From NCBI RefSeq assembly GCF_000745265.1, contig NZ_JQNN01000001.1:3410001-3474000 (forward strand): a stretch of 64,000 nucleotides of DNA, written 5' to 3'. The position numbers were made by a program, and so were the translations under genes. Of the stretch, positions 1 to 64,000 are shown in pieces; the stretch's first letter is position 1; every line of letters begins with the position of its first letter. Source of the DNA: Massilia sp. 9096. Its GTDB lineage: Bacteria > Pseudomonadota > Gammaproteobacteria > Burkholderiales > Burkholderiaceae_D. Below the pieces are notes generated by a model. It searched no databases. It was not told where the DNA came from and saw only the letters and a list, made by a program, of their open reading frames with translations.

Positions 1-32
1 TGAGCGATGCGCTTGCGCCGGCGGCCAGCTGA
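1..32 (+). CDS. Possible 3' end of an upstream gene (partial)
   Basis: An open frame entering from the left edge ends at a TGA at 30-32 and would give the tail SDALAPAAS. Only nine codons are visible, so neither reality nor function can be judged. The rest of 33-108 shows no clear promoter. Confidence 0.25.
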   Translation, partial: SDALAPAAS

Positions 33-108
33 CCGGAGTGTTGTTCGCAAATCCCGAAACATGCTGGCGGCGTCGGTGTGACAACTGGCAGGCGACCCGT
101 AAGAGACA

Positions 109-1212
109 ATGAATCTACCTCTCATTCCACCCGACTTGCTCGCCAGGTCGGACAAGATACTGTTCATCGCCCACCTGGCGCTGGGCGACTATACCTATTT
201 GCAGAACTGTTTCGAAGCGTTCGCGCGTGCCTATCCGCACCTGAAACTGGATCTGTGGGTGGATGAGGTTCGGCGCACCAGCGACGCCTCGCAATGGCCG
301 CACCTGAAAAAGAACGTGCTGTACGATTGGCTGGCCGCCTGCGATTTCATCGACAAGGTCTACGACCAGAATTATTCGCCCGAGCTGTTCCAGGCATCGA
401 TCAAGGACGCGCAGCAGGAGCATTACCCGATCGTGGTCTCGCTCGGCACCCTGCGCCCGCATTTCTACGCCGATCTCGCGCGCGAGATCAGCCCGAGCGG
501 CTTCATCGCCGGCCTCAAGAAGCCGCTTGGCCTGCTCGGCATGCATCACTACTTCACCTTCCGCAAGCTGGACGCCAGCCTGAATCCTGACATCGCCGAC
601 CGCAGCAGCGCGCCGCACATCAGCGACGTGCACGCGGAATGGTTCCGCCGCCTGTTCGGCGTCCAGATCGCGCCGAGCGAGCGCATCCCCTTCGTGCACA
701 TTCCCGACCGCTTCGTCGAGGCGGCGCGCGCGCGCGTGGCCGAATGGGGCTTCGACGAGCGCCAGGGCAAGCTGGTGTTCATCAACCCGTTCGCCAAGAC
801 CCGCAAGCGCTGCTGGCCGGTCGAGCGCGTGGCCCGGCTGATCCTTGAAATGCGCAACCAGCCCGGGTGGAGCGACGCCTGCTTCATCGTCAATGCGATT
901 CCGCAGGAAGTCGGCCGCGTCAAGGCGATGCTGGTCGAAAACAAGCTGGACCGCACCGAGCTGTTCAGCGCCAACGAAAATTTCTTCCAGCTGCCGGCCA
1001 TGCTGGCCCAGTGCGACCTGATCGTCTCGGTGGAAACCGCGGTGATGCACCTGGCCAACGCGGTCGGTGTACCGGTCGTGGCCCTGATGCGCCAGAAGAC
1101 CCCGGAATGGGCGCCGGTCGACAAGGCCAACAGCACCGTCATCACCGCGCACCAGCGCCGCGACTGGGTCAAGGCGATCGAGGTCGAGGACGTGGTGCAC
1201 GCGCTGGCCTGA
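109..1212 (+). CDS. Glycosyltransferase family 9 (heptosyltransferase-like)
   Basis: A 367-residue cytoplasmic protein of the ADP-heptose:LPS heptosyltransferase type (GT-B fold). Family evidence is strongest in the C-terminal half: a strand ending FINPFAKTRKRCWP (about residues 225-238) that aligns with the nucleotide-binding start of WaaC/WaaF, and the segment CDLIVSVETAVMHLANAVGVPVVAL (abridged; about 304-328), the usual acceptor/donor-site loop near the end. The N-terminal half is divergent, with no typical GDxxxxxP motif after the first strand, so the sugar cannot be predicted. It stands alone, followed by a broken modA-like gene. It probably acts in surface glycan assembly. Start chosen at the first ATG with AAGAGAC upstream. 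Confidence 0.8.
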   Translation: MNLPLIPPDLLARSDKILFIAHLALGDYTYLQNCFEAFARAYPHLKLDLWVDEVRRTSDASQWPHLKKNVLYDWLAACDFIDKVYDQNYSPELFQASIKDAQQEHYPIVVSLGTLRPHFYADLAREISPSGFIAGLKKPLGLLGMHHYFTFRKLDASLNPDIADRSSAPHISDVHAEWFRRLFGVQIAPSERIPFVHIPDRFVEAARARVAEWGFDERQGKLVFINPFAKTRKRCWPVERVARLILEMRNQPGWSDACFIVNAIPQEVGRVKAMLVENKLDRTELFSANENFFQLPAMLAQCDLIVSVETAVMHLANAVGVPVVALMRQKTPEWAPVDKANSTVITAHQRRDWVKAIEVEDVVHALA

Positions 1213-1228
1213 TCGGCAAGGAAGGCGC

Positions 1229-1837
1229 ATGGCAAGCAAACGATGGCGGGCGCTGCTCGCGTTGGCGCTGCCGTGGACCGGGACGGCCATGGCGCAGCAA
1301 AGCATGACGACATAGGATACCCAGCCGGACACGAAGACGATCACGGTGCTGGCCGCAGGCAGCCTGCGCGACGAGATCGGACACGGCCGCGCCGCCGACG
1401 TGTTTGCCTCGGCCTCTGTTGAACATACCGAGGCGCTGGCCAGGGCCGGCCTGCTGGCCGGTTCGGTCGTCTTCGCCTACAACGACCTGTGCGTGGTCGC
1501 GCGCCCGCAGCTCGGCTTGAACGCGGACAACCTGCTCGACGTGCTGGCCCGCCCCGGCGTGCGCCTGGCCACCTCGACGCCGAAACTCGACCCGATGGGC
1601 GACTACACCTGGCAGTTCTTCGGCAAGGCCGACGCCTACGTCATGTACTGCACCAACGCGGCATCGACCCGGCGCGCCCTGCCCGGGCTGGCCGTGGTGC
1701 GCATTCCCGCCGCGCTGAACGTGCGCAGCGCCTACGGCATCGGCGCGCGCCCGGGCTTTCCCGATGGTGCGCGCTTCGTCGATTTCGTGCTGGGCCCGGA
1801 CGGCAAGCGCATCCTGGCCGGCTACGGTTTCGACTGA
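1229..1837 (+). pseudogene. Broken modA-like molybdate-binding protein gene
   Basis: The reading frame from ATG 1229 encodes a signal peptide (MASKRWRALLALALPWTG, then AMAQ) and meets an in-frame TAG at 1313-1315. The same frame then continues to a TGA at 1837 as a ModA-like solute-binding protein: VLAAGSLRDE, then HGRAADVFASAS, and a C-terminal lobe ending GPDGKRILAGYGFD. Between AAGSLRDE and the ADVFASAS block, intact ModA proteins have about 40 more residues (the lobe containing the GSS ligand motif). These are missing here. The gene thus carries both a nonsense codon and an internal deletion and should not make a working protein. A functional tungstate transporter is encoded next door, so loss of the molybdate-binding protein may have been tolerated. 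Confidence 0.75.
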
Positions 1838-1855
1838 ACGATCAGGCGAACCCGC

Positions 1856-2689
1856 TCAGCGCTTGGCCGACGGGAAGAACAGCTGCTCGCCGGCCGGCTT
1901 GAACGACGCGATCTTGGCCTGGCCTTCCGGCGAGGTGATCCAGTCGATCAGCTGCTCGGCGCCCTTGTTGTTGATGCCCTTGTGCTTGGCCGGGTTGACG
2001 GCGATGATGCCGTACGGGTTGAACATGCGCTTGTCGCCTTCGACCAGTACCGCCAGACCCGTCTTGGCTTTATATGCGCCGTAGGTGGCGCGGTCGGTCA
2101 GCGTGTAGGCCTTCAACTCGGCCGCCATGTTCAGCACCTCGCCCATGCCCAGGCCGGCCGAGACGTAGTTGGTGCCGCTCGGCTTGGTGCCGGCCTGTTT
2201 CCAGTAATCCTTTTCCATCACGTCCGTGCCGGAGTTGTCGCCGCGCGAGATGAACTTCACGTTGCTCGAGGCGATTTTCTGGAATGCCGAGATGACGTCG
2301 TGGTTACCCTTGACGCCGGCCGGGTCCGAAGTCGGGCCGGCCACGATGAAGTCGTTGTACATCACGTCGTGGCGGTCGATACCCCAGCCGTCGAGCACGA
2401 ACTGATCTTCCAGCTTGCGCGCGTGCACCAGGCAGACGTCGACGTCGCCGTTCTTGCCCAGCTCGAGCGCCTTGCCGGTGCCGACCGCGATCACGTTGAC
2501 CTTGATGCCCGTCTTGGCCTCGAACGCGGGCAACAGATAGGGCAGCAGGCCCGAGTTGTCGGTGCTGGTCGTGGTCGACAGGCGCAGCACCTTGTCGTTG
2601 ACCTGCTGGGCCTGGGCCGGGCTCGCGCCGAACGGCGCGGCGAAAGCGAACGTCAGGGCGGCTGCCAGGATGGCGCGGCGTTGAATCAT
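1856..2689 (-). CDS. tupA: Tungstate ABC transporter substrate-binding protein TupA
   Basis: A 277-residue periplasmic binding protein. Residues 1-27 are a signal peptide ending AQAQ. The mature part opens with LRLSTTTSTDNSGLL; TTTSTxxSG is the oxyanion-binding signature of TupA, which separates it from ModA. Further family blocks are DVCLVHARKLEDQF and FISRGDNSGTD. It delivers tungstate to TupB/TupC. It is the last gene of the formate dehydrogenase operon, 34 bp after tupC. The pairing suggests the dehydrogenase can use tungsten; the alternative is a general molybdate/tungstate binder. Confidence 0.9.
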   Translation of the reverse strand: MIQRRAILAAALTFAFAAPFGASPAQAQQVNDKVLRLSTTTSTDNSGLLPYLLPAFEAKTGIKVNVIAVGTGKALELGKNGDVDVCLVHARKLEDQFVLDGWGIDRHDVMYNDFIVAGPTSDPAGVKGNHDVISAFQKIASSNVKFISRGDNSGTDVMEKDYWKQAGTKPSGTNYVSAGLGMGEVLNMAAELKAYTLTDRATYGAYKAKTGLAVLVEGDKRMFNPYGIIAVNPAKHKGINNKGAEQLIDWITSPEGQAKIASFKPAGEQLFFPSAKR

Positions 2690-2723
2690 TGTTATTCTCT
2701 TAGTTTTGGAAGTGTGGAACTGC

Positions 2724-3455
2724 TCAGCGATACTCGAGATGGCCGTCGCGCAGCTTGAGGCGCCGCACGCCGGGCATCCCGATCAAATCCCGGTCGTGGC
2801 AGGCAACGATCACGCTGCGGCCGGCCTCGACCAGGGTGGGAATCAGTTCGATGACCTGCTCGCGCGCCTGGCCGTCCAGGTTGGCGGTCGGCTCGTCGAG
2901 CAGCAGCAGCTTGGGCTGCAGGATCTTGGCGCGCGCCAGCGCCACGCGCTGCTTCTCGCCGCCGGACAAGCGGGTCGGATCGTGGTCCTGCAGGTGTTCG
3001 ACGCCGGCCCAGGCCATGGCCTGTGCAACCGCTTCACTCACCTCGGCCGGCGCCACGCCGCGCAGCGCCAGCCCGTAGCCGATGTTGTGCGCGACGCTGG
3101 TCGAGAACAGCACCGGATGCTGGTGCACGTAGACGATGCCCTCGCGCAGCGCGCGCGGGAACGGGTGCACGCGCAGGATGTCCTGCCCCTCGAAGCGCAG
3201 GCTGTCGATCTCGGCCCGCTCCAGCCCGCCAAGCACGCGCAGCAGCGTGCTCTTCCCCGCACCGTTCATCCCGGTCAGCACGTAGGCGTCGTGGGTGGCG
3301 ATGTCGAGCACGTCGATGTCGAACAGCGGACGTTCGCCGTGGCGCTTGCGCAGGCCGCGCACGCCCAGCAGCGCCTTGCGCCGTTCGTCGCGCGGCTGCA
3401 CGTCCTTGTTGGCGTACAGGCCGGCGGTGATGTCGGAATGGATGCTGATGCTCAT
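2724..3455 (-). CDS. tupC: Tungstate ABC transporter ATP-binding protein TupC
   Basis: A 243-residue ABC ATPase that powers oxyanion import with TupB. Visible motifs are Walker A GMNGAGKST (about residues 59-67), signature LSGGEKQRVALARA (about 163-176) and Walker B KLLLLDEPTANLD (about 183-195), followed by a switch His in VIVACHDRD. The C-terminus (GVRRLKLRDGHLEYR) is short and lacks the TOBE/mop domain of ModC, as expected for TupC. It starts 25 bp after tupB stops, and a 14-bp tandem duplication in that gap repeats the ATG. Confidence 0.88.
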   Translation of the reverse strand: MSISIHSDITAGLYANKDVQPRDERRKALLGVRGLRKRHGERPLFDIDVLDIATHDAYVLTGMNGAGKSTLLRVLGGLERAEIDSLRFEGQDILRVHPFPRALREGIVYVHQHPVLFSTSVAHNIGYGLALRGVAPAEVSEAVAQAMAWAGVEHLQDHDPTRLSGGEKQRVALARAKILQPKLLLLDEPTANLDGQAREQVIELIPTLVEAGRSVIVACHDRDLIGMPGVRRLKLRDGHLEYR

Positions 3456-3478
3456 GTCCGCTCCCTCATGTCCGCTTC
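3451..3478. repeat. 14-bp tandem duplication over the tupC start
   Basis: Two adjacent 14-bp units (CTCATGTCCGCTCC at 3451-3464 and CTCATGTCCGCTTC at 3465-3478, plus-strand reading) duplicate the ribosome-binding site and start of tupC. On the minus strand the first ATG (3469) opens a five-codon frame, MRERT, whose TGA overlaps the real tupC ATG (3455) as ATGA. Ribosomes leaving tupB could therefore re-initiate twice in succession. Confidence 0.7.
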
Positions 3479-3479
3479 C

Positions 3480-4187
3480 TCACGCCCTGCCCCGCGCCGC
3501 GTGGGCGTCGCCCTGCAGCAGCATCAGCGCGCCGTTCATCAGCAGCGCGATCGCGACCAGCACGATGCCCAGCGCGATGCCCTGGGAAAAATCGCCCTTG
3601 CTGGTCTCGAGGGCGATGGCGGTGGTGATGGTGCGCGTCTGGCCTTCGATGTTCCCGCCCACCATCAGCGCGCAGCCCACTTCCGAGATCACGCGCCCGA
3701 AACCCGACAGCACCGCCGCCATCACGCCGAAACGCGCCTCGTACAGCACGCGCGCCATCACCTGGCGCCGCCTGGCGCCGAGCGACAGCGCGGTCTCGGC
3801 GTAGCGCGGGTCGAGCGCCTGCACCGCCGCCAGCGTGAAGGCCAGCAGCACCGGCAGCGCCACCACGCACTGCCCGAGCACGATGCCGGGCTGCGAGAAC
3901 AGCCATTGCAGGCTTCCCATCGGCCCATGGTTCGACAGCAGCAGGTAGATCAGCAGGCCGATCAGCACGGTCGGCAGCGACAGCGCCGCCTGCGCCAGCC
4001 AGATCACGATGCGCCGGCCCCGGAAGCGGTGCATGCCGACCAGGTAGCCGAGCAGGATCGCCGGCGGCGTCGCCAGCAGCAAGCCGGCCAGGCTGGTCTT
4101 GAGCGAGACCCAGATGATGCGCCACAGGTCGGCGTCGCCCGTGAACAGCAGGGCGAAAGCGCGCAGGGTGGCGTCGATCAGGGACAT
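3480..4187 (-). CDS. tupB: Tungstate ABC transporter permease TupB
   Basis: A 235-residue inner-membrane permease with five to six hydrophobic helices. It carries the EAA-type loop ETALSLGARRRQVMARVLYEAR (abridged; about 131-152) that docks on the ATPase. The segment GFGRVISEVGCALMVGGNIEGQTRT (about 162-186) is typical of TupB/ModB-like tungstate permeases. The ATG overlaps the fdhD stop as TGATG, indicating translational coupling. Assigned to tungstate because it sits beside tupA. Confidence 0.88.
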   Translation of the reverse strand: MSLIDATLRAFALLFTGDADLWRIIWVSLKTSLAGLLLATPPAILLGYLVGMHRFRGRRIVIWLAQAALSLPTVLIGLLIYLLLSNHGPMGSLQWLFSQPGIVLGQCVVALPVLLAFTLAAVQALDPRYAETALSLGARRRQVMARVLYEARFGVMAAVLSGFGRVISEVGCALMVGGNIEGQTRTITTAIALETSKGDFSQGIALGIVLVAIALLMNGALMLLQGDAHAARGRA

Positions 4188-5125
4188 CAGCGTACGAGGT
4201 CGGGTGCGACCGCCGGCGCCGTCGACACCGGCGGCGCCGGCGGTCGCGCCAGACGCGCCGCCTCCAGCGCGTCCAGCAGTTCGGGTTCGAACACCAGGCG
4301 TTCGGCGCCGCTGACCAGCAGGAAGTGGCGCCCGCTGCAGCGCGCCAGCAGCGACAGCCCGACCTGCTCGGCGACGCGGTGGCCCATCTGCGTGGTGCCC
4401 GAGCGCGACAGCAGGAAGGGAATGCCCATCTGCGCGCCCTTGATCACCATTTCGGAGGTCAGACGGCCGGTCGTGTAGAACACCTTGTCGGCGCCGCTGA
4501 TGCCTTCCAGCCACATCAGGCCGGCGATCGCGTCGACCGCGTTGTGGCGGCCCACGTCCTCGACGAACCAGAGCAGCTCGCCGTCCTTGTCGAACAGCGC
4601 GCAGCCGTGCACCGAGCCGGCCTGCTTGTACACCGATTGCTGGGTGCGGATGGTCTCGACGATGCGGTACACGGTCGACTGTTTCAGGCGGGCATCCGGC
4701 GGCAACGTGATCTGGTCGACCTCGTCCATCAGGCCGCCGAACACCGAGCCCTGGCCGCAGCCGGTGGTGACGACTTTCCTGGCGGTGCGTTCCTCGATGT
4801 CCTGGATGCCGTGGCGCGTGACCACGGCCACGGCGTCCACCGACCAGTCGACCTGGACCGAGACGACCTCGGCGATGTCGCGCACCAGGCGCTGGTTGCG
4901 CAGGTAGCCCAGCGTGAGCGCCTCGGGCGCGCCGCCCAGGGTCATCAAGGTGACCAGCTCGCGCTTGTCGACGTAGACGGTGAGCGGGCGCTCGGCGGGA
5001 ATGTGCAGGCTGGAGCGGCGCCCGCGCTCGTCCAGCGCCGTCACCTCGTAGGTGAGCGGCGCACCGGCCTGGGACAGCTGCGGACGATAGCTCGGCAAGG
5101 ATTGTTGCGTGGTCGATCCGTTCAT
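4187..5125 (-). CDS. fdhD: Formate dehydrogenase accessory sulfurtransferase FdhD
   Basis: A 312-residue FdhD-family protein that transfers sulfur from a cysteine desulfurase to the molybdenum/tungsten bis-MGD cofactor, a step required for formate dehydrogenase activity. Family blocks: ERPLTVYVDKRELVTLMTLG (residues about 44-63), TTGCGQGSVFGG (about 122), FVEDVGRHNAVDAIAG, FYTTGRLTSEMVIKGAQMGIP and LLSRSGTTQMG. Only the first Cys of the CxxC pair known from E. coli FdhD is present (CGQG); single-Cys versions are common in the soluble NAD-linked systems, where the gene is called fdsC. Its ATG overlaps the stop of the catalytic-subunit gene by 4 bp. Confidence 0.93.
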   Translation of the reverse strand: MNGSTTQQSLPSYRPQLSQAGAPLTYEVTALDERGRRSSLHIPAERPLTVYVDKRELVTLMTLGGAPEALTLGYLRNQRLVRDIAEVVSVQVDWSVDAVAVVTRHGIQDIEERTARKVVTTGCGQGSVFGGLMDEVDQITLPPDARLKQSTVYRIVETIRTQQSVYKQAGSVHGCALFDKDGELLWFVEDVGRHNAVDAIAGLMWLEGISGADKVFYTTGRLTSEMVIKGAQMGIPFLLSRSGTTQMGHRVAEQVGLSLLARCSGRHFLLVSGAERLVFEPELLDALEAARLARPPAPPVSTAPAVAPDLVR

Positions 5126-7956
5126 GTTTGCAATTGTGCCACGCTTCCGAGAATTTGGCCGCCACCGTAAGAGCCTTGCGGTGCGACCTGGCCGCCCAGG
5201 CGCACCTGGACCGCGCAATACTTGAATTCGGGAATCTTGCCGAACGGATCGAGCGCAGCATTGGTGAGCCGGTTGATCGCCGCCTCGTAATAGCAGAACG
5301 GAACGAAGACCGCACCGCGCGGCGAACCCTCGTCGGCGCGCGCATACAACGCCACTTCGCCGCGGCGCGAAGCGATCGTGATCACGTCGCCCGGCTTGCC
5401 ACCCAGCGCATCCAGGTCGAGCGGATGCACCAGCGCCACCGGATCCGGTTCGATCGCATCGAGCACCCCGGCGCGCCGCGTCATGCTGCCGGTGTGCCAG
5501 TGCTCGAGCTGGCGCCCGGTGATCAGGACCAGCGGATACTCGGCGTCGGGCCGCTCGTCGGCCGGGATGATGTCGGCCGGGACGAAACGCGCGCGCCCGC
5601 TTTCGTCGCCGCGCATGGCCGTCGCCTTGCGCGGGAAGCTGTCGGTGAACACCACCGGCTCGCCGGGATCGCCCTCGGCGCGGCAGGGATAGGTGACTGC
5701 CCCCTCCTGCTGCAGCCGTTCCCAGGTAATGCCGGCGATGCTCGGCATCAGCCTGCGCATTTCGTCGAACACCTCGGCCGGACCGGCGTAATTCCAGTGC
5801 AAGCCGAGCCGGCGGGCCAGCTGCTGCAGGATCCACAAGTCCTGGCGCGCATCGCCCGGCGGCGTCAATGCCTGGCGGCCCAGCTGCACCACGCGGTCGG
5901 TGTTGGTGAAGCTGCCGGTCTTTTCGGCAAAGCTCGACGCCGGCAGGATCACGTCGGCCAGGTAGGCGGTCTCGGTCAGGAAGATGTCCTGCACCACCAG
6001 GTGCTCGAGCGCGGCCAGCGCCGCGCGCGCGTGGTTGGCGTCGGGGTCGGACATGGCCGGGTTCTCGCCCATGATGAGCATGCCCCGGATGCCCTCCTCG
6101 CCGCCGGCCAGGATGGCGTCCATGATCTCGACCACGGTCAGGCCGGGTTTCGGATCGAGCGCATGGCCCCAGGCGGCCTCGAAGCGGGCCTGGGCGTCGC
6201 CGTTGTCGACCCGCTGGTAGTCGGGATACATCATCGGGATCAGGCCGGCGTCCGACGCGCCCTGCACGTTGTTCTGGCCGCGCAGCGGATGCAGGCCGGT
6301 GCCGGGACGGCCGATCTGGCCGGTCAGCAGCGCCAGCGCGATCAGGCAGCGCGCGTTGTCGGTGCCGTGCACGTGCTGCGACACGCCCATGCCCCACAGG
6401 ATCATCGAGCCCTTCGAGGTCGCATACAAACGCGCCACGTAGCGGATCGTGCCGGCGTCGATGCCGCAGATCGGCGCCATCGCTTCCGGACTGTAGGCGG
6501 CCACGTTGGCGGCCAGTTCCGCGTAGCCGATGGTGCGGCTCTCGATGAAGATGCGGTCGACCAGGTTCTCCATCACGATCACGTGCATCATGGCGTTGAG
6601 CAGGGCGACGTCGGTGTCCGGCTTGAACTGCAGGTGCCGGTGCGCGTGGCGCGCCAGGTCCGAGCGGCGCGGGTCGCACAGGATCAGCTTGGCGCCGGCG
6701 CGCACCGCGTTCTTCATCCAGGTGGCGGCCACCGGGTGGTTGACGGTCGGGTTGGCGCCGATCACGACGATCACCTCGGCGCGGGTCACGTCCATCACCG
6801 GGTTCGAGACCGCGCCCGAACCGATCCCTTCCAGCAGCGCCGCCACCGACGAGGCGTGGCACAGGCGCGTGCAATGGTCGACGTTGTTCGAGCCAAAAGC
6901 CGTGCGCACCAGCTTCTGGAACAGGTAGGCTTCCTCGTTGCTGCCCTTGGCCGAGCCGAAGCCCGCGAGCGCGCGCGCGCCGTGCGCATCGCGTATGCGC
7001 GCGAGCGGGCCCGCGGCCGCGTCCAGCGCCTCGTCCCAGCTGGCTTCGCGGAACACCTCCATCACCCGCGATGGGTCCATGGTGAAATCGCCGCGCTTGG
7101 GCACGCCTTCGCGCCGGATCAGCGGTTTGGTCAATCGATGCGGATGATGCGCATAGTCGAAGCCGTAACGGCCCTTGACGCACAGGCGGCCGTGATTGGC
7201 CGGGCCGTCGCGTCCCTCGACGTACAGGATCCTGTTGTCCTTGACGTGGTAGGTCAGCTGGCAGCCGACGCCGCAGTAGGGGCAGACCGAATCGACCTGC
7301 TGGTCGGGAACGGCCATCGCCGCGCCGCGCGCGGGGCTCAGGGCGCCGGTCGGGCAGGCCTGCACGCACTCGCCGCAGGCCACGCAGGTGGACGCGCCCA
7401 GCGGGTCGTCCTGGTCGAACACGATCTTCGCATTCTCGCCGCGCGAAGCCAGGCCGATCACGTCGTTGACCTGCGCGTCGCGGCAGGCGCGCAGGCAGCG
7501 CGTGCACTGGATGCAGGCGTCCAGGTTGACCGCGATGGCGGCGTGGCTGGTGTCAAGGGGCGGCTGCACGCGCGTGGCCGGAAAGCGCGGCTTGCCGACG
7601 CCGAGCTTGTCCGCCCATGCGTCGACCTCGTTGTGGCGGGTGTAGGCGCGCTCGGGCAGGTCCGACATCAACAGTTCGAGCACCATCTTTTGCGCCTTCA
7701 CGGCGCGCTCGCTGTTGGTGCTCACCTTCATGCCTTGCGCCGGATGGCGGCAGCAGGACGGCGCCAGCACGCGCTCGCCGGCAATCTCCACCATGCAGGC
7801 GCGGCAGTTGCCGGCCGGTTCGAGGCCATCCTTGTGGCACAGGTGCGGGATCTCGATGCCCGCGCGCGCGGCGGCTTCGATCAGGGTCTCGTGCGGCAGC
7901 GCCTGGACCGCGCGGCCGTCGATGTCGATGGTGACGGTTTGCAGGCCGGCGTTCAT
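5122..7956 (-). CDS. fdsA: Formate dehydrogenase catalytic (alpha) subunit, NAD-dependent type
   Basis: A 944-residue molybdopterin (or tungstopterin) oxidoreductase that oxidises formate to CO2 in the cytoplasm. The N-terminus is a 2Fe-2S ferredoxin domain with C40, C51, C54 and C68. Two 4Fe-4S motifs follow: CIQCTRCLRAC (about 147-157) and CVACGECVQACP (about 190-201). Another 4Fe-4S site is CPYCGVGC with a downstream Cys in GRLCVKGRYG (about 224-257). The bis-MGD domain carries DHCTRLCHASS near residue 362, where the second Cys is the metal ligand; this is the Cys, not the selenocysteine, form. The C-terminal molybdopterin dinucleotide-binding domain includes LITGRQLEHWHTGSMT. This arrangement matches FdsA of soluble NAD-linked enzymes (also annotated fdhF/fdhA). 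Confidence 0.93.
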   Translation of the reverse strand: MNAGLQTVTIDIDGRAVQALPHETLIEAAARAGIEIPHLCHKDGLEPAGNCRACMVEIAGERVLAPSCCRHPAQGMKVSTNSERAVKAQKMVLELLMSDLPERAYTRHNEVDAWADKLGVGKPRFPATRVQPPLDTSHAAIAVNLDACIQCTRCLRACRDAQVNDVIGLASRGENAKIVFDQDDPLGASTCVACGECVQACPTGALSPARGAAMAVPDQQVDSVCPYCGVGCQLTYHVKDNRILYVEGRDGPANHGRLCVKGRYGFDYAHHPHRLTKPLIRREGVPKRGDFTMDPSRVMEVFREASWDEALDAAAGPLARIRDAHGARALAGFGSAKGSNEEAYLFQKLVRTAFGSNNVDHCTRLCHASSVAALLEGIGSGAVSNPVMDVTRAEVIVVIGANPTVNHPVAATWMKNAVRAGAKLILCDPRRSDLARHAHRHLQFKPDTDVALLNAMMHVIVMENLVDRIFIESRTIGYAELAANVAAYSPEAMAPICGIDAGTIRYVARLYATSKGSMILWGMGVSQHVHGTDNARCLIALALLTGQIGRPGTGLHPLRGQNNVQGASDAGLIPMMYPDYQRVDNGDAQARFEAAWGHALDPKPGLTVVEIMDAILAGGEEGIRGMLIMGENPAMSDPDANHARAALAALEHLVVQDIFLTETAYLADVILPASSFAEKTGSFTNTDRVVQLGRQALTPPGDARQDLWILQQLARRLGLHWNYAGPAEVFDEMRRLMPSIAGITWERLQQEGAVTYPCRAEGDPGEPVVFTDSFPRKATAMRGDESGRARFVPADIIPADERPDAEYPLVLITGRQLEHWHTGSMTRRAGVLDAIEPDPVALVHPLDLDALGGKPGDVITIASRRGEVALYARADEGSPRGAVFVPFCYYEAAINRLTNAALDPFGKIPEFKYCAVQVRLGGQVAPQGSYGGGQILGSVAQLQT

Positions 7957-9677
7957 GGCCGCCCTCCTTGTTCGAGCTCATGTTCCAGCTCATGCGGAAA
8001 GTACCTGATGACGCAGTCGAACGGGTTGGGCGCGGCCTGGCCGAGACCGCAGATCGAGGCGTCGCGCATCACCTGCGACAGCTCGCCGAGCAGCGCCGTA
8101 TCCCACACCCGCTGTTCCATCAGCGCGACGGCCTTGGCGGTGCCGGCGCGGCAGGGTGTGCACTGGCCGCAGGATTCAATCTTGAAGAAGCGCAGCGTAT
8201 TGAGCGCGGCCGCCCTGGCGCTGTCGCGATCGGACAGCACCACCACCGCGGCCGAGCCGATGAAGCAGCCGTAGGGCTGCAGCGTGTCGAAGTCGAGCGG
8301 GATGTCGCCCAGCGCGGCCGGCAGGATGCCGCCCGAGGCGCCGCCCGGCAGGTAGGCGTAGAAGGCATGGCCGTCCTGCATGCCGTCGCAATACCCGTCG
8401 ATCAGTTCGCGCATCGTGATGCCGGCCGGGGCCAGCTTGACGCCGGGCTCGCGCACCCGGCCCGAGACCGAGAACGAGCGCAAGCCGCGCCGTCCGTTGC
8501 GGCCGTGGCCGGCAAAGCGCTCCGGGCCCTGCTCGACGATGTCGCGCACCCAGTGCAGGGTTTCGAAATTGTGCTCGAGCGTGGGCCGGCCGAACAGCCC
8601 GACCTGGGCCAGGTAGGGCGGGCGCAGCCGGGGCATGCCGCGCTTGCCCTCGATCGACTCGATCATGGCCGACTCCTCGCCGCAGATATAGGCGCCGGCG
8701 CCGCGCCGCAGCTCGATGCGCGGCATCGGATCCAGCGGCGCATCGGCGCGCAGCTTGTCGAGTTCGGCCTGCAGCATGGCGCGCAGGCCGTGGTATTCGT
8801 CGCGCAGGTAGAGGTAGATCGCCTCGATGCCGACCGCCCAGGCGGCGATCAGCGCGCCCTCCAGGAAGCGGTGCGGGTCGCGCTCGAGGTAGACGCGGTC
8901 CTTGAAGGTGCCGGGCTCGCCCTCGTCGATGTTGACCGCCATCAGGCGCGGGCCGGGCTCGGCGCGCACGATGCGCCATTTGCGTCCGGCCGGAAAACCG
9001 GCGCCGCCCAGGCCGCGCAGGCCGGAACTCTCCAGCGCCGCGATCACCGACTCGGCATCGCGCCGCCCCTCGGCGCAATCGCGCAGCAAGGCGTAGCCGC
9101 CGAGCGCACGGTAGGCGGCGAGGTCGACGTGGCCGGCGTGCACGTGTCCGGTCTCGCCCGCCGCCGCCTTGGCCAGCACGGTTTCCAGCGTGGCCGGCGC
9201 CACCGGCCGCTGGCCGACCAGCACGGCCGGCGCCCCCTCGCAGCGGCCGATGCAGGGGGCGGCCAGGACGCGCACCTCGGCGCCCAGGATGGCGGGCAGC
9301 CTGTCCAGCAGCGCTCGCGCGCCGGCCATCTCGCAGGACAGGCCGGCGCACACGCGCACGGTCAGCGCCGGCGGGGGCGCCTGACCGTCGCGCAGCACGT
9401 CGAAATGGTGGTAGAAGCTGGCCACCTCGTAGACCTCGGCCTGGGCCAGTCCCAGTTCCTGCGCCAGGGCGGCCAGGTGCGCCGGCGCCAGGGCGCCGCA
9501 GGCGTCCTGGATCAGGTGCAGGTATTCGATCAGGAGGTCGCGCCGGCGCGGGGCATCGCCCAGCAGGTCCCGGATCGCGCGCAGCGCCTGGGGATCGGGT
9601 TGCCGGCCCTTGGGCGCGGCGCGCTTGCGCTGCCGGCTCGCACCCTCGACGGCGATCGGAATGACGGGTAAGGCCAT
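7953..9677 (-). CDS. NAD-dependent formate dehydrogenase diaphorase subunit, fused FdsG-FdsB (NuoE-NuoF like)
   Basis: A 574-residue fusion. Residues about 30-160 are NuoE/FdsG-like, with a 2Fe-2S site using C in VRVCAGLSCEMAG and CIGRCEGAP. Residues about 190-570 are NuoF/FdsB-like: GLRGLGGAGFPAGRKW, the NADH/FMN site NIDEGEPGTFKDR and GAGAYICGEESAMIESIEG, and a 4Fe-4S site ESCGQCTPCRAGT (about 500) with a later Cys in ASICGLGQAAP. It passes electrons from formate to NAD+. In many organisms the two parts are separate genes. This is the first gene of the operon; its stop overlaps the alpha-subunit start by 4 bp. A separate FdsD small subunit was not found. Confidence 0.92.
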   Translation of the reverse strand: MALPVIPIAVEGASRQRKRAAPKGRQPDPQALRAIRDLLGDAPRRRDLLIEYLHLIQDACGALAPAHLAALAQELGLAQAEVYEVASFYHHFDVLRDGQAPPPALTVRVCAGLSCEMAGARALLDRLPAILGAEVRVLAAPCIGRCEGAPAVLVGQRPVAPATLETVLAKAAAGETGHVHAGHVDLAAYRALGGYALLRDCAEGRRDAESVIAALESSGLRGLGGAGFPAGRKWRIVRAEPGPRLMAVNIDEGEPGTFKDRVYLERDPHRFLEGALIAAWAVGIEAIYLYLRDEYHGLRAMLQAELDKLRADAPLDPMPRIELRRGAGAYICGEESAMIESIEGKRGMPRLRPPYLAQVGLFGRPTLEHNFETLHWVRDIVEQGPERFAGHGRNGRRGLRSFSVSGRVREPGVKLAPAGITMRELIDGYCDGMQDGHAFYAYLPGGASGGILPAALGDIPLDFDTLQPYGCFIGSAAVVVLSDRDSARAAALNTLRFFKIESCGQCTPCRAGTAKAVALMEQRVWDTALLGELSQVMRDASICGLGQAAPNPFDCVIRYFPHELEHELEQGGRP

Positions 9678-9831
9678 GTCTCCTCCGGATTGATCTAATA
9701 TGATGCCCTGCTCGAGAGCATACTTTTTCCGAAACCTTTACCGCCCTGTGAGCCTAGCACGCCAGGCGGCAGGTAAAAATAGGCTGTATCCACCATATTC
9801 GACCGGCGCCCGCTGCGCCGATTCCCGCATC
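9678..9831. promoter_or_regulatory. Divergent control region between the formate dehydrogenase operon and its regulator
   Basis: This 154-bp gap holds the starts of two divergent transcription units and is less GC-rich than its flanks. Presumably both promoters and the regulator's binding site lie here. I could not pick a convincing -35/-10 pair or a ModE-type palindrome. Confidence 0.4.
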
Positions 9832-10971
9832 ATGTTCAAAGTTGATATTCGTCCTCACTGGGAAATCCGTTTCAACGGCGATCCTCCGCTCGACACCGCC
9901 ACCCTGCTCGGCTTGCTGCTCGGGATCCACGACAGCGGCTCGATCGCCGACGCCGCGCGCAGCGTCGGCCTGTCCTACCGCTACGCCTGGGGCGTGCTGC
10001 GCGAGGCCGAGGCGCTGTTCGGCGAGCCGCTGCTGGAAACCGGGCGCGGGCGCGGCACACGCCTGACGCCGCTGGCCGAAAAGCTGGCCTGGGCCGACCG
10101 CCGCATCGCCGCGCGCCTGTCGCCCACCCTGGCCAGCCTGGCCTCGGAACTCGAGCGCGAACTGGACAAGGTGCGCACCCACGGCCGCGAAGCGGGCCGC
10201 GACGACAACCTGCACACGATCCGCATCGACGCCAGCCACGGCTTCGCGGTGGCGGCCCTGACCGATTACCTGGCGCAGCTGGCGCCGCCCGGCAAGATCC
10301 CGCTCGCGCTGCGCTACCGCAGCAGCCAGGAAGCGGTGGCGGCACTGGCGCGGCGCGAATGCGACCTGGCGGGCTTTCACGTGCCGCTGGGCGAATTCGA
10401 AGCGCGCGCGGCCAACTGGTACCTGCGCTGGCTCGATCCGCGCCAGCATTGCCTGGTCCACCTGGCCGCGCGCGACCTGGGATTGCTGGTGGCGCGCGAC
10501 AATCCGCTGCGCGTGCAGGGCCTGGACGACCTGGTGCGCCCCGAACTGCGCTTCGTGAACCGCCAGGCCGGCTCCGGCACGCGCATGCTGCTGGAACTGA
10601 TGCTGGCCGCGCGCGGCATCGGCCAGGACGCCATCAACGGCTGGAACAACGCCGAGCTGACCCATTCGGCGGTGGCGGCCTACATCGCCAGCGGCATGGC
10701 CGACGTCGGCGTCGGCATGCGCACCGCGGCCGAGCATTTCAAGCTCGAGTTCATCCCGCTCGCGCGCGAGCGTTACTTTTTCGCGTTGCGCAACGATGCC
10801 CTGCAGGACCCGCTGATGGCGCGCGTGCTCGCTATCCTGCGCAGCGCGGATTTCCACGCGCGCGTGGCCGCCCTGCCCGGCTATGACGCGGCCCAGACCG
10901 GCCGCATCGACGAGCTCGACCAGGCCTTCAATGCGCCGCCCGACAACCAGGACGACGCCGAGGCCCCATGA
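9832..10971 (+). CDS. Transcriptional regulator: ModE/LysR-like HTH plus substrate-binding-protein domain
   Basis: A 379-residue DNA-binding protein. Residues about 20-95 form a ModE/LysR-type winged helix (GSIADAARSVGLSYRYAWGVLREAEALFGEPLLE). Residues about 130-345 form a periplasmic-binding-protein-like domain of the MopB/TupA-related kind (HGFAVAALTDYL, then CDLAGFHVPLG, RFVNRQAGSGTRMLLE, THSAVAAYIASGMADVGVG). Such fusions sense molybdate, tungstate or a pterin-related ligand and control molybdoenzyme or transporter genes. Its divergent position makes the formate dehydrogenase/tup operon the likely target. The start at 9832 (MFKVDIRPHW) was preferred over 9700 because the extra N-terminus is not family-like. 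Its stop overlaps the following remnant. Confidence 0.85.
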   Translation: MFKVDIRPHWEIRFNGDPPLDTATLLGLLLGIHDSGSIADAARSVGLSYRYAWGVLREAEALFGEPLLETGRGRGTRLTPLAEKLAWADRRIAARLSPTLASLASELERELDKVRTHGREAGRDDNLHTIRIDASHGFAVAALTDYLAQLAPPGKIPLALRYRSSQEAVAALARRECDLAGFHVPLGEFEARAANWYLRWLDPRQHCLVHLAARDLGLLVARDNPLRVQGLDDLVRPELRFVNRQAGSGTRMLLELMLAARGIGQDAINGWNNAELTHSAVAAYIASGMADVGVGMRTAAEHFKLEFIPLARERYFFALRNDALQDPLMARVLAILRSADFHARVAALPGYDAAQTGRIDELDQAFNAPPDNQDDAEAP

Positions 10972-11069
10972 TGCGCGATCCCGAAACCCTGCACACGATC
11001 TACGAGGGCGCGTCTCGGATCCAACCGCCGGTCATCGCGCGCAAGATGATCCGCGAGGCGCAGCCATGA
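10968..11069 (+). pseudogene. C-terminal remnant of an acyl-CoA dehydrogenase
   Basis: An open frame of 33 codons, MMRDPETLHTIYEGASRIQP and on to the TGA at 11067-11069. It matches the last helix of acyl-CoA dehydrogenases, where a motif of the type RDAKxxxIYEGTSxIQRxVIARxLL carries the FAD/substrate-site Gly and the catalytic-region Glu. The rest of the roughly 380-residue enzyme is absent; the fragment abuts the preceding regulator (ATGATG over its stop) and ends in an ATGA overlap with the next gene. It is best read as the tail left by a deletion, still translated and possibly kept for coupling to the ligase gene. Confidence 0.7.
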
Positions 11070-12622
11070 TCGACGTCTCCGGGCTGCTGGCCAGCCTGCC
11101 CGCGCGCATCGACGCGGTCCCGCGCCTGCATGCCGTGCGCACGCCGGATGCGCCGGCGCTGGCCGAGCTCGGGCGCACGCTGTCGTATCGCCAGCTCACC
11201 GACGCCATCGACCGCCTGGCCGGCCTGCTGCGCGAGCACGGCGTGCGTCCCGGCGACCGCGTGCTGCTGGTGAGCGAGAATTGCGCGGCCCAGGTGGCGG
11301 CGATCTTCGCGGCTGCCGCGCTGGAGGCCTGGATCGTCAATGTCAACGCGCGCCTGTCCGCGCCCGAACTGCAGGCGATCCGCGCGCACAGCGGGGCGCG
11401 CCTGGCGCTCTACACGAGCGCGGTGTCGCCCGACGCGCACGCGCACGCGGCGCTTGCGGGCGCGCAGGCGATGGCAGACGCCGCGCTGGGCGAATTCATG
11501 ATCGGCTCGTGCGACCCCGGCGCCATGCCCGAACCGGCCGGCCCGGAACCAGTCGCCGCCCTGGTCTACACCACCGGCACCACCGGCCAGCCCAAGGGCG
11601 TGATGCTCAGCCACCGCAACCTGCTGTACGTGGCCGCGGTGTCGAGCCGCCTGCGCGGCCTGGCGCCGCAGGACCGCGCCTGGGGCGTGCTGCCGGTCTC
11701 GCACGTGTACGGCCTGACGTCGGTGATGCTGGGCACCCTGTACGCCGGCGCCTGCCTGCAGCTGGCGCCGCGCTTCACGCCGGAAGGCATGCTGGCCGCC
11801 ATCCGCGACGAGGGCTTGACCATCGTGCAGGGCGTGCCGGCGATGTACGCGCGCCTGCTCGAGCACCTGGGCGGCGGCGCGCGGCCGGCGCCGACGCTGC
11901 GATCGACCCTGCGTTTCGCCTACGCCGGCGGCTCGCCGCTCGACCCCGCCCTCAAGCGCCAGGTCGAGGCGGCGCTCGGCGTCCCGCTGCACAACGGCTA
12001 CGGCCTGACCGAAGCCGCGCCCACCGTCAGCCAGACCCGCCTTGCCGCGCCGCGCGCCGACACCTCGGTCGGCTACCCGATCCCGGGGGTCGAGGCGCGC
12101 CTCGTCGGGCGCGACGGCAAGGACGCCGGCGCCGAGCCCGGCGCGCTGTGGGTGCGCGGCCCGAACGTCATGCAGGGCTACTACCGCGCGCCGGACCTGA
12201 CGGCCCAGGCGCTGCGGCCGGACGGCTGGCTCGACACCGGCGACCTGGCGCGGCGCGATCCGGACGGCGCGCTGTTCATCGTCGGCCGCACGCGCGAGCT
12301 GATCATCCGCTCCGGCTTCAACGTGTTCCCGCTCGAAGTCGAGACCGTGCTCAACGCGCATCCGGCGGTGACGCAGTCGGCGGTGGTCGGACGCGCGCTT
12401 GCCGGGGGCGAGGAGGACGTCGTGGCCTTCGTGCAGCCGGCGCCGCGCGCGCGCGTGACGCCGCAGGAGCTGCGTGCCTGGGCCGCGGCCCGCCTCGCGC
12501 CGTACAAGCGGCCGACGCGCATCGTGCTGATGGACAGCCTGCCGGCCGCCGCGACCGGCAAGGTGCTCAAGCACGTGCTCAAGGCGATGGCGGACGAGTC
12601 TGAAACCGATCGGGGCCCTTAG
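11066..12622 (+). CDS. AMP-dependent acyl-CoA synthetase/ligase
   Basis: A 518-residue member of the ANL superfamily that activates a carboxylic acid with ATP and loads it on CoA. Core motifs: P-loop YTTGTTGQPKGVMLSHRN (residues about 165-182), A5 motif NGYGLTEAAP (about 311-320), GWLDTGDLARRDPDG (about 388-402), hinge GRTRELIIRSGFNVFPLEVE and the C-terminal catalytic Lys in AAATGKVLKH (about 500). The acid cannot be read from sequence, but the upstream acyl-CoA dehydrogenase fragment suggests a fatty or short-chain acyl substrate. The ATG at 11066 overlaps the remnant's stop. Confidence 0.88.
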   Translation: MIDVSGLLASLPARIDAVPRLHAVRTPDAPALAELGRTLSYRQLTDAIDRLAGLLREHGVRPGDRVLLVSENCAAQVAAIFAAAALEAWIVNVNARLSAPELQAIRAHSGARLALYTSAVSPDAHAHAALAGAQAMADAALGEFMIGSCDPGAMPEPAGPEPVAALVYTTGTTGQPKGVMLSHRNLLYVAAVSSRLRGLAPQDRAWGVLPVSHVYGLTSVMLGTLYAGACLQLAPRFTPEGMLAAIRDEGLTIVQGVPAMYARLLEHLGGGARPAPTLRSTLRFAYAGGSPLDPALKRQVEAALGVPLHNGYGLTEAAPTVSQTRLAAPRADTSVGYPIPGVEARLVGRDGKDAGAEPGALWVRGPNVMQGYYRAPDLTAQALRPDGWLDTGDLARRDPDGALFIVGRTRELIIRSGFNVFPLEVETVLNAHPAVTQSAVVGRALAGGEEDVVAFVQPAPRARVTPQELRAWAAARLAPYKRPTRIVLMDSLPAAATGKVLKHVLKAMADESETDRGP

Positions 12623-12645
12623 TCAGCGTCTCGGGGCCTTGATCC

Positions 12646-12882
12646 TTACCGACGGCGTTTCTTCCAGTTGTAATCCGGCCCGGTGACGTCCACTCCCGGA
12701 TGCCCGACCAGGTCCGGATGCTCCGAGCACATGGTGATGAAGCGCACGCCCTCGCCCGCGCGCTGGCGCCGCCGCAGTTCTTCCATGAAGCCCAGCGCCG
12801 CCGTCATCTCGCTGGTGTCGAACAGCTGCGCATGCGGCGTGTTGCCGGCTTCGTCGACGATCGTCCAGTAAACCATGTACAT
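12646..12882 (-). CDS. Small conserved hypothetical protein (78 aa)
   Basis: A 78-residue soluble protein, MYMVYWTIVDEAGN and so on, ending in a basic tail NWKKRRR. No signal peptide or membrane segment. It has a strong Shine-Dalgarno (GGGGAGGCAAG) just before the ATG, which supports it as a real gene. I do not recognise a function. It converges on the ligase gene and has a LacI-like palindrome 17 bp upstream of its start. Confidence 0.65.
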   Translation of the reverse strand: MYMVYWTIVDEAGNTPHAQLFDTSEMTAALGFMEELRRRQRAGEGVRFITMCSEHPDLVGHPGVDVTGPDYNWKKRRR

Positions 12883-12898
12883 CTTGCCTCCCCGTTTT

Positions 12899-12910
12899 CG
12901 AATCGATTCG
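12899..12910. promoter_or_regulatory. Perfect 12-bp palindrome, LacI-family operator-like
   Basis: CGAATCGATTCG is fully palindromic and contains the AAnCGnTT-type core (AATCGATT) typical of LacI/GalR-family operators. It lies 17 bp upstream of the 78-residue gene on the minus strand and about 220 bp upstream of the GH1-RmlD gene on the plus strand. No LacI-type regulator is encoded in the window. Confidence 0.4.
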
Positions 12911-13129
12911 GATGCACGATGCGGGCGGCGTCCTCGCCTGTCAAGACGGAGATGCCACGCCCGGCCCCGGGACAGTGCCGGGTCGGCCGATTATGTTGAG
13001 CTGGAAATAGATAAGACTGACACCGCGTAGGACTTGTCCTAAATCGTACTTATATGTTCGTTGGACCACAAAAGAAGCTGTGTTCGCCGACTAGGCTAAG
13101 GCCTTGTATTCAATACGCAGGGAAGGCCC

Positions 13130-15382
13130 ATGAATCTGAACAATCATATCCAGCCAGCAATCTCGCCGCTCCAGCTGTGGGGTGGCCTCGAATGCACCGT
13201 CAACCGCGTCCGCGACAATTACTTTTCCCAAATGGATCGCAACGGACACGCCGCACGGCTACAAGACTTGGAGCGTTTTGCTTCACTCGGTATCCGTGCG
13301 ATCCGCTATCCGGTCCTGTGGGAGCGGACCGCGCCCGACGGCATCGAAAACGCGGACTGGACCTGGTCCGACGAGCGCCTGCCGGTGCTGCAGCAGTTCG
13401 GCGTCACGCCGATCGTCGGCCTGGTCCACCACGGCAGCGGCCCGCGCCACACCAGCCTGGTCTCCGACGACTTCCCCGAGAAGCTCGCCGAGTACGCCGG
13501 CGCCGTGGCGCGCCGCTATCCCTGGGTCGATCATTACACCCCGGTCAACGAGATCTGCACCACCGCGCGCTTTTCCGGCCTGAACGGCGTCTGGTACCCG
13601 CACGGCACCAGCGAAGCGACCTTCGTGCGCGCCCTGATCATCCAGTGCAAGGCGACCGTGCTGGCGATGCGCGAAATCCGCAAGGTGAACCCGAACGCCA
13701 AGCTGGTGCAGACCGACGACCTGTCGCGCACCTACGGCACGCCGGAAATGGCCGAGTTCGCCAACTTCTTCAATGAACGCCGTTGGCTCGGCTGGGACAT
13801 GCTGTGCGGCAAGATCGACCAGGATCATGCGCTGTGGGGCTACCTGCTCGACTCGGAAGCGACTGCCGAGGAACTGCTCTGGTTCAAGGACAACGCCTGC
13901 CCACCCGACATCATGGGCGTCAATTACTATGCGACCAGCGAACGCTGGCTCGACCACCGCGTCGAACGCTATCCGGAAAGCCGCCGCACCAGCTACCGCG
14001 GCGTCCCGCACGCCGACATCGAGTGCCCGCGCGTACTGGCCACGCCGACCCCGGGCATCGGCCCGCTGCTGCAGGAAACCTGGGAGCGCTACGGCCTGCC
14101 GATCGCGATCACCGAGGCCCACATCGACGCCAACCGCGAAGACCAGCTGCGCTGGCTGGTCGAGATCTGGAATGCGGCCAAGCAAGTGCAGCAGGACGGC
14201 GCCGACATCCGCGCGGTGACGGTCTGGGCGCTGCTCGGCTCGTACGACTGGAACTGCCTGGTCACCGAATGCCGCGGCTACTACGAGCCGGGCCCGTTCG
14301 ACGTGCGCGGTCCGCAGCCGCGCCCGACCGCCGTGGCGCACCTGATGCGCGAACTGGCCACCGGACGTCCGCTGTCGCATCCGGTGCTGCAGGGCCAGGG
14401 CTGGTGGCGCCGTCCGGGCCGCTTCCTGGCCAAGCCGGTGGCGACCCGCACCGCGGTGGCCAACATCGCCGACCGCGGCGCGTTCCGCTCGACCTTCCCG
14501 CAGCCGATCCTGATCAGCGGCGCCAACGGTACGCTGGGCCGCGCTTTCAAACGCCTCTGCGAACGCCGCAACCTGGCCTGCCACGTGCTGACGCGCCAGG
14601 AAATGGACATCACCGATCCAGCGTCGGTCGAGGCCGCAATCGTTCGCTTCAAGCCCTGGGCGATCATCAACGCCGGCGGCTACGTGCGCGTCGACGATGC
14701 CGAGCAGGACATCGAGCGCTGCATGCGCGAGAACACCGCCGGTCCGACCGTGCTGGCGCTGGCGGCGATCCGCCACGGCGTGCGCTTCATGACCTTCTCC
14801 AGCGACCTGGTGTTCGACGGCGACAAGGGCAGCGCCTACGTCGAGTCGGACCCGACGGCGCCGCTGGGCGTGTACGGCCGCAGCAAGGCGGAAGCCGAAC
14901 GGCGCGTGCTCGACTCCGACCCGCAAGCCCTGGTGATCCGCACCAGCGCCTTCTTCGGCCCGTGGGACGAGCATAATTTCGTCGGCCAGGCGCTGGACGC
15001 GCTCGGCAACGGCCGGCCATTCGCTGCGCTGTCCGACCAGACCGTGTCGCCGACCTACGTGCCGGACCTGGTCAACGCCTGCCTCGACCTGCTGATCGAC
15101 AAGGAGTGCGGCATCTGGCACCTCAGCAACGGCGAAGCCATGAGCTGGGCCGAACTGGCGCGGCGCGCCTGCGCGGCCGCCGGCGTCGACGCCGGCGGCC
15201 TGGAGGAACGCACCGCCAGCGAAATGGGCCTGGCGGCGGCGCGGCCGTCCGCGTGCGCGCTGACCAGCGAGCGTGGCCTGCTGCTGCCGTCGTTCGAGGA
15301 TGCACTGGCGCGCTATCTGCGCGAGCGCGAGACCGCACACGAGGTGGCCAAACCGGAGGAGTCGGCGCACTACGCCAGCTGA
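13130..15382 (+). CDS. Fusion: family 1 glycoside hydrolase-like domain plus dTDP-4-dehydrorhamnose reductase-like (RmlD) domain
   Basis: A 750-residue cytoplasmic protein. Residues 1 to about 400 resemble GH1 beta-glycosidases: the acid/base Glu is E141 in TPVNEI (normally T-x-NEP) and the nucleophile Glu lies near residue 329 in AITEAH (normally TENG). HHGSGPRH and GVNYYATS are further GH1-like blocks. Residues about 460-735 are an SDR of the RmlD type, with GANGTLGRAF (NAD(P)-binding), FSSDLVFDG and active-site YGRSK. It could release a sugar and reduce or bind a sugar nucleotide, but the substrate is unknown. Start has AGGGAAGG upstream. A strong terminator follows, so it is a one-gene unit. 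The Pro after NE is Ile here, so hydrolase activity is not certain. Confidence 0.87.
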   Translation: MNLNNHIQPAISPLQLWGGLECTVNRVRDNYFSQMDRNGHAARLQDLERFASLGIRAIRYPVLWERTAPDGIENADWTWSDERLPVLQQFGVTPIVGLVHHGSGPRHTSLVSDDFPEKLAEYAGAVARRYPWVDHYTPVNEICTTARFSGLNGVWYPHGTSEATFVRALIIQCKATVLAMREIRKVNPNAKLVQTDDLSRTYGTPEMAEFANFFNERRWLGWDMLCGKIDQDHALWGYLLDSEATAEELLWFKDNACPPDIMGVNYYATSERWLDHRVERYPESRRTSYRGVPHADIECPRVLATPTPGIGPLLQETWERYGLPIAITEAHIDANREDQLRWLVEIWNAAKQVQQDGADIRAVTVWALLGSYDWNCLVTECRGYYEPGPFDVRGPQPRPTAVAHLMRELATGRPLSHPVLQGQGWWRRPGRFLAKPVATRTAVANIADRGAFRSTFPQPILISGANGTLGRAFKRLCERRNLACHVLTRQEMDITDPASVEAAIVRFKPWAIINAGGYVRVDDAEQDIERCMRENTAGPTVLALAAIRHGVRFMTFSSDLVFDGDKGSAYVESDPTAPLGVYGRSKAEAERRVLDSDPQALVIRTSAFFGPWDEHNFVGQALDALGNGRPFAALSDQTVSPTYVPDLVNACLDLLIDKECGIWHLSNGEAMSWAELARRACAAAGVDAGGLEERTASEMGLAAARPSACALTSERGLLLPSFEDALARYLRERETAHEVAKPEESAHYAS

Positions 15383-15404
15383 CGTACCAGCGTCACGCAA
15401 CCGA

Positions 15405-15431
15405 ACCGGGCCTCATGGCCCGGTTTTTTTT
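15405..15431 (+). terminator. Rho-independent terminator after the GH1-RmlD gene
   Basis: Stem ACCGGGCC (15405-15412), loop TCAT, stem GGCCCGGT (15417-15424), followed by an eight-base T run. It starts 23 bp after the stop codon. Confidence 0.9.
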
Positions 15432-15453
15432 CAAATGTTGCAATCCGTTGCTT

Positions 15454-15546
15454 CATTACCAAACGGTAATGTTTTGGCGTGAGATTGTGCAATTTTTATA
15501 TTTACGCCAGGAATTTCGTTCGTTACACTAAGTTACATAAGGTTAC
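15454..15546 (+). promoter_or_regulatory. AT-rich promoter region with a palindrome and three 10-bp-phased GTTAC repeats
   Basis: Two regulatory-looking elements precede the VirK/YbjX gene. CATTACC-AAAC-GGTAATG (15454-15471) is a perfect 7-bp inverted repeat. GTTAC occurs at 15522, 15532 and 15542, exactly 10 bp apart, with a further TTTAC at 15501 about two helical turns upstream. Direct repeats with 10-11-bp spacing are the usual target of OmpR/PhoB-type response regulators. Confidence 0.55.
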
Positions 15547-15570
15547 TTAACGCAATCTGGGTGTAATGAG

Positions 15571-16527
15571 ATGAAGCTCTATCGGAATGAAATCGGCTGG
15601 GCCGAGCGCCTGGTCGCCACTGCCACACCGTCGGTCACGCTGCGCAGCGCAGTGCCGCCTCACCTGTCGCGGGTGCCGTTCGCGCGCGAGCTGGCCAAGA
15701 TCCGCCTGCGCGCCCTGCTGCACTGGAAGCAGACCCCGGATTGGCTGGCATTGCTCAATTCGCACCCGGCGTTTTCGGAATACCTGCGTAATTACCCCAA
15801 ATTCCTGTACAAGGTCTACCGGCCCTACGTCAGCCATGCCTTGACGCCAGGCCAGCGCCTGGAGACGATCAGCGCGCACTACGCGTTCATGTTCCGGCGC
15901 GGGCTGGGCCAGACGATCGCGCGCGCCAGCCTGGGACCGGTGGTGCTGGCCGAGGTGGCCGGCAAGAGCGGCCTGCCCTACCAGGTCCATCTGCGCACCG
16001 TGAACATGTTCGAACGCGAAGGCGACCTGGCGCTGCAGCTGGTCCAGGACGGCAAGGTGCTGTACACGGTGGCGTTCGCGGTGGCGCCGCGCGACGGCGT
16101 GCCGGCGATCAGCGTCGGGTGCATCCAGGGCGGCAGGACCGAGGATGCGCGCGAGGCGATCCGTACCGCCACCCGCGACCTGCATGGCATTCGCCCCAAG
16201 CAGCTGATGGCCAGCCTGGTGCAGCAGCTCGGCCACGACTATGGCTGTAAACGCATGGTGATGGTCTCGAATCGCAACCGCGTGATCTACAAGGCCTTGC
16301 GGCTCGGCTGCGTGCTGGCCGACTACGACCAGTTGTGGAACGAGCTCGGCGCGCGCAAGCGTGTGGACGGCGACTTCGAACTCGATTGCGTACCCGTGGG
16401 CGCGCCGGACCTGGAGCAGATCGCCTCCAAGAAGCGTTCGGAAGCGAAGAAGCGCTACGAGCTGGTGCGCGCGATGGCGCTGCAGGTGTCGGTCAGCCTG
16501 CGCGCGCGCGAGGCGGCGGCGCCCTGA
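15571..16527 (+). CDS. VirK/YbjX (DUF535) family protein
   Basis: A 318-residue protein of the DUF535 family. Family blocks: RNYPKFLYKVYRPYVS (residues about 74-89), LETISAHYAFMFR (about 97-109), LRTVNMFEREGDLALQLVQDG (abridged; about 148-168), ISVGCIQGG, RDLHGIRPKQLMASLVQQLG and DYDQLWNELGA. No signal peptide. In enterobacteria relatives (VirK, YbjX/SomA) are tied to envelope stress and PhoP control, but the biochemical role is unknown. Its position between LPS genes fits an envelope role. Start ATG 15571 has only a weak ribosome-binding site, so a slightly later start is possible. Confidence 0.85.
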   Translation: MKLYRNEIGWAERLVATATPSVTLRSAVPPHLSRVPFARELAKIRLRALLHWKQTPDWLALLNSHPAFSEYLRNYPKFLYKVYRPYVSHALTPGQRLETISAHYAFMFRRGLGQTIARASLGPVVLAEVAGKSGLPYQVHLRTVNMFEREGDLALQLVQDGKVLYTVAFAVAPRDGVPAISVGCIQGGRTEDAREAIRTATRDLHGIRPKQLMASLVQQLGHDYGCKRMVMVSNRNRVIYKALRLGCVLADYDQLWNELGARKRVDGDFELDCVPVGAPDLEQIASKKRSEAKKRYELVRAMALQVSVSLRAREAAAP

Positions 16528-16538
16528 CGCCGCTCGCT

Positions 16539-16586
16539 GCAGGGACGCCAGTCCCTAGAGAATCCGGTGCAGGTCGCTCGACCTGC
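16539..16586. terminator. Hairpins between convergent genes (virK-like and waaF)
   Basis: Two inverted repeats lie in the 69-bp convergent gap: AGGGAC-GCCA-GTCCCT (16539-16554) and GCAGGTC-GCTC-GACCTGC (16569-16586). Neither has a long T run; they probably work as a weak bidirectional terminator. Confidence 0.45.
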
Positions 16587-16596
16587 GCCCCCCTCC

Positions 16597-17637
16597 TTAC
16601 ACCGCCACCGGCGCCAGGATCGGCGCCAGCTCCGACCACACCCGCTCCACGCTCATCTTGTTCATGCAATCGTGGTGCCCGAGCGGGCACTCGCGCTTGC
16701 GGCAGGGCGAGCATTCCAGGCGCAGCGAGATGGTGCGCGACACCGCCGACAACGGCGGCGCGTAGGTCGGATCGGTCGAGCCGTACAGGCCGATCACCGG
16801 ACGGTTCAACGCCGAGGCGATGTGCAGCAGGCCGGAGTCGTTCGAGACCATGGCGCTGGCCTGCGCGGTCAGCGCGATCGCCTCGTCGAGCGTGGTCTGG
16901 CCGGCCAGGTTGAGCACCGAGCCGGCGGCGGCGGCGGCGTAGGTTTGCACCTGTTCGCAGGTGGCGCGGTCGTTCGGCGAGCCGAGCAGCGCGACCTGCA
17001 CGCCCGGCACCGCCTCGATCACGCGCGCGGCCAGTTCGCCGTAATGCGCGGGCGGCCAGCGCTTGGCGATGCCGAACTCGGCGCCCGGCGCGAACGCGAC
17101 CAGCGGCCGGTCGCGCGCGATCTCCAGGCGGCGGCAGATCGCTTCGGTCTCTTCGCTGGCCACGACCAGCGTCGGCCGCGGCAGGCCGCTCGGCGCGGCC
17201 GGTGCGGGCGCGTCGGCCAGCGCGGCGTAGAACGGCACCATCGAGCGCTGCGGCTCGTCGTGGTGCATCACGTTGATCATCCCGTAGCGCATCTCTCCCT
17301 TGTAGCCGACGCGGTTCGGGATGCCGGCCAGCCACGGGATCAGCGCATACTTGAGCGTATTCGGCAGCACGTAGGCGGCGTCGTAGCCGCGCTGGCGCAG
17401 GCTGCGCGCGGTGCGCAGGCGTTCGCCCAGCTGCAGCGCGCGGTGGCGGAACGGGGTCACCATGATGTGGTCGGCCTCGCGGATGCGGCGCCATACCGGC
17501 ACCACCTGCGGCGGCGCCAGCACCTCGATGGCGAGTTCCGGGTGGGCCTGCTTGAGCAGGCGCAGCAGGGGCTGGGCCATGACGGCGTCGCCGATCCAGT
17601 TCGGCGAAATCACGAGGGCGCGCGGCTGGTTGCTCAT
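16597..17637 (-). CDS. waaF: Lipopolysaccharide heptosyltransferase II
   Basis: A 346-residue GT9 enzyme that adds the second L-glycero-D-manno-heptose to the LPS inner core on the cytoplasmic face of the inner membrane. Visible: N-terminal ALVISPNWIGDAVMAQPLLR (residues about 7-26, with the GDAVMAQP motif), FAPGAEFGIAKRWP (about 181-194) and NDSGLLHIASALNRPVIGLYGSTDP (abridged; about 265-289). A Cys-rich stretch CSPCRKRECPLGHHDC (about 308-323) is typical of WaaF. The start overlaps the msbA stop by 4 bp, so it is co-transcribed behind msbA. Confidence 0.93.
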   Translation of the reverse strand: MSNQPRALVISPNWIGDAVMAQPLLRLLKQAHPELAIEVLAPPQVVPVWRRIREADHIMVTPFRHRALQLGERLRTARSLRQRGYDAAYVLPNTLKYALIPWLAGIPNRVGYKGEMRYGMINVMHHDEPQRSMVPFYAALADAPAPAAPSGLPRPTLVVASEETEAICRRLEIARDRPLVAFAPGAEFGIAKRWPPAHYGELAARVIEAVPGVQVALLGSPNDRATCEQVQTYAAAAAGSVLNLAGQTTLDEAIALTAQASAMVSNDSGLLHIASALNRPVIGLYGSTDPTYAPPLSAVSRTISLRLECSPCRKRECPLGHHDCMNKMSVERVWSELAPILAPVAV

Positions 17638-19379
17638 TGCATTTCCACCGCGTTGGCAAACTGCAGCCGGTACAGGTTGGCGTACATGCCTCCCTTGGCC
17701 AGCAGTTCGTCGTGGGTACCCTGCTCGACGATGCGGCCGTGCTCCATCACGACGATCAGGTCGGCGCCTTCGATGGTCGACAGGCGGTGCGCGATCACGA
17801 AGGTAGTGCGGCCGGCCATCAGCGTATCGAGGGCGGCCTGGACCGCGCGCTCGGATTCGTTGTCGAGCGCCGAGGTGGCTTCGTCGAGGATCAGGATCGG
17901 CGCGTCCTTGTAGATCGCGCGCGCGATCGCCACGCGCTGGCGCTGGCCGCCCGACAGGCGCAGGCCGTTCTCGCCGATCAGGGTGTCGACGCCGTCCGGC
18001 AGGCGCGCCACCACGTCGTCCAGGTGAGCGGCGCGGATCGCCGAGCGCAGGCGCGCATCGTCGATGTGTTCGACGCCGTAGGCGATGTTGGCGCGCAGCG
18101 TGTCGTCGAACAGCACCACGTTCTGGCTGACCAGGGCCAGCTGGGCGCGCAGCGATGCCATCCTGATGTCCTGGTAAGGCACGCCGTCGAGCAGGATGCG
18201 GCCCGATTCCGGCTCGTAAAAGCGCGTGGCCAGGTTCACGAAGGTCGACTTGCCGCCGCCCGACATGCCGACCAGGGCCACGGTCTGGCCCGGCCGCGCT
18301 TCGAGCGACACATGGTCGAGTGCCAGCGCGTGGGCGTTCGGGTAGCGGAACGAGACGTTCTCGAACGTCACGCGCCCCTGCGCGCGCGCGAGCGTGCGCG
18401 TGCCCGGGTCGGGCTCGGCCGGGGCGTCGATCAGTTCGAACACGGTCTCGGCGGCGGCGATGCCGCGCTGCATCGGGCCGTTGACTTCGGCCAGCGCCTT
18501 GAGCGGCGTGAGCAGCAGCAGCATCTGGGTAACGAAGCGGAAGAATTCGCCCGAGGTCATGCCGGCCTTGAGGGCCAGCAGGATCACGACCGACAGCGCC
18601 AGCGACGTGGCGATCTGGGTCACCGGCGTGGTTGCGGCAAAGGCCACCGTCATGCGTTGCGAAAAGCCGCGCAGGGCTTCGCTGCGCTGGAAGAAGCGGC
18701 GGCTTTCGTGGCGCTCGCCGGAGAACACGCGGATCACCTGGTGGCCGCGGGTGGCTTCCTCGACCACCTGGGTCATCTCGGCGGTGACGCGCTGGTTCTC
18801 GCGGTTCAGGTGGCGCAGGCGCTTGCTGGTGGTGCGCGTGATGACGGCCGTCAGCGGCACGACCACCAGGGCCACCGCGGTCAGCAACCAGTTCTGCCAC
18901 AGCAGCGCGGCGACCAGGCCGATCACGGTCAGGGTGTCGCGCACGGCGGAGACGAACACCGAGTTGACCATGTCGACCACCTGGCGCACGTCGCCCACCA
19001 CGGTATTGATGATCTTGCCGGTCGATTCTTCATGGAAGCGCCCCACCGGCAGGCGCAGCAGGCGGTCGAACATCTGGGCGCGCATGTCGTTGGTCACCCG
19101 GCTGATGATCCAGTTGTTGTAATACGCGGTGCCGAAGGTGCCGATGCCGCGGATCAGGAACAGCGACACCAGGCCGACCGGGATGTACCACAGCGGAAAG
19201 CCGGGCGGCTGCTTGAAGCCCTCGTCCGTCAGCACCTGCAGGCCCCAGGCCAGCAGCGGCTGGGTGACCGCGGTCAACGCCATCGCGAGCAGCGACAGGA
19301 AAGCGCGCCCGCGATACGGTTTGACCAGGGCCCAGAGGCGCTTGATGATGACACTGTTATCCAATTTTCTCTTTCGCAT
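17634..19379 (-). CDS. msbA: Lipid A/LPS flippase ABC transporter MsbA
   Basis: A 581-residue half-transporter that flips lipid A-core across the inner membrane. Residues about 1-320 hold six transmembrane helices. The ATPase has Walker A VGMSGGGKST near residue 372, signature LSGGQRQRVAIARA near 477 and Walker B ILILDEATSALD with an HRLST switch. Length matches the family (about 580). The gene overlaps the O-antigen ligase gene upstream by 23 bp and waaF downstream by 4 bp, giving an LPS export and assembly operon. Confidence 0.95.
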   Translation of the reverse strand: MRKRKLDNSVIIKRLWALVKPYRGRAFLSLLAMALTAVTQPLLAWGLQVLTDEGFKQPPGFPLWYIPVGLVSLFLIRGIGTFGTAYYNNWIISRVTNDMRAQMFDRLLRLPVGRFHEESTGKIINTVVGDVRQVVDMVNSVFVSAVRDTLTVIGLVAALLWQNWLLTAVALVVVPLTAVITRTTSKRLRHLNRENQRVTAEMTQVVEEATRGHQVIRVFSGERHESRRFFQRSEALRGFSQRMTVAFAATTPVTQIATSLALSVVILLALKAGMTSGEFFRFVTQMLLLLTPLKALAEVNGPMQRGIAAAETVFELIDAPAEPDPGTRTLARAQGRVTFENVSFRYPNAHALALDHVSLEARPGQTVALVGMSGGGKSTFVNLATRFYEPESGRILLDGVPYQDIRMASLRAQLALVSQNVVLFDDTLRANIAYGVEHIDDARLRSAIRAAHLDDVVARLPDGVDTLIGENGLRLSGGQRQRVAIARAIYKDAPILILDEATSALDNESERAVQAALDTLMAGRTTFVIAHRLSTIEGADLIVVMEHGRIVEQGTHDELLAKGGMYANLYRLQFANAVEMQ

Positions 19380-20598
19380 TCAGGCAGAAGCCCATGAGCA
19401 TGAACACCATGAGCGCGTAAAACAGACTGCCCGTGACAGACCAGAAGATCACCTCGGTCAAGCCGAAGCCCGCATAACCGAGTACGACCAATGCGCCGGC
19501 CAGCGCTACGGTAAATTGCGGTGAGCGTGCACCGGCTTTGAGCTGGCGCACGAAAAACACCAAGGGTGTGAACAGGATAGCGCCCCAGATCAGGAAACCG
19601 ACAATGCCGCCGGTTGCCAGTTGCTGCAATCCGTCATTATGCAGGTGTGGGAGCGTCAATACCATAGGGTCGAGATGGCCTTGTTGCGCATATTGGTGTA
19701 AACGCGCCCAGCAGGCAGCGAAATCCATACCAAACAGGGGATGTTCGCTGATCAGCATCAGCGCCCCTTTCCAAAGCTCCAGCCGGGTACCGACGTTCGT
19801 GAAAACCGGGCCGCCCGTATACCAGGTCCGTGCTTCGTCCATCCCCTGAATGAAGCGTGCCTGTACGCCAAGCGCCGGGACGAACCACGTGGCTGCCAGC
19901 AGTCCGACACCGGCGAGCAGCAAACCGCGCGCACGACGGCTGTCTAGGGCGCCGGTGTGGCGAATTAGTAACGGCAAGACCAGCAAGAGCGCCGCCCAGC
20001 CGCCACGACTGCCGGTCAGCACCGATGCTGCCAGCCCAGCCAGCGCCCCCGCCGCCGCCCACAGCGACTGGAGCGGCTTCTGGCGCAAGTCGATCGCGGC
20101 CGCCAGCGACAGCAGACCCAGCAGCAGAGCCAGGTCGCCGAAGGTAATGGCGTTGATCAGGCCGCCCGGGCGTTCGAGGTGCAAGCCGAAACGCTGCCAG
20201 GCAATGAATGGCAGCCCGACCAGCGCCCCGCCGCTCACGCCCCACCACAGCGCTCGACGCGGCGCATTCGCTCCCAGCACCACGAGCAAGGCGCTGCATG
20301 CGAAAAACATGCGCGCCGGCTTTTCCACCGAACTCATGGGAGCTCCCCGCACCAGCTTGCACGCCAGCACGTACAGGAAATGCAAGAGAAAGGCTAGCAC
20401 GACCCACCGTACCTGCGGCCAGTAGCGCACGAGCGCATTGCGACACGGTTTGAACAGAATCAAGCTGCTTATCAGGATCAGGAAACTAACGATGCTGACG
20501 CCGGATCGAGTAACAAGGCTTACAAAAGGTAACAGAAAAGCCAGGGCGCCTATCCATAGCGATGCCGGCCCCCTCTTCTGCGTCGAATTACTGTTCAT
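19357..20598 (-). CDS. O-antigen ligase-like polytopic membrane protein (WaaL/Wzy_C family)
   Basis: A 413-residue inner-membrane protein with about ten to twelve hydrophobic segments. It carries the Wzy_C family landmarks GSRGGWAALLL (about residue 199) and, in a large periplasmic loop, LPHLHNDGLQQLATGG (about 316-331) with the His used in ligation. It probably joins O-polysaccharide from undecaprenyl pyrophosphate to lipid A-core in the periplasm. Context (msbA, waaF, and an ABC-type O-antigen locus nearby) favours WaaL over a Wzy polymerase. First gene of the operon; divergent from a GT2. Confidence 0.87.
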   Translation of the reverse strand: MNSNSTQKRGPASLWIGALAFLLPFVSLVTRSGVSIVSFLILISSLILFKPCRNALVRYWPQVRWVVLAFLLHFLYVLACKLVRGAPMSSVEKPARMFFACSALLVVLGANAPRRALWWGVSGGALVGLPFIAWQRFGLHLERPGGLINAITFGDLALLLGLLSLAAAIDLRQKPLQSLWAAAGALAGLAASVLTGSRGGWAALLLVLPLLIRHTGALDSRRARGLLLAGVGLLAATWFVPALGVQARFIQGMDEARTWYTGGPVFTNVGTRLELWKGALMLISEHPLFGMDFAACWARLHQYAQQGHLDPMVLTLPHLHNDGLQQLATGGIVGFLIWGAILFTPLVFFVRQLKAGARSPQFTVALAGALVVLGYAGFGLTEVIFWSVTGSLFYALMVFMLMGFCLNAKEKIG

Positions 20599-20652
20599 CT
20601 ATATTCTTGTGGGATACTCTTGCCCTTGATACAGCAGTGTACATCGGACCTT

Positions 20653-21480
20653 ATGCGGCAGGCACAAACAATCTCGGTCGTGATCACCACCTACAACCGG
20701 CCGGAGGCGCTGGAAGCGGTGGTGCGGGCATGCTTCATGCAGAACGACAAGAATTTTGAAATCATTATCGCTGATGATGGCTCGACTGCCAACACGCAAG
20801 CCTGCGTGGAACGGCTGGGCGCCACAGCACCGATGCCGCTACGCCACGTCTGGCAACCCGACCAGGGTTTCCGGGCTGCGATGGCGCGCAATCGCGGCAC
20901 ATTGGCGGCGCGCGGCGAGTACATCGTGTTCCTGGACGGCGATTGCATCCCCCAGCGCGACTTCATCGCCCGTCACCGCGCCTTAGCGCAGCCCGGGTGC
21001 CTGGTCTCGGGCAGCCGCATCCTGATGAGCGAAGGCCTGACGCGGCGTGTGTTGGAAGAAAACATCGATATCGCCGGCGCCGCGCCGGCGGCAAAGCTGC
21101 GCTGGCGCCTGGCTGGCGACTTGAACAAGACCCTGCAGCCGCTCGGCCTGCGCTGGCCCGACCTGGGCCGCACCAGGCGCACCTTCAGCTGGCGGCGCAT
21201 CAAGAGCTGCAACCTGGGCGTGTGGCGCAGCGACCTGGAGCGCGTGAACGGTTTCGACGAGAGCTTCGTCGGCTGGGGCTACGAAGATTCGGACCTGGTG
21301 CTGCGCCTGTTCCACGCCGGCGTGGCGCGCAAGGACGGCGCATTCGCCACCGAAGTCTTTCATCTGTGGCATCGCGAAGCCCAGCGCGACCAGGAGACCA
21401 GTAACCGCGCGGTGGTGCTGGAGCGGGCCGAGAGCAAGATCACGCAGGCCGCGGTCGGCCTGCGCGAGCACGCCGCTTAA
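20653..21480 (+). CDS. Glycosyltransferase family 2 (LPS core type)
   Basis: A 275-residue GT-A enzyme. Motifs: ISVVITTYNRPEAL (first strand), ADDGST, GFRAAMARNRG, the metal-binding DGD in VFLDGDCIP (about residue 95) and the acceptor-side GWGYEDSDL (about 208). The RPDQGFRAAMARN style is typical of WaaE/KdtX-like core transferases and chondroitin-synthase-like N-domains. It probably adds a hexose to the LPS core. An in-frame TTG at 20620 would lengthen it by 11 residues; ATG 20653 is preferred. Its TAA shares TTAA with the stop of dnaE on the other strand. Confidence 0.85.
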   Translation: MRQAQTISVVITTYNRPEALEAVVRACFMQNDKNFEIIIADDGSTANTQACVERLGATAPMPLRHVWQPDQGFRAAMARNRGTLAARGEYIVFLDGDCIPQRDFIARHRALAQPGCLVSGSRILMSEGLTRRVLEENIDIAGAAPAAKLRWRLAGDLNKTLQPLGLRWPDLGRTRRTFSWRRIKSCNLGVWRSDLERVNGFDESFVGWGYEDSDLVLRLFHAGVARKDGAFATEVFHLWHREAQRDQETSNRAVVLERAESKITQAAVGLREHAA

Positions 21481-24400
21481 TACTCGACCGCCACCTCTTT
21501 CGCCCCCAGCTGCAGCTCGAGCGCGTGCTTGAGCTCGTCGGATGGGGCCACGCGCCAGCCATCGCCCAGCTGCATGATGCAGGGGATGCCTTGCGGCGCG
21601 ATGCGCAGGCTGACCGGCAGGCCGTCGTGCTGGCGATACGGCTGCAGGATCTCGGCCAGCTTGGCCGTGTTGGCGGTGCAAGCCAGGTCCATCTCCAGCT
21701 TGTGGCCGTACTGCACGCGCGCGGCGGCGATGTCGAACACCTTTTCGGCCGTGATGCGCAGGCCGCCGTTGAAGCGGTCTTCCGACACCTTGCCGACCAC
21801 GAGTAAAAATTCGTCTTCGCGGAAGAAGTTCTTGTTCTGCTCGAGCAGCTCGTTGTAGATCGTGACCTCGACCACGCCGGTCTTGTCGTCCAGCGAGACG
21901 ATCAGGATCTTGCCGCGCTGGGTCATCTGGGTGCGCACGCCGGTGATCACGCCGCACAGCATGCGCGGGTCGCGCGACGGTTCCAGGTCCTTCAGCTTGG
22001 TCTTGGCGAAGCGCCGCACCTCGCCCGCATACGAGTCGAACATGTGGCCCGACAGGTAGAAGCCGAGCGCCAGCTTTTCTTCTTTCAGCTTCTCGCGGTC
22101 GGTCCAGGGCGTGGCCTTGAGGTATTCCGGCGGCGCCACCAGGTCGGCGTCATCGCCGCCGAACAGGCTGACCTGGTTGGCCGCGGCCGCGGCCTGGCCG
22201 GCCGCTTCCATCGCGAAGCCCACCGAAGCCAGCAGCACCGCGCGGTCGACGCCGAAGCAATCCATGGCGCCGGCGCGGATCAAGGATTCGATCGTGCGGC
22301 GGTTGATCTGCTTGCGGTCGACCCGCAGGCAGAAGTCGAACAGGTCCTTGAACTTGCCGCCCTTGTCGCCTTTTGATTCGCGCGCGGCGATGATCGCCTC
22401 GATCGCGCCCTGGCCGGCGCCCTTGACGCCGCCCAGGCCGTAGCGGATGTTGCTGACCTGCTTGCCGGTGACGGAGCGTGGCGGGCCTTCCGGCGTGAAG
22501 CGGAACTGCGATTCGTTGACGTCCGGCGGCAGGATGGTCAGCTTGCAGACGTCGATCGAATCCTCGACCAGGATCTTGATCTTGTCCGTGTCTTCCATCG
22601 CCAGCGACATGTTGGCGGCCATGAACGCGGCGGTGTGGTGCACCTTCAGATACGCGGTATGGTACGACAGCAGCGCGTAGGCGGCGGCGTGCGACTTGTT
22701 GAAGCCGTAGCCCGCGAACTTCTCCATCAAGTCGAAGATCTCGTCGGCTTTTTCGGTCGACAGGCCGTCCTTGGCGGCGCCGGCGCGGAAGATCGCGCGG
22801 TGCTCGGCCATTTCCTCGGCCTTCTTCTTGCCCATCGCACGGCGCAGCATGTCGGCGCCGCCCAGCGAATAGCCGCCGACGATCTGCGCCATCTGCATCA
22901 CCTGCTCCTGGTAGACCATGATGCCGTAGGTCTCGGACAGGATGCTTTCGGTGCGCGGGTCCGGGTAGTCGAACTTCTCGCCGTGCTTGCGCTTGCAGAA
23001 GTCGGGGATCAGGTCCATCGGGCCCGGACGGTACAGCGCCACCAGCGCGATGATGTCCTCGAAACGGTCGGGACGCGCATCCTTGAGCATGCCCTGCATG
23101 CCGCGCGACTCCAGCTGGAACACGGCGACGGTTTTCGCTTCCGTCAGCAGCTTGTACGAAGGCCGGTCGGTCAGCGGCAGCGATTCGAGGTTGAAGCCGG
23201 CGTCTTGCGGATCCAGCGCCCGGATGTAGTTGACCGCGCGGTCGAGGATGGTCAGCGTGGTCAGGCCCAGGAAGTCGAACTTGACCAGGCCGGCCGCTTC
23301 CACGTCGTCCTTGTCGTACTGCGAGACCACGCCGGCGTCGCCGCCCTGGGTGTACAGCGGGCAGAAGTCGGTCAGCTTGCCCGGCGCGATCAGCACGCCG
23401 CCGGCGTGCATGCCGATGTTACGGGTGATGCCCTCGACCTGCTGGGCCAGGTCGAGCAGCTGCCGGACCTCTTCCTCGTTTTCCAGCCGTTCCTTGAGCA
23501 GCGGTTCTTCCTCGATCGCCTCGGCGATCGAGACCGGTTTGCCCGGCTTGAACGGGATCAGCTTGGAGATGCCGTCGCAGAAGGTGTAGCCGAAGTCCAT
23601 TACGCGGCCGACGTCGCGGATCGCGCCCTTCGCGGCCATGGTGCCGAAGGTGGCGATCTGCGAGACCGCGTCGCGGCCGTACAGGTCCTTCACGTGCTGG
23701 ATGACCAGCTCGCGCTTTTCCTGGCAGAAGTCGATGTCGAAGTCGGGCATCGAGACGCGTTCCGGGTTCAGGAAGCGCTCGAACAGCAGGTTGTATTTCA
23801 GCGGATCGAGGTCGGTGATCTTCAGCGCGTAGGCGACCAGCGAGCCCGCGCCCGAACCACGGCCCGGGCCGATCGGCACGCCGTTGTTCTTGCCCCACTG
23901 GATGAACTCCGCCACGATCAGGAAGTAGCCCGGGAACTTCATCTTGATGATGGTGTTGTTCTCGAACTCCAGGCGCGCCTCGTAGCGCGGGCGCTCCTTC
24001 TCGCGCACCTCCAGATCCGGGTACAGCTGGAGCAGGCGCTCTTCCAGGCCTCTTTTCGTCTCGGCGACCAGGTATTCGTCGATGGTCATGCCCGGGGTCG
24101 GGAAGTTCGGCAGCTGCGGCTTGCCCAGCGTGAGCGTGACGTTGCAGCGCTTGGCGATTTCGACCGAGTTGGCGAGCGCGCCCGGCAAGTCCTTGAACAG
24201 CTCCGCCATCTCGGCCTGGGACTTGAAGCACATGTCCTCGTTGAAGCGGCGCACGCGCTTGGCGTTGGCCAGCATCTCGCCCTCGGCGATACAGACGCGC
24301 GCCTCGTGGGCGATGAATTCTTCCTTCTTGATGAACTGGACCGGGTGGGTGGCGACCACCGGCAGCCCCAGGGTCGATGCCAGCGCCACCGAATGGCGCA

Positions 24401-24983
24401 CCTGCTGCTCCTGGTTGGACTGGCCGGCGCGCTGGATCTCGACGTAGAAGTGGCCCGGGAAGATCTGCGCCCAGCGTTGTGCGCAGGCCTCGGCCTTGGC
24501 CAGGTCGCCGTTGTCGATGGCCTGGCCGACGTCGCCGAACTGGGCGCCCGACAGCACGATCAGCGCGTTCGACTGCGGCACGTCCGGCTCCAGCGTCGAC
24601 ACGGACGTGGCCAGCGCTTCCAGCCACTCGACGCGGATCTCGGCCCGGCCTTTGTACTGGTTGGTGAGCCAGGCCTTGGACAGCAGCTCGCAGATCTGCA
24701 GGTAGCCGGTCTTGTTCTTGGCCAGGATCAGGAGGCGGAACGGCTTGTCGCGGTTCTCGTCGTTGGTGATCCAGGCGTCGACCCCGACGATCGGCTTGAC
24801 CCCTTTCCCGCGCGCGGCCTTGTAGAAGCGGACCAGGGCGAAGGCGTTGGCCAGGTCGGTCACCGCCAGCGCCGGCTGGCCGTCCTTGACGGCGGCCGCG
24901 ACCAGGTCGTCGATGCGGACCAGGCCGTCGACGATCGAGTATTCCGAATGGACGCGCAGGTGGGTAAAAGTCGGAGAAGTCAT
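21477..24983 (-). CDS. dnaE: DNA polymerase III alpha subunit
   Basis: The 1168-residue replicative polymerase (E. coli DnaE is 1160). N-terminal PHP domain (FTHLRVHSEYSIVDGL and onward), polymerase palm with catalytic Asp residues in MPDFDIDFCQEKRE (about 410-423), GPGRGSGAGSLVAYAL, the AMGKKKAEEM finger block, HhH region, and OB-fold plus C-terminal domain. A housekeeping gene inside the glycan region; it separates the LPS-core genes from the O-polysaccharide genes. It converges on the GT2 with overlapping stops. Confidence 0.97.
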   Translation of the reverse strand: MTSPTFTHLRVHSEYSIVDGLVRIDDLVAAAVKDGQPALAVTDLANAFALVRFYKAARGKGVKPIVGVDAWITNDENRDKPFRLLILAKNKTGYLQICELLSKAWLTNQYKGRAEIRVEWLEALATSVSTLEPDVPQSNALIVLSGAQFGDVGQAIDNGDLAKAEACAQRWAQIFPGHFYVEIQRAGQSNQEQQVRHSVALASTLGLPVVATHPVQFIKKEEFIAHEARVCIAEGEMLANAKRVRRFNEDMCFKSQAEMAELFKDLPGALANSVEIAKRCNVTLTLGKPQLPNFPTPGMTIDEYLVAETKRGLEERLLQLYPDLEVREKERPRYEARLEFENNTIIKMKFPGYFLIVAEFIQWGKNNGVPIGPGRGSGAGSLVAYALKITDLDPLKYNLLFERFLNPERVSMPDFDIDFCQEKRELVIQHVKDLYGRDAVSQIATFGTMAAKGAIRDVGRVMDFGYTFCDGISKLIPFKPGKPVSIAEAIEEEPLLKERLENEEEVRQLLDLAQQVEGITRNIGMHAGGVLIAPGKLTDFCPLYTQGGDAGVVSQYDKDDVEAAGLVKFDFLGLTTLTILDRAVNYIRALDPQDAGFNLESLPLTDRPSYKLLTEAKTVAVFQLESRGMQGMLKDARPDRFEDIIALVALYRPGPMDLIPDFCKRKHGEKFDYPDPRTESILSETYGIMVYQEQVMQMAQIVGGYSLGGADMLRRAMGKKKAEEMAEHRAIFRAGAAKDGLSTEKADEIFDLMEKFAGYGFNKSHAAAYALLSYHTAYLKVHHTAAFMAANMSLAMEDTDKIKILVEDSIDVCKLTILPPDVNESQFRFTPEGPPRSVTGKQVSNIRYGLGGVKGAGQGAIEAIIAARESKGDKGGKFKDLFDFCLRVDRKQINRRTIESLIRAGAMDCFGVDRAVLLASVGFAMEAAGQAAAAANQVSLFGGDDADLVAPPEYLKATPWTDREKLKEEKLALGFYLSGHMFDSYAGEVRRFAKTKLKDLEPSRDPRMLCGVITGVRTQMTQRGKILIVSLDDKTGVVEVTIYNELLEQNKNFFREDEFLLVVGKVSEDRFNGGLRITAEKVFDIAAARVQYGHKLEMDLACTANTAKLAEILQPYRQHDGLPVSLRIAPQGIPCIMQLGDGWRVAPSDELKHALELQLGAKEVAVEY

Positions 24984-25243
24984 CTCTGCATTTTACCGCG
25001 AGCGCGCCCGGCACGGGGATTGCCGGACTGCATCCCGGACGGCGGCGTGGCGCATTTACCAATCAAAACAACGGCGCTTGACGACTCGCTTCGACTTGTT
25101 TTATGAGACAAGCCCGGCGGCGGCGGCTTTGCGGCCTCCGCCGTGTCTTATAATAGCGCCCATCCGTTTCAAGCGCCCTGCCCTGCTTCTCCGATGACGA
25201 TCCGTTCACCGCGCGCGCCACGTCACGCCGCGCGCCCAATCCG
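24984..25243. promoter_or_regulatory. Divergent promoter region between dnaE and the first large glycosyltransferase
   Basis: A 260-bp gap with a perfect TATAAT at 25149-25154 on the plus strand, about 90 bp before the glycosyltransferase start. No good -35 is found at 16-18 bp. The same string TATAATAGCG recurs just before trhO (27507). Confidence 0.4.
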
Positions 25244-27511
25244 ATGACTTCGCCGTACCTGCGCGACACCGCACACGGCACCCTGCTCGATTTGCTGATG
25301 GCTGCACCCGACGGCGACAAGCCCGCCCACAGTGCCGGTTGCAGCAGCGCCGGGCGCGCCATCGCCCTGCTGCCGCCGGCCGGTCCCGGCATCGTGCCCG
25401 CGGGCGCCGGTCCGGCGCCCAGCCGCGCCCTGCTGCGAAGCCTGGGTGCGCCGCTGATGCTGGCGGCCCGCCTGGTGATGCGCCGTCCGCCGGTGCGCCG
25501 GATGGCGCTGCGCCTCCTGAAGCACTCGCCGCGCCTGTATGCACGCGCCTACCGGATGATGATGGCCTCCGGCGGCGCCGCGCCGGCGCCGGGCGCGCGT
25601 GCCGACACCGACCGGAACGATGGGTTGTCGCCGCGCGCGCGCGCCATACTGCGCATCTTGCAGGCGCCGGCGCCCCGGGCGCCCGGGGCGCGCGCGCGCC
25701 TGGCCTTCGTCTCGCCCTTGCCGCCGGCCCGCACCGGTATCGCCGTCTACGCGGTCGAGCTGCTGGCCGAACTGATCGACGATTTCGACATCGAGCTGGT
25801 GGTGGCCCAGCCCGAGGTGACGCTGCCGCCCGCCCTTTCCCACTTGACGGTGCGCCAGGCCGACTGGTTTGCCGAGCACGGCGGCGAGTACGACCAGGTG
25901 CTCTACCAGATTGGCAACAGCCCCTTCCACAGCCATATGTTCGCGCTGCTGGAACGCCATCCCGGGGTGGCGGTGCTGCACGACTTCTTTCTCGGCGGCG
26001 CGCTCGTGCATGCCCAGATGAGCGGCGCCGATCCGCGCGCATGGAGCGATGCGCTGCGCCATTCGCACGGGTACGCAGCCGTGCTGGCCAGCCAGATGGG
26101 CGGGAGCCAGGGCCTCGCGCACAAGGATTGGCCCAGCAGCCTGCCGGTACTCGAACACGCCACCCGGACCATCGTCCATTCGCGCTACGCGCGCCAGCTG
26201 GCGGCCGACTGGTTCGGCCAGGACGCCGCGCGCGGCATCGACGTCATCCCGCATCCGCGCACGCCGCCCGCCCGCATCGACCGCGCCGCCGCGCGCGCGG
26301 CGCTCGGCATCGACGACGATTGCTTCCTGGTCTGCAGCTTCGGCTTCGTCGCACCCAACAAGCTCAATCACGAACTGCTGCGCGCATGGATCGGCGCGAA
26401 CCTGCATACCGACCGCCGCTGCGCCCTGGTGCTGGCCGGCGCCAATCACGACAGCCCGTACGGCATGGAAGTCGAGGCGCTGATCCGCAGCGCCGGCCCG
26501 GACGCCAACATCCGCATCGCCGGCTGGCTCGACGACGCGGCGTACCGCCAGTATCTGCAGGCAGCCGACGTGGGCGTCCAGCTGCGCACGAATGCACACG
26601 GCGAAAGCTCGGGGGCGGTCCTCGACTGCATGAATTACGGCTTGCCGACGATCGTCAACGCCAACGGCTCGATGGCCGAATTCCCGCCGGACGCGGTGTG
26701 GCGCCTGCCGGACGAGTTCCAGGTCGGTGAACTGGGATCGGCCCTGCAAGCCTTGCGCCGCGACCCCGCATTGCGCCGCGCCTTCGGCGAGCGCGCGGTC
26801 GCCTACCTCGACGCCGGCATGCGCCCCGCGCAGTGCGCGCGCCTGTATCGCGATACGCTCGCGCGCGCGCGCGCCGCCGCGGATGCCCAACGCCAGGCCT
26901 GGTTGTCGGCCCAGGCCGCGGCCGGGCCGGCGGACGAGGATGCGCTACGCCGCCTCGCGCAACGCCTCGCGCAAGCGTCCGCACGGCCGGGCCGGCGCCA
27001 GCTGCTGGTCGACGTCAGCGATTGGAACGATGGCGGCACGCCGGATGCGCTGGCGCGGGCGCAGTTGCTCGAGCTGCTTGGGCAGGCGAGCCAGGCGGGC
27101 GTGCGGGTCGAGCAGGTGTACCTGGACGGGATCGGCGAAAGCGCGCGCTACCGCTACGCGCGCAACGCGACCGCGCGTCTGCTGGGGCTGCGCTGGCCGC
27201 CGCAGGACGAGCCGCCGGTCGATGCCGTCGCCGGCGACGTGTTGTATGCCGCCGACGCCTTGTCGCCGGCGCTGCGGGCGGCGGCGCAGGCCGGGGTGCT
27301 GGCGGCGCTGCGTGCGCGCGGGATTGCGATCCACGTGCTGCTGCGTGCCGACGCCCTGGCCGGCGAAGACGTGGCGGCGCGGCTGCGCAGCGTCGCGGAC
27401 TGCGCCGACCAACTCATCTGCGCTTCGGCTTCGCAGGCACAGGAAGTCGTTCGCTTGCTGTCGCAATCCGATGCGGCTGCGGCGATTCCTCGGCAGCTTG
27501 CCGGCATATAA
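25244..27511 (+). CDS. Large glycosyltransferase: tail module, GT4 (module B) and a decayed half GT domain (module C)
   Basis: A 755-residue cytoplasmic protein. Residues about 63-140 are a basic tail module (MRRPPVRRMALRLLKHSPRL, then LSPRARAILRILQ). Residues about 151-545 are a GT4 domain, beginning LAFVSPLPPARTGIAVYAVE and including DQVLYQIGNSPFHSHMF, CSFGFVAPNKLNHELL and GESSGAVLD. Residues about 583-755 (RRQLLVDVSDW, RYRYARNATARLLGL, GDVLYAADALS, then RARGIAIHVLLRADAL) align with the N-terminal half of the third GT module of the 33241-36348 gene; the nucleotide-sugar-binding half is missing. Probably one active transferase acting on O-polysaccharide. Residues 1-60 are unrecognised and the start may be later. 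Confidence 0.8.
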   Translation: MTSPYLRDTAHGTLLDLLMAAPDGDKPAHSAGCSSAGRAIALLPPAGPGIVPAGAGPAPSRALLRSLGAPLMLAARLVMRRPPVRRMALRLLKHSPRLYARAYRMMMASGGAAPAPGARADTDRNDGLSPRARAILRILQAPAPRAPGARARLAFVSPLPPARTGIAVYAVELLAELIDDFDIELVVAQPEVTLPPALSHLTVRQADWFAEHGGEYDQVLYQIGNSPFHSHMFALLERHPGVAVLHDFFLGGALVHAQMSGADPRAWSDALRHSHGYAAVLASQMGGSQGLAHKDWPSSLPVLEHATRTIVHSRYARQLAADWFGQDAARGIDVIPHPRTPPARIDRAAARAALGIDDDCFLVCSFGFVAPNKLNHELLRAWIGANLHTDRRCALVLAGANHDSPYGMEVEALIRSAGPDANIRIAGWLDDAAYRQYLQAADVGVQLRTNAHGESSGAVLDCMNYGLPTIVNANGSMAEFPPDAVWRLPDEFQVGELGSALQALRRDPALRRAFGERAVAYLDAGMRPAQCARLYRDTLARARAAADAQRQAWLSAQAAAGPADEDALRRLAQRLAQASARPGRRQLLVDVSDWNDGGTPDALARAQLLELLGQASQAGVRVEQVYLDGIGESARYRYARNATARLLGLRWPPQDEPPVDAVAGDVLYAADALSPALRAAAQAGVLAALRARGIAIHVLLRADALAGEDVAARLRSVADCADQLICASASQAQEVVRLLSQSDAAAAIPRQLAGI

Positions 27512-27512
27512 T
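27507..27512 (+). promoter_or_regulatory. Candidate -10 box for trhO
   Basis: A perfect TATAAT overlaps the stop of the preceding glycosyltransferase gene and lies 34 bp before the trhO ATG. The -35 region (GATTCC at 17 bp) is poor, so an activator or a weak promoter is likely. Confidence 0.4.
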
Positions 27513-27545
27513 AGCGGTTGACTGGAATTACGCTTCTTAGCAATC

Positions 27546-28442
27546 ATGCAAACCACACCTGATCAAACGGCGCTGGCCGGCGCCACGAGTGCCGATCATC
27601 GCTACGTCAACATCGCCGCCTACAAATTCATTTCCTTCGACGATACCGAAGAGATGCGCCCGCAGTTCCAGGCGCTGTGCACGCAGCTGCATTTGAAGGG
27701 CACGATCCTGCTGACGCCGGAAGGCATCAACATGTTCCTGTCCGGGCTGCCCGCCGACATCGAGCACTACCTGTCCTGGCTGCGCAGCGATCCGCGCTTC
27801 GCCGACATCGAAGTCAAGTACAGCTATTCGAACGAACAGTCGCACCGGCGCATGCTGGTGCGCATCAAAAAAGAAATCATCACGATGCGCATGCCGCTGA
27901 TCAAGCCCGAGCTAGGCCGCGCACCTTCCGTCGAGCCGGCTACGCTCAAGCGCTGGCTCGACCAGGGCCACGACGATGCCGGCAAGCCGGTCGTGATGGT
28001 CGACACGCGCAACGATTTCGAGGTCGACGTCGGCACCTTCGACAATACCGTCGACTACCGGATCGGCAAGTTCACGGAGTTCCCGGCCGTGATCGAGCAG
28101 CACAAGGCCGATTTCGCAGGCAAGACCGTGGTGACTTTCTGCACCGGCGGCATCCGCTGCGAAAAGGCGGCGATCCACATGCAGAACATCGGCTACGACA
28201 ATGTCTACCAGCTCGAGGGCGGCATCCTGAAATACTTCGAGGACGTCGGCGGCGACCATTACACGGGCGACTGCTTCGTGTTCGACTACCGCACCGCGCT
28301 CAATCCCAAGCTCGAGCCGACCGAAACCGTCCAGTGTTTCGCTTGCCGCGCCGTGGTGACGCCGCGCCAGCAGCTGGATCCGGCCTATGTGGCCGGCACA
28401 TCCTGTCCGCACTGCGCGGACAAGAAGACGGCGGCGCAATGA
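27546..28442 (+). CDS. trhO: tRNA uridine(34) hydroxylase TrhO (YceA, rhodanese-fold)
   Basis: A 298-residue protein of the TrhO family, which hydroxylates U34 of some tRNAs to 5-hydroxyuridine using O2. N-terminal UPF0176 domain with [19 protein letters not shown] (residues about 52-70). A rhodanese domain follows with VDTRNDFEV and the active-site loop [10 protein letters not shown], Cys at 199. The C-terminus holds two CxxC pairs, CFACRAVV and CPHC, probably zinc-binding. It is unrelated in function to the flanking glycan genes; the next small gene overlaps its stop (ATGA). Confidence 0.93.
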
Positions 28443-28717
28443 CGGCAAAGCGGCTGGCGCGCCAGCTCGTCAAGACGATCGCCTTGCGCGGGGTCGCATT
28501 CGTGGTCGCCCGGCCGCGGCTGGACGAGTTCCTGCGCCGCCAGCTCTACCGCTTCCCCGGACTGGCCGGGCGCGCACGCGCGGCCGTGGCCCGTTCGCGC
28601 CGGGCCGACTGGCAGACTTTGCCGGTCCTGCTCGCGGATGAAGCCGAACTCAGCGAAAGCGCGCGCCAGGTCTTGCAGGATCTGCGGCGCGCGCTCGAGC
28701 GCACCCGCACGCCGTAA
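28439..28717 (+). CDS. Small basic protein, stand-alone tail module of the glycosyltransferase cluster (92 aa)
   Basis: A 92-residue basic protein. The segments [24 protein letters not shown] (abridged) and [17 protein letters not shown] match, in order, the tail modules in the N-terminus of the 25244 glycosyltransferase and the C-terminus of the 32123 protein. Amphipathic, Arg-rich helices suggest a role in docking glycosyltransferases to each other or to the membrane; this is inference. Its ATG overlaps the trhO stop and it ends 17 bp before the next large glycosyltransferase. Too short to assign a catalytic function. Confidence 0.65.
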
Positions 28718-28734
28718 CCCTTACCGATACCCAG

Positions 28735-31683
28735 ATGCGCATCATCCTCGACCTGCAAGCCTGCCAGGCTTCCAGCATGCACCGCGGCATTGGCCGCTAT
28801 TCGATGGCGCTCGCGCTGGCCATGGCGCGCAACAGCGCGGGGCATGAGCTGCGCATCGTGCTGAACGAACACTACCCCGACAGCGCCGCTACGATCCGGG
28901 CAGCCTTCGACGGCCTGCTCCCGCAGTCGCACATCACGACCTTCGTCGCGCCGCTGCCGGTGGGCGAAGTCGATCCGCGCAACGCCTGGCGCGTGCGCAC
29001 CGCCGAACGGATCCGCGAACACCACCTGGCCAGCCTGCGCCCGGACATCGTCCACGTCGCCAGCCTGTTCGAGGGGCTCGGCGACAACGTGGTGTCCTCC
29101 GCGCTGCATGGCAACGATCGCTTCGATACGGCGATCACGCTGTACGACCTGATCCCGCTGATGCGCAAGGAACGCTATCTGAGCGACCCCAACGCGGCCG
29201 CCTGGTATTACCGCAAGCTCGAGAGCCTGAAGAACGCCGCTCTGCTGCTTGCCATCTCGGGCTCGGCGCGCGAAGAAGGCATCGACCTGCTGGGATTGCC
29301 CTCGGAGCGCGTCGTGAACATCTCGTCGGCGGTCGACGCCATCTTCCAGCCACGCACGCTGGCGCCGGGCGCGCGCACCGAGCTGCTGGAGCGCCATGGC
29401 CTGAAGCGCGAATTCATCATGTACACCGGCGGCATCGACTACCGGAAGAACATCGAAGGCCTGATCGAGGCCTACGCGCTGTTGCCTGCACAGCTGCGCC
29501 GGCAGTACCAGCTGGCGGTTGTCTGCAGCGTCCATGAGCCGGATCGCCTGCGCCTGCAGCGCCTGGCGGCGAAATTCGGCCTGTCGAACGACGACCTGGT
29601 GCTGACCGGCTTCGTGTCCGACGACGACCTGGTCTCGCTCTACAACTGCACGACGCTGTTCGTATTCCCGTCGCTGCACGAGGGATTCGGCTTGCCCGCG
29701 CTGGAGGCGATGGCGTGCGGCGCGCCGGTCATCGGTTCGAACACCAGCAGCATTCCGGAAGTGATCGGGCGCAGCGATGCCATGTTCGATCCGGCCAGCG
29801 CCGGCGCGATCAGCACTGCGATGGCGGACGTGCTTGGCGACCCCAAGCGACAGGCCGAACTGCGTGCCCACGGCCTCGTTCAGGCAAGCCGCTTTTCGTG
29901 GGATGCCAGTGCCAGGCGCGCAATCGACGCGTTCGAAGAAGTCCACCGGCGCCGTCTGGCGTCGCACGGCACGAGCGTGGCCATGCCGGCTGACACGGCG
30001 CCGCGCCGGCCACGGCTGGCCTTTGTATCGCCGCTGCCGCCGGCGCGCTCCGGCATTGCCGCCTACAGTGCCGACCTGTTGCCGGAACTGGCCCGACACT
30101 ACGATATCGACCTCGTGCTGGCGCAGGACAGTGTCGACGACCCTGCCCTGGACACGCGCTTCGCGCAACGCACGGTCGAGTGGTTCGACGCCAATGCGCA
30201 CGTGTTCGACCACATCGTCTACCAGTTCGGCAATTCGACCTTCCATACGCATATGTTCGGCCTGCTGGAGCGTCGTCCAGGCGTAGTCGTGCTGCACGAT
30301 TTCTTCCTGAGCGGCGTCATCAGCCATACCGAAGCCGACCATCATCTGCCGAATCAGTATGCCCGGTCGCTGTACCAGGCGCACGGCTACCAGGCACTGG
30401 TCGAGGAAAAACGGGAAGGCCGCACTGTCTCTTGCCAGACCTATCCGTGCAATAAATCCGTGCTCGACCGGGCAACCGGCGTGATCGTGCATTCGGCCCA
30501 TGCGGTCGCGCTGGCGCGCCGCTGGTACGGCCCGGACTTCCCCGCCGACTGGCGCGTGCTGCCGCTGGTCTGCCTGCGTCCCGACCAGGGCAGCGACGTC
30601 GACCGGACCGCTGCGCGCGCCATGGACCGGGCCGAACTCGGCTTCAGCCCCGACGACTTCGTGGTGTGCTCATTCGGTATCCTGTCGGCGCCGAAATGCA
30701 ACGACAGGCTGGTCGAGGCCTGGATCGACAGTGTCCTCGCACGCGATCCGCGCTGCCACCTGGTGTTCGTGGGCGAAGTCGCGCCCGGCCGCTTCGGCAT
30801 CGCGCTGCGCGACCGGATCGCGGCCCATCCGCGCATCCGCATCACCGGCTATGCCAGCACCGAACTCTATCGGCGCTACCTGAATGCGGCCGATCTGGCG
30901 GTGCAATTGCGCGGCACTTCGCGTGGCGAGACCTCGGGCGCGGTATTCGACTGCCTGTCTTATGGCCTGCCCACGATCCTGAACGCCCATGGGTCGGCGG
31001 CCGAAGTGCCTGCCGGCCTCTGCCTGCGTCTCGACGACACATTTACCCAGGACGCGCTGCGCCAGGCCATGGAAGACATGCACGGCGACGCGGCGCTGCG
31101 CGACCGCCTCGGTAGCGCCGCTGCCGACTACATGAGAACGACGCACGCGCCGGTGCGTATTGCCGAGCTGTACCGCGACGCGATCGAGCAATTTGCGCGC
31201 GACAGCGAAAATGCAGCCGAGCAGAGGCTGATTGCCTCCCTGCCCGGGCTCGGAGCAGACGTACCCACGCAGGACCTGCTGCAAACCGCTGCGTCGATTG
31301 CTGCCAACCGCGCGCGCCCCCGCGTGCGTCAGTTGCTGGTCGATGTCGCCACTTTGGCGGCTGAAGATTTGGCCGGGCAAGAATGGCTGCGGGTATTGAT
31401 TGCCCGACCTCCAGCCGGCTGGCGCATCGAGCCGGTGCGCCACGACGGCGCCTTCTACCGTTATGCGCGCCGTTTTACGCTCGAGCTGATCGGATGCGGT
31501 GACCTGCTGATGGAGGACGATGTCGTTGAACCCGGGAACGGCGATATGCTGCTGTTGGACGACGAGGCAAGCGCCACTGCCGTGCCGGCGAAGTGGCGCA
31601 CGCGCGGCGTCGCGGTTGGCAAGATTGACTTCGCTTCGACACTGGCGCCCACGAGCACTGTACCAGCAATATCGATAGCTTAA
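28735..31683 (+). CDS. Two-headed glycosyltransferase: GT4 module A, GT4 module B, and a truncated module C
   Basis: A 982-residue cytoplasmic protein. Module A (residues 1 to about 405): MRIILDLQACQ, GIGRYSMALA, YTGGIDYRKN, and the GT4 EX7E motif EGFGLPALE near residue 316. Module B (about 424-815): LAFVSPLPPARSGIAAYSAD, HIVYQFGNSTFHTHMF, CSFGILSAPKCNDRLVEAW, GETSGAVFD near 731. Residues about 862-982 are the first part of a module C Rossmann domain (VRQLLVDVATL, FYRYARRFTLELIG, KWRTRGVAVGK), ending where the family would continue into VVYDLIP. Likely transfers two sugars in O-polysaccharide synthesis. Followed by a 439-bp low-coding gap. Confidence 0.85.
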   Translation: MRIILDLQACQASSMHRGIGRYSMALALAMARNSAGHELRIVLNEHYPDSAATIRAAFDGLLPQSHITTFVAPLPVGEVDPRNAWRVRTAERIREHHLASLRPDIVHVASLFEGLGDNVVSSALHGNDRFDTAITLYDLIPLMRKERYLSDPNAAAWYYRKLESLKNAALLLAISGSAREEGIDLLGLPSERVVNISSAVDAIFQPRTLAPGARTELLERHGLKREFIMYTGGIDYRKNIEGLIEAYALLPAQLRRQYQLAVVCSVHEPDRLRLQRLAAKFGLSNDDLVLTGFVSDDDLVSLYNCTTLFVFPSLHEGFGLPALEAMACGAPVIGSNTSSIPEVIGRSDAMFDPASAGAISTAMADVLGDPKRQAELRAHGLVQASRFSWDASARRAIDAFEEVHRRRLASHGTSVAMPADTAPRRPRLAFVSPLPPARSGIAAYSADLLPELARHYDIDLVLAQDSVDDPALDTRFAQRTVEWFDANAHVFDHIVYQFGNSTFHTHMFGLLERRPGVVVLHDFFLSGVISHTEADHHLPNQYARSLYQAHGYQALVEEKREGRTVSCQTYPCNKSVLDRATGVIVHSAHAVALARRWYGPDFPADWRVLPLVCLRPDQGSDVDRTAARAMDRAELGFSPDDFVVCSFGILSAPKCNDRLVEAWIDSVLARDPRCHLVFVGEVAPGRFGIALRDRIAAHPRIRITGYASTELYRRYLNAADLAVQLRGTSRGETSGAVFDCLSYGLPTILNAHGSAAEVPAGLCLRLDDTFTQDALRQAMEDMHGDAALRDRLGSAAADYMRTTHAPVRIAELYRDAIEQFARDSENAAEQRLIASLPGLGADVPTQDLLQTAASIAANRARPRVRQLLVDVATLAAEDLAGQEWLRVLIARPPAGWRIEPVRHDGAFYRYARRFTLELIGCGDLLMEDDVVEPGNGDMLLLDDEASATAVPAKWRTRGVAVGKIDFASTLAPTSTVPAISIA

Positions 31684-32122
31684 TAAGTCATTAAGTTTTA
31701 CGCACTGAATAGTGTACCTCGCTGCTCGCCTAGGATATCAAACCAAGAAATGTCCATTGAATGAGCAATCGCATTTGCGCATGCTGGCGCGCGTCAAGCC
31801 AGCTCGGCCGCCCGAAGTCGAAGGGAAAGCGCTGGAGCGCAGGCTTGATCGAGACCGCAATGCGATTGGCAAGCTGCGAGCAATGGTAGAAAGTGGGTTT
31901 GTCTGCGCGTGCAACTGGACGCAACACTATTTAGCACTAAGGAAACTTTAGCCCCCCTGTTACTCAGCATAGATTACAATGTTATTCATGCATTGAGTGA
32001 CCAGGAGTACTTTCTTCATACCAACGGGTTTGGGCTCACCGCCCCCGTTTTCTCTCCGGCGAAGAACCGGATAAGCCCGCTATATTGCCTGGTCATCGCC
32101 TCACGATTAAACACATATTGCG
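31684..32122. other. 439-bp lower-GC gap without a convincing gene
   Basis: Base composition is visibly more AT-rich than the neighbours. A 79-codon open frame (31712-31951) has no family resemblance, no ribosome-binding site and unlike codon use. TACAAT at 31975-31980 might be a -10 for the next gene but lacks a -35. The gap may mark a deletion or recombination scar in the O-antigen locus. Confidence 0.4.
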
Positions 32123-33241
32123 ATGAGTTTCCCTTCTTACGCTCCAGCCCTGGAAGACATGGCCCTATGGCGCCTTCTCCGGCACATCACCAACGGCTTT
32201 TACATCGATATTGGTCCGCCGGAAGTCGGCGCTGAATCACACGGTCTCGCTCTGTACGAACTGGGATGGAAAGGCGTGCACGTGGTGCCTGACCTCAACG
32301 CGCTTGCGCTACCCGGCTCCGTGCAAGCCGAGCCGGCAAGGACACTCGACACCTTGTTCATTCAACTCGGCGTCGAAGCGATCCACTGCCTGCGGCTCGA
32401 TCTGCGCCAAGCAGTCGCCCTGCCCTTTCCCGGCTGGACCGATGCCGCGCCGCGTCCCTGGGTGGTATTGATCTATCTGTTTGACCAGAAAGACAGCGCG
32501 CCCGCATGGGAAGCACAACTGTTTGACAAGGGCTATCTCCTGGTCGGCGCCTCGGATGACAGCCGCGCTTACGTGCATGCCGACTGCCCCTTGGCGCAAA
32601 CCCTGCAGCGTGACGCAGCATCCCTATCCTCGTCCCACGAGCCGGTGGCGTCAGAACCAGCCGAGACGCCCCTGCAATACCTGCATGCCCGCATGCAGAA
32701 GGCCGAACAGGCGGCGCGCGACACTGCGCAACGCCTCGCCGAGGCCGAAGCGAAACTGGTGCAGGCCGAAGCGCGCGCCGCACAAGCGCAACTGGACACC
32801 CTTGCGGCGCTGGCCGGAGCGCGCCAGATCGCGATCCTGCAGCATCAGTTACATGATGTGTATGCCAGCACCTCCTGGCAAGTCACCAAGCCGATGCGCT
32901 GGCTATCGCGCCTGCGCCGCTCTCCTCGTACCGCGCTGCCCGAGCTGGGCAGGGTATCGCGCGCGACCACGCGCCGGCTTGGCGGTGCCGTCACGCGCCG
33001 GCTGATCGATGTCGTGCGCGCCAGCCCGAGCCTGAAACGGGTCGCCCTGCGTTTTCCGACGGTCGTACAACGCTTCCAGGGACACATCAGGGAAGAGCTG
33101 GCCACGATATCGCCGGCTGCCCAGGTCATGCCGGCGCCGGCGCCGGCCAATCGCACCACCGTGCTCGGCCCGCGCTTCCGGGCGCTCATCCTCGACGAAA
33201 TCCAACGCTACGAGGACCCTCAATATCAAGGAAAGCTGTAA
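32123..33241 (+). CDS. FkbM-like methyltransferase domain (shrunken, probably inactive) with coiled coil and tail module
   Basis: A 372-residue protein. Residues 1-160 follow an FkbM-type methyltransferase: MSFPSYAPALEDMALWRLL, GFYIDIGPPEVGAESHGLALYE (abridged), RPWVVLIYLF, GYLLVGASDDSRAYVH. The usual block between the second strand (VEP) and the TLDxLL segment, about 70-80 residues carrying much of the SAM site, is missing. The conserved acids are changed (VVPD for VEP; LRLDLRQ for LKIDVEG). Residues about 181-250 are a coiled coil, then STSWQVTKPMRWL and a basic tail with LKRVALRFP. It may now serve as a scaffold. Stop and next start overlap as TAATG. Confidence 0.7.
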   Translation: MSFPSYAPALEDMALWRLLRHITNGFYIDIGPPEVGAESHGLALYELGWKGVHVVPDLNALALPGSVQAEPARTLDTLFIQLGVEAIHCLRLDLRQAVALPFPGWTDAAPRPWVVLIYLFDQKDSAPAWEAQLFDKGYLLVGASDDSRAYVHADCPLAQTLQRDAASLSSSHEPVASEPAETPLQYLHARMQKAEQAARDTAQRLAEAEAKLVQAEARAAQAQLDTLAALAGARQIAILQHQLHDVYASTSWQVTKPMRWLSRLRRSPRTALPELGRVSRATTRRLGGAVTRRLIDVVRASPSLKRVALRFPTVVQRFQGHIREELATISPAAQVMPAPAPANRTTVLGPRFRALILDEIQRYEDPQYQGKL

Positions 33242-36200
33242 TGCGTTTGATTTTCGATTTGTTTCCATGTCAGACGGATTCGCGCTTTCGAGGAATCGGC
33301 CGTTATACCCTGTCCCTGGCCAAGGCAATGGCGGCGCAGGCGGGCAAGCATGATCTGCGTCTGCTCGCCAACGGCCTGTATCCGCAGACGGCGGCGCGTC
33401 TGCGCGAAGCATTTGCGGGGACCGTGCCAGCCGGCGCGTACGCGACCTATACCCACCCGCCCATGGATCCCCACAATACGGATGCCTTGGAACGCGAGCA
33501 GATCGCCTCGGCCCTCATCCACGCGGGCTACCAGAGCATCGGCGCCGATGCGATACTTTGCGCCAGTCCCTTCGAAGGCTGGTGCGAGCGCGGCGTCGTG
33601 CCGCAAGGGCAAGGTAACTTTCCTGCGGGTCTGAAAGTTGCCATCCTCTACGATTTCATCCCGTGGTTGTTTCCACAACAGCACCTTGACCCCGTGCCGA
33701 ATTATGCGCGGTGGTACGAGCGGCGTCTGGACGCGCTGCGGCGATACGACCTGCTGCTCGCCATTTCCGAAGCGACGCGCGCTGACGCTATCCGCCTGCT
33801 TGGATGCGCGCCCGAATCGGTGGTGAACATATCGGGCGCCGCCGATTCGATGTTCAGGAAGCTCGCGCCATCCGAGCTCGATGCGATCGACTTGCGCCGC
33901 TTTGGCATCTACCGCCCCTTCGTGCTGTACACCGGAAACGGCGACTACCGGAAAAACCTGCTCGGCATGCTGGAAGCATTCGCAAAACTGCCGCGTCAGA
34001 TCCGTGCGATGCACCAACTGGTAGTCAACCAAGTAGGCGATATCGACCAGTTCAATGCGCACGTCGCGGCTTGCGGGCTGAGCAGGCATGACGTGATCGT
34101 GACCGGGCATATCACCGACAAGGAACTGGTGGCACTGTACAACCGCTGCACCGTGTTCGTCTTCCCGTCGCTGTACGAAGGATTTGGCCTGCCGGTGCTC
34201 GAGGCAATGGCATGCGGCGCCGCCGTGATTGCGGCCGACAACTCATCTATTCCGGAAGTGGCGGGCCGTCAGGACCTGCTGTTCGACGCGTCGTCGACCG
34301 AGTCGATCAAGACCAAGCTACTGCACGCCTTGGCCGACGAACCCTGGCGTACCGAGCTACAAGCATTCAGCTTGGCTCGTGCAAAACAGTTCAGCTGGGA
34401 CAAGACGGCGCACCTCGCATGGCAAGCCATCGATGCCGCCGTACAGCGGCGCCAGGGCCGGTCTGCCAGGACGACTCCACACGCGCGCGTGGCCGCCCTT
34501 ATTGCGCTGCCGCCCGGACTGGCGCAGGACCATGCCACGCGCACCCTGTCGAACCTGTCGGCATCGTTCAAGATCGAGATCGTTCACGAGCATGCCGAGG
34601 CCAGCCGTGCGCCTGCTGGCGATAACGTTCTGTCGCGCCGATCCCTGCCCAAGCAGTGGAACCGCTTCGATACGGTGTTCTATATTGCCACCAGGGAGAC
34701 CTTGACGCCGGACCTGATTCAGTTGATCCGTTCGGCGCCGGGCGTGCTTCTGTTACAAGACTCTCCCAGCGCCGATGGTGACGCGCCGGCAGCGCTGCCC
34801 GGCACCGAGGACGAAGTCAACCTAGTACTGCGCGATGATGGTCTTCAAGGACTGGTTGCGCGACACCAGCGCCGCAGCAATCGGACCGGCTCCGCGCTGC
34901 CGCTCAGCCGCAGCCTGCTCGAGGCCGTGCATAGCCTGGTGGTGGAAGACAGCCGACTTGCTGCCGAATTGCGCCGCGACTACGGCACGCTGTTCCTGCC
35001 GGCCCTGTTCGAGCTGGCCCCGGGTGGCGCCGGCCAGGCCGCGGCGGCGAAGACGCTGGCCGACGCCATTTTGACTGCCGTCGAGCGCAATTGGCGCCGT
35101 TCGGCGAGCCAGATCGCCGCCGCATGGCGCGGCAGCGTCCCCGACAATGTCTTGCTCGACGACGTATCGCAACATGCCGAACGCAACCTGCGCCTGAACC
35201 GCACACCGCGTCTGCTCATCGACGTCACTCAACTGGCGCGCACCGATGCGCTCAGCGGCATCCAGCGCGTGGTGCGCAACATCGCGCGCGATATGTGCCA
35301 GATCGAGAACTCGACCCTGCCCGTGGAACTCGTACAGTTGCGCGACGGCGGACTGTACCGCGCCAGCGGCGTGGTCGGCTCGATCTTCGAGATCGGCGCC
35401 CATGCCTGCCCCGACGAACAGATCGACATCCAACCGGGCGACATCCTGTTCATGATCGACTCGTCGTGGGAACAGTATCCGCAGTTCTTGCCGGTCTTTG
35501 ACGCCGTGCGCCAGTTCGGTGGACGCATCGTAACGGTCGTGTACGACCTGATCCCCCTACGCATGTCGCAGTTCTGCAGCGCCGGGCTGGTAGCGGTGTT
35601 CCAGCACTGGTTCCGCCTGGCGGTAAAGCACAGCGATATGCTGTTGTGCATTTCGCGTGCGGTACGCGACGACGTTAATGCCTACATCGCGGAACATGCG
35701 CTCGAGCGCGACCATGCGTTGCGCGTCGAGTACTGGCACCTCGGCGCCGATATCCTGCCGCTGGTGGCCGACGGCAGCGTGCGCCCTGCGGTAACTCGGT
35801 TGGTCGAAGAGACGTCGAGCCCCCTGTTCCTCATGGTCGGAACAATCGAGCCGCGCAAGGGTCACGCCGTCGTGCTCGATGCTTTCGAAGCGCTGTGGAC
35901 GAGCGGCAGCCAGGCGCGCCTGTGCTGGGCTGGCAAGGAAGGCTGGGAAGTCGATGCATTGATGGCGCGGGTACGGAATCACCCGGAACTTGGCAAGCGC
36001 TTTCATTTCATTGAACGCTTCTCGGACGCCGAAATCAACCTGTGCTATGCGCATGCGCATGCGCTCATCGCCGCCTCGGTCGCCGAAGGCTATGGTCTGC
36101 CGATCGTCGAAGCCGCCCAGCATCAGGTCCCGGTACTGGCGAGCGATATCGCGGTGTTCCGAGAAGTGGCCGGCGATGGCGCACGTTACTTTCCGGTCGG

Positions 36201-36348
36201 GGACCGACAGGCGCTGGCTGCACTGGTGGGCGAATTCATGGGTTACGATGCCGACATGCGCGGTTCGATGGCGGGGCGCGTACCCATCCTCACTTGGCAG
36301 GAAAGCGCTGCATGGGCATTACGTCTGATTTATTCAACGTTCGATTAA
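33241..36348 (+). CDS. Two-headed glycosyltransferase: GT4 module A, ghost of module B, GT4 module C
   Basis: A 1035-residue cytoplasmic protein. Module A (1 to about 405): MRLIFDLFPCQ, GIGRYTLSLA, YTGNGDYRKN, EGFGLPVLE near residue 313; it is clearly paralogous to module A of the 28735 gene. Residues about 413-640 keep the outline of a module B N-domain (VAALIALPPG, FKIEIVHEHAE, NRFDTVFYIATRETL, APGVLLLQDS) but no second half. Module C (about 654-1035): PRLLIDVTQLA, GIQRVVRNIARDM, TVVYDLIPL, GTIEPRKGH, EGYGLPIVE near 948. Two active transferases are expected, probably polymerising the O-polysaccharide repeat for Wzm/Wzt export. Confidence 0.86.
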   Translation: MRLIFDLFPCQTDSRFRGIGRYTLSLAKAMAAQAGKHDLRLLANGLYPQTAARLREAFAGTVPAGAYATYTHPPMDPHNTDALEREQIASALIHAGYQSIGADAILCASPFEGWCERGVVPQGQGNFPAGLKVAILYDFIPWLFPQQHLDPVPNYARWYERRLDALRRYDLLLAISEATRADAIRLLGCAPESVVNISGAADSMFRKLAPSELDAIDLRRFGIYRPFVLYTGNGDYRKNLLGMLEAFAKLPRQIRAMHQLVVNQVGDIDQFNAHVAACGLSRHDVIVTGHITDKELVALYNRCTVFVFPSLYEGFGLPVLEAMACGAAVIAADNSSIPEVAGRQDLLFDASSTESIKTKLLHALADEPWRTELQAFSLARAKQFSWDKTAHLAWQAIDAAVQRRQGRSARTTPHARVAALIALPPGLAQDHATRTLSNLSASFKIEIVHEHAEASRAPAGDNVLSRRSLPKQWNRFDTVFYIATRETLTPDLIQLIRSAPGVLLLQDSPSADGDAPAALPGTEDEVNLVLRDDGLQGLVARHQRRSNRTGSALPLSRSLLEAVHSLVVEDSRLAAELRRDYGTLFLPALFELAPGGAGQAAAAKTLADAILTAVERNWRRSASQIAAAWRGSVPDNVLLDDVSQHAERNLRLNRTPRLLIDVTQLARTDALSGIQRVVRNIARDMCQIENSTLPVELVQLRDGGLYRASGVVGSIFEIGAHACPDEQIDIQPGDILFMIDSSWEQYPQFLPVFDAVRQFGGRIVTVVYDLIPLRMSQFCSAGLVAVFQHWFRLAVKHSDMLLCISRAVRDDVNAYIAEHALERDHALRVEYWHLGADILPLVADGSVRPAVTRLVEETSSPLFLMVGTIEPRKGHAVVLDAFEALWTSGSQARLCWAGKEGWEVDALMARVRNHPELGKRFHFIERFSDAEINLCYAHAHALIAASVAEGYGLPIVEAAQHQVPVLASDIAVFREVAGDGARYFPVGDRQALAALVGEFMGYDADMRGSMAGRVPILTWQESAAWALRLIYSTFD

Positions 36349-36365
36349 GCTACAGTGGTCTTGCT

Positions 36366-36398
36366 CGATGAGCGCTTCCTGACGAAGTGCGCTCATCG
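36366..36398. terminator. Strong inverted repeat after the last large glycosyltransferase
   Basis: CGATGAGCGC (36366-36375) and GCGCTCATCG (36389-36398) form a perfect 10-bp stem 18 bp after the stop codon. No T run follows. It may act as an attenuator or mRNA-stabilising hairpin between the polymerase gene and the exporter genes. Confidence 0.5.
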
Positions 36399-36417
36399 GG
36401 CACGACCGTTTACAATG

Positions 36418-36446
36418 TTGACTTGTTTCAACCCAACAAATCCAAT
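36418..36446 (+). promoter_or_regulatory. Candidate sigma70 promoter for wzm-wzt
   Basis: TTGACT (36418-36423), 17-bp spacer, TCCAAT (36441-36446); about 79 bp before the permease start, after a hairpin. It would allow the exporter genes to be transcribed separately from the glycosyltransferases. Confidence 0.45.
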
Positions 36447-36524
36447 GCGTAACATTTTTTCGATTGCAGCACCACCACCCTTACTGCCCTCACAGCCTTC
36501 CGACCGTATGCGAGAAACGGTACG

Positions 36525-37325
36525 ATGATCACGTTCGCCACCATCGACAGTATCTGGCGTTACCGCGGCTTTATCAGCGGCAGCGTCAAACGGGAATTCC
36601 AGAACAAATACCGCAATTCGCTGCTGGGTGCGGCCTGGACCGTGCTCAACCCGCTGGCGATGATCATCGTATATACGGTGATTTTTTCGGAAGTCATGGG
36701 CAACCGACTACGAGGGGTCAACTCGACGTTTGCATACAGTATCTATCTTTGCGCGGGTACACTGACCTGGGCACTGTTTGCGGAAATCACCGGTCGCAGC
36801 CAGACCGTGTTCCTCGAACACGCGAACCTGATCAAGAAGCTTCAATTTCCGCGCCTTTGCCTGCCGATCATCGTGGTCCTGAATGCCTGTGTCAACTTCG
36901 GCATCATTTTTGGACTGTTCACGCTGTTCCTTGTAGTGTCCGGCACTTTCCCCGGATGGATTTACTTGGCGATATTCCCGGTCTTGCTCATCCAGATCCT
37001 GTTCGCGATCGGACTGGGCATGATTCTCGGGGTAATGAACGTGTTTTTCCGCGACGTCGGCCAGTTTTTCTCGATTTTGCTGCAATTCTGGTTCTGGTTT
37101 ACGCCGATCGTGTATCCGGTGACGACCTTGCCTCCGGCCGCCCGGGATCTGCTCGGCTGGAATCCCATGGTGCCGATCATTACTTCTTATCAGAACATAC
37201 TGTTGTACGGCCATGCGCCGCAGTGGGGTTCGCTGCTGCCGGTGACGTTACTGGCTGCCGTTCTGTGCATTCTAGGTATGAAAATATTCCGCAAACGCGC
37301 GGGTGAAATGGTGGATGAGCTGTAA
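36525..37325 (+). CDS. wzm: O-polysaccharide ABC exporter permease (Wzm type)
   Basis: A 266-residue ABC-2 type membrane protein with six hydrophobic helices. It starts with the cytoplasmic gate-helix region typical of Wzm/KpsM/TagG: FISGSVKREFQNKYRNSLLGAAWTVLNPLA (abridged; residues about 18-47). With Wzt it exports undecaprenyl-linked O-polysaccharide across the inner membrane. Its stop overlaps the wzt start as TAATG. Confidence 0.9.
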   Translation: MITFATIDSIWRYRGFISGSVKREFQNKYRNSLLGAAWTVLNPLAMIIVYTVIFSEVMGNRLRGVNSTFAYSIYLCAGTLTWALFAEITGRSQTVFLEHANLIKKLQFPRLCLPIIVVLNACVNFGIIFGLFTLFLVVSGTFPGWIYLAIFPVLLIQILFAIGLGMILGVMNVFFRDVGQFFSILLQFWFWFTPIVYPVTTLPPAARDLLGWNPMVPIITSYQNILLYGHAPQWGSLLPVTLLAAVLCILGMKIFRKRAGEMVDEL

Positions 37326-38545
37326 TGGGAAGTATTCGCGTCAACAAGTTAGGCAAGGCCTACAAGCAATACGATAACCGGTGGGGGCGGCTCTTGGAGT
37401 GGGTATTCCCTTTCCTAGGGCCGCGGCACCGACAGAAATGGGTGTTGCAGGACATCAGCTTCCAATTGGCTCCGGGTGAAGCCGTCGGTATCATCGGCAT
37501 CAACGGTGCGGGCAAAAGTACCCTGCTCAAGCTGATCACCGGGACGGCCCAGCCGACGACCGGCAGCGTCGTCATGGACGGGCGAGTCGCCGCCCTGCTC
37601 GAGCTTGGCATGGGTTTCCATGCTGATTTTACGGGGCGCCAGAATGCGTACATGGCCGGCCAGCTGATCGGACTGACGGTCGATGAGATTACGACCCTGA
37701 TGCCGCAGATTGAGGAATTCGCCGATATCGGCGAATACATCGACCAGCCGGTGCGAGTGTACTCGTCCGGCATGCAGATGCGCCTCGCCTTCAGTGTCGC
37801 GACAGTGAAACGGCCGGACATTCTGATCGTCGACGAAGCACTGTCGGTAGGTGACGCCTACTTCCAGCACAAGAGCTTCGACCGCATCCGCCAGTTCCGG
37901 CAGCTGGGCACCACCCTGCTCATCGTCAGCCACGACCGCACCGCAATGCAATCCATCTGCGACCGTGCGATCCTGCTCGACGGCGGTTTTCTGGCCAAGC
38001 AAGGAAGTCCGGAAGAAGTCATGGATTACTATAATGCGCTGATCGCGGAGCGCGAAGGTTCCAGCATCAAGCAAGTTGTGACGACCGAGGGACGCGTGCA
38101 GACCAGTTCGGGCAGTGGGGAAGCGCAGGTCACCGATATCACTCTGGAGAACGAACAGGGCTCGCCATCGGAAATCGTGAATGTCGGTGCGCCGGTCACG
38201 CTGCGCATCAAGGTACGCATCAATGCGCCTGTACCGCGCCTCGTGATCGGCTACATGATCAAAGATCGCCTGGGACAGCAAATTTTCGGCACCAATACCC
38301 ATCACCTGGAGAAGCCTCTCACCGACCTGCAGGCCGGCGACACCGTGGATTACGTATTCCGGTTTCCGCTCAACCTCGGCCCGGGCAGCTATTCTGTCAC
38401 AACCGCCCTGACCAGCAATGAAACCCACCTGGCCAACAATTACGAATGGCGCGACCTGGCCTTCCTGTTCATCGTCATGAACATGAATCGGCGTCATTTC
38501 GTGGGCACGAACTGGATTGAACCTGAGGTAGAAATCGTACGATGA
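37325..38545 (+). CDS. wzt: O-polysaccharide ABC exporter ATPase with carbohydrate-binding C-domain (Wzt type)
   Basis: A 406-residue protein. Residues 1 to about 245: ABC ATPase with Walker A GINGAGKSTLLKL (about 58-70), signature YSSGMQMRLAFSVA (about 145-158) and Walker B ILIVDEALSVGD. Residues about 255-406: a Wzt-type beta-sandwich (AQVTDITLENEQG, VGAPVTLRIKVRINAP, GYMIKDRLGQQIFGTNT) that in the family recognises the cap at the non-reducing end of the finished chain. This implies a terminating modification before export. The next gene, a methyltransferase starting 4 bp inside wzt, is the natural candidate to make that cap. Confidence 0.92.
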   Translation: MGSIRVNKLGKAYKQYDNRWGRLLEWVFPFLGPRHRQKWVLQDISFQLAPGEAVGIIGINGAGKSTLLKLITGTAQPTTGSVVMDGRVAALLELGMGFHADFTGRQNAYMAGQLIGLTVDEITTLMPQIEEFADIGEYIDQPVRVYSSGMQMRLAFSVATVKRPDILIVDEALSVGDAYFQHKSFDRIRQFRQLGTTLLIVSHDRTAMQSICDRAILLDGGFLAKQGSPEEVMDYYNALIAEREGSSIKQVVTTEGRVQTSSGSGEAQVTDITLENEQGSPSEIVNVGAPVTLRIKVRINAPVPRLVIGYMIKDRLGQQIFGTNTHHLEKPLTDLQAGDTVDYVFRFPLNLGPGSYSVTTALTSNETHLANNYEWRDLAFLFIVMNMNRRHFVGTNWIEPEVEIVR

Positions 38546-39732
38546 GCGAACAATTTTATCGAGCTTTTGAAGATCGCTATCGTGGATCGCGCGAACTGAT
38601 CAAGGATCGGCTGCGCGTCTATCTCGACTTCGTGTCGCCGCTGGCGGCCCTGTCGCAACCGCCGAGTGCGGTGGACCTGGGCTGCGGCCGCGGCGAATGG
38701 CTCGAGCTTCTTTCGGAGCAGGGCTTCGCAGCCCGCGGGGTCGATCTCGACACCGGCATGCTGGCTGCCTGCCGAGAACGCGGCTTGTCGGTCGACACGA
38801 TGGATGCGATCAGCGCCCTGAAATCGCTTCCGGAGAACAGCGTAGCTGTCGTTTCGGCCTTCCACCTGGTCGAACACCTGCCATTCGCAGCCCTGCAAGA
38901 GCTGGTCACCGAAGCCATGCGCGTGCTGCAGCCGGGCGGCTTGTTGATCATGGAAACCCCGAATCCGGAGAATCCGATGGTCGGCGCATGCAGGTTCTAT
39001 CTCGACCCGTCTCACGTCAAGCCAATACCGCCGCTACTGCTGGCATTCCTGGCGGAATATGCCGGCTTCGCGCTTACCAAAATCGTGCGTCTGCAGGAGG
39101 ATCCAGCTCTGCATACGGACCAGCCGCTTCGGCTGATCAATGTTTTCGACGGCGCCAGTCCGGACTACAGCGTCGTGGCACAGAAGGCGGCTCCGGAAGC
39201 GGTGCTCCAACTGTTCGAACAACAATTTGCGCGGAACTTCGGCCTGTCGTTGGGCGATCTCGCGGAGCGCTTCGACCAGGCGCGCACGCAACAATACCGT
39301 CAGCTGTCGGACGCTACTGGGCAAAACTATCTGCATTTGTCAGACAAGGTCGAGCAGCAATACCAGACATTGCTGGCTCAGCAGCACACGCAGGAAGCAA
39401 AAAGCAACACGCTGAGCGAACAGATTGCAGCTTCGGTAGCGAAGTACGATAGCGATCAGATGGCGACGACGATGCAATTGGCGAACTCTAGCAGCCTGCT
39501 CTTGCAGGTGCAGGCGCGCGAGATGGAGTTGAACAAAAAGGTAGTCGAGATCGGGCAACAACTGGCTGTTATCGAAACCCGCTTCGCTGAAAAGGAGTCG
39601 AGCATGGGCCAGTTGCAGGCAGAGCTGGCTTCGACCAGGCTCCTGCTCGAAGCGACCTTCGCCAGCACGTCATGGCGTCTCACGAAGCCGCTACGTTGGC
39701 TGGGCGGCCTGGTTCGACGCCCCCGCCGCTGA
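38542..39732 (+). CDS. SAM-dependent methyltransferase with long coiled coil; candidate O-antigen chain terminator
   Basis: A 396-residue protein. Residues about 1-200 are a class I methyltransferase: motif I VDLGCGRGEWLELL (about 35-48), acidic residue in GVDLDTGML, VVSAFHLVEHLPF, and LQPGGLLIMETPNPEN. Residues about 215-370 are a heptad-rich coiled coil. The C-terminus STSWRLTKPLRWLGGL is shared with the FkbM-like protein at 32123. WbdD of E. coli O8/O9a likewise caps the chain and measures length with a coiled coil; the resemblance is architectural only, as no kinase domain is present. ATGA overlap with wzt supports joint function. Confidence 0.82.
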   Translation: MSEQFYRAFEDRYRGSRELIKDRLRVYLDFVSPLAALSQPPSAVDLGCGRGEWLELLSEQGFAARGVDLDTGMLAACRERGLSVDTMDAISALKSLPENSVAVVSAFHLVEHLPFAALQELVTEAMRVLQPGGLLIMETPNPENPMVGACRFYLDPSHVKPIPPLLLAFLAEYAGFALTKIVRLQEDPALHTDQPLRLINVFDGASPDYSVVAQKAAPEAVLQLFEQQFARNFGLSLGDLAERFDQARTQQYRQLSDATGQNYLHLSDKVEQQYQTLLAQQHTQEAKSNTLSEQIAASVAKYDSDQMATTMQLANSSSLLLQVQAREMELNKKVVEIGQQLAVIETRFAEKESSMGQLQAELASTRLLLEATFASTSWRLTKPLRWLGGLVRRPRR

Positions 39733-39745
39733 CGCGATGCGCCAG

Positions 39746-39777
39746 TGCGGAGCCCGGCCACGCGTGTGGGCTCCGCA
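39746..39777. terminator. Hairpin between convergent transcription units
   Basis: TGCGGAGCCC (39746-39755) pairs perfectly with GGGCTCCGCA (39768-39777) in the 58-bp convergent gap, followed by AAAA on the plus strand. Probably a bidirectional terminator separating the exporter unit from the minus-strand operon. Confidence 0.6.
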
Positions 39778-39790
39778 AAAGGATAGATCT

Positions 39791-41176
39791 TTATTTTGAC
39801 GTGAAGATCAACACGGTATCGCAATTCCCGTAAAGCCTTTTTCCCTTCAGACCATCTTCGCTGGGATAGCGGTCCCGGATTAGATGGCGGGCGCCAATGA
39901 GCTGGACGTCAGCCGTATAAGCCGCAGGCTCAGCCCAGTTATAAACCCGGCCCGCACTCTTCAGTTCGAAACCGAATTCGGTAAGATTAAATACCGTCGT
40001 AGGCGCAAGTTCGTCGATTTTTTGTTGAAGACAAGACGTAATCTCAGTGCGCTTACCCATGATACGGATTTGTTCCGCTTTTTGAGCAGCCTGGTCCATG
40101 ATCAACGGCAGATGCTCAGCGGTGTTGATCAAGACTACACCAAAAATGCCGAGGATTAACCACTTCGGTACACCCTTATCGCCTGTACGCGCCACGGCAT
40201 AGAGCAGAATCGGGAAGAATGTGATCCAGTACCAGCCGTAGAAAGTCTGGGTCCGTACATTGATCCAAACAAAGGCAGCAACTGTCAAAGCGAGCGCCGC
40301 GAAAATACGCGGTTGTCTGGCCAGGATTCCCAGCGCCACAAGCAAGAACGGGATCGGCATCAGGCTGAACTGCATTGCACCGCCAGAAAATACGGAATCC
40401 CATTCCCAGCGGGTGGTAAGCAAGGCGTCGTTCACCCGCGCCACGGTCATGACGGTGCCAGGGTTAGATTGATTACGCAATTCATGCACGATGGCAATGA
40501 TGGGCGGACTGGCAAACAACAACGCGAGTGAAAATCCAGCTGCAAGAACTGGAACGGCGCGCAGCTTTGCGAGCATTGGCTTGCCAGGCTGGATCGTAAA
40601 CTGCGCGACGAAAAAGATCAGCGCAGGCAGAGTGCTGATCTTGGTCCCCACTGCCAAGCCAAGGGCGATGGCGCACAACAGCAGACGCTCGCGCGCGAAC
40701 GCGTGGAGCGCCACTGCCACCAGAAACATACATGGGATTTCCGGGGCGATCAATTTGCCGGTCCACCAAGAGATCGGAAAACTCAACCACAGCAACACCA
40801 CGGCCAGCTTCAAGCGTGGCGCCTCCATCGTGCGTACGATGAGATAAGGCGTAAGCACAAACATTACCAGCACCGCCAAGCGTGCGAGATAGGCCGAGCC
40901 AAGGAGTTTCAGGCCGCCCCAAAAGATCGACCCATACGCAAACGGCGGTGTAGCAACAAAGAAATCGCGCCAGTTCGTAGTCTTTGCGATGCGCAGGAAG
41001 TTCAGTTCGTCGGGAACCGCCGCATCCGCATGCAAAAACACATAGGCGCTGTACAACGCCCAGCCCAGAAATGGTAGAAATGCATCGGATGAAAGCGTCG
41101 AACGCAGTTCATGCACCAAGCGGCTTAGCAGCGACCCCGGGCGCGCCAAGGCGGGAGAAAATGAAGATGGGCTCAT
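39791..41176 (-). CDS. Polytopic membrane protein, GT-C glycosyltransferase-like
   Basis: A 461-residue protein with about ten hydrophobic helices and a short soluble C-terminus. The first large loop after helix one carries acidic residues (HADAAVPDELNFLRIAK, about residues 49-65), as in GT-C lipid-phosphate-sugar transferases, where one or two Asp/Glu are catalytic. No named family is recognised. It is the last gene of the nine-gene operon, 37 bp after the next membrane protein. It may transfer a sugar from a polyprenyl carrier to glycan in the periplasm. Possible alternative: a transporter or polymerase. Confidence 0.6.
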   Translation of the reverse strand: MSPSSFSPALARPGSLLSRLVHELRSTLSSDAFLPFLGWALYSAYVFLHADAAVPDELNFLRIAKTTNWRDFFVATPPFAYGSIFWGGLKLLGSAYLARLAVLVMFVLTPYLIVRTMEAPRLKLAVVLLWLSFPISWWTGKLIAPEIPCMFLVAVALHAFARERLLLCAIALGLAVGTKISTLPALIFFVAQFTIQPGKPMLAKLRAVPVLAAGFSLALLFASPPIIAIVHELRNQSNPGTVMTVARVNDALLTTRWEWDSVFSGGAMQFSLMPIPFLLVALGILARQPRIFAALALTVAAFVWINVRTQTFYGWYWITFFPILLYAVARTGDKGVPKWLILGIFGVVLINTAEHLPLIMDQAAQKAEQIRIMGKRTEITSCLQQKIDELAPTTVFNLTEFGFELKSAGRVYNWAEPAAYTADVQLIGARHLIRDRYPSEDGLKGKRLYGNCDTVLIFTSK

Positions 41177-41213
41177 ACTTGATAAAGTCCTGTCTCGCAG
41201 ACTGCCACCGATG

Positions 41214-42935
41214 TCATCTGTCCAGCACTAATCCGATACCAGCGCCAACCTGGGGATTCGCCTGGTAGAACCATGCGCAGCCTTCCTGCACGGGACTGAG
41301 ACGCAGCGTCAAGCCGGCTTTGTCCGGCACTGGCACGAACACGTCGACATTAGCGGTCTGCCCTGGCATTACGGCCCCAGGCAGAGCCGAACGGATGCCA
41401 TCCACGATCGTTTGGCCATTACCATCGTTCCAGTGGTAGCTCATAAATACACCACCGATCGCATGATCCGAGACAAACGGAAAATCGCCGGTATTCGTCA
41501 GGGCGACGTTGATGACCATCCGGTCTTGATTGCCCAGTGCCGCCGCCCATCCGGGCGCCTTGAGCAAGGTGATCTTGTTAACCCGTATGTCAGCCCGGTA
41601 GTTGCCGAAACACGCAATCGGCTGGCCGGCCGGCACCAGGGACATCCTGGTGTACTGGTCTTCGTAGGTTGGTTGAGCGAGCACGCGCTGCAAGATGTTG
41701 ATCGTATTGCTGTAGACCAGCGCTAACGCGAGCAACGCATACGATACACCCTTCAACATATGGCCAGCACCGGAGACCGACAGCATCATCGGCACCAAGA
41801 AGAAGAAGACCGCGGCCGCTTTCATGTAACCGCTGTAGTGGCTGGTCACGGTCGGACCAAAACAAAGGTAAAGCAAGGTGAAGAACAGTGTGGGCAACGC
41901 GATGCTTCGCGCCAGTTCGCGCTGTACGCCCGAACGTTGCCGCATGGTCTGGACAGCACTCCATAACGCCACCGCCAGCACGATCAGGAACAGCAGCAGG
42001 TTCACGGCCTCACTCGCGCCAAAGTCGAGCCTTGCATTCGATGCATTGCCATGAAGCGCGGTCACATAGCTATGGCCCCAGGCGACCAGAGGCAGGCCGA
42101 GAATGCCGGAAGCTTGCGCTGAAGGCGGAATCCCGAAGTGCCGGGTAACGTAGACATGCCAAGCCACCGCGACGATGCCCGGCACCAGCAGCAGGTAAGC
42201 ATGATCCTGGCGCAAGCGACCGAGGATACGCTGCGGCATATTGGCGATGCCACCACTGCGCAGCACCGACAACAACAGGAACAATAATGCTGCCGACGGG
42301 AACACCGCGTAGACTTCACGTGAGAGCGCCGAGAACGTGAACGGAATAAATGCCCAACCGGATAGGCGTGAAAACAGCAAGGCCAGGCTCAGGATAAGGA
42401 AGGCGTCGGCCGCAGCGTCCGGTAAGGCGTTGAACAAGGTAAGTTGGGTGCCAACGCTGAATGACCACAACAGAATCAGCCAGGGCTGGGCATCATAGCG
42501 GGCGAGTAGACGCGCTCCTGCCACGGTGGCGGCAACGATCAGGAGCAGATACGAAACGAAGAAGGTGACGGGCGATACCCAATGCTGCCCCGTCAGCCTC
42601 GCGACGATGGCTGCGTACAGCGACAAGCCAATGCGCTGATAGCGATAAGACGGCGAATCGATATGCTGGCTCGCATCCCTGCGCGCCAGCAGATCGTTCG
42701 ACATGTAATAGTAGAATTGGCCATCCCAGCCGCTTTCCTTCGGCCCGTAGAGGGGGCGGATGCCGTGCGCGCTCACCTCAGCCGGTACGCCAAACATCTG
42801 GCTCGACAGGATGTGGTTGTCAATATTTCCTTTCAGGGTACGCGCAGCATACACCCCGAACAAGCTCAGGGTAACGACTAGAAAGACAAGCGCGGCGGCG
42901 AGGCTAGCGCGGTAGGTTGCCCAAAACGTTTTCAT
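41214..42935 (-). CDS. Polytopic membrane protein with soluble beta-rich C-domain
   Basis: A 573-residue protein. Residues about 1-425 contain ten or more hydrophobic helices; the first extracytoplasmic loop has GPKESGWDGQFYYYMSNDL (about 64-82), a WDGQFYY motif common in large bacterial GT-C-like membrane proteins. Residues about 435-573 are a soluble domain with beta-sandwich character (INVALTNTGDFPF, GGVFMSYHW, TANVDVFVPVPDKAG), resembling glycan-binding domains such as that on Wzt. It starts 16 bp after the aldolase-like gene. Role unknown; a glycan-modifying transferase is plausible. Confidence 0.6.
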   Translation of the reverse strand: MKTFWATYRASLAAALVFLVVTLSLFGVYAARTLKGNIDNHILSSQMFGVPAEVSAHGIRPLYGPKESGWDGQFYYYMSNDLLARRDASQHIDSPSYRYQRIGLSLYAAIVARLTGQHWVSPVTFFVSYLLLIVAATVAGARLLARYDAQPWLILLWSFSVGTQLTLFNALPDAAADAFLILSLALLFSRLSGWAFIPFTFSALSREVYAVFPSAALLFLLLSVLRSGGIANMPQRILGRLRQDHAYLLLVPGIVAVAWHVYVTRHFGIPPSAQASGILGLPLVAWGHSYVTALHGNASNARLDFGASEAVNLLLFLIVLAVALWSAVQTMRQRSGVQRELARSIALPTLFFTLLYLCFGPTVTSHYSGYMKAAAVFFFLVPMMLSVSGAGHMLKGVSYALLALALVYSNTINILQRVLAQPTYEDQYTRMSLVPAGQPIACFGNYRADIRVNKITLLKAPGWAAALGNQDRMVINVALTNTGDFPFVSDHAIGGVFMSYHWNDGNGQTIVDGIRSALPGAVMPGQTANVDVFVPVPDKAGLTLRLSPVQEGCAWFYQANPQVGAGIGLVLDR

Positions 42936-42951
42936 GAGATTTCCGAGCTGG

Positions 42952-43971
42952 TTATTTCGACAGGCTCATCCGATACCGCTCGGCATCCCAGTTCAGCAGT
43001 GCGCCGATTTCGGAGGCGCCAAGGGGATGCAGGACATGCTGCGGCGCTTGGCGCACGATGACGTCAGCATAGCAGCGCAGCTGCACCTGCTTGGCCTTAC
43101 TGAATCCGGGCGCCGCGTAGACTCCGACATCGCGCACGAAAGCCAGCTCAGGCGCATGGGCGCCAGCGGCTTGCGCGAGCGCGTCGGTATCGGCGACGAC
43201 GTACGCCTCGGGTCCGAGGAACACCACGTGGTCGGGATATAGCACCCACTCGCGCTCCAGGCGCGCGCGCAGTGCCGGTTCGGTCGCCAGACGCTGCACC
43301 ACTGCATCTTCCAGCAGTGCGTACGTGGTCGTGCCGGCGGCCAGTTCGGCCGGCGCAGCCGCGGCCGGGGCAGCCGCGGCGAGCGGGTTGGCCAGCGCCG
43401 TCGTCAGCACAGCCAGCGCCGCCTCGACTTGCGCGATATCGGCGCCGCCGATCACGACGCCGTGATTCTGCAGGAACACGACACTGGCCTCGGCTCCGGC
43501 CAGCGCCTGGGCGACCGCCTCGGCCAGCTCGGCACCAGGCTTACGATACGGGACACCAGCCCACGCGATGCCGCTGCTATCCAGCGCTTGTTGCAGTCCA
43601 TCCAGCCAATCGGCGCGCACCAGGTGCGCCAGCACTTCGACCGCATGCACATGCACCACAACCGGGTGCGGCATCAGCGAGTGCAGCATCGTCTCGATCG
43701 ACGGCCGCAGGCCAGAGTCACCGAGCGCCTTCGGGCTGGCGGAAAACTCGCCGGCCGCGACTGCGTCGCGCAGGTGGGCCAGGTCGACGGGCACAAAGAT
43801 GTCCTCCTGCGCCGCCTCGGACAGCCAAGTGCCAGAGGCTTTGATCCAGAGGACGTCTCTCTCTTTCCACGAAACGTTGCCGCCAGCCCCCTGCACCAGC
43901 AGCGGGTCGGCGCCTGCGCGCGCGCAGAAGTCGACGATGGCGGCGCGGATGGCCGTGTCGGACGTCTTCAT
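42952..43971 (-). CDS. Class II aldolase/adducin family protein
   Basis: A 339-residue protein. Its first 200 residues follow the zinc-dependent class II aldolase fold: QGAGGNVSWKERDVLWIKASG (abridged; about 25-45), then PHPVVVHVHAVEVLAHL (about 101-117) with the HxH pair of metal ligands, and FLQNHGVVIGG (about 165-175) with the third His. An Ala-rich linker and about 130 more residues (DHVVFLGPEAYVV) follow. Family members cleave or form sugar-phosphate C-C bonds or isomerise them. Here it sits between a HAD phosphatase (4-bp overlap) and membrane proteins, suggesting synthesis of an unusual sugar or polyol. Confidence 0.82.
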   Translation of the reverse strand: MKTSDTAIRAAIVDFCARAGADPLLVQGAGGNVSWKERDVLWIKASGTWLSEAAQEDIFVPVDLAHLRDAVAAGEFSASPKALGDSGLRPSIETMLHSLMPHPVVVHVHAVEVLAHLVRADWLDGLQQALDSSGIAWAGVPYRKPGAELAEAVAQALAGAEASVVFLQNHGVVIGGADIAQVEAALAVLTTALANPLAAAAPAAAAPAELAAGTTTYALLEDAVVQRLATEPALRARLEREWVLYPDHVVFLGPEAYVVADTDALAQAAGAHAPELAFVRDVGVYAAPGFSKAKQVQLRCYADVIVRQAPQHVLHPLGASEIGALLNWDAERYRMSLSK

Positions 43972-44720
43972 TGCTCGCCTCCCAATCGCGCGATCAGACG
44001 CCGAAGTTCACCGAAATCATTGAAGCTCGCGTCCGGCGCGCCAGGGCCTGTCCCGACCGGCGTGCCCTCGTGTACCTTCTGCAGCGTGACGGCATTGATT
44101 TTTTCGCGCGCACCCTGGATATCGTTGACCGGATTATCGCCGATCATCCAGATGCGGTTGCCTTTCGGGCGCATCTTTTGCAGCGCGATCTCGAACGGCG
44201 CCGCGTGCGGCTTGTCGAAACCGGCTTCCTCGCTGGTGACGATGAAGTCGAAGTAGTGGTCGAGGCCGAAGTACACCACCTTACGGAACTGGATCTGGGC
44301 CGTCAGGTCGGTCACGATCGCGGTCGGTACGCCGAGCAGGCGTAAGTCGTCCAGCAGTTCCTTAACTTCGTCGAACAGAATGGCGTTGCTCAGGAAGGTG
44401 CGCCAGTAGGTCTGCTCGAAGTCCAGCGCCAGCAGCACCTGCGAGCCGAGACCCATGATCTCCAGCATGCGCTGCAAGTACAGCAGGCGGCTGTGCGAGG
44501 ACGCGGTATGCGCTAGGCGCGTCTTGACTTCGGTGCGCGCCTGTTTGAAGGCGGCATCGAACTGTTCCGGTGCGATCGAGAAGCGCGCCACGACCTTGTC
44601 GCGCACGGCCGCGTAGGCGGCGGCGTGGGCCGGGTCGTACGGGTACAGCGTGTTGTCCGTGTCGAACAGGATCGCGTCGGGCAAGCGGTCGAAGCGCTCG
44701 GCGGAATAGACTTTTACCAT
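43968..44720 (-). CDS. HAD-superfamily phosphatase
   Basis: A 250-residue cytoplasmic phosphatase of the SDT1/pyrimidine-nucleotidase-like HAD-I subfamily. Motif I ILFDTDNTLYP has nucleophile D20 and acid D22; motif II is in AIVTDLTAQIQ; motif III Lys in GFDKPHAAPFE; motif IV IGDNPVNDIQG. The cap domain lies between residues about 30 and 110. The substrate cannot be read; context suggests removal of phosphate from an intermediate made by the aldolase or kinase. Its start overlaps the kinase-fusion gene by 7 bp. Confidence 0.85.
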   Translation of the reverse strand: MVKVYSAERFDRLPDAILFDTDNTLYPYDPAHAAAYAAVRDKVVARFSIAPEQFDAAFKQARTEVKTRLAHTASSHSRLLYLQRMLEIMGLGSQVLLALDFEQTYWRTFLSNAILFDEVKELLDDLRLLGVPTAIVTDLTAQIQFRKVVYFGLDHYFDFIVTSEEAGFDKPHAAPFEIALQKMRPKGNRIWMIGDNPVNDIQGAREKINAVTLQKVHEGTPVGTGPGAPDASFNDFGELRRLIARLGGEQ

Positions 44721-46756
44721 ATGAATCGTTTCGTAAGTGCTTGATTAATGTGAGACAGCGTAATCAGCTGCATCAGTCCCATGACGCCATCCTTCCAGTC
44801 GGGCTTGATGTCGAGGAAGTCGAACACGCGAGGCGAGATCATGCGCGCGGCCATCTCGATGTCCTGGGCGCTGGTTTCGCCTTCGATGGTGAGCTGGACG
44901 TCATAGCCGTCCTTGCTGACCTCCATATCGACGTGTAGGCCGCAGACGCCGACCAGTACCCGCGTCAGGGACAGCTCGTTGAGGCCGTGGCGCGAACGCA
45001 CCGCGAGCTTGAAGCGCAACTCGGTCCGGGACTTGAGTTCGTCCAGCATGCGTGGATGGATCGGCTGCAGCGAAAACACCAAGTCCGCGTAGTTGGCCTG
45101 CGGACGGATGAAACGCGCCGAATCCGGCTCGCGGCGCTGGAACGAGGTTAGCACCTTTTCTAGCGTGTGCCCGCGCTTGTGGACGTCACGCTCGATCTTG
45201 AAATGGCGGCGTAGGCCTTCGTCGATGTCCAGGTAGACGCTCAGGTTGTAAACCTCGCGCAGGATCGGCAGGTACAGCGCATGCAGGCCGCTGGCGATGA
45301 TGAAGTCGTTGCTGCGCGTGACGAACGGACGGCTCATGCGGCCGGTAGCGTGGTTGTAGTGGCGCGCATTGATTGACTTGCCGTCAGTCAGCGTCACCAG
45401 GTCGTTGGCGAAGCCTTCCAGGTCATTGGCCATCGGATTCAGGTGGGTCATCACCTGCCACATCGGCTTCTGGCGGTCCCACAAGTGGTAATCGTCGCCC
45501 GACAGCGTGGTCACCGAGTGGCCACCGAACAGACCCTTGATGGAGTCCGAGAAGGTGTCCTTGCCGGCGCCGGAATCGCCGGCGATGCCGATCACGAAGG
45601 GCTTGCGGCTGAGGCGGAAGTAATCGTTGCGGCTGACGCTCTCGCGCCAGATGCGTACCGCCAGCACGATGCCGGCCGCGACCATGGCAGTGTGGACCAG
45701 CGAGGTCAGCACACGCGTTCCGGGCATCACCAGCCAGGCATCGTCGAGGATGATCAGCGTGCCCACCGTGCCATGGCTCAGCAGGAAGCTGCCGAACACA
45801 TACAGCACAGAGAACAGCGACGTCAACACGATGCCGACGCGATCAGTGCTGGCCTGGAAGGCGACGAGCAGCGGCAAGGCCCAGATGAACCAGCCCGGCG
45901 AAGCTGGCGTCATCAACACGACGAGCAAGAAAGCGATCCCCATCAACGCATTGAACAGCTCGAAATTGATGCGGCGGATGCGCCATGTAGCATACAGCAT
46001 CAGCAGGTACACGAAAGGCACCAAGTAGATCAGCGAGCCGTCCAAGCTGAACGCCAGGCGGTAGATCTTACCCATCTCCGGGTTCGTGAACAGCATGGCG
46101 ACGCCGGCGCCCGAGAACAGGAACGGCAGGATCGTCACGACCGCGCCCGCGACGAGGCCGCGCACGAAGAATTGCAGGTGATGGCGGATCGGACGATTAT
46201 GCAGAAGGTAGATGATAAAGAACGGCAGTGCGATCACCATGCTCAGCTTGGCCGAGATCGCAGCCATGCACACCGCGCCAGCCCAAGCCAGGCGCGCCTG
46301 CCGTACCAAGTACAGCGACAAGGTCAAGAACAGCACGGGCAGCAGGTCGTTGAAGCCGAACACATAGCTGGCAACGATGACGATCGGCGACATCCAATAT
46401 GCCGCCAGCAGCAACCGGTTGGTCGCGCTCAGCATGGCGCGCAGCAGTGCCAGCAGACCGATATCGGCGCCGATCAGCGTCACCCCGTACCCCACCGCGA
46501 GCGGAATGCCGGTCAATTTGCACAGCAGGCTGGCCGGCAGGAACGCCAGCCACATCACATAGCCATACGGGAAGGCAGCCGGCGCGCCTCCTTGTTCGAG
46601 CCAGAGCCGCCACGGGTCGAGGCTAATGTGCGAGGTGCTGACGTCGAGGAAAGGAACATACCATTGGCTTACCGGCGTCGGCAGAACGAGCAGAACGAGC
46701 AATACGCGGATCGCGAGGCCGAGCAGGAACAGCGGATTCAGAACAGTGGTTTTCAT
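44714..46756 (-). CDS. Fusion: polytopic membrane GT-C-like domain plus uridine-kinase-like P-loop kinase
   Basis: A 680-residue protein. Residues 1 to about 375 hold about ten helices (LFLLGLAIRVLLVLLVLP at the start; SHISLDPWRLWLEQGG in the first loop), like GT87/GT-C transferases. From about residue 385 it is a soluble kinase of the uridine kinase/phosphoribulokinase family: Walker A GIAGDSGAGKDTF (about 390-402), SGDDYHLWDRQKP, NHATGRMSRPF, and ASGLHALYLPILRE. A further roughly 130-residue C-domain (VDMEVSKDGYDVQLTIEGE) is unrecognised. Joining a membrane transferase to a small-molecule kinase is unusual; it may couple phosphorylation of a building block to its transfer. TCAT overlap with the GDPD-like gene. 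Confidence 0.8.
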   Translation of the reverse strand: MKTTVLNPLFLLGLAIRVLLVLLVLPTPVSQWYVPFLDVSTSHISLDPWRLWLEQGGAPAAFPYGYVMWLAFLPASLLCKLTGIPLAVGYGVTLIGADIGLLALLRAMLSATNRLLLAAYWMSPIVIVASYVFGFNDLLPVLFLTLSLYLVRQARLAWAGAVCMAAISAKLSMVIALPFFIIYLLHNRPIRHHLQFFVRGLVAGAVVTILPFLFSGAGVAMLFTNPEMGKIYRLAFSLDGSLIYLVPFVYLLMLYATWRIRRINFELFNALMGIAFLLVVLMTPASPGWFIWALPLLVAFQASTDRVGIVLTSLFSVLYVFGSFLLSHGTVGTLIILDDAWLVMPGTRVLTSLVHTAMVAAGIVLAVRIWRESVSRNDYFRLSRKPFVIGIAGDSGAGKDTFSDSIKGLFGGHSVTTLSGDDYHLWDRQKPMWQVMTHLNPMANDLEGFANDLVTLTDGKSINARHYNHATGRMSRPFVTRSNDFIIASGLHALYLPILREVYNLSVYLDIDEGLRRHFKIERDVHKRGHTLEKVLTSFQRREPDSARFIRPQANYADLVFSLQPIHPRMLDELKSRTELRFKLAVRSRHGLNELSLTRVLVGVCGLHVDMEVSKDGYDVQLTIEGETSAQDIEMAARMISPRVFDFLDIKPDWKDGVMGLMQLITLSHINQALTKRFIW

Positions 46757-47355
46757 GCCGCGGTCGACGCTTCCCACAGATCGGGACGTTTGGTGCAAAC
46801 GGCATCGGCGACGATGCCGCGCTGTCGCAGAAGTGCCATCAGCTGGGGAATTTCGGTATCGGCCGGACGGCCCTGCAATTCTGGCGACACCAGGCACAGC
46901 TTGAATCCGGCATCCTTCAGGCGCTGAGCGTCGGCGCGCTCTAGCGGAAAGCGGGTGAAGCAATCGACCCACACCCACTCGACCTTGCCAGCCAGCGTCA
47001 GCGCGGTCTCGACGGCCTCGAATTCCGATACGCGGACGGCGCAGCGGCGCTCACCCAGCTTCGACCACTTCACCAGGAATGGAAAGGACTGGTCGAGAAA
47101 AAAGTAATCGTCGATGCCGTGCTGGCGCATCAGTTCGATCAGGCGAGCTTCCAACCCCTCTTCCTTGACGTTCAGAATCAAGGTGCCGTGACGGTACTCG
47201 GCGATCCAGGCGTCGAAGGATTCGCCGTCGACGAAGGCGTCGTGATGGATGATAAGCTCGGGACCGCAGCTGCGAATGTCGACCTCGACGCCGTATTGGG
47301 TCGGGGTGGCGGCTAGTTCGGCGCGCGTGTTGCGGCGATGGGAGATGAGTTTCAT
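46753..47355 (-). CDS. Glycerophosphodiester phosphodiesterase-like (GDPD) protein
   Basis: A 200-residue TIM-barrel protein of the GDPD/PI-PLC-like superfamily. Visible active-site positions: first His and Arg in ISHRRNT (residues 4-10), Glu and Asp in GVEVDIRS, and the second His in IIHHDAFVDGE. The barrel continues with LILNVKEEG and WVWVDCFTRF. No signal peptide, so cytoplasmic. Relatives cleave glycerophosphodiesters; in this operon it could process a phosphodiester-linked glycan precursor. Short for the family (usually about 240), but key residues look intact. Overlaps both neighbours by 4 bp. Confidence 0.75.
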   Translation of the reverse strand: MKLISHRRNTRAELAATPTQYGVEVDIRSCGPELIIHHDAFVDGESFDAWIAEYRHGTLILNVKEEGLEARLIELMRQHGIDDYFFLDQSFPFLVKWSKLGERRCAVRVSEFEAVETALTLAGKVEWVWVDCFTRFPLERADAQRLKDAGFKLCLVSPELQGRPADTEIPQLMALLRQRGIVADAVCTKRPDLWEASTAA

Positions 47356-48047
47356 GACTTGATCTTTTGTTTCAATTGCAGGCTGAAATCGACGGTACGG
47401 CGGATGAACTTGCGCTTGGCGGCCCAATTGACGTTCCAGTTCGACACACCATGCGCACGCTCGCCGAAATGGACTGGGAAGCGGACTACCTTCGAGCGCT
47501 GGCGACGTGCTTCGAAATAAGCGTAGAGGTCGAGCGAGAAGTCGTGTGGCGGCTCGGCCCAGGTATCGAAGAAACGGCGCGAAAACATTGTCGGCTGGGC
47601 GTTGATGTCCCAGAAGCGGCTGCCGAGCAGTACGGTCTCGAACAAGCTCATGCCCATGGTGAAAGCGACATCGGCCATTGGCCGGCCATAGCGGCGGCCC
47701 TTGACGAAGGCATCCATTCCGTGGCGTTCGAACAGCGCCAGGCCGCGCAGGGCATCCTGCGGATCGGTCTGCATGTCGGCGTGGGTCCAACCGAGGATTT
47801 CGCCTTTGGCCGCGCGCAGACCGCTGAGAATGCCGAAACCGTACCCCTGGTTCTTTTCCACGCGCACACTGCGACAGCCCGGATACGCCGGCAGCAGACG
47901 GCGCAGCACATCGGGGCTGGTGTCGGTCGAGCCGTTGTCGACCAAGATGACTTCGACGTCGGGACTAGCCAATCCCTTGCAGCGTTCCAGCAGCAAGGGC
48001 AAGTTCGCCGCTTCGTTATAGCAGGGAATTACAAGCGAAAATTTCAC
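47352..48047 (-). CDS. Glycosyltransferase family 2 (dolichol-phosphate-mannose-synthase-like, soluble)
   Basis: A 231-residue GT-A enzyme: SLVIPCYNEAANLPLLLE (residues 4-21), LVDNGSTDTS, GYGFGILSGLRAAKGEILG (abridged), metal-binding THADMQTDP (about 88-96). This type moves a sugar from a nucleotide sugar to undecaprenyl phosphate. It lacks the two C-terminal membrane helices of GtrB. Start is a GTG at 48047 with GGAG at good spacing; that GTG overlaps the gtrA stop (GTGA). Together with GtrA and a GT-C partner it forms a Gtr-like module. Confidence 0.83.
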   Translation of the reverse strand: MKFSLVIPCYNEAANLPLLLERCKGLASPDVEVILVDNGSTDTSPDVLRRLLPAYPGCRSVRVEKNQGYGFGILSGLRAAKGEILGWTHADMQTDPQDALRGLALFERHGMDAFVKGRRYGRPMADVAFTMGMSLFETVLLGSRFWDINAQPTMFSRRFFDTWAEPPHDFSLDLYAYFEARRQRSKVVRFPVHFGERAHGVSNWNVNWAAKRKFIRRTVDFSLQLKQKIKS

Positions 48048-48448
48048 GTGGACTCCGGATGAATTGTGACCCTGAAGACGAACAGTTTCATGCCAAGAAA
48101 ATTCAGGCAGGTCGACACGCCGGTGGCCGCCAGGAACGCGAGCTGCACCGCAAAACCAGTGCCGGCCAGGAAACGCAACGCTGTGGCGTTGACCGACACG
48201 TTGGTACCGAGCGTCACCGCATACAGCAAAGCAAAGCGCCAGGCGGTGCCGGGCCGATGGCTGCGATGGCCGAAGGTCCAGGCGCGGTTGGCGAAATAGG
48301 CAAATACGGTGCCGGCCAGGAAGCCGACGGCCTTGGCGCCTCCGGTCCAGACCATGCCGCTCCAGAGTAGGCCACGGTAGGTCAGGAAATCGACCAGGAC
48401 CGTCAGCGAGCCGACCACCAGGAAAACCAGCAGCTCCCGACGAATCAT
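48044..48448 (-). CDS. GtrA-family polyprenyl-phosphate-sugar flippase-like protein
   Basis: A 134-residue membrane protein with four helices and the GtrA/DPMS family features: FLVVGSLTVLVDFLTYRGLL (abridged; residues about 9-28), VGFLAGTVFAYFANRAWTFG (abridged; about 62-81) and LNFLGMKLFVF near the end. GtrA proteins are thought to flip undecaprenyl-phosphate-sugars to the periplasm. Stop and start overlaps on both sides place it firmly in the operon. Confidence 0.88.
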   Translation of the reverse strand: MIRRELLVFLVVGSLTVLVDFLTYRGLLWSGMVWTGGAKAVGFLAGTVFAYFANRAWTFGHRSHRPGTAWRFALLYAVTLGTNVSVNATALRFLAGTGFAVQLAFLAATGVSTCLNFLGMKLFVFRVTIHPEST

Positions 48449-50115
48449 GCAGGCGTGCCCGGCGCCTCGGGCAGGATCGCCCGGTATCGTTCTTCCAGCG
48501 ACGCCACGGCGGCTTGCGGAATATGGCCGTCGAGTTCGAGGCGGTACGGATGGCTGGCCCATTTGTGGAAGCACGACTGCCAGTACTCGAAGCTGCGCAA
48601 GTCGTTCGGGGTGCCCCATGACAGCAGGTTGTCGACTTCGAACAGGCGGCACTGCATGCCCAGTTCGATCGCGTCGTTGAGGCACGAATCGAGGTAGAAC
48701 TCGCCGTTGACGCGGCCATCGCGCGCGATCAGGCGATCGACTACGCGACGCACGTCCGCGGCGCGGCGGAAGGTGAAAGTGCCCACCACGATCGGATCGG
48801 CAGCCGGGTTGGACAAGGGCTGCTTGACAGAGATCGACTTGATGACGCCGTCGGGCGCATCGATCCAGCCGAACATCTGCGGGTGGCGAACCGCATTGGC
48901 CAAGCCGCGTGCGCCCCAGACGATCACGTCGACGTCCGGATTGGCCGCCAGCGCAGCAAATGCGGCTTGGTCGTACAACTGGCCGTTGTCGCAGGCGCCG
49001 AAGGTAATGGGCTCGAGACCGGCGCCGGCGGCGCGCTCGAGCGCGTCCAGGCCGATCATCGCGGTGCATGCCTGGCCTTCAGTGACCGCCGGGATCGTTT
49101 CGATGATCGCGTTCGGGTACAACTGTGTCAGCTCTTCGGTGACCTGCTCGAATCCCGGCATGTCGCTGCGCAGGACGAACACGTGATGCGCAGCAGCCGG
49201 CAAGTCGTGGGTCGCTTGGGCCACCATCGACCGTCCCGACACGGGTATCAACGGCTTGGTGACGGTGTAGCCTTCCTTGGCGAAGCGCTGGCCGAGGCCG
49301 GCCATCGGGACGATCACCGAACCGGTGGCAGCCGGACGCGTCTGATCCGGGCCGATCAGACGGCGGAAAGCCGACGACCAGCCGTTGTATTCGGCGACAT
49401 CGTCGGGCGTGCCCCATTGCATGAAGTGCTGCAGCGGATAGACCGCAACTTTGGCGCCCGACGCGAGCAGCGGCTTGTAGGCCAGACTGACGTAATATTC
49501 GCCGCCGACGTTGATGTTCTGCTCCATCGTCTGGCGGAACATCTCGCTCATCAGGGCGCCCGAAGCGAAGTAATACGTGCCGCTGGACGCATATTCTTCC
49601 ATGCGGTTCGAAGTGTACGGCTGCTTTTCCTGGATATCCTCGACCCAGCCGGCAGTTTCGCGCATGTAGGCGTAGTTGGTGCTGCCGAGGGTATGTGGAT
49701 GAAAACCTTTATAGGCCGGCAGGCAGCCGTCGCAGCTAGTGCTGGCGACGAATGCCTTGAAATGCGCCCAATCCCAGTAGCAGGTGAAGTCGCAATAGTT
49801 GACCACCACCGGGCGCTGCGGATCGATCAAATGCTCGACTTGGCGTACCGCGTGGATTGGGCCAAGCTTGTGCGCAGGAATACCGACGATGCGGCCGGTT
49901 GGGCACAATTCGCGAAGAATGGATTCCATCCGGAATGTCGGTTCGGACAAATGGTCCTGATTGCAGATGAAGATGAAATCATGCTCACCCGGGAACATAT
50001 CGACTACGTGCGCGATGATCGGCTTGCCGTCGATTTCAATCAGAGGCTTCGGCACTGCATATCCGGCACGGCGAAAACGTTCACCGAAACCCGACATTGG
50101 AATAACGATTTGCAA
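48445..50115 (-). CDS. Tandem nucleotidyltransferase (two sugar-1-phosphate NTase-like domains)
   Basis: A 556-residue cytoplasmic protein with two GT-A-like NTP-transferase domains. Domain 1 (1 to about 255) opens MQIVIPMSGFGERF, then VPKPLIEIDGKPI. Domain 2 (from about 264) opens SVIVPMAGLGQRF, then VTKPLIPVSGRSM. In domain 2 the NTP-loop is less canonical and a KxxKPL-type Lys is kept. Each domain also carries a WGTP motif (MQWGTPDD; LSWGTPND). They activate a phosphorylated sugar, polyol or amino compound with an NTP. It is the first gene of the operon. Domain 1 may be catalytic and domain 2 regulatory, or they act on different substrates. Confidence 0.82.
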   Translation of the reverse strand: MQIVIPMSGFGERFRRAGYAVPKPLIEIDGKPIIAHVVDMFPGEHDFIFICNQDHLSEPTFRMESILRELCPTGRIVGIPAHKLGPIHAVRQVEHLIDPQRPVVVNYCDFTCYWDWAHFKAFVASTSCDGCLPAYKGFHPHTLGSTNYAYMRETAGWVEDIQEKQPYTSNRMEEYASSGTYYFASGALMSEMFRQTMEQNINVGGEYYVSLAYKPLLASGAKVAVYPLQHFMQWGTPDDVAEYNGWSSAFRRLIGPDQTRPAATGSVIVPMAGLGQRFAKEGYTVTKPLIPVSGRSMVAQATHDLPAAAHHVFVLRSDMPGFEQVTEELTQLYPNAIIETIPAVTEGQACTAMIGLDALERAAGAGLEPITFGACDNGQLYDQAAFAALAANPDVDVIVWGARGLANAVRHPQMFGWIDAPDGVIKSISVKQPLSNPAADPIVVGTFTFRRAADVRRVVDRLIARDGRVNGEFYLDSCLNDAIELGMQCRLFEVDNLLSWGTPNDLRSFEYWQSCFHKWASHPYRLELDGHIPQAAVASLEERYRAILPEAPGTPA

Positions 50116-50481
50116 GGAAACACCTATCTCGTTTAGGTTGTTTTTCGGTCGATTATCAACCGATCTAAACCTACAAAAGATGATATTTTAGTTTAGATAC
50201 CTTCTAACGTCATCCTTTTTTGCAACTATTGCAAACCAAAAACGACATGGCTTGCTTGACTTCCAGCCTTAATTTCGTTTAATAATTTCAATTCTCGAAA
50301 GCTGCGTATTATTGCAAAAGAGCACAGTTGCACCCATCTACTTACTCTAGGATGTAGTTGCTCCTCCTTTTTTGTCAATGGGCAAATGCCGCCCCTACGT
50401 GCGCGCCCTAACGGTGCACCCCGCCATGGCTGCGTAAAATCTACCATCGACAGATAAAGAATCGACCGAGGAGCTGAAGCA
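50116..50481. promoter_or_regulatory. AT-rich divergent control region with several inverted repeats
   Basis: A 366-bp gap, the most AT-rich part of the window. It holds a perfect 17-bp palindrome TTTGCAA-CTA-TTGCAAA (50219-50235) with another TTGCAAAA half at 50312; an inverted repeat ATCTAAAC (50163-50170) and GTTTAGAT (50191-50198), plus GTTTAG at 50131; and a near-perfect palindrome at 50146-50162. These lie 15 to 200 bp upstream of the nucleotidyltransferase operon and probably bind its regulators. No gene is visible. Confidence 0.55.
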
Positions 50482-52188
50482 ATGGCAACTGGCAGCGAAA
50501 AAGAAGAAGGCCTCCAAAAGGATCTCGAGACGCAGGGCGGCGGCCAGTCCGTGGGCGTGCCGGCCTCGGGCGAGGTCGAAGGCAATGCCTATTCGCCGCT
50601 CGGCAACCCCGGCGTCAAGCACTGGCAGGCCAGCTACATCGAGCGCGACGGGCTGGAAGACCGCGGCAACATCTTCTTTGCCGCGGTCGAGATGACGCGC
50701 ATGCCGATGGTCGTCACCGATCCGCGCCAGGACGACGACCCGATCGTGTTCGCCAACGGCGCTTTCTTCGACCTGACCGGCTATACCAAGGAAGAAGTCA
50801 TCGGGCGCAACTGCCGCTTCCTGCAGGGTCCGCAAACCGACCGCGCCACCGTCGCCGAGATCCGCCATGCGCTGCAGGAAGAGCGCGCGGTCGCGGTCGA
50901 CATCCTGAACTACAAGAAGGACGGCACCCAGTTCTGGAACGCGCTGTTCACCGGACCGATCTTCGACCAGGACGGCCAGTTGCTGTACCACTTCGCCTCG
51001 CAGATGGACGTCACCGAGCGCCGCGTGTCGCAGGAAGCCTACCTGCAGGCGCAGAAGATGGAGGCGATCGGCCAGCTCACCGCCGGCATGGCGCACGACT
51101 TCAACAACCTGCTGCAGGTCATCAACGGCAACCTGGAAGTGGCCACCGTCAGCCTCGACAACCCGGCCGTCGCGCGCACGGCGATCGAGCGCGCGCAGCG
51201 CGCGGCCATGCGCGCGGGCAAGCTCACCCAGCAGCTGCTGACCTTCGCGCGCAAGCAGCGCCTCGAACCGAAGCGCATCAATGTCAACAACCTGGTGGTC
51301 GAGTTTTCCGAGATGCTGGTGCGTACGCTCGGCGACAAGATCGACCTGCGCCTGGACCTGCGCCCTGGCCTGCCGCTGTGCAATCTTGACCCGACCCACC
51401 TCGAGATGGCGCTGCTGAACGTCCTGATCAACGCGCGCGACGCCATGCCCGACGGCGGCGAGGTCACGGTCGGCACCGCGATCGTGCGCGGCGAGGACCG
51501 CACGCGCGCCCACAACCTGGCGCCCGGCACCTACATCACCCTGTGCGTGATCGACAAGGGCATCGGCATGCCACCCGACGTGCTGCGCCGCGCGACCGAG
51601 CCGTTCTTCACCACCAAGGGCCCGGGTACCGGCCTGGGCCTGGCGATGGTGCATGGCTTCGTGCAGCAGTCGCAGGGCCGCCTCGAGATCGAGAGCAAGC
51701 CGGGCGAAGGCACGATCGTGCGCATGATCTTCCCGATCGCCGGCAACAGCGTCGAACTCGATCCGGCGTCGGCGCAAACGCCGGGCATCATCGACAATAC
51801 CTCCGCCAAGCTGGCCAGCGCCAAGCCGTGCGTGCTGGTGGTCGAGGACAACGACGACGTGCGCGAACTGGCCGAGAGCGTGCTGGAAATGTCCGGCTAT
51901 GCGGTGCAATCGGCCGCCAGCGGCGAGCAGGCGCTGGCGCTGCTGGAACGGGGCGAGAAAGTCGACCTGCTGTTCACCGACGTGATCATGCCGGGCGGGA
52001 TGAACGGCCTGGAACTGGTGGACAAGGTACGCCAGCAGCATCCGGCGATGCCGGTGCTGGTCACCACCGGCTACATGGACGAGCTGCCCGAGCGCGAGCG
52101 CAGCAAGGGCCTGGACATCCTGGCCAAGCCGTACAAGCACGAGGACTTGCTGGAACGGGTCAAGGCGGCGCTGGGCAAGACGGCGTAG
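50482..52188 (+). CDS. LOV (blue-light) sensor hybrid histidine kinase with receiver domain
   Basis: A 568-residue soluble protein. Residues about 63-180 are a PAS/LOV domain with the flavin-binding signature GRNCRFLQGP; C111 is the photoactive Cys that bonds FMN in blue light. The kinase core follows: H205 in GMAHDFNNLL (HisKA), NVLINARDAMP (N box), DKGIGMP (G1) and GTGLGLAMVHGF (G2). A receiver domain occupies about 449-565, with acidic EDNDD and phospho-acceptor D500 in LLFTDVIMPGG. No membrane segments. It probably senses blue light and relays phosphate to a separate regulator; no output gene lies next to it. Confidence 0.92.
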   Translation: MATGSEKEEGLQKDLETQGGGQSVGVPASGEVEGNAYSPLGNPGVKHWQASYIERDGLEDRGNIFFAAVEMTRMPMVVTDPRQDDDPIVFANGAFFDLTGYTKEEVIGRNCRFLQGPQTDRATVAEIRHALQEERAVAVDILNYKKDGTQFWNALFTGPIFDQDGQLLYHFASQMDVTERRVSQEAYLQAQKMEAIGQLTAGMAHDFNNLLQVINGNLEVATVSLDNPAVARTAIERAQRAAMRAGKLTQQLLTFARKQRLEPKRINVNNLVVEFSEMLVRTLGDKIDLRLDLRPGLPLCNLDPTHLEMALLNVLINARDAMPDGGEVTVGTAIVRGEDRTRAHNLAPGTYITLCVIDKGIGMPPDVLRRATEPFFTTKGPGTGLGLAMVHGFVQQSQGRLEIESKPGEGTIVRMIFPIAGNSVELDPASAQTPGIIDNTSAKLASAKPCVLVVEDNDDVRELAESVLEMSGYAVQSAASGEQALALLERGEKVDLLFTDVIMPGGMNGLELVDKVRQQHPAMPVLVTTGYMDELPERERSKGLDILAKPYKHEDLLERVKAALGKTA

Positions 52189-52208
52189 AAACGGCTTCGG
52201 TAAACGAC

Positions 52209-52234
52209 GACGCCCCGGCACGGGCCGGGGCGTC
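52209..52234. terminator. Bidirectional hairpin between the LOV kinase and rhlE
   Basis: GACGCCCCGGC (52209-52219) pairs perfectly with GCCGGGGCGTC (52224-52234), loop of four, in the 69-bp convergent gap. No long T run, but an 11-bp GC-rich stem should end both transcripts. Confidence 0.75.
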
Positions 52235-52257
52235 GGGTCGATGCACTATCCGCCTTG

Positions 52258-53763
52258 TTACGGCTTGGGCAAGCCGCCCAGCAGCGCCGCCAGCTTGGGC
52301 TTCGGCTTGGACGAGCCGGCCGGCGACGCGGCCTGCTGCTCCTTGCGCGGCGCGTTGGCCGGCTCGTAGGGCTTGAGGAACCACGGATCGATCTTCTCGC
52401 GGCGCGGGCCGGCAAAGCGCGGACCGCGCTCGCCGCCGCGCTCTTCGCTGCGGCCGGGGCGGCGATCGCCATAGCGTTCGTTGTCGCGCTCCGGACGCTC
52501 GCCGCGCGGCGGACGTTCGCCGCGTTCGCCGCCGCGTTCCGCACCGCGTTCAGCGCGATGGCCGCCACCCGCGCGCGCCGGCGCGAAGCCGGTCAGTTCG
52601 CCACGCGTGATGGTCTGCTTGATCAGCTTCTCGATGTCGGCCAGCAGGCGCTCGTCCTTGTCCGAGTAGACCGAGAGCGCGTCGCCGGTGGCGCCGGCGC
52701 GGCCGGTGCGGCCGATGCGGTGCACGTAGTCCTCGGCGTTGTACGGCAGGTCGTAGTTGATCACGCACGGCAGGTCGGTGATGTCGAGGCCGCGCGCGGC
52801 GACGTCGGTCGCGACCAGCACGTCGATGTCGCCGTTCTTGAAGGCGTCGAGCGCGGCGATGCGCTCCTGCTGGGTCTTGTCGCCGTGGATCGCCGAGGCC
52901 TTGACGCCGGCCTGCTCCAGAAAGCGCGCCAGGCGCGAAGCGCCGATCTTGGTGTTCGAGAACACCAGCACCTGCTTCAGGTCGCGCGCGCGGATCAGGT
53001 GCAGCACGACCTCGCGCTTCTGCTCTTCGTCGACCTTGTACAGCACCTGGGTGATCGAGGTGTTGGTGGCGTTGCTGCGCGCGACTTCGATGGTCAGGGG
53101 GTCGTTCAGGAAGCTGGCGGCCAGCTTCTTGATCTCGGGCGAGAAGGTGGCCGAGAACATCAGGTTCTGGCGCTTCTTGGGCAGCAGGTTGATGATGCGC
53201 TGCAGGTCGGGCAGGAAGCCCATGTCGAGCATGCGGTCGGCTTCGTCCATCACCAGCATCTGGACCTGGCCCAGGCTGATGTTCTTCTGCTCCACGTGGT
53301 CGAGCAGGCGGCCCGGCGTCGCGATCACGATCTCGACGCCTTTGCGCAGGAGTTCGGTCTGCGGCTTCATGTCCATGCCGCCGAAGACGACGGTCGAACG
53401 CAGCGGGGTATGCTGGGCGTAGGCCTTGACGTTGTCGGCGACCTGGATCGCCAGCTCGCGCGTCGGCGTCAGCACCAGCGCGCGCACCGCGTGACGGGCC
53501 GGCGACATGCTGGTGTTCGCGTGCGGCAGCAGGTTCTGGATGATCGGCAGCGAGAAGCTCGCGGTCTTGCCGGTACCGGTCTGGGCGGCGCCCATGACAT
53601 CGCGGCCCTGCAGCACAACGGGAATGGCATTGGCCTGGATCGGGGTCGGGTGGACGTAACCCTGGTCCGACAGCGCGCGCTGGATCTCAGGCGCCAGGCC
53701 GAAATCGGCGAAACGCACGGTCGGTGCGTCGCCAGCATCAATGGTGGTCGATGTTTCAGACAT
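52258..53763 (-). CDS. rhlE: ATP-dependent DEAD-box RNA helicase RhlE
   Basis: A 501-residue helicase acting in rRNA maturation and mRNA turnover. Motifs: Q motif region FADFGLAPEIQRAL, motif I AQTGTGKT, Ia PTRELAIQV, II DEADRMLDMGF, III SATFS, and C-domain VFSNTKIGASRLA, DVAARGLDI and HRIGRTGRAG. The C-terminal tail (about residues 385-480) is rich in Arg, Gly and Glu with repeated ERGGERG-type segments, as in RhlE of betaproteobacteria, where it aids RNA binding. Confidence 0.93.
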   Translation of the reverse strand: MSETSTTIDAGDAPTVRFADFGLAPEIQRALSDQGYVHPTPIQANAIPVVLQGRDVMGAAQTGTGKTASFSLPIIQNLLPHANTSMSPARHAVRALVLTPTRELAIQVADNVKAYAQHTPLRSTVVFGGMDMKPQTELLRKGVEIVIATPGRLLDHVEQKNISLGQVQMLVMDEADRMLDMGFLPDLQRIINLLPKKRQNLMFSATFSPEIKKLAASFLNDPLTIEVARSNATNTSITQVLYKVDEEQKREVVLHLIRARDLKQVLVFSNTKIGASRLARFLEQAGVKASAIHGDKTQQERIAALDAFKNGDIDVLVATDVAARGLDITDLPCVINYDLPYNAEDYVHRIGRTGRAGATGDALSVYSDKDERLLADIEKLIKQTITRGELTGFAPARAGGGHRAERGAERGGERGERPPRGERPERDNERYGDRRPGRSEERGGERGPRFAGPRREKIDPWFLKPYEPANAPRKEQQAASPAGSSKPKPKLAALLGGLPKP

Positions 53764-54119
53764 GTTTTCTTTCGGCGTTAATTCGTTGCGCTCTACGGCC
53801 GGGCTCGTGCCTGGCAGGGCCCAACGCGGAAAGTGACGGGACGCGCCGGCGGTGCACTTGGCAAGGCGGGCGGCTTGGCTGCGTGGTCAGCACCGTGAAG
53901 CGCTGCACGGACGTAGAGATTGACATCGCGCTCAAGGTTACCTCAAATCCTACCCCCTGTATATGAAATCCTCGTTTTTCGGCCCTGGATTGCCATATTT
54001 TCATCGGTAGTCTCCGCCTTTCCCTTTACATTCCTTTACCCGGCTTTACATCCGGGCGCCCTCTTCCGGCCCCGCAGCGGGCCGATAATTGATGCAGTAA
54101 ATCAACGCGAGGGCAGATC
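53764..54119. promoter_or_regulatory. Divergent region before the EF-hand gene, with a sigma70-like promoter and three 10-bp-phased CTTTAC repeats
   Basis: A 356-bp gap with no gene. TTGACA (53920-53925), 17-bp spacer, TCAAAT (53943-53948) is a good plus-strand promoter. CTTTAC occurs at 54024, 54034 and 54044, exactly 10 bp apart, about 70 bp before the EF-hand ATG; GATAAT at 54084 may be a nearer -10. The phasing matches the GTTAC triplet before the VirK/YbjX gene. Confidence 0.55.
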
Positions 54120-55250
54120 ATGGTAACAAGCGTCACAGGCGGCAGCGCATCGAACTGGACCGACTCGGTCTTTTCCAAGCTCGACACCAAGAACCAGGGC
54201 TATATCGACCAGAGCGAATTCGCCAGCGCCCTTTCGAGCACCGGCAGCGCCACCGGCGGCAAGAGCGCGGGCGACGCCACGAGCGCGGACGACGCTTTCA
54301 GTGCGCTCGACGGCGATGGCGACGGCAAGATCACCAAGAGCGAGCTGACCGATGCGATGAACAAGCTGTCCGACCAGCTCAACGCGCAGTTCGACGCCGC
54401 GCGCGTGAGCGGCGGCATGGCGCCCGGCGGGGCGCCCAACGGTCCGCCGCCGGGCGAGGACGGCAGCAGCGACAGTGCCGACGCCAGCGGCAGTACCGGC
54501 GGCACCCAGCACGCGCACCATTATCATCATGCACAAAGCACGGACAGCAGCGACAGCGCCGACGCCACGGGCAGCGCCAGCGACATGGCCAGCGCCCTCG
54601 CCGCAGCCGGCGTGACCGGCGCCACGGCCGGCGCCGCCGACGGCAGCAGCACCGACGCATCCGACACCAGCGGCGACGGCAGCGACATGCTGGCAGCCGC
54701 CGGAGCAGCCAGCGGTGCGCGCGGCGCCGGCCATGCGCACGGTCCCCACGGCGGCGGCGGCGCCGACGGTCCTCCGCCCAGCGGCGCTGCAGGCGGCGCC
54801 GGCGCGGCCGGCAGCAGCGCCGGCACCGGCAGCACCGGCAGCACCAGCAGCACCGGCAGCACCAGCAGCACCAGCAGCACCAGCAGCACCAGTAGCGACC
54901 TGGCTGCCGACACCAATGGCGACGGCGTGGTCAGCGCGGAAGAACTGGCCGCTTACGAAGGCTCGCTGACCAGCAGCCTGGACGCCAGCAGCAGCAGCGG
55001 CGCCAATGGCAGCACGAGCGCAAGCAGCGGCGTCTCCGGTACCACCGGCGGCACGTCCGCCACCAGCGCCACCGACGCCGCCAACGGCACCGATCCTGCC
55101 CAGCAGCAGCGCGAGATCGCCCACGCGCTGCACCTGCTGCGCGCCTACGCCGACAACAGCGGCAACGGCGGCGCAAACGGCATGAACGCAAACGGCATGG
55201 ACGCGAGCGCCGCCGACAGCAGCAGCGCCGGCATCAGCATCACGGTGTAA
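54120..55250 (+). CDS. EF-hand calcium-binding protein of low complexity
   Basis: A 376-residue protein with three EF-hand loops: DTKNQGYIDQSEF (about residues 22-34), DGDGDGKITKSEL (about 64-76) and DTNGDGVVSAEEL (about 262-274). The first has Asn/Gln replacements and may be weak. Between and after them are long Ser/Thr/Ala/Gly/Asp stretches, an HAHHYHHA cluster near residue 140, and an STGSTSST repeat near 240-258. No clear signal peptide. EF-hand proteins of this kind (EfhP-like or XopAW-like) are found in related genera; role unknown, perhaps calcium sensing or buffering. Confidence 0.82.
   Translation: MVTSVTGGSASNWTDSVFSKLDTKNQGYIDQSEFASALSSTGSATGGKSAGDATSADDAFSALDGDGDGKITKSELTDAMNKLSDQLNAQFDAARVSGGMAPGGAPNGPPPGEDGSSDSADASGSTGGTQHAHHYHHAQSTDSSDSADATGSASDMASALAAAGVTGATAGAADGSSTDASDTSGDGSDMLAAAGAASGARGAGHAHGPHGGGGADGPPPSGAAGGAGAAGSSAGTGSTGSTSSTGSTSSTSSTSSTSSDLAADTNGDGVVSAEELAAYEGSLTSSLDASSSSGANGSTSASSGVSGTTGGTSATSATDAANGTDPAQQQREIAHALHLLRAYADNSGNGGANGMNANGMDASAADSSSAGISITV
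54835..54895 (+). repeat. In-frame 9-bp microsatellite (Ser/Thr/Gly)
   Basis: Roughly seven copies of ACCAGCAGC / ACCGGCAGC code for the STGSTSST stretch of the EF-hand protein. The period is a multiple of three, so copy-number change would alter length, not frame. Confidence 0.75.
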
Positions 55251-55253
55251 GAA

Positions 55254-55871
55254 TCAGGAGGTGATCAGCCCGTGCTCGTCGAGCACGTCATGCAGCAGCT
55301 CGAGACGGATCACCGGATTGTCCAGCATGAGCATGTGCTGCTTTTGCTGGTTGGGCAGGGGCAGCAGTTCGCACCAGCGGTTGGCGACCCAGCCGCAATC
55401 GTCGAGGCGGAACGGCGGCTGCACCGGCCAGCGGCTCTGCGGCACGTCGTGCAGCGAGGCCAGCACGCGGTCGAGGGCGTCGGCCGCGCCCTTCAGGTCG
55501 GACGGGATGCGCACCTCGTGGTCGTCTTCCTGCAGCTCGACCTCGGCCATCCACAAGCCGTTCGAGCGGCACTCGCTGCCCAGCACCTGGAAGCGCGAGC
55601 CGCCACGGCACACCACCTGCAGCAGGCCCGGCGTCGATGCCGTCGTGTCCTGCACCGAAGCCAGCGTGCCCGAGCCGACGAAGCGCTCGGCGCCGGTGGG
55701 CGTGCGCACTTCCTGGCCATGCGTCAGCAGCACGACGCCGAACGGCGTGTCTTCCGTCAGGCAGTGGCTGATCATGTCGAGGTAGCGCACCTCGAAGATC
55801 TGCAGCGGCAGTACGCCGTCCGGAAACAGCACCGTGCTGAGAGGGAACAGCGGTAAGGTGAGCGTAGCCAT
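55254..55871 (-). CDS. LON peptidase substrate-binding domain protein
   Basis: A 205-residue protein consisting of the N-terminal domain of Lon without ATPase or protease: LTLPLFPLSTVLFPDGVLPLQIFEVRYLDM (abridged; residues about 3-32), FGVVLLTHGQEV, GTLASVQDT, GLLQVVCRGGSRFQVLGSE. Such stand-alone proteins (YcaK/COG2802-like) are widespread; possible role in handling unfolded proteins. It converges on the EF-hand gene with a 3-bp gap. Confidence 0.88.
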   Translation of the reverse strand: MATLTLPLFPLSTVLFPDGVLPLQIFEVRYLDMISHCLTEDTPFGVVLLTHGQEVRTPTGAERFVGSGTLASVQDTTASTPGLLQVVCRGGSRFQVLGSECRSNGLWMAEVELQEDDHEVRIPSDLKGAADALDRVLASLHDVPQSRWPVQPPFRLDDCGWVANRWCELLPLPNQQKQHMLMLDNPVIRLELLHDVLDEHGLITS

Positions 55872-55880
55872 GGCGGCATC

Positions 55881-56295
55881 ATGACAGTTCGAGGCGCCGC
55901 ATGGAGCACGATTGCGGCGCACCGCGACGAACTTGGAAACGTCTTCCGCGTCCCCGGCGAGCAGGTCAACACCGGCGTGGAAGCGCAGGCCACCGGCGAG
56001 ATCGCCCCACCGGCATGCCCGAGGTACGCTCGTACATCCTGCTCGGCTACCGCCTGCCGATGCTGGACGGCCTGTCCGTCTCGGGCGGCTGGCAGCACAT
56101 CGGCCGGCGCCCGTGCAACGAAGCCGGTGGATGGGCAAGGGCGTGATCCTGCGCGCGATGGTCGACAACGTCGCCGGCAAGCGCTACTGGTCGACGGTCG
56201 GTCCGGCCAACATCAGCGGCAGCAACAAGGACAACCCGACCGCCCACCTGGGCGCGCCGCGCACGGCATCGGTGTCGCTCGGCGTCGACCTGTAA
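55881..56295 (+). pseudogene. TonB-dependent receptor remnant (C-terminal barrel), frameshifted
   Basis: Three successive pieces of an outer-membrane TonB-dependent (siderophore-type) receptor lie in three different frames. Piece 1 (about 55920-56010): DELGNVFRVPGEQVNTGVEA. Piece 2 (about 56010-56145): GMPEVRSYILLGYRLP, then GLSVSGGWQHIGRRP. Piece 3 (about 56140-56295): LRAMVDNVAGKRYWSTVG, then LGAPRTASVSLGVDL and TAA. Together they match the last beta strands of the barrel, with about 30 residues missing between pieces 1 and 2. The plug and most of the barrel are gone. Confidence 0.75.
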
Positions 56296-56319
56296 GTCGC
56301 GTCAGAGCGTCTTCGCGGC

Positions 56320-56754
56320 CTAGTCCTCGGGGCCCTGCAGCGGCAGATCGCGCAGGTCCTCGAACAGCGCCTGCAGGCGCCAGCGCAGGCGCGGCCAGCC
56401 CGGATCAGGTTCGGGCAGCACGTGCACGACGATGCGGGCGCCGGGGGCGGCGTCGCAGGCGAAGGGGTAGCTGCCGGCCTGCTCGAACGGCAGGCGGAAT
56501 ACGTGGCCGGGCGCGACCAGCACCTGGCCGAACACGTGCGGCGCGCGGTCGCGGTTACGCAGCAGCAGGACGTCGCTCACGCCCAGCGTCAGGCGCAGCT
56601 CGGCGGGCACCGACGGCGCTCTCGTCGCCGCAGCGCGCGTGAACTCCAGCGGCCGCTCGCGCGTCGCCCCGCCGAGCGGCGCCAGCGCCGCCAACAGCAG
56701 CACGAGCAGCAGGCTGCCGGCCAGCCCCCATTGGAAGCGCAGCAGAAGGCTCAC
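56320..56754 (-). CDS. Membrane-anchored cupredoxin-like protein
   Basis: A 144-residue protein from a GTG start: an N-terminal hydrophobic anchor (WGLAGSLLLVLLLAALAPLG) and a periplasmic domain of cupredoxin style, with LTLGVSDVLLLRNRD, PHVFGQVLVAPGHVFRLPF and AGSYPFACDAAPGARIVVHVL. A His (in APHVFG) and a Cys (in PFACD) stand where a type I copper site would have them, but the full His/Cys/His/Met set is not clear. An ATG at 56832 would add 26 residues ahead of the anchor; I prefer GTG 56754 because the anchor then sits at the N-terminus. Substrate unknown. Confidence 0.6.
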   Translation of the reverse strand: MSLLLRFQWGLAGSLLLVLLLAALAPLGGATRERPLEFTRAAATRAPSVPAELRLTLGVSDVLLLRNRDRAPHVFGQVLVAPGHVFRLPFEQAGSYPFACDAAPGARIVVHVLPEPDPGWPRLRWRLQALFEDLRDLPLQGPED

Positions 56755-56781
56755 GCGCGCCCCCCGCGCGCAGGCATGCAA

Positions 56782-56818
56782 GTGTGCGTACGCGCGCACG
56801 TCCACGCATGCGCGCGCA
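56782..56818. repeat. Alternating purine-pyrimidine tract (Z-DNA prone)
   Basis: Twenty bases at 56782-56801 and fifteen at 56804-56818 strictly alternate purine and pyrimidine, mostly GC/CG and GT/AC steps, separated by CC. Located upstream of the cupredoxin-like gene and the divergent histidine kinase. Confidence 0.55.
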
Positions 56819-57000
56819 GGCATGGCAGGCAAGGCATCGCGGTCGGAATCGGGGCCGTCGGGCTCGGGAAGGACACAGTGTTCACATTGTAGCGTTTTGT
56901 GCGCCTGCCCGGCAGATAGATGCGTATGCTACCCCTTCGACGGCGCGTTTCCCTTGCCGGCAACGGACCCACTTGTCACGCCCTTTGTCGCGTATTGCCT

Positions 57001-59223
57001 ATGCCCCGTTCAGATTCATTGCAGTCCAGCCATCGTCATGCCCAGCACCGTCCGGCCGTCATTCCGCTGGTCCTGGCCGCGCTGGTCTTCCTTGCGGTCC
57101 TGATCGTCACCTATGCGGTGGCCGAGAGCGCGCGCCGCGCCACGCGTACCGACCTGGAAGACGACTTCGACTACCGCGCGCGCGACTTTTCCAGCGCCAT
57201 CGTGCGCCGCATGAACGTCTACGAGGAGGTGCTGGAGGCCACGCGCGGCTTCCTGCGCGGCTCGCCCGAGGTCAGCAACGCCGACTTCGCCGACTATTTC
57301 ACGCTGCTGCGGCTGAAGGAGCGCTTTCCCGGCATCGAGGCGCTCGGCATCGCCGCGATCGCGCCTTCCGGACCGCACGACGTGAAGACCACGGTCACGC
57401 ATATCCTGCCGCTCGACGAGCGCAACCGGCGCGCGCTCGGCTACGACATGTTCAGCGAACCGGTGCGGCGCGCGGCGATGGAGGCGGCGCGCGACAGCGG
57501 CCGCGCCGCCGCCACCGGCAAGGTGACGCTGGTGCAGGAAGGCGCGCGCACGGGTGCCGCCGCCCCTTCGGGCTTTTTGCTGTACGTGCCGGTCTACCGC
57601 AGCGGCGCGCCGCGCGAATCGGTCGAGGGGCGCCGCACCGCCATCCTCGGCTGGGTCTACTCGCCGTTCCGCATGGACAACCTGATGCGCGGCCTGGGCG
57701 GCGAACAGGCCGGCGACCTCGAGATCGAACTCTACGACGGCGCCGCCGCCGCGGAAGGCGCCCTGCTCTACCGCTCGTCCAACGTGCGCGCACCGGGCAG
57801 CCGCCACCATTTCAAGTATGACGCCACCATCGACACCGCCGGACGCCACTGGCTGCTGCGGGTGCGCTCGTCGGCGCGTTTCGAGTCGACGCTCGGCAAG
57901 CGTCACACGCTCGCGATCGCGCTGACCGGCCTCGGCCTGGGTCTGCTGCTGTCGCTGGTGGTGTGGCTGCTGGCCACCGAACGGCGGCGCGCGCTGCAGC
58001 TGGCCGATGCCATGACGCTCGAGCTGCGCGTCTCGCGCGACCGCATCGACGCCGAACGCGAGCGCATCCGCCTGATCCTGCAGAACGCGTACCACGCCTT
58101 CGTCGGCGTCGACCCGGCCGGACGCATCACCGATTGGAACCGCCAGGCCTGCAAGCTGTTCGGCTGGCGCGACGAGGAGGCGCTTGGCCGCGACGCGCTC
58201 GAGCTGCTGCTGCCGCAAGCACAGCGCGACGACCTGCGCGCCTGCCTGCTGCGCCTGGCCGACGGCGGCCGCTGCGAGATGCTGGCCGGGCCGACCGAGA
58301 TGACGCTGCTCGAGCGCCACGGCGAGGAAATCCCGGTCGAGATCGCGATCACCGCGCAGAATACGCCGCAGGGTTTCGCCATCACCGCGTTCGTGCGCGA
58401 CATCCGCCCGCGCAAGCAGGCCGAGGAGCGCGAGCGCCAGCGCCAGCAGCGCCTGGACGAAGCGCGCGCGGCCCTGGTGCGCTCGCAAAAGCTGGAAGCG
58501 GTCGGCCACATGACCGGCGGCGTGGCGCACGACTTCAACAACATCCTGCACATCATCAGCGCCAACGTGCAGCTCATGCTGCGCAACGAAGAAGGCGTCC
58601 GCAAGCGCCTGCTCAGCATCATGGATGCGGTCGAGCGCGGCAAGAAGCTGACCGGCCAGCTGCTGGCCTTCGCCCGGCGCCAGCCGCTGCATCCGAGCGT
58701 GGTGCGGCTGACCGACATGATCGAGCGCATGGACAGCCTGCTGCACCGCGCCGCCGGCGATGCGGTCGAGATCCGCTTCGCCATCCCGTCCGAGCCGTGG
58801 AACGCGCTGGTCGACCCGAACCAGCTGGAAAACGTGCTGCTCAACCTGGTGATCAACGCGCGCGACGCGATGGAGCACGGCGGCGCGATCACGATCGCGC
58901 TGGCCAACCTGACGGTGGCGCCGGGCGACGCCATGGCCGACACCGGCGTCAGGCCGGGCGAATTCGTCACCGTGGCGGTGAGCGACACCGGCAGCGGCAT
59001 GCCGCCTGAAGTGATGGAGCGCGCCTTCGAGCCCTTCTTCACCACCAAGCCCGAGGGCAAGGGCACCGGCCTGGGCCTGTCCATGGCGCACGGCTTCGTC
59101 AAGCAGAGCGGCGGCCATATCCGCCTGTCCAGCACGCCGGACAAGGGCACGACCGTCACGCTGTTCCTGCCGCGCGCGCGGCAGGACACGCCGGACCCGG
59201 TGTTCGCGCCAGTGCCGCACTGA
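57001..59223 (+). CDS. Membrane sensor histidine kinase (CHASE-PAS-HisKA-HATPase)
   Basis: A 740-residue inner-membrane kinase. TM1 about 18-40, periplasmic CHASE domain about 60-285 (FSSAIVRRMNVYEEVLEATRGFL (abridged), FPGIEALGIA, GFLLYVPVYR, LGWVYSPFRM), TM2 about 302-325, PAS about 350-465 (GRITDWNRQACKLFGW), phospho-acceptor H510 in GGVAHDFNNIL, N box NLVINARDAME, G boxes DTGSGMPPE and GTGLGLSMAHGF. CHASE domains bind small extracellular ligands such as cytokinin-like or other low-molecular signals. No receiver domain and no partner regulator nearby. ATG 57001 chosen over 56920 because TM1 then follows a normal short N-terminus. Confidence 0.88.
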   Translation: MPRSDSLQSSHRHAQHRPAVIPLVLAALVFLAVLIVTYAVAESARRATRTDLEDDFDYRARDFSSAIVRRMNVYEEVLEATRGFLRGSPEVSNADFADYFTLLRLKERFPGIEALGIAAIAPSGPHDVKTTVTHILPLDERNRRALGYDMFSEPVRRAAMEAARDSGRAAATGKVTLVQEGARTGAAAPSGFLLYVPVYRSGAPRESVEGRRTAILGWVYSPFRMDNLMRGLGGEQAGDLEIELYDGAAAAEGALLYRSSNVRAPGSRHHFKYDATIDTAGRHWLLRVRSSARFESTLGKRHTLAIALTGLGLGLLLSLVVWLLATERRRALQLADAMTLELRVSRDRIDAERERIRLILQNAYHAFVGVDPAGRITDWNRQACKLFGWRDEEALGRDALELLLPQAQRDDLRACLLRLADGGRCEMLAGPTEMTLLERHGEEIPVEIAITAQNTPQGFAITAFVRDIRPRKQAEERERQRQQRLDEARAALVRSQKLEAVGHMTGGVAHDFNNILHIISANVQLMLRNEEGVRKRLLSIMDAVERGKKLTGQLLAFARRQPLHPSVVRLTDMIERMDSLLHRAAGDAVEIRFAIPSEPWNALVDPNQLENVLLNLVINARDAMEHGGAITIALANLTVAPGDAMADTGVRPGEFVTVAVSDTGSGMPPEVMERAFEPFFTTKPEGKGTGLGLSMAHGFVKQSGGHIRLSSTPDKGTTVTLFLPRARQDTPDPVFAPVPH

Positions 59224-59237
59224 CGCCAGCAGGCGTC
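59222..59237 (+). terminator. Hairpin overlapping the histidine kinase stop codon
   Basis: GACGCC-AGCA-GGCGTC, a perfect 6-bp stem that begins inside the TGA. No T run; weak candidate terminator. Confidence 0.35.
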
Positions 59238-59323
59238 GAGGCGGCGGCCGAGCAAACTGAACGTGCGCCGCTCAGGTACTGCGGGCCGCTACACTGGGCT
59301 TTGATTTTTGCAGGAGCGATTCA

Positions 59324-60613
59324 ATGGCACAGACTCAACACTGCGACGCGCGCAAGGTACTGCCGCGCGTCGGCGGCTTCGACAGCACGCTGTCCCTGCT
59401 GCGCGAGGGCTACCGCTTCGTGCCGCGCCGCTGCGAGGAGCTCGGCGCCGACGCCTTCAGCACCCGCATCATGCTGCAGCAGGCCCTGTGCGTGCGCGGC
59501 GAGGACGCGGCGCGCATGTTCTACCAGCCCGGCCGCTTCACGCGCCGCCATGCCCTGCCCGCCACCAGCATGGCGCTGCTGCAGGACTTCGGCAGCGTGA
59601 TGGCGCTGGACGGCGAGCAGCACCGCAAGCGAAAGGCGATGTTCATGTCGTTGTACGGGCCGCTCGAGCGCCAGCGCCTGGTCGGCCTGATCGTGGCCCA
59701 GTTCCGCGCCCACTTCGCGCGCTGGCCCGAGCTGTCTTCGGTCAACGTGCACAAGGCGGCGCAGGAAGTGCTGTGCCATGCGACCTGCCAATGGGCCGGC
59801 GTGCCGGTCGCGCTCGACGAAGTGCGCCAGCGCACCGCGGAATTTGCCGCGATGATCGACGCCGCCGGCTCGGCCGGACCGCGCAACTGGCGCGCCCTGC
59901 TGATCCGAAACCGCACTGAACACTGGGCGCGCGCGCTGATCGACGCCGTGCGCGCCGGCCGGATCCAGCCGGCCTTCGACAGCCCCCTGAACGTGATCGC
60001 GCGCCACCGCGACGCCGACGGCCAGCTCATCAGCCGCAAGGACGCGGCGGTGGAACTGATCAACATCCTGCGCCCGACCGTGGCGGTGGCGCGCTACATC
60101 GCCTTTGCCGTGCTGGCGCTGCACCAGCATCCGGAATACCGGCTGCGCGCCGCGAGCGCCGGCGACGAGTGGCTGACCATGTTCGCGCAGGAGGTGCGGC
60201 GCTTCTATCCGTTCATCCCGGTGATGGGCGGACGCGCCCAGCACGACTTCGAATGGCGCGGCATGCAGGTGGAAAAAGGGACGTGGGTGCTGCTCGACCT
60301 GTACGGGACCGACCACCACCCGGACATCTGGGGCGACCCCGAGGTGTTCCGCCCGGAGCGTTTCGAGCGCTGGCAGAGCAGCGGCTTCGACTTGATCGCG
60401 CAAGGCGGCGGCGACCACTATTCGGGCCACCGCTGTCCCGGCGAATTCATCACGATGGACATCGTCAAGGCGGCAGTCAAGCTGTTCGCCGCCGAGATCG
60501 AATACGAAGTGCCGCCCCAGGACCTGTCGATCGATCTGGGGCGGGTGCCGACCCTGCCCACCAGCGGCATGCTGGTCGAGCGGGTGCGGCTGCTGGGTGC
60601 AGCCGAATCGTAA
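59324..60613 (+). CDS. Cytochrome P450 of the CYP152 fatty-acid peroxygenase type
   Basis: A 429-residue soluble P450. The heme-binding motif is GGGDHYSGHRCPGEF with the thiolate ligand C371. In place of the usual acid-alcohol pair, the I helix has R250-P251 in NILRPTVAVARY. This Arg-Pro pair is the hallmark of CYP152 enzymes (P450-BSbeta, OleT), where Arg binds the fatty-acid carboxylate and H2O2 serves as oxidant. The residue deciding hydroxylation versus decarboxylation lies in the N-terminal part; the QHRKRKAMF segment (about residues 98-106) has His as in P450-BSbeta's homologous region or OleT, but alignment is needed. RBS AGGAG 8 bp upstream. Confidence 0.9.
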   Translation: MAQTQHCDARKVLPRVGGFDSTLSLLREGYRFVPRRCEELGADAFSTRIMLQQALCVRGEDAARMFYQPGRFTRRHALPATSMALLQDFGSVMALDGEQHRKRKAMFMSLYGPLERQRLVGLIVAQFRAHFARWPELSSVNVHKAAQEVLCHATCQWAGVPVALDEVRQRTAEFAAMIDAAGSAGPRNWRALLIRNRTEHWARALIDAVRAGRIQPAFDSPLNVIARHRDADGQLISRKDAAVELINILRPTVAVARYIAFAVLALHQHPEYRLRAASAGDEWLTMFAQEVRRFYPFIPVMGGRAQHDFEWRGMQVEKGTWVLLDLYGTDHHPDIWGDPEVFRPERFERWQSSGFDLIAQGGGDHYSGHRCPGEFITMDIVKAAVKLFAAEIEYEVPPQDLSIDLGRVPTLPTSGMLVERVRLLGAAES

Positions 60614-60616
60614 CTC

Positions 60617-61069
60617 TTAGTCGCGGATCAGGCGGCCTTCGGCGACACGCACGCGCTCGCCGCCACGGAAGCGCGGGGCGCCCTGCTCGGTGAAGGTACG
60701 GTAGCCGCCGCGCGCCATCTTGACGCGCACGTCGGTGTAGGTCTGCGATTTCATGTTGCGCTCGACGTGGTTGCCGGCATACGCGCCGCCCGCGGCGCCG
60801 GCCACGGTCGCCAGGGTCTGGCCGCGGCCGCTGCCGACCTGGTGGCCCAGGATACCGCCGAGCAAGGCACCGCCGACCGCGCCCACGCCGCTGCCGCGTT
60901 CGGCTGCGCGCTCGTAGTTATGGGTCGACACGACCGTGCCGCAGTTCATGCAGGCGGCTTCGGAATGGTGTTGCGGCGCGGCCTGGCTCAGCGACGGCAC
61001 GGCGCCGGCCGCCAGCAGGGCGGCGGAAAAAGCGGTACTGGCGGTGAAACGGGTGACGAACGATTTCAT
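60617..61069 (-). CDS. Glycine-zipper 2TM domain protein (periplasmic/outer membrane)
   Basis: A 150-residue exported protein. Signal peptide about 1-36 ending SQAAPQ. The centre has a glycine zipper, GVGAVGGALLGGILG then VAGAAGGAYAGNHVE, as in SlyB/Rickettsia 17-kDa-type proteins. The C-domain ends with RVRVAEGRLIRD, typical of the betaproteobacterial family. It lacks a lipobox Cys at the cleavage site; the Cys pair ACMNCG is just after it. Start at 61069 has GGGAG at good spacing. Probably stabilises the envelope. Confidence 0.85.
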   Translation of the reverse strand: MKSFVTRFTASTAFSAALLAAGAVPSLSQAAPQHHSEAACMNCGTVVSTHNYERAAERGSGVGAVGGALLGGILGHQVGSGRGQTLATVAGAAGGAYAGNHVERNMKSQTYTDVRVKMARGGYRTFTEQGAPRFRGGERVRVAEGRLIRD

Positions 61070-61209
61070 GATTTTCTCCCTCACATTGTTTTAACAAGCA
61101 TGATTACAGCATAGTGAGCACGATTAGATGGAGAAATAGTAAAACGGTATCAATTGCAAGCATCTGTAACGAACTTGGCAATTATCCTTGCCCTGCCGCC
61201 CCACTTCCC
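61070..61209. other. Intergenic, 140 bp, no gene seen
   Basis: AT-richer spacer containing the promoter of the glycine-zipper gene (minus strand). No clear operator or RNA gene was recognised. Confidence 0.4.
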
Positions 61210-61395
61210 TCAACGCCTGGCTTTGCGACGCGTCCGCCACTGCTTCATCGGCGTAGAGTGATACCACTGGAATCCAATCCAGAAAATCGATGCCAGAGCG
61301 GCCAGCGGCGGCAATGCGCTCGCAAACCAGCCGAATACCGTGGCGCCCGCCGACAACAGCGAAATGCCCTCAAGGATGACTTTGAGGTTGCCCAT
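61210..61395 (-). CDS. Small holin-like membrane protein (61 aa)
   Basis: A 61-residue protein: MGNLKVILEGISLLSAGATV, two hydrophobic stretches (GISLLSAGATVFGWFASALP and LAALASIFWIGFQWYH), then a basic tail WRTRRKARR. This layout resembles small phage holins, but also many unrelated small membrane proteins. It has an excellent Shine-Dalgarno (GGAGGGAAG) 4 bp before ATG 61395, supporting expression. It is divergent from a phage-type repressor, so it may be what the repressor controls. Confidence 0.6.
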   Translation of the reverse strand: MGNLKVILEGISLLSAGATVFGWFASALPPLAALASIFWIGFQWYHSTPMKQWRTRRKARR

Positions 61396-61517
61396 GATCT
61401 TCCCTCCAGATGAATGTCGTGCTCTAAACACGGCGTTGATGCACGTCCGCACGCCCGCGCAGACGCTCCCATACTGTTGTTTTCGCTCAATATACAAACA
61501 GTCGGGCTATGCATTAT

Positions 61518-61568
61518 TAAACATCATGTTTATAATCGAAGTCAACAAGATGTGTAACACTGTGTGTT
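61518..61568. promoter_or_regulatory. Two palindromic operators and a -10 box before the S24 repressor
   Basis: TAAACAT-C-ATGTTTA (61518-61532) is a perfect 15-bp palindrome. AACAC-TGT-GTGTT (61556-61568) is a second, sharing the AACA/TGTT ends; centres are 37 bp apart. A perfect TATAAT (61531-61536) overlaps the first and faces the repressor gene, and the second sits 8 bp before its ATG. Autoregulation and control of the divergent small gene are expected. Confidence 0.65.
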
Positions 61569-61575
61569 TAGTTAA

Positions 61576-62328
61576 ATGGACAATCCGCTCATGCACGAAC
61601 AGATGAAACGCCTCTACGAGGCAGCCGAAGCGCTGGCGGGTTTGAAGACCCAGGCGGAGATCGCCCGGGCCCTGAACCAGTCGCAGCAAACGGTCAACAA
61701 TTGGGAAGCGCGGGGCATCTCGAAAGCGGGTTTGCTGAAGGCGCAAAGCGCGATCGGCTGCTCCGCTACCTGGCTCGAGACCGGCGCCCCGCCGATGGCG
61801 CTGGCGCCGCACCTGGCCGATAAGGGTGCGCCGGCGTTCGCCGCGGCCAGCCCCGACCATCCCTTCCTGACCGATGCCCGGGGCGTGCGCATCGGCGACG
61901 AACCCGACACCATCCCGATCCGGCGCGTGAGCCTGAAGCTGCACGCCGGCGTGACCGGCTTCGAGACCGAACCGGAGCTGGAAGACGGCGGCGTGCTGCA
62001 CATGCCGCGCGCCGTCATCGAGGCGCACCGGCTGGCGCCGCACCAGCTGCTGGCGATCCGCGTGCGCGGCCAGAGCATGGAACCGATGATGTTCGAGGAT
62101 GACGTGGTGGTCGTGAACACCGCGGACAAGGAGCCGGTCAGCCGCGAGATCTACGCCGTCAACTTCAATGGCGAAGCCCTCGTCAAGCAGCTCCTGCGGC
62201 GCAACAACGAATGGTTCCTGCAATCGATGAACCCGGACTTCGGCCCGGTCAACGTACGCAGCGGCCAGTGCAGCATCGTCGGGCGCGTGGTCTACCAGCC
62301 GGGCCGGGTGCTGACCGGGCGGCTGTAA
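61576..62328 (+). CDS. S24/LexA-type phage-like repressor with HTH domain
   Basis: A 250-residue repressor. HTH at about 24-45 (KTQAEIARALNQSQQTVNNW, a Xre/bacteriophage CI-repressor helix). S24 peptidase domain from about 120: candidate self-cleavage site A124-G125 in KLHAGVTGF, catalytic S167 in RVRGQSMEPMM, and general-base K204 in ALVKQLL. All parts needed for RecA-stimulated autocleavage are visible. Likely controls its own gene and the divergent small membrane protein gene. No other phage genes are present, so this is either a domesticated repressor or a prophage scar. Confidence 0.88.
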   Translation: MDNPLMHEQMKRLYEAAEALAGLKTQAEIARALNQSQQTVNNWEARGISKAGLLKAQSAIGCSATWLETGAPPMALAPHLADKGAPAFAAASPDHPFLTDARGVRIGDEPDTIPIRRVSLKLHAGVTGFETEPELEDGGVLHMPRAVIEAHRLAPHQLLAIRVRGQSMEPMMFEDDVVVVNTADKEPVSREIYAVNFNGEALVKQLLRRNNEWFLQSMNPDFGPVNVRSGQCSIVGRVVYQPGRVLTGRL

Positions 62329-62332
62329 CGCC

Positions 62333-62617
62333 ATGAAGATCGAGGTGGCGGTCGCCGAGCTGTGCAGCGTGCGCCTGGCGCTGGCTTTCGTGGATGCGGC
62401 GTGGGTGCGGCCGGGACCGGGGGACGCCTTGATCGCCCGCCTCGGCCCCTACCTGCCGCCGCTGCCGCTGATGCTGGTGGACGCCGGCGGCGGCGTGCAC
62501 GCGCACTTCCAGACCGGCGTGTTCGCGGCCCTCGCGGCCCTGGCGCGCGGCGGCTTGACGCCGTTCACGGTCGACCTGGACTTGCCGCCGCCATCGCACG
62601 AGCCGCCGCCGTTCTAG
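62333..62617 (+). CDS. Small hypothetical protein (94 aa) coupled to the repressor gene
   Basis: A 94-residue protein starting 5 bp after the repressor stop and ending in a Pro-rich tail SHEPPPF. Central part LPPLPLMLVDAGGGVHAHFQ and a final LDLPPPS. No signal peptide or known motif. I do not recognise it. Tight spacing suggests translation coupled to the repressor, and a strong terminator follows. Confidence 0.6.
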   Translation: MKIEVAVAELCSVRLALAFVDAAWVRPGPGDALIARLGPYLPPLPLMLVDAGGGVHAHFQTGVFAALAALARGGLTPFTVDLDLPPPSHEPPPF

Positions 62618-62654
62618 CCTCGCACGCGCGGGCGCATGACGCGCGCGTGCGAGG
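62618..62654. terminator. Bidirectional terminator between convergent genes
   Basis: CCTCGCACGCGCG (62618-62630) pairs perfectly with CGCGCGTGCGAGG (62642-62654), loop of eleven, filling the gap between the 94-residue gene and the GH3 gene. Confidence 0.8.
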
Positions 62655-62663
62655 GTCGCTGCT

Positions 62664-64000
62664 TTACTGCGGCAGCGCCTGCGCCGTGCCGGTCACCGTC
62701 AGGCGCGCCGTCACGTTCTGCGCATGACGCGGCTGGCCGCCGCCGAGATACAGCTTGTAGCCGCCCGGGACCAGCTTGCGCACGCCCTGCGCATCGACCA
62801 GCGACAACGCACGCGCGTCCAGGCTCAGGCTGACCTGGCGATGCTCGCCGGCTTTCAGATGCACGCGGCGCATCCCGGCCAGCACCGGGTTGGCGCGGTC
62901 GTTCGGCTTTTCGACGTACAGCTGCACCACCTCGTCGCCATCGCGCTTGCCGGTGTTGGCGACGTCGACCGTGACATCGACCCTGAGCTGCGCAGCATCG
63001 CCGGCGCGCACCGAGGCCGTCGACAGCGTCGGCGTCGCGTAGCGGAAGGTGGTGTAGCTCAGGCCGTGGCCGAACGGGTACAGCACCTCGCCCTTGAAGT
63101 AGCGGTAGGTGCGCCCGTCCATGCGGTAGTCGCCAAAGGCCGGCAGCTGGTCGGCCGATTTATAGAAGGTCACCGGCAAGCGTCCGGCCGGGCTGTAGTC
63201 ACCGGCGATCAGGCCGGCCACGGCCTGGCCGCCCTCTCCGCCCGGATACCAGGCTTCGACGATGGCCGGCACATGCTTGTCGGCCCAGTTGACCGACAAG
63301 GCGCTGCCGTTCATCAGCACCAGCACGACCGGCTTGCCGGCCGCGTTCACGCGCTCGAGCAGCTGCTCCTGCGGCGCCGGCAGGTCCAGGCTGGTGCGGT
63401 CGCCGCCATTAAAGCCCGGCACCTTGATCTTGAGTTCCTCGCCTTCCAAGCTTGCGTTCAGGCCGCCCACGAACACGACCAGGTCGGCCCGGCGCGCCAG
63501 CTCGACCGCTTCCTGGCCCATGTCGACGGGCGGGCTCCAGACCAGCTTCTGGTCGCCGCGCGCGCCGCGCTGCACGGCCTCGATCCGGATCGGCACCACC
63601 TGCCCGGCCTGCAGGGTCGCGCTGCCGGCTTCCAGCGACGGCGAATCCATCACGTCCCAGGCATCGACGATCTGCTTGCCGCCCAGCCAGATGCGGTAAG
63701 GACCGGTGCTCATGTAGCGCAGGCGATAGGTGCCCGCTCCCTGCGCCTTGAAGAAGCCGGTCCAGCGGATCGACGAATTGCGCTTGTCGTCCTGCCAGTC
63801 GACGCGGGCGTTGCGCTCGACCGTGCTCGATGCCGGCGCGCCGGCCAGCTCGGCGCCATTGAAATGCTCGGCCTTCAAGCCCGGCGTCGTGCAGGCGGCG
63901 TCCGCGCACAGCACGCCGTCCGGCACCGGCGGCTCGGCCGGACCGGCCAGGCCGGTGCCCGGCGCATAGTCGACCTGCGCGTCCGGGAAGCGCGCACGGA
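62664..64000 (-). CDS. Glycoside hydrolase family 3 beta-glucosidase, C-terminal part (5' end outside window)
   Basis: At least 445 residues of a GH3 enzyme; the frame runs off the right edge. From the edge: a GH3 C-domain strand (AQVDYAPGTGL), an inserted PA14 domain (about the next 130 residues: LKAEHFNGAEL, IRWTGFFKAQGAGTYRLR (abridged), SPSLEAGSATLQAGQ), then the rest of the GH3 C-domain (LVVFVGGLNASLEGEEL with the Glu-bearing loop, VVLVLMNGSALSVNW, WYPGGEGGQAVAGL) and a fibronectin-III-like domain (YPFGHGLSYTTF, VANTGKRDGDEVVQLY). PA14 insertion is typical of secreted or periplasmic beta-glucosidases/xylosidases that bind oligosaccharides. The signal peptide and nucleophile Asp domain are not visible. 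Confidence 0.92.
   Translation of the reverse strand, partial: RARFPDAQVDYAPGTGLAGPAEPPVPDGVLCADAACTTPGLKAEHFNGAELAGAPASSTVERNARVDWQDDKRNSSIRWTGFFKAQGAGTYRLRYMSTGPYRIWLGGKQIVDAWDVMDSPSLEAGSATLQAGQVVPIRIEAVQRGARGDQKLVWSPPVDMGQEAVELARRADLVVFVGGLNASLEGEELKIKVPGFNGGDRTSLDLPAPQEQLLERVNAAGKPVVLVLMNGSALSVNWADKHVPAIVEAWYPGGEGGQAVAGLIAGDYSPAGRLPVTFYKSADQLPAFGDYRMDGRTYRYFKGEVLYPFGHGLSYTTFRYATPTLSTASVRAGDAAQLRVDVTVDVANTGKRDGDEVVQLYVEKPNDRANPVLAGMRRVHLKAGEHRQVSLSLDARALSLVDAQGVRKLVPGGYKLYLGGGQPRHAQNVTARLTVTGTAQALPQ

What the first reader, a model, noticed from the sequence alone, without database searches (positions are those of the whole stretch)
25244..36348. Three giant glycosyltransferases look like differently decayed copies of one ancestral three-module (A-B-C) enzyme
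Seen by reading: the 28735 and 33241 proteins share module A (GIGRY, YTGGIDYRKN/YTGNGDYRKN, EGFGLPxLE). The 25244 and 28735 proteins share module B (LAFVSPLPPARxGIAxY, Y-x-GNSxFHxHMF). 33241 keeps a full module C (VVYDLIP, EGYGLPIVE). The other two end in only the N-half of module C (RQLLVDV, RYAR, RARGIAI/RTRGVAV). 33241 has a ghost B N-domain between A and C. So 25244 = B + half C, 28735 = A + B + half C, 33241 = A + half B + C. Inference: duplication followed by complementary loss splits a polymerase's linkages over three proteins, a way of evolving a new O-antigen repeat.
Basis: partly seen in the sequence, partly recalled or inferred. Interest (0 to 1): 0.82.

Follow-up and report, generated by a model that had tools for sequence, protein, structure and literature searches.

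The report
Sugar-polymer enzymes with amputated half-modules
Three large enzymes in a bacterium's surface-sugar gene cluster descend from three-part sugar-chain builders that lost catalytic halves but kept the partner halves, which suggests one way that bacteria may change their surface coats.

Summary
The 25244, 28735 and 33241 proteins (p25, p28, p33) are B+half-C, A+B+half-C and A+half-B+C. Profile comparisons tie each half to its own module (E 1.4e-21 to 2.6e-37). The two that I modelled show the pattern of an N-terminal GT-B Rossmann domain. Intact A-B-C proteins exist, in at least 11 of 61 genus genomes.

Module trees put the three proteins in three different A-B-C lineages, and AU tests reject one clade of truncated forms. 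Loss was therefore independent, and not complementary: A and B survive twice, C once.

New here: each protein sits with a remnant of a WbdD-like methyltransferase/coiled-coil gene, whose tail recruits WbdA in E. coli. The tail is fused to p25's N-terminus, is a free conserved 92-aa ORF (28439-28717) before p28, and belongs to a degenerate protein before p33. The WbdD-docking stretch of WbdA lies in the kept half of module C.

Best reading: donor domains were lost, silencing linkages, while acceptor halves remain as docking or spacing parts. The origin is well supported; the retained function is inferred. New variant of a known kind.

The parts
25244..27511 (+). p25, 755 aa: WbdD-like tail + module B + half module C
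25391..25678 (+). p25 residues about 50-145: tail of a coiled-coil methyltransferase in front of module B
25691..26902 (+). p25 module B (BN+BC), GT-B fold
26993..27502 (+). p25 half module C (N-terminal Rossmann half only)
   Evidence: hhalign vs CN E 3.7e-28; b/a elements 585-753 in the model
28439..28717 (+). free 92-aa ORF = stand-alone WbdD-like tail; its ATG overlaps the trhO stop and it ends 17 bases before p28
   Evidence: tail HMM E 1.4e-9; same arrangement in 7 other p28-type loci; median dN/dS 0.27 over 28 pairs; no Pfam match at 0.001
28735..31683 (+). p28, 982 aa: modules A + B + half module C
28735..29958 (+). p28 module A (AN+AC)
   Evidence: 43-46% identity to the first module of O9-type and O8-type WbdA
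30007..31224 (+). p28 module B (BN+BC)
31324..31632 (+). p28 half module C, ending with the stretch aligned to the WbdD-docking region
   Evidence: hhalign vs CN E 1.4e-21; alignment, positions
32123..33241 (+). 372-aa degenerate methyltransferase-like protein + coiled coil + WbdD-like tail, directly upstream of p33
   Evidence: tail HMM E 4e-11 at residues 239-353; no family above a curated cut-off; methyltransferase ancestry and coil are read by eye
33241..36348 (+). p33, 1035 aa: modules A + half-B + C
33241..34455 (+). p33 module A (AN+AC)
34480..34989 (+). p33 half module B (N-terminal Rossmann half only)
   Evidence: hhalign vs BN E 2.6e-37; strands and helices 416-591 in the model
35035..35199 (+). 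helices 599-653 of p33, likely the terminal helices of module B left after loss of the donor domain
   Evidence: half-B profile end vs BC end E 1e-3, prob 22%; helices in the model
35203..36339 (+). p33 module C (CN+CC), whole
   Evidence: 36% identity to the second module of O9-type WbdA
36525..37325 (+). Wzm, O-antigen ABC transporter permease
   Evidence: PF01061 E 2.5e-25
37325..38545 (+). Wzt with C-terminal Wzt_C domain
   Evidence: PF00005 and PF14524 E 2e-39
38542..39732 (+). methyltransferase + coiled coil (MTcoil2), ends at the start of the tail; no polymerase gene follows, unlike relatives
   Evidence: tail HMM positions 12-40 only; full tail + intact A-B-C in L017

Best explanation
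The cluster makes an O-antigen exported by Wzm/Wzt. Its three large GT4 proteins come from three lineages of A-B-C polymerases related to WbdA, each of which had a WbdD-like methyltransferase/coiled-coil partner. SHOWN: each lost catalytic parts, in the half-modules by loss of the C-terminal (nucleotide-sugar-binding) Rossmann half of a GT-B module while the N-terminal (acceptor) half stayed, in p25 also by loss of all of A; and each still has a WbdD-like tail, as an N-terminal fusion (p25), a free 92-aa ORF (p28), or part of a degenerate methyltransferase-coil protein (p33). INFERRED: halves without a donor domain are catalytically silent. The kept half of module C holds the site by which WbdA docks on the WbdD tail, so it is kept to hold the enzyme in the membrane complex; half-B of p33 keeps the spacing between sites A and C. 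p33 (A+C, the composition of two-module O9-type WbdA) is the polymerase; p25 (B) and p28 (A+B) add other or primer residues. MTcoil2 caps the chain and Wzt's binding domain recognises the cap.
Against: Halves evolve about two to three times faster than whole modules, so constraint is weak. The docking stretch is shortened in p28. For module C a simple 3' truncation would leave the N half with no selection. The p28 half-C branch is long and unplaced, and proteins such as P0114 carry a c28-BC unit, so p28's half-C may have a more complicated origin. Half-B falls beside, not clearly inside, its A-B-C lineage. p28's half-C was not modelled. Sugars, donors and roles are not tested.
Confidence: 0.6

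Rival explanations
1. Neutral relics: the halves are leftovers of truncation and internal deletion, carried because nothing removes them; they have no function of their own.
For: Halves diverge faster than whole modules with dN/dS 0.45-0.66; C halves sit at the protein end, where truncation trivially leaves the N part; p28's half-C is itself eroded to 105 aligned columns of a 185-position profile.
Against: 101 p25-type and 113 p28-type proteins keep the half (window's own included; these were found by searches with the window's proteins); dN/dS is below 1; the two modelled halves fold with good confidence; half-A, half-B and half-C all persist, half-A as a pooled profile of 34 survey ORFs.
Confidence: 0.32
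2. One reading: one A-B-C gene was duplicated in this locus and the copies lost complementary parts, splitting one polymerase over three proteins.
For: Three neighbouring, differently reduced homologues, each with a remnant of a methyltransferase-coil gene.
Against: Each protein's nearest kin include intact A-B-C proteins of its own lineage; one clade is rejected; p25 and p28 types occur with an intact A-B-C protein (L017); A and B stay whole twice.
Confidence: 0.05
3. Split-GT model: the orphan acceptor halves work in trans with a donor half from another protein, as in the two-protein Alg13/Alg14 GT-B enzyme (recalled, not looked up).
For: In the window only N halves are orphaned; a split GT-B is possible in principle.
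Against: No orphan donor half was found in the cluster. Of all proteins tallied, 20 had a C-only call: four with the c28-BC unit, the O8-type WbdA, and others that I take for single GT4 enzymes or fragments without having tested it.
Confidence: 0.03

Closest known systems
WbdA of the E. coli O9/O9a, Klebsiella O3 type (multi-module mannosyltransferase polymerase)
   Same: O9-type WbdA from an Enterobacter plasmid is A + C by the same HMMs; same Wzm/Wzt/WbdD-like gene company; modules are GT4-like.
   Different: No module B and no half-modules called. Adaptor enzymes are separate genes in the O8-type locus (WbdC annotated, its neighbour taken for WbdB by position); none was seen in this cluster.
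WbdA of the O8 type (three modules)
   Same: First module is A (46% to p28); 1213 aa; the type is described as having three modules (PMC11231755 passage).
   Different: Its second and third parts give no BN or CN match, so it is not an A-B-C protein in this sense.
WbdD (methyltransferase or methyltransferase/kinase, coiled-coil ruler, WbdA-recruiting C-terminus)
   Same: Tail homology of p25's N-terminus, the 92-aa ORF and the 32123 protein to O9-type and O8-type WbdD tails; MTcoil2 has a methyltransferase domain.
   Different: The tail is split off, fused to a GT, or attached to a degenerate methyltransferase; MTcoil2 lacks most of the tail.
Klebsiella O4/O7 systems with polymerase modules spread over several proteins (PMC11231755, passages)
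   Same: Shows that polymerase modules may sit on separate polypeptides.
   Different: Other GT families; half-modules are not mentioned in the passages seen.
Laboratory truncations of O9a WbdA (Liston et al. 2015; title seen in reference lists; contents recalled)
   Same: As recalled, deletion of the C-terminal catalytic site with the WbdD site kept gave a new polymer; p25 and p28 would be natural counterparts.
   Different: Natural and recurrent; the paper could not be opened.

Membership tests
WbdA-like O-antigen polymerase | two or more GT4 modules in one chain, homologous to WbdA modules | tested here: met
   p28 and p33 modules A match WbdA module A; p33 C matches O9-type WbdA module C. 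p25 has one whole module only and does not meet this.
WbdA-like O-antigen polymerase | gene company of Wzm, Wzt and a WbdD-like protein | tested here: met
WbdA-like O-antigen polymerase | makes a repeat-unit polymer from nucleotide sugars | not testable with these tools
   needs enzyme assay and O-antigen structure
WbdD-like terminator/ruler (MTcoil2, 38542-39732) | methyltransferase domain | tested here: met
   PF08241 E 6e-15 and others
WbdD-like terminator/ruler (MTcoil2, 38542-39732) | C-terminal membrane and WbdA-recruiting region | tested here: not met
   only tail positions 12-40 at its end; it is therefore not filed as a complete WbdD
GT4 (GT-B fold) for the whole modules | Glycos_transf_1 donor domain with GT-B fold | tested here: met
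   PF00534 in all three proteins; best Foldseek hits of p25 are GT-B glycosyltransferases such as 4xsu and 5d00
GT4 (GT-B fold) for the half-modules | donor (C-terminal Rossmann) domain | tested here: not met
   no AC, BC or CC stretch of the same module follows the halves; the two models show none there
Split GT-B pair (Alg13/Alg14-like) | partner protein bringing the donor half | tested here: inconclusive
   none seen in the cluster; whole genome not scanned

The most novel reading that the evidence does not exclude
Module silencing by donor-domain excision is a recurrent route by which WbdA-type polymerases change their repeat unit: half-A, half-B and half-C arise again and again, and the acceptor half is kept because it carries docking and spacing surfaces. 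In step, the WbdD partner is taken apart, its recruiting tail becoming a stand-alone 92-aa adaptor or an N-terminal fusion on the polymerase.
Probability: 0.4. Interest if true: 0.72.

Novelty: new variant of a known kind. Interest (0 to 1): 0.6.

Why it matters
How O-antigen repeat units change is an old question. This gives a natural series (A-B-C; half-A + B + C; A + half-B + C; A + B + half-C; B + half-C; A + half-B + half-C) in which each step removes a predicted linkage, so structure can be predicted from gene and tested by chemistry. It also makes a mechanical idea testable: that the acceptor half of a dead GT-B module survives as a docking part for the chain-terminating complex.

Tried and rejected
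Pfam and NCBIfam name only generic GT4 domains and do not see the halves. Single-sequence BLAST cannot establish half-B (E 0.009 and 0.08). p25 residues 1-150 against the module profiles: no match; BLAST of p25 1-150 against the 32123 protein: no hit; the homology appeared only with profiles.

I considered 'orphan halves are always N-terminal' as a proof of selection and rejected it as such: at the protein end truncation gives that for nothing, so only the A and B cases carry weight. I considered 'the CN half is hardly ever lost' (called in 440 of 448 proteins of at least 560 aa) and give it little weight, since the searches were seeded with proteins that have CN. The half-C tree for p28 and the half-B tree have long branches and were not used for the lineage claim.

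Own errors found: the first AU tests left out rows that lie inside the p28-type group (P0105, P0112, and L013 in the A test), which biases them towards rejection; repeat them with complete groups, and the rejection stands. The p33 line wrongly included L017's A-B-C protein; one search replaces it. One search stopped on a script error after L019 and was completed; one search likewise, completed.

Literature: searches listed no title or abstract start about half-modules in O-antigen polymerases; most subscription papers are not held, so this is weak evidence of absence. PMC9834719 (passages) reports wbaX-named glycosyltransferases beside wzm/wzt in Massilia and gene duplication there; the passages seen do not describe modules.

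Full report
WHAT IS THERE. The window lies in a 5.71-Mb genome whose named close protein relatives are mostly Massilia. Downstream of dnaE (21477-24983, minus strand) the order on the plus strand is p25 (25244-27511), trhO (27546-28442), a 92-aa ORF (28439-28717), p28 (28735-31683), a 372-aa protein (32123-33241), p33 (33241-36348), wzm, wzt and a methyltransferase-coil gene MTcoil2 (38542-39732). An ABC exporter (MsbA-like by my reading) and a gene with an O-antigen ligase domain lie on the other side of dnaE. Wzt carries the Wzt_C domain.

THE OBSERVATION. It is confirmed; numbers are in the observation check. The strength is in the profile comparison: each half family matches its cognate N-half and scores under 5% against the other module halves, save a 22% match of the end of half-B to the end of BC in the right order. 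The AlphaFold model of p33 (mean pLDDT 90.4, pTM 0.88) shows strands and helices 416-591 in the order of an N-terminal Rossmann domain, then helices 599-653, then module C. The model of p25 (82.1, 0.82) shows a b/a domain at 585-753. By its order of elements p33 looks as if the donor domain alone had been taken out of module B. This is read from secondary structure; coordinates were not superposed, and p28's half-C was not modelled.

INTACT AND PARTIAL FORMS ELSEWHERE. One search classed 364 proteins: the 120 best of each of three searches (of 3841, 6016 and 570 found) and four window proteins, two of which recur in the lists as P0001 and P0241. 113 are A-B-halfC, 101 B-halfC, 41 full A-B-C, 39 A-halfB-C, 33 A-C, 10 A-halfC, 10 halfA-B-C; the other 17 are rarer forms or, in one case, no GT. 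With a half-B HMM added, all 33 A-C proteins read A-halfB-C and all 10 A-halfC proteins read A-halfB-halfC. In the genus, 59 of 61 genomes, own included, match p25 at E 1e-30 or better. I took 59 stretches from the other 58 and annotated them (recount). In these stretches and the window: 9 genomes have a p25-type gene; 8 of these 9 also have a p28-type gene, one of which (L013) has lost the donor half of B as well; 11 have an intact A-B-C protein; three have a p33-type gene (own, L012, L019). L031 also has an A-B-halfC protein, but its A and B modules group with L030's intact protein and not with the p28 type. 34 further ORFs are B + C behind an N-terminal stretch (20 without and 14 with an AN call); pooled, that stretch matches the first 114 positions of AN (prob 99.2%, E 1e-19). 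Six ORFs have two C modules. Genes outside the stretches were not looked at. Full A-B-C proteins also occur in Novosphingobium, Paraburkholderia hiiakae and a Tissierellia bin.

LINEAGES. In the module B tree (88 rows) p25-type sequences form a group (100/100) inside a 37-row group (100/100) with intact genus A-B-C and half-A proteins; p28-type sequences (20 rows, 100/100, P0105 and P0112 included) fall in another group (94/93) with the intact A-B-C proteins L017_1250 and L032_1271. In the module A tree (96 rows) p28-type is next to those same two proteins (99/91), and p33-type lies in a separate 33-row group (100/99) with intact P0187, P0198, P0208, P0213 and others. The CN tree agrees for p33 (100/99) and, with moderate support (82-91 ultrafast bootstrap on the forks around it), for p25; the p28 half-C is on a long branch. 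Forcing p25-type and p28-type B modules (39 rows) into one clade costs 174 log units (p-AU 2e-65); forcing the p28-type and p33-type A modules (21 and 18 rows) together costs 287 (p-AU 3e-49). From tree positions I infer at least six separate donor-half losses (p25 C, p28 C, L031 C, p33 B, the P0154 group C, half-A at least once); this is a reading of trees, not a formal count.

CONSTRAINT. Median dN/dS: p28 A 0.22, B 0.26, half-C 0.45 (21 pairs, one with undefined dS for half-C); p25 B 0.26, half-C 0.60, tail 0.59 (28 pairs); p33 A 0.23-0.31, C 0.19-0.26, half-B 0.55-0.66 (3 pairs). These are simple Nei-Gojobori counts with dS mostly near or above 0.6; they show some constraint on halves, clearly weaker than on whole modules.

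MECHANISM. WbdD recruits WbdA to the membrane through its C-terminal region (PMC3482155, passage). The stretch of WbdA critical for this is given as Val548-Ile568 in the C module (PMC5529442, passage, citing Liston et al. 2015, which is not held). In the 841-aa Enterobacter protein I take this for 549-569, where residues 549 and 569 are V and I; it lies within CN (456-639). It aligns with p33 747-771, p25 674-703, and a shortened stretch of p28, 946-966, after which p28-type halves lose similarity. Hence the inference that half-C is kept as a docking face. WbdC and WbdB make the adaptor in the O9a system (PMC3482155 passage). No single-module GT4 gene was seen between dnaE and MTcoil2, though GT4 matches exist elsewhere in the genome; so p25 and p28 may fill such roles, and p33, with the A+C make-up of O9-type WbdA, the polymerase. 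The genome has two PF00953 genes (WecA/MraY family) elsewhere. Which sugars are used is unknown.

VERDICT. Real and more than chance; the ancestry from A-B-C enzymes and the loss of donor halves are well supported; the origin is several lineages and independent losses rather than one local duplication; the function of the kept halves is a testable inference.

Noticed in passing
32123-33241: 372-aa protein reads by eye like a degenerate FkbM-type methyltransferase followed by a coiled coil and the WbdD-like tail; no curated family fits.
   Followed up: partly
27546-28442: trhO (tRNA uridine hydroxylase) sits between p25 and the 92-aa ORF in the same orientation, and its stop overlaps the ORF's start.
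   Followed up: partly
34 ORFs of L020-L068: The commonest polymerase form in the survey carries a remnant of half module A in front of whole B and C; the four printed stretches are 133-141 aa.
   Followed up: partly
P0114, P0120 (1635-1636 aa); P0105, P0112: Proteins with A-B-c28-BC(-CN-CC), as if the segment BC-CN had been duplicated in tandem; in P0114 the extra BC has a changed donor motif by eye.
   Followed up: no
L012, L018, L019: p28-type loci with a short Wzt (247-250 aa, about 41% identity), by length without the carbohydrate-binding domain (domain not tested), so the window's cluster may be a recombinant of two kinds of export cassette.
   Followed up: no
L155 12060-13970: 636-aa protein with module A and a half-C only, beside another wzm/wzt cluster.
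   Followed up: no
L152 7733-7999 (Pseudomonas plasmid pA62H2): 88-aa protein before an A-B glycosyltransferase, weakly like the free tail (E 0.022).
   Followed up: partly
20620-21480: A GT2-type match (PF13641) at window 20671-20988, between the ligase-domain gene and dnaE.
   Followed up: no
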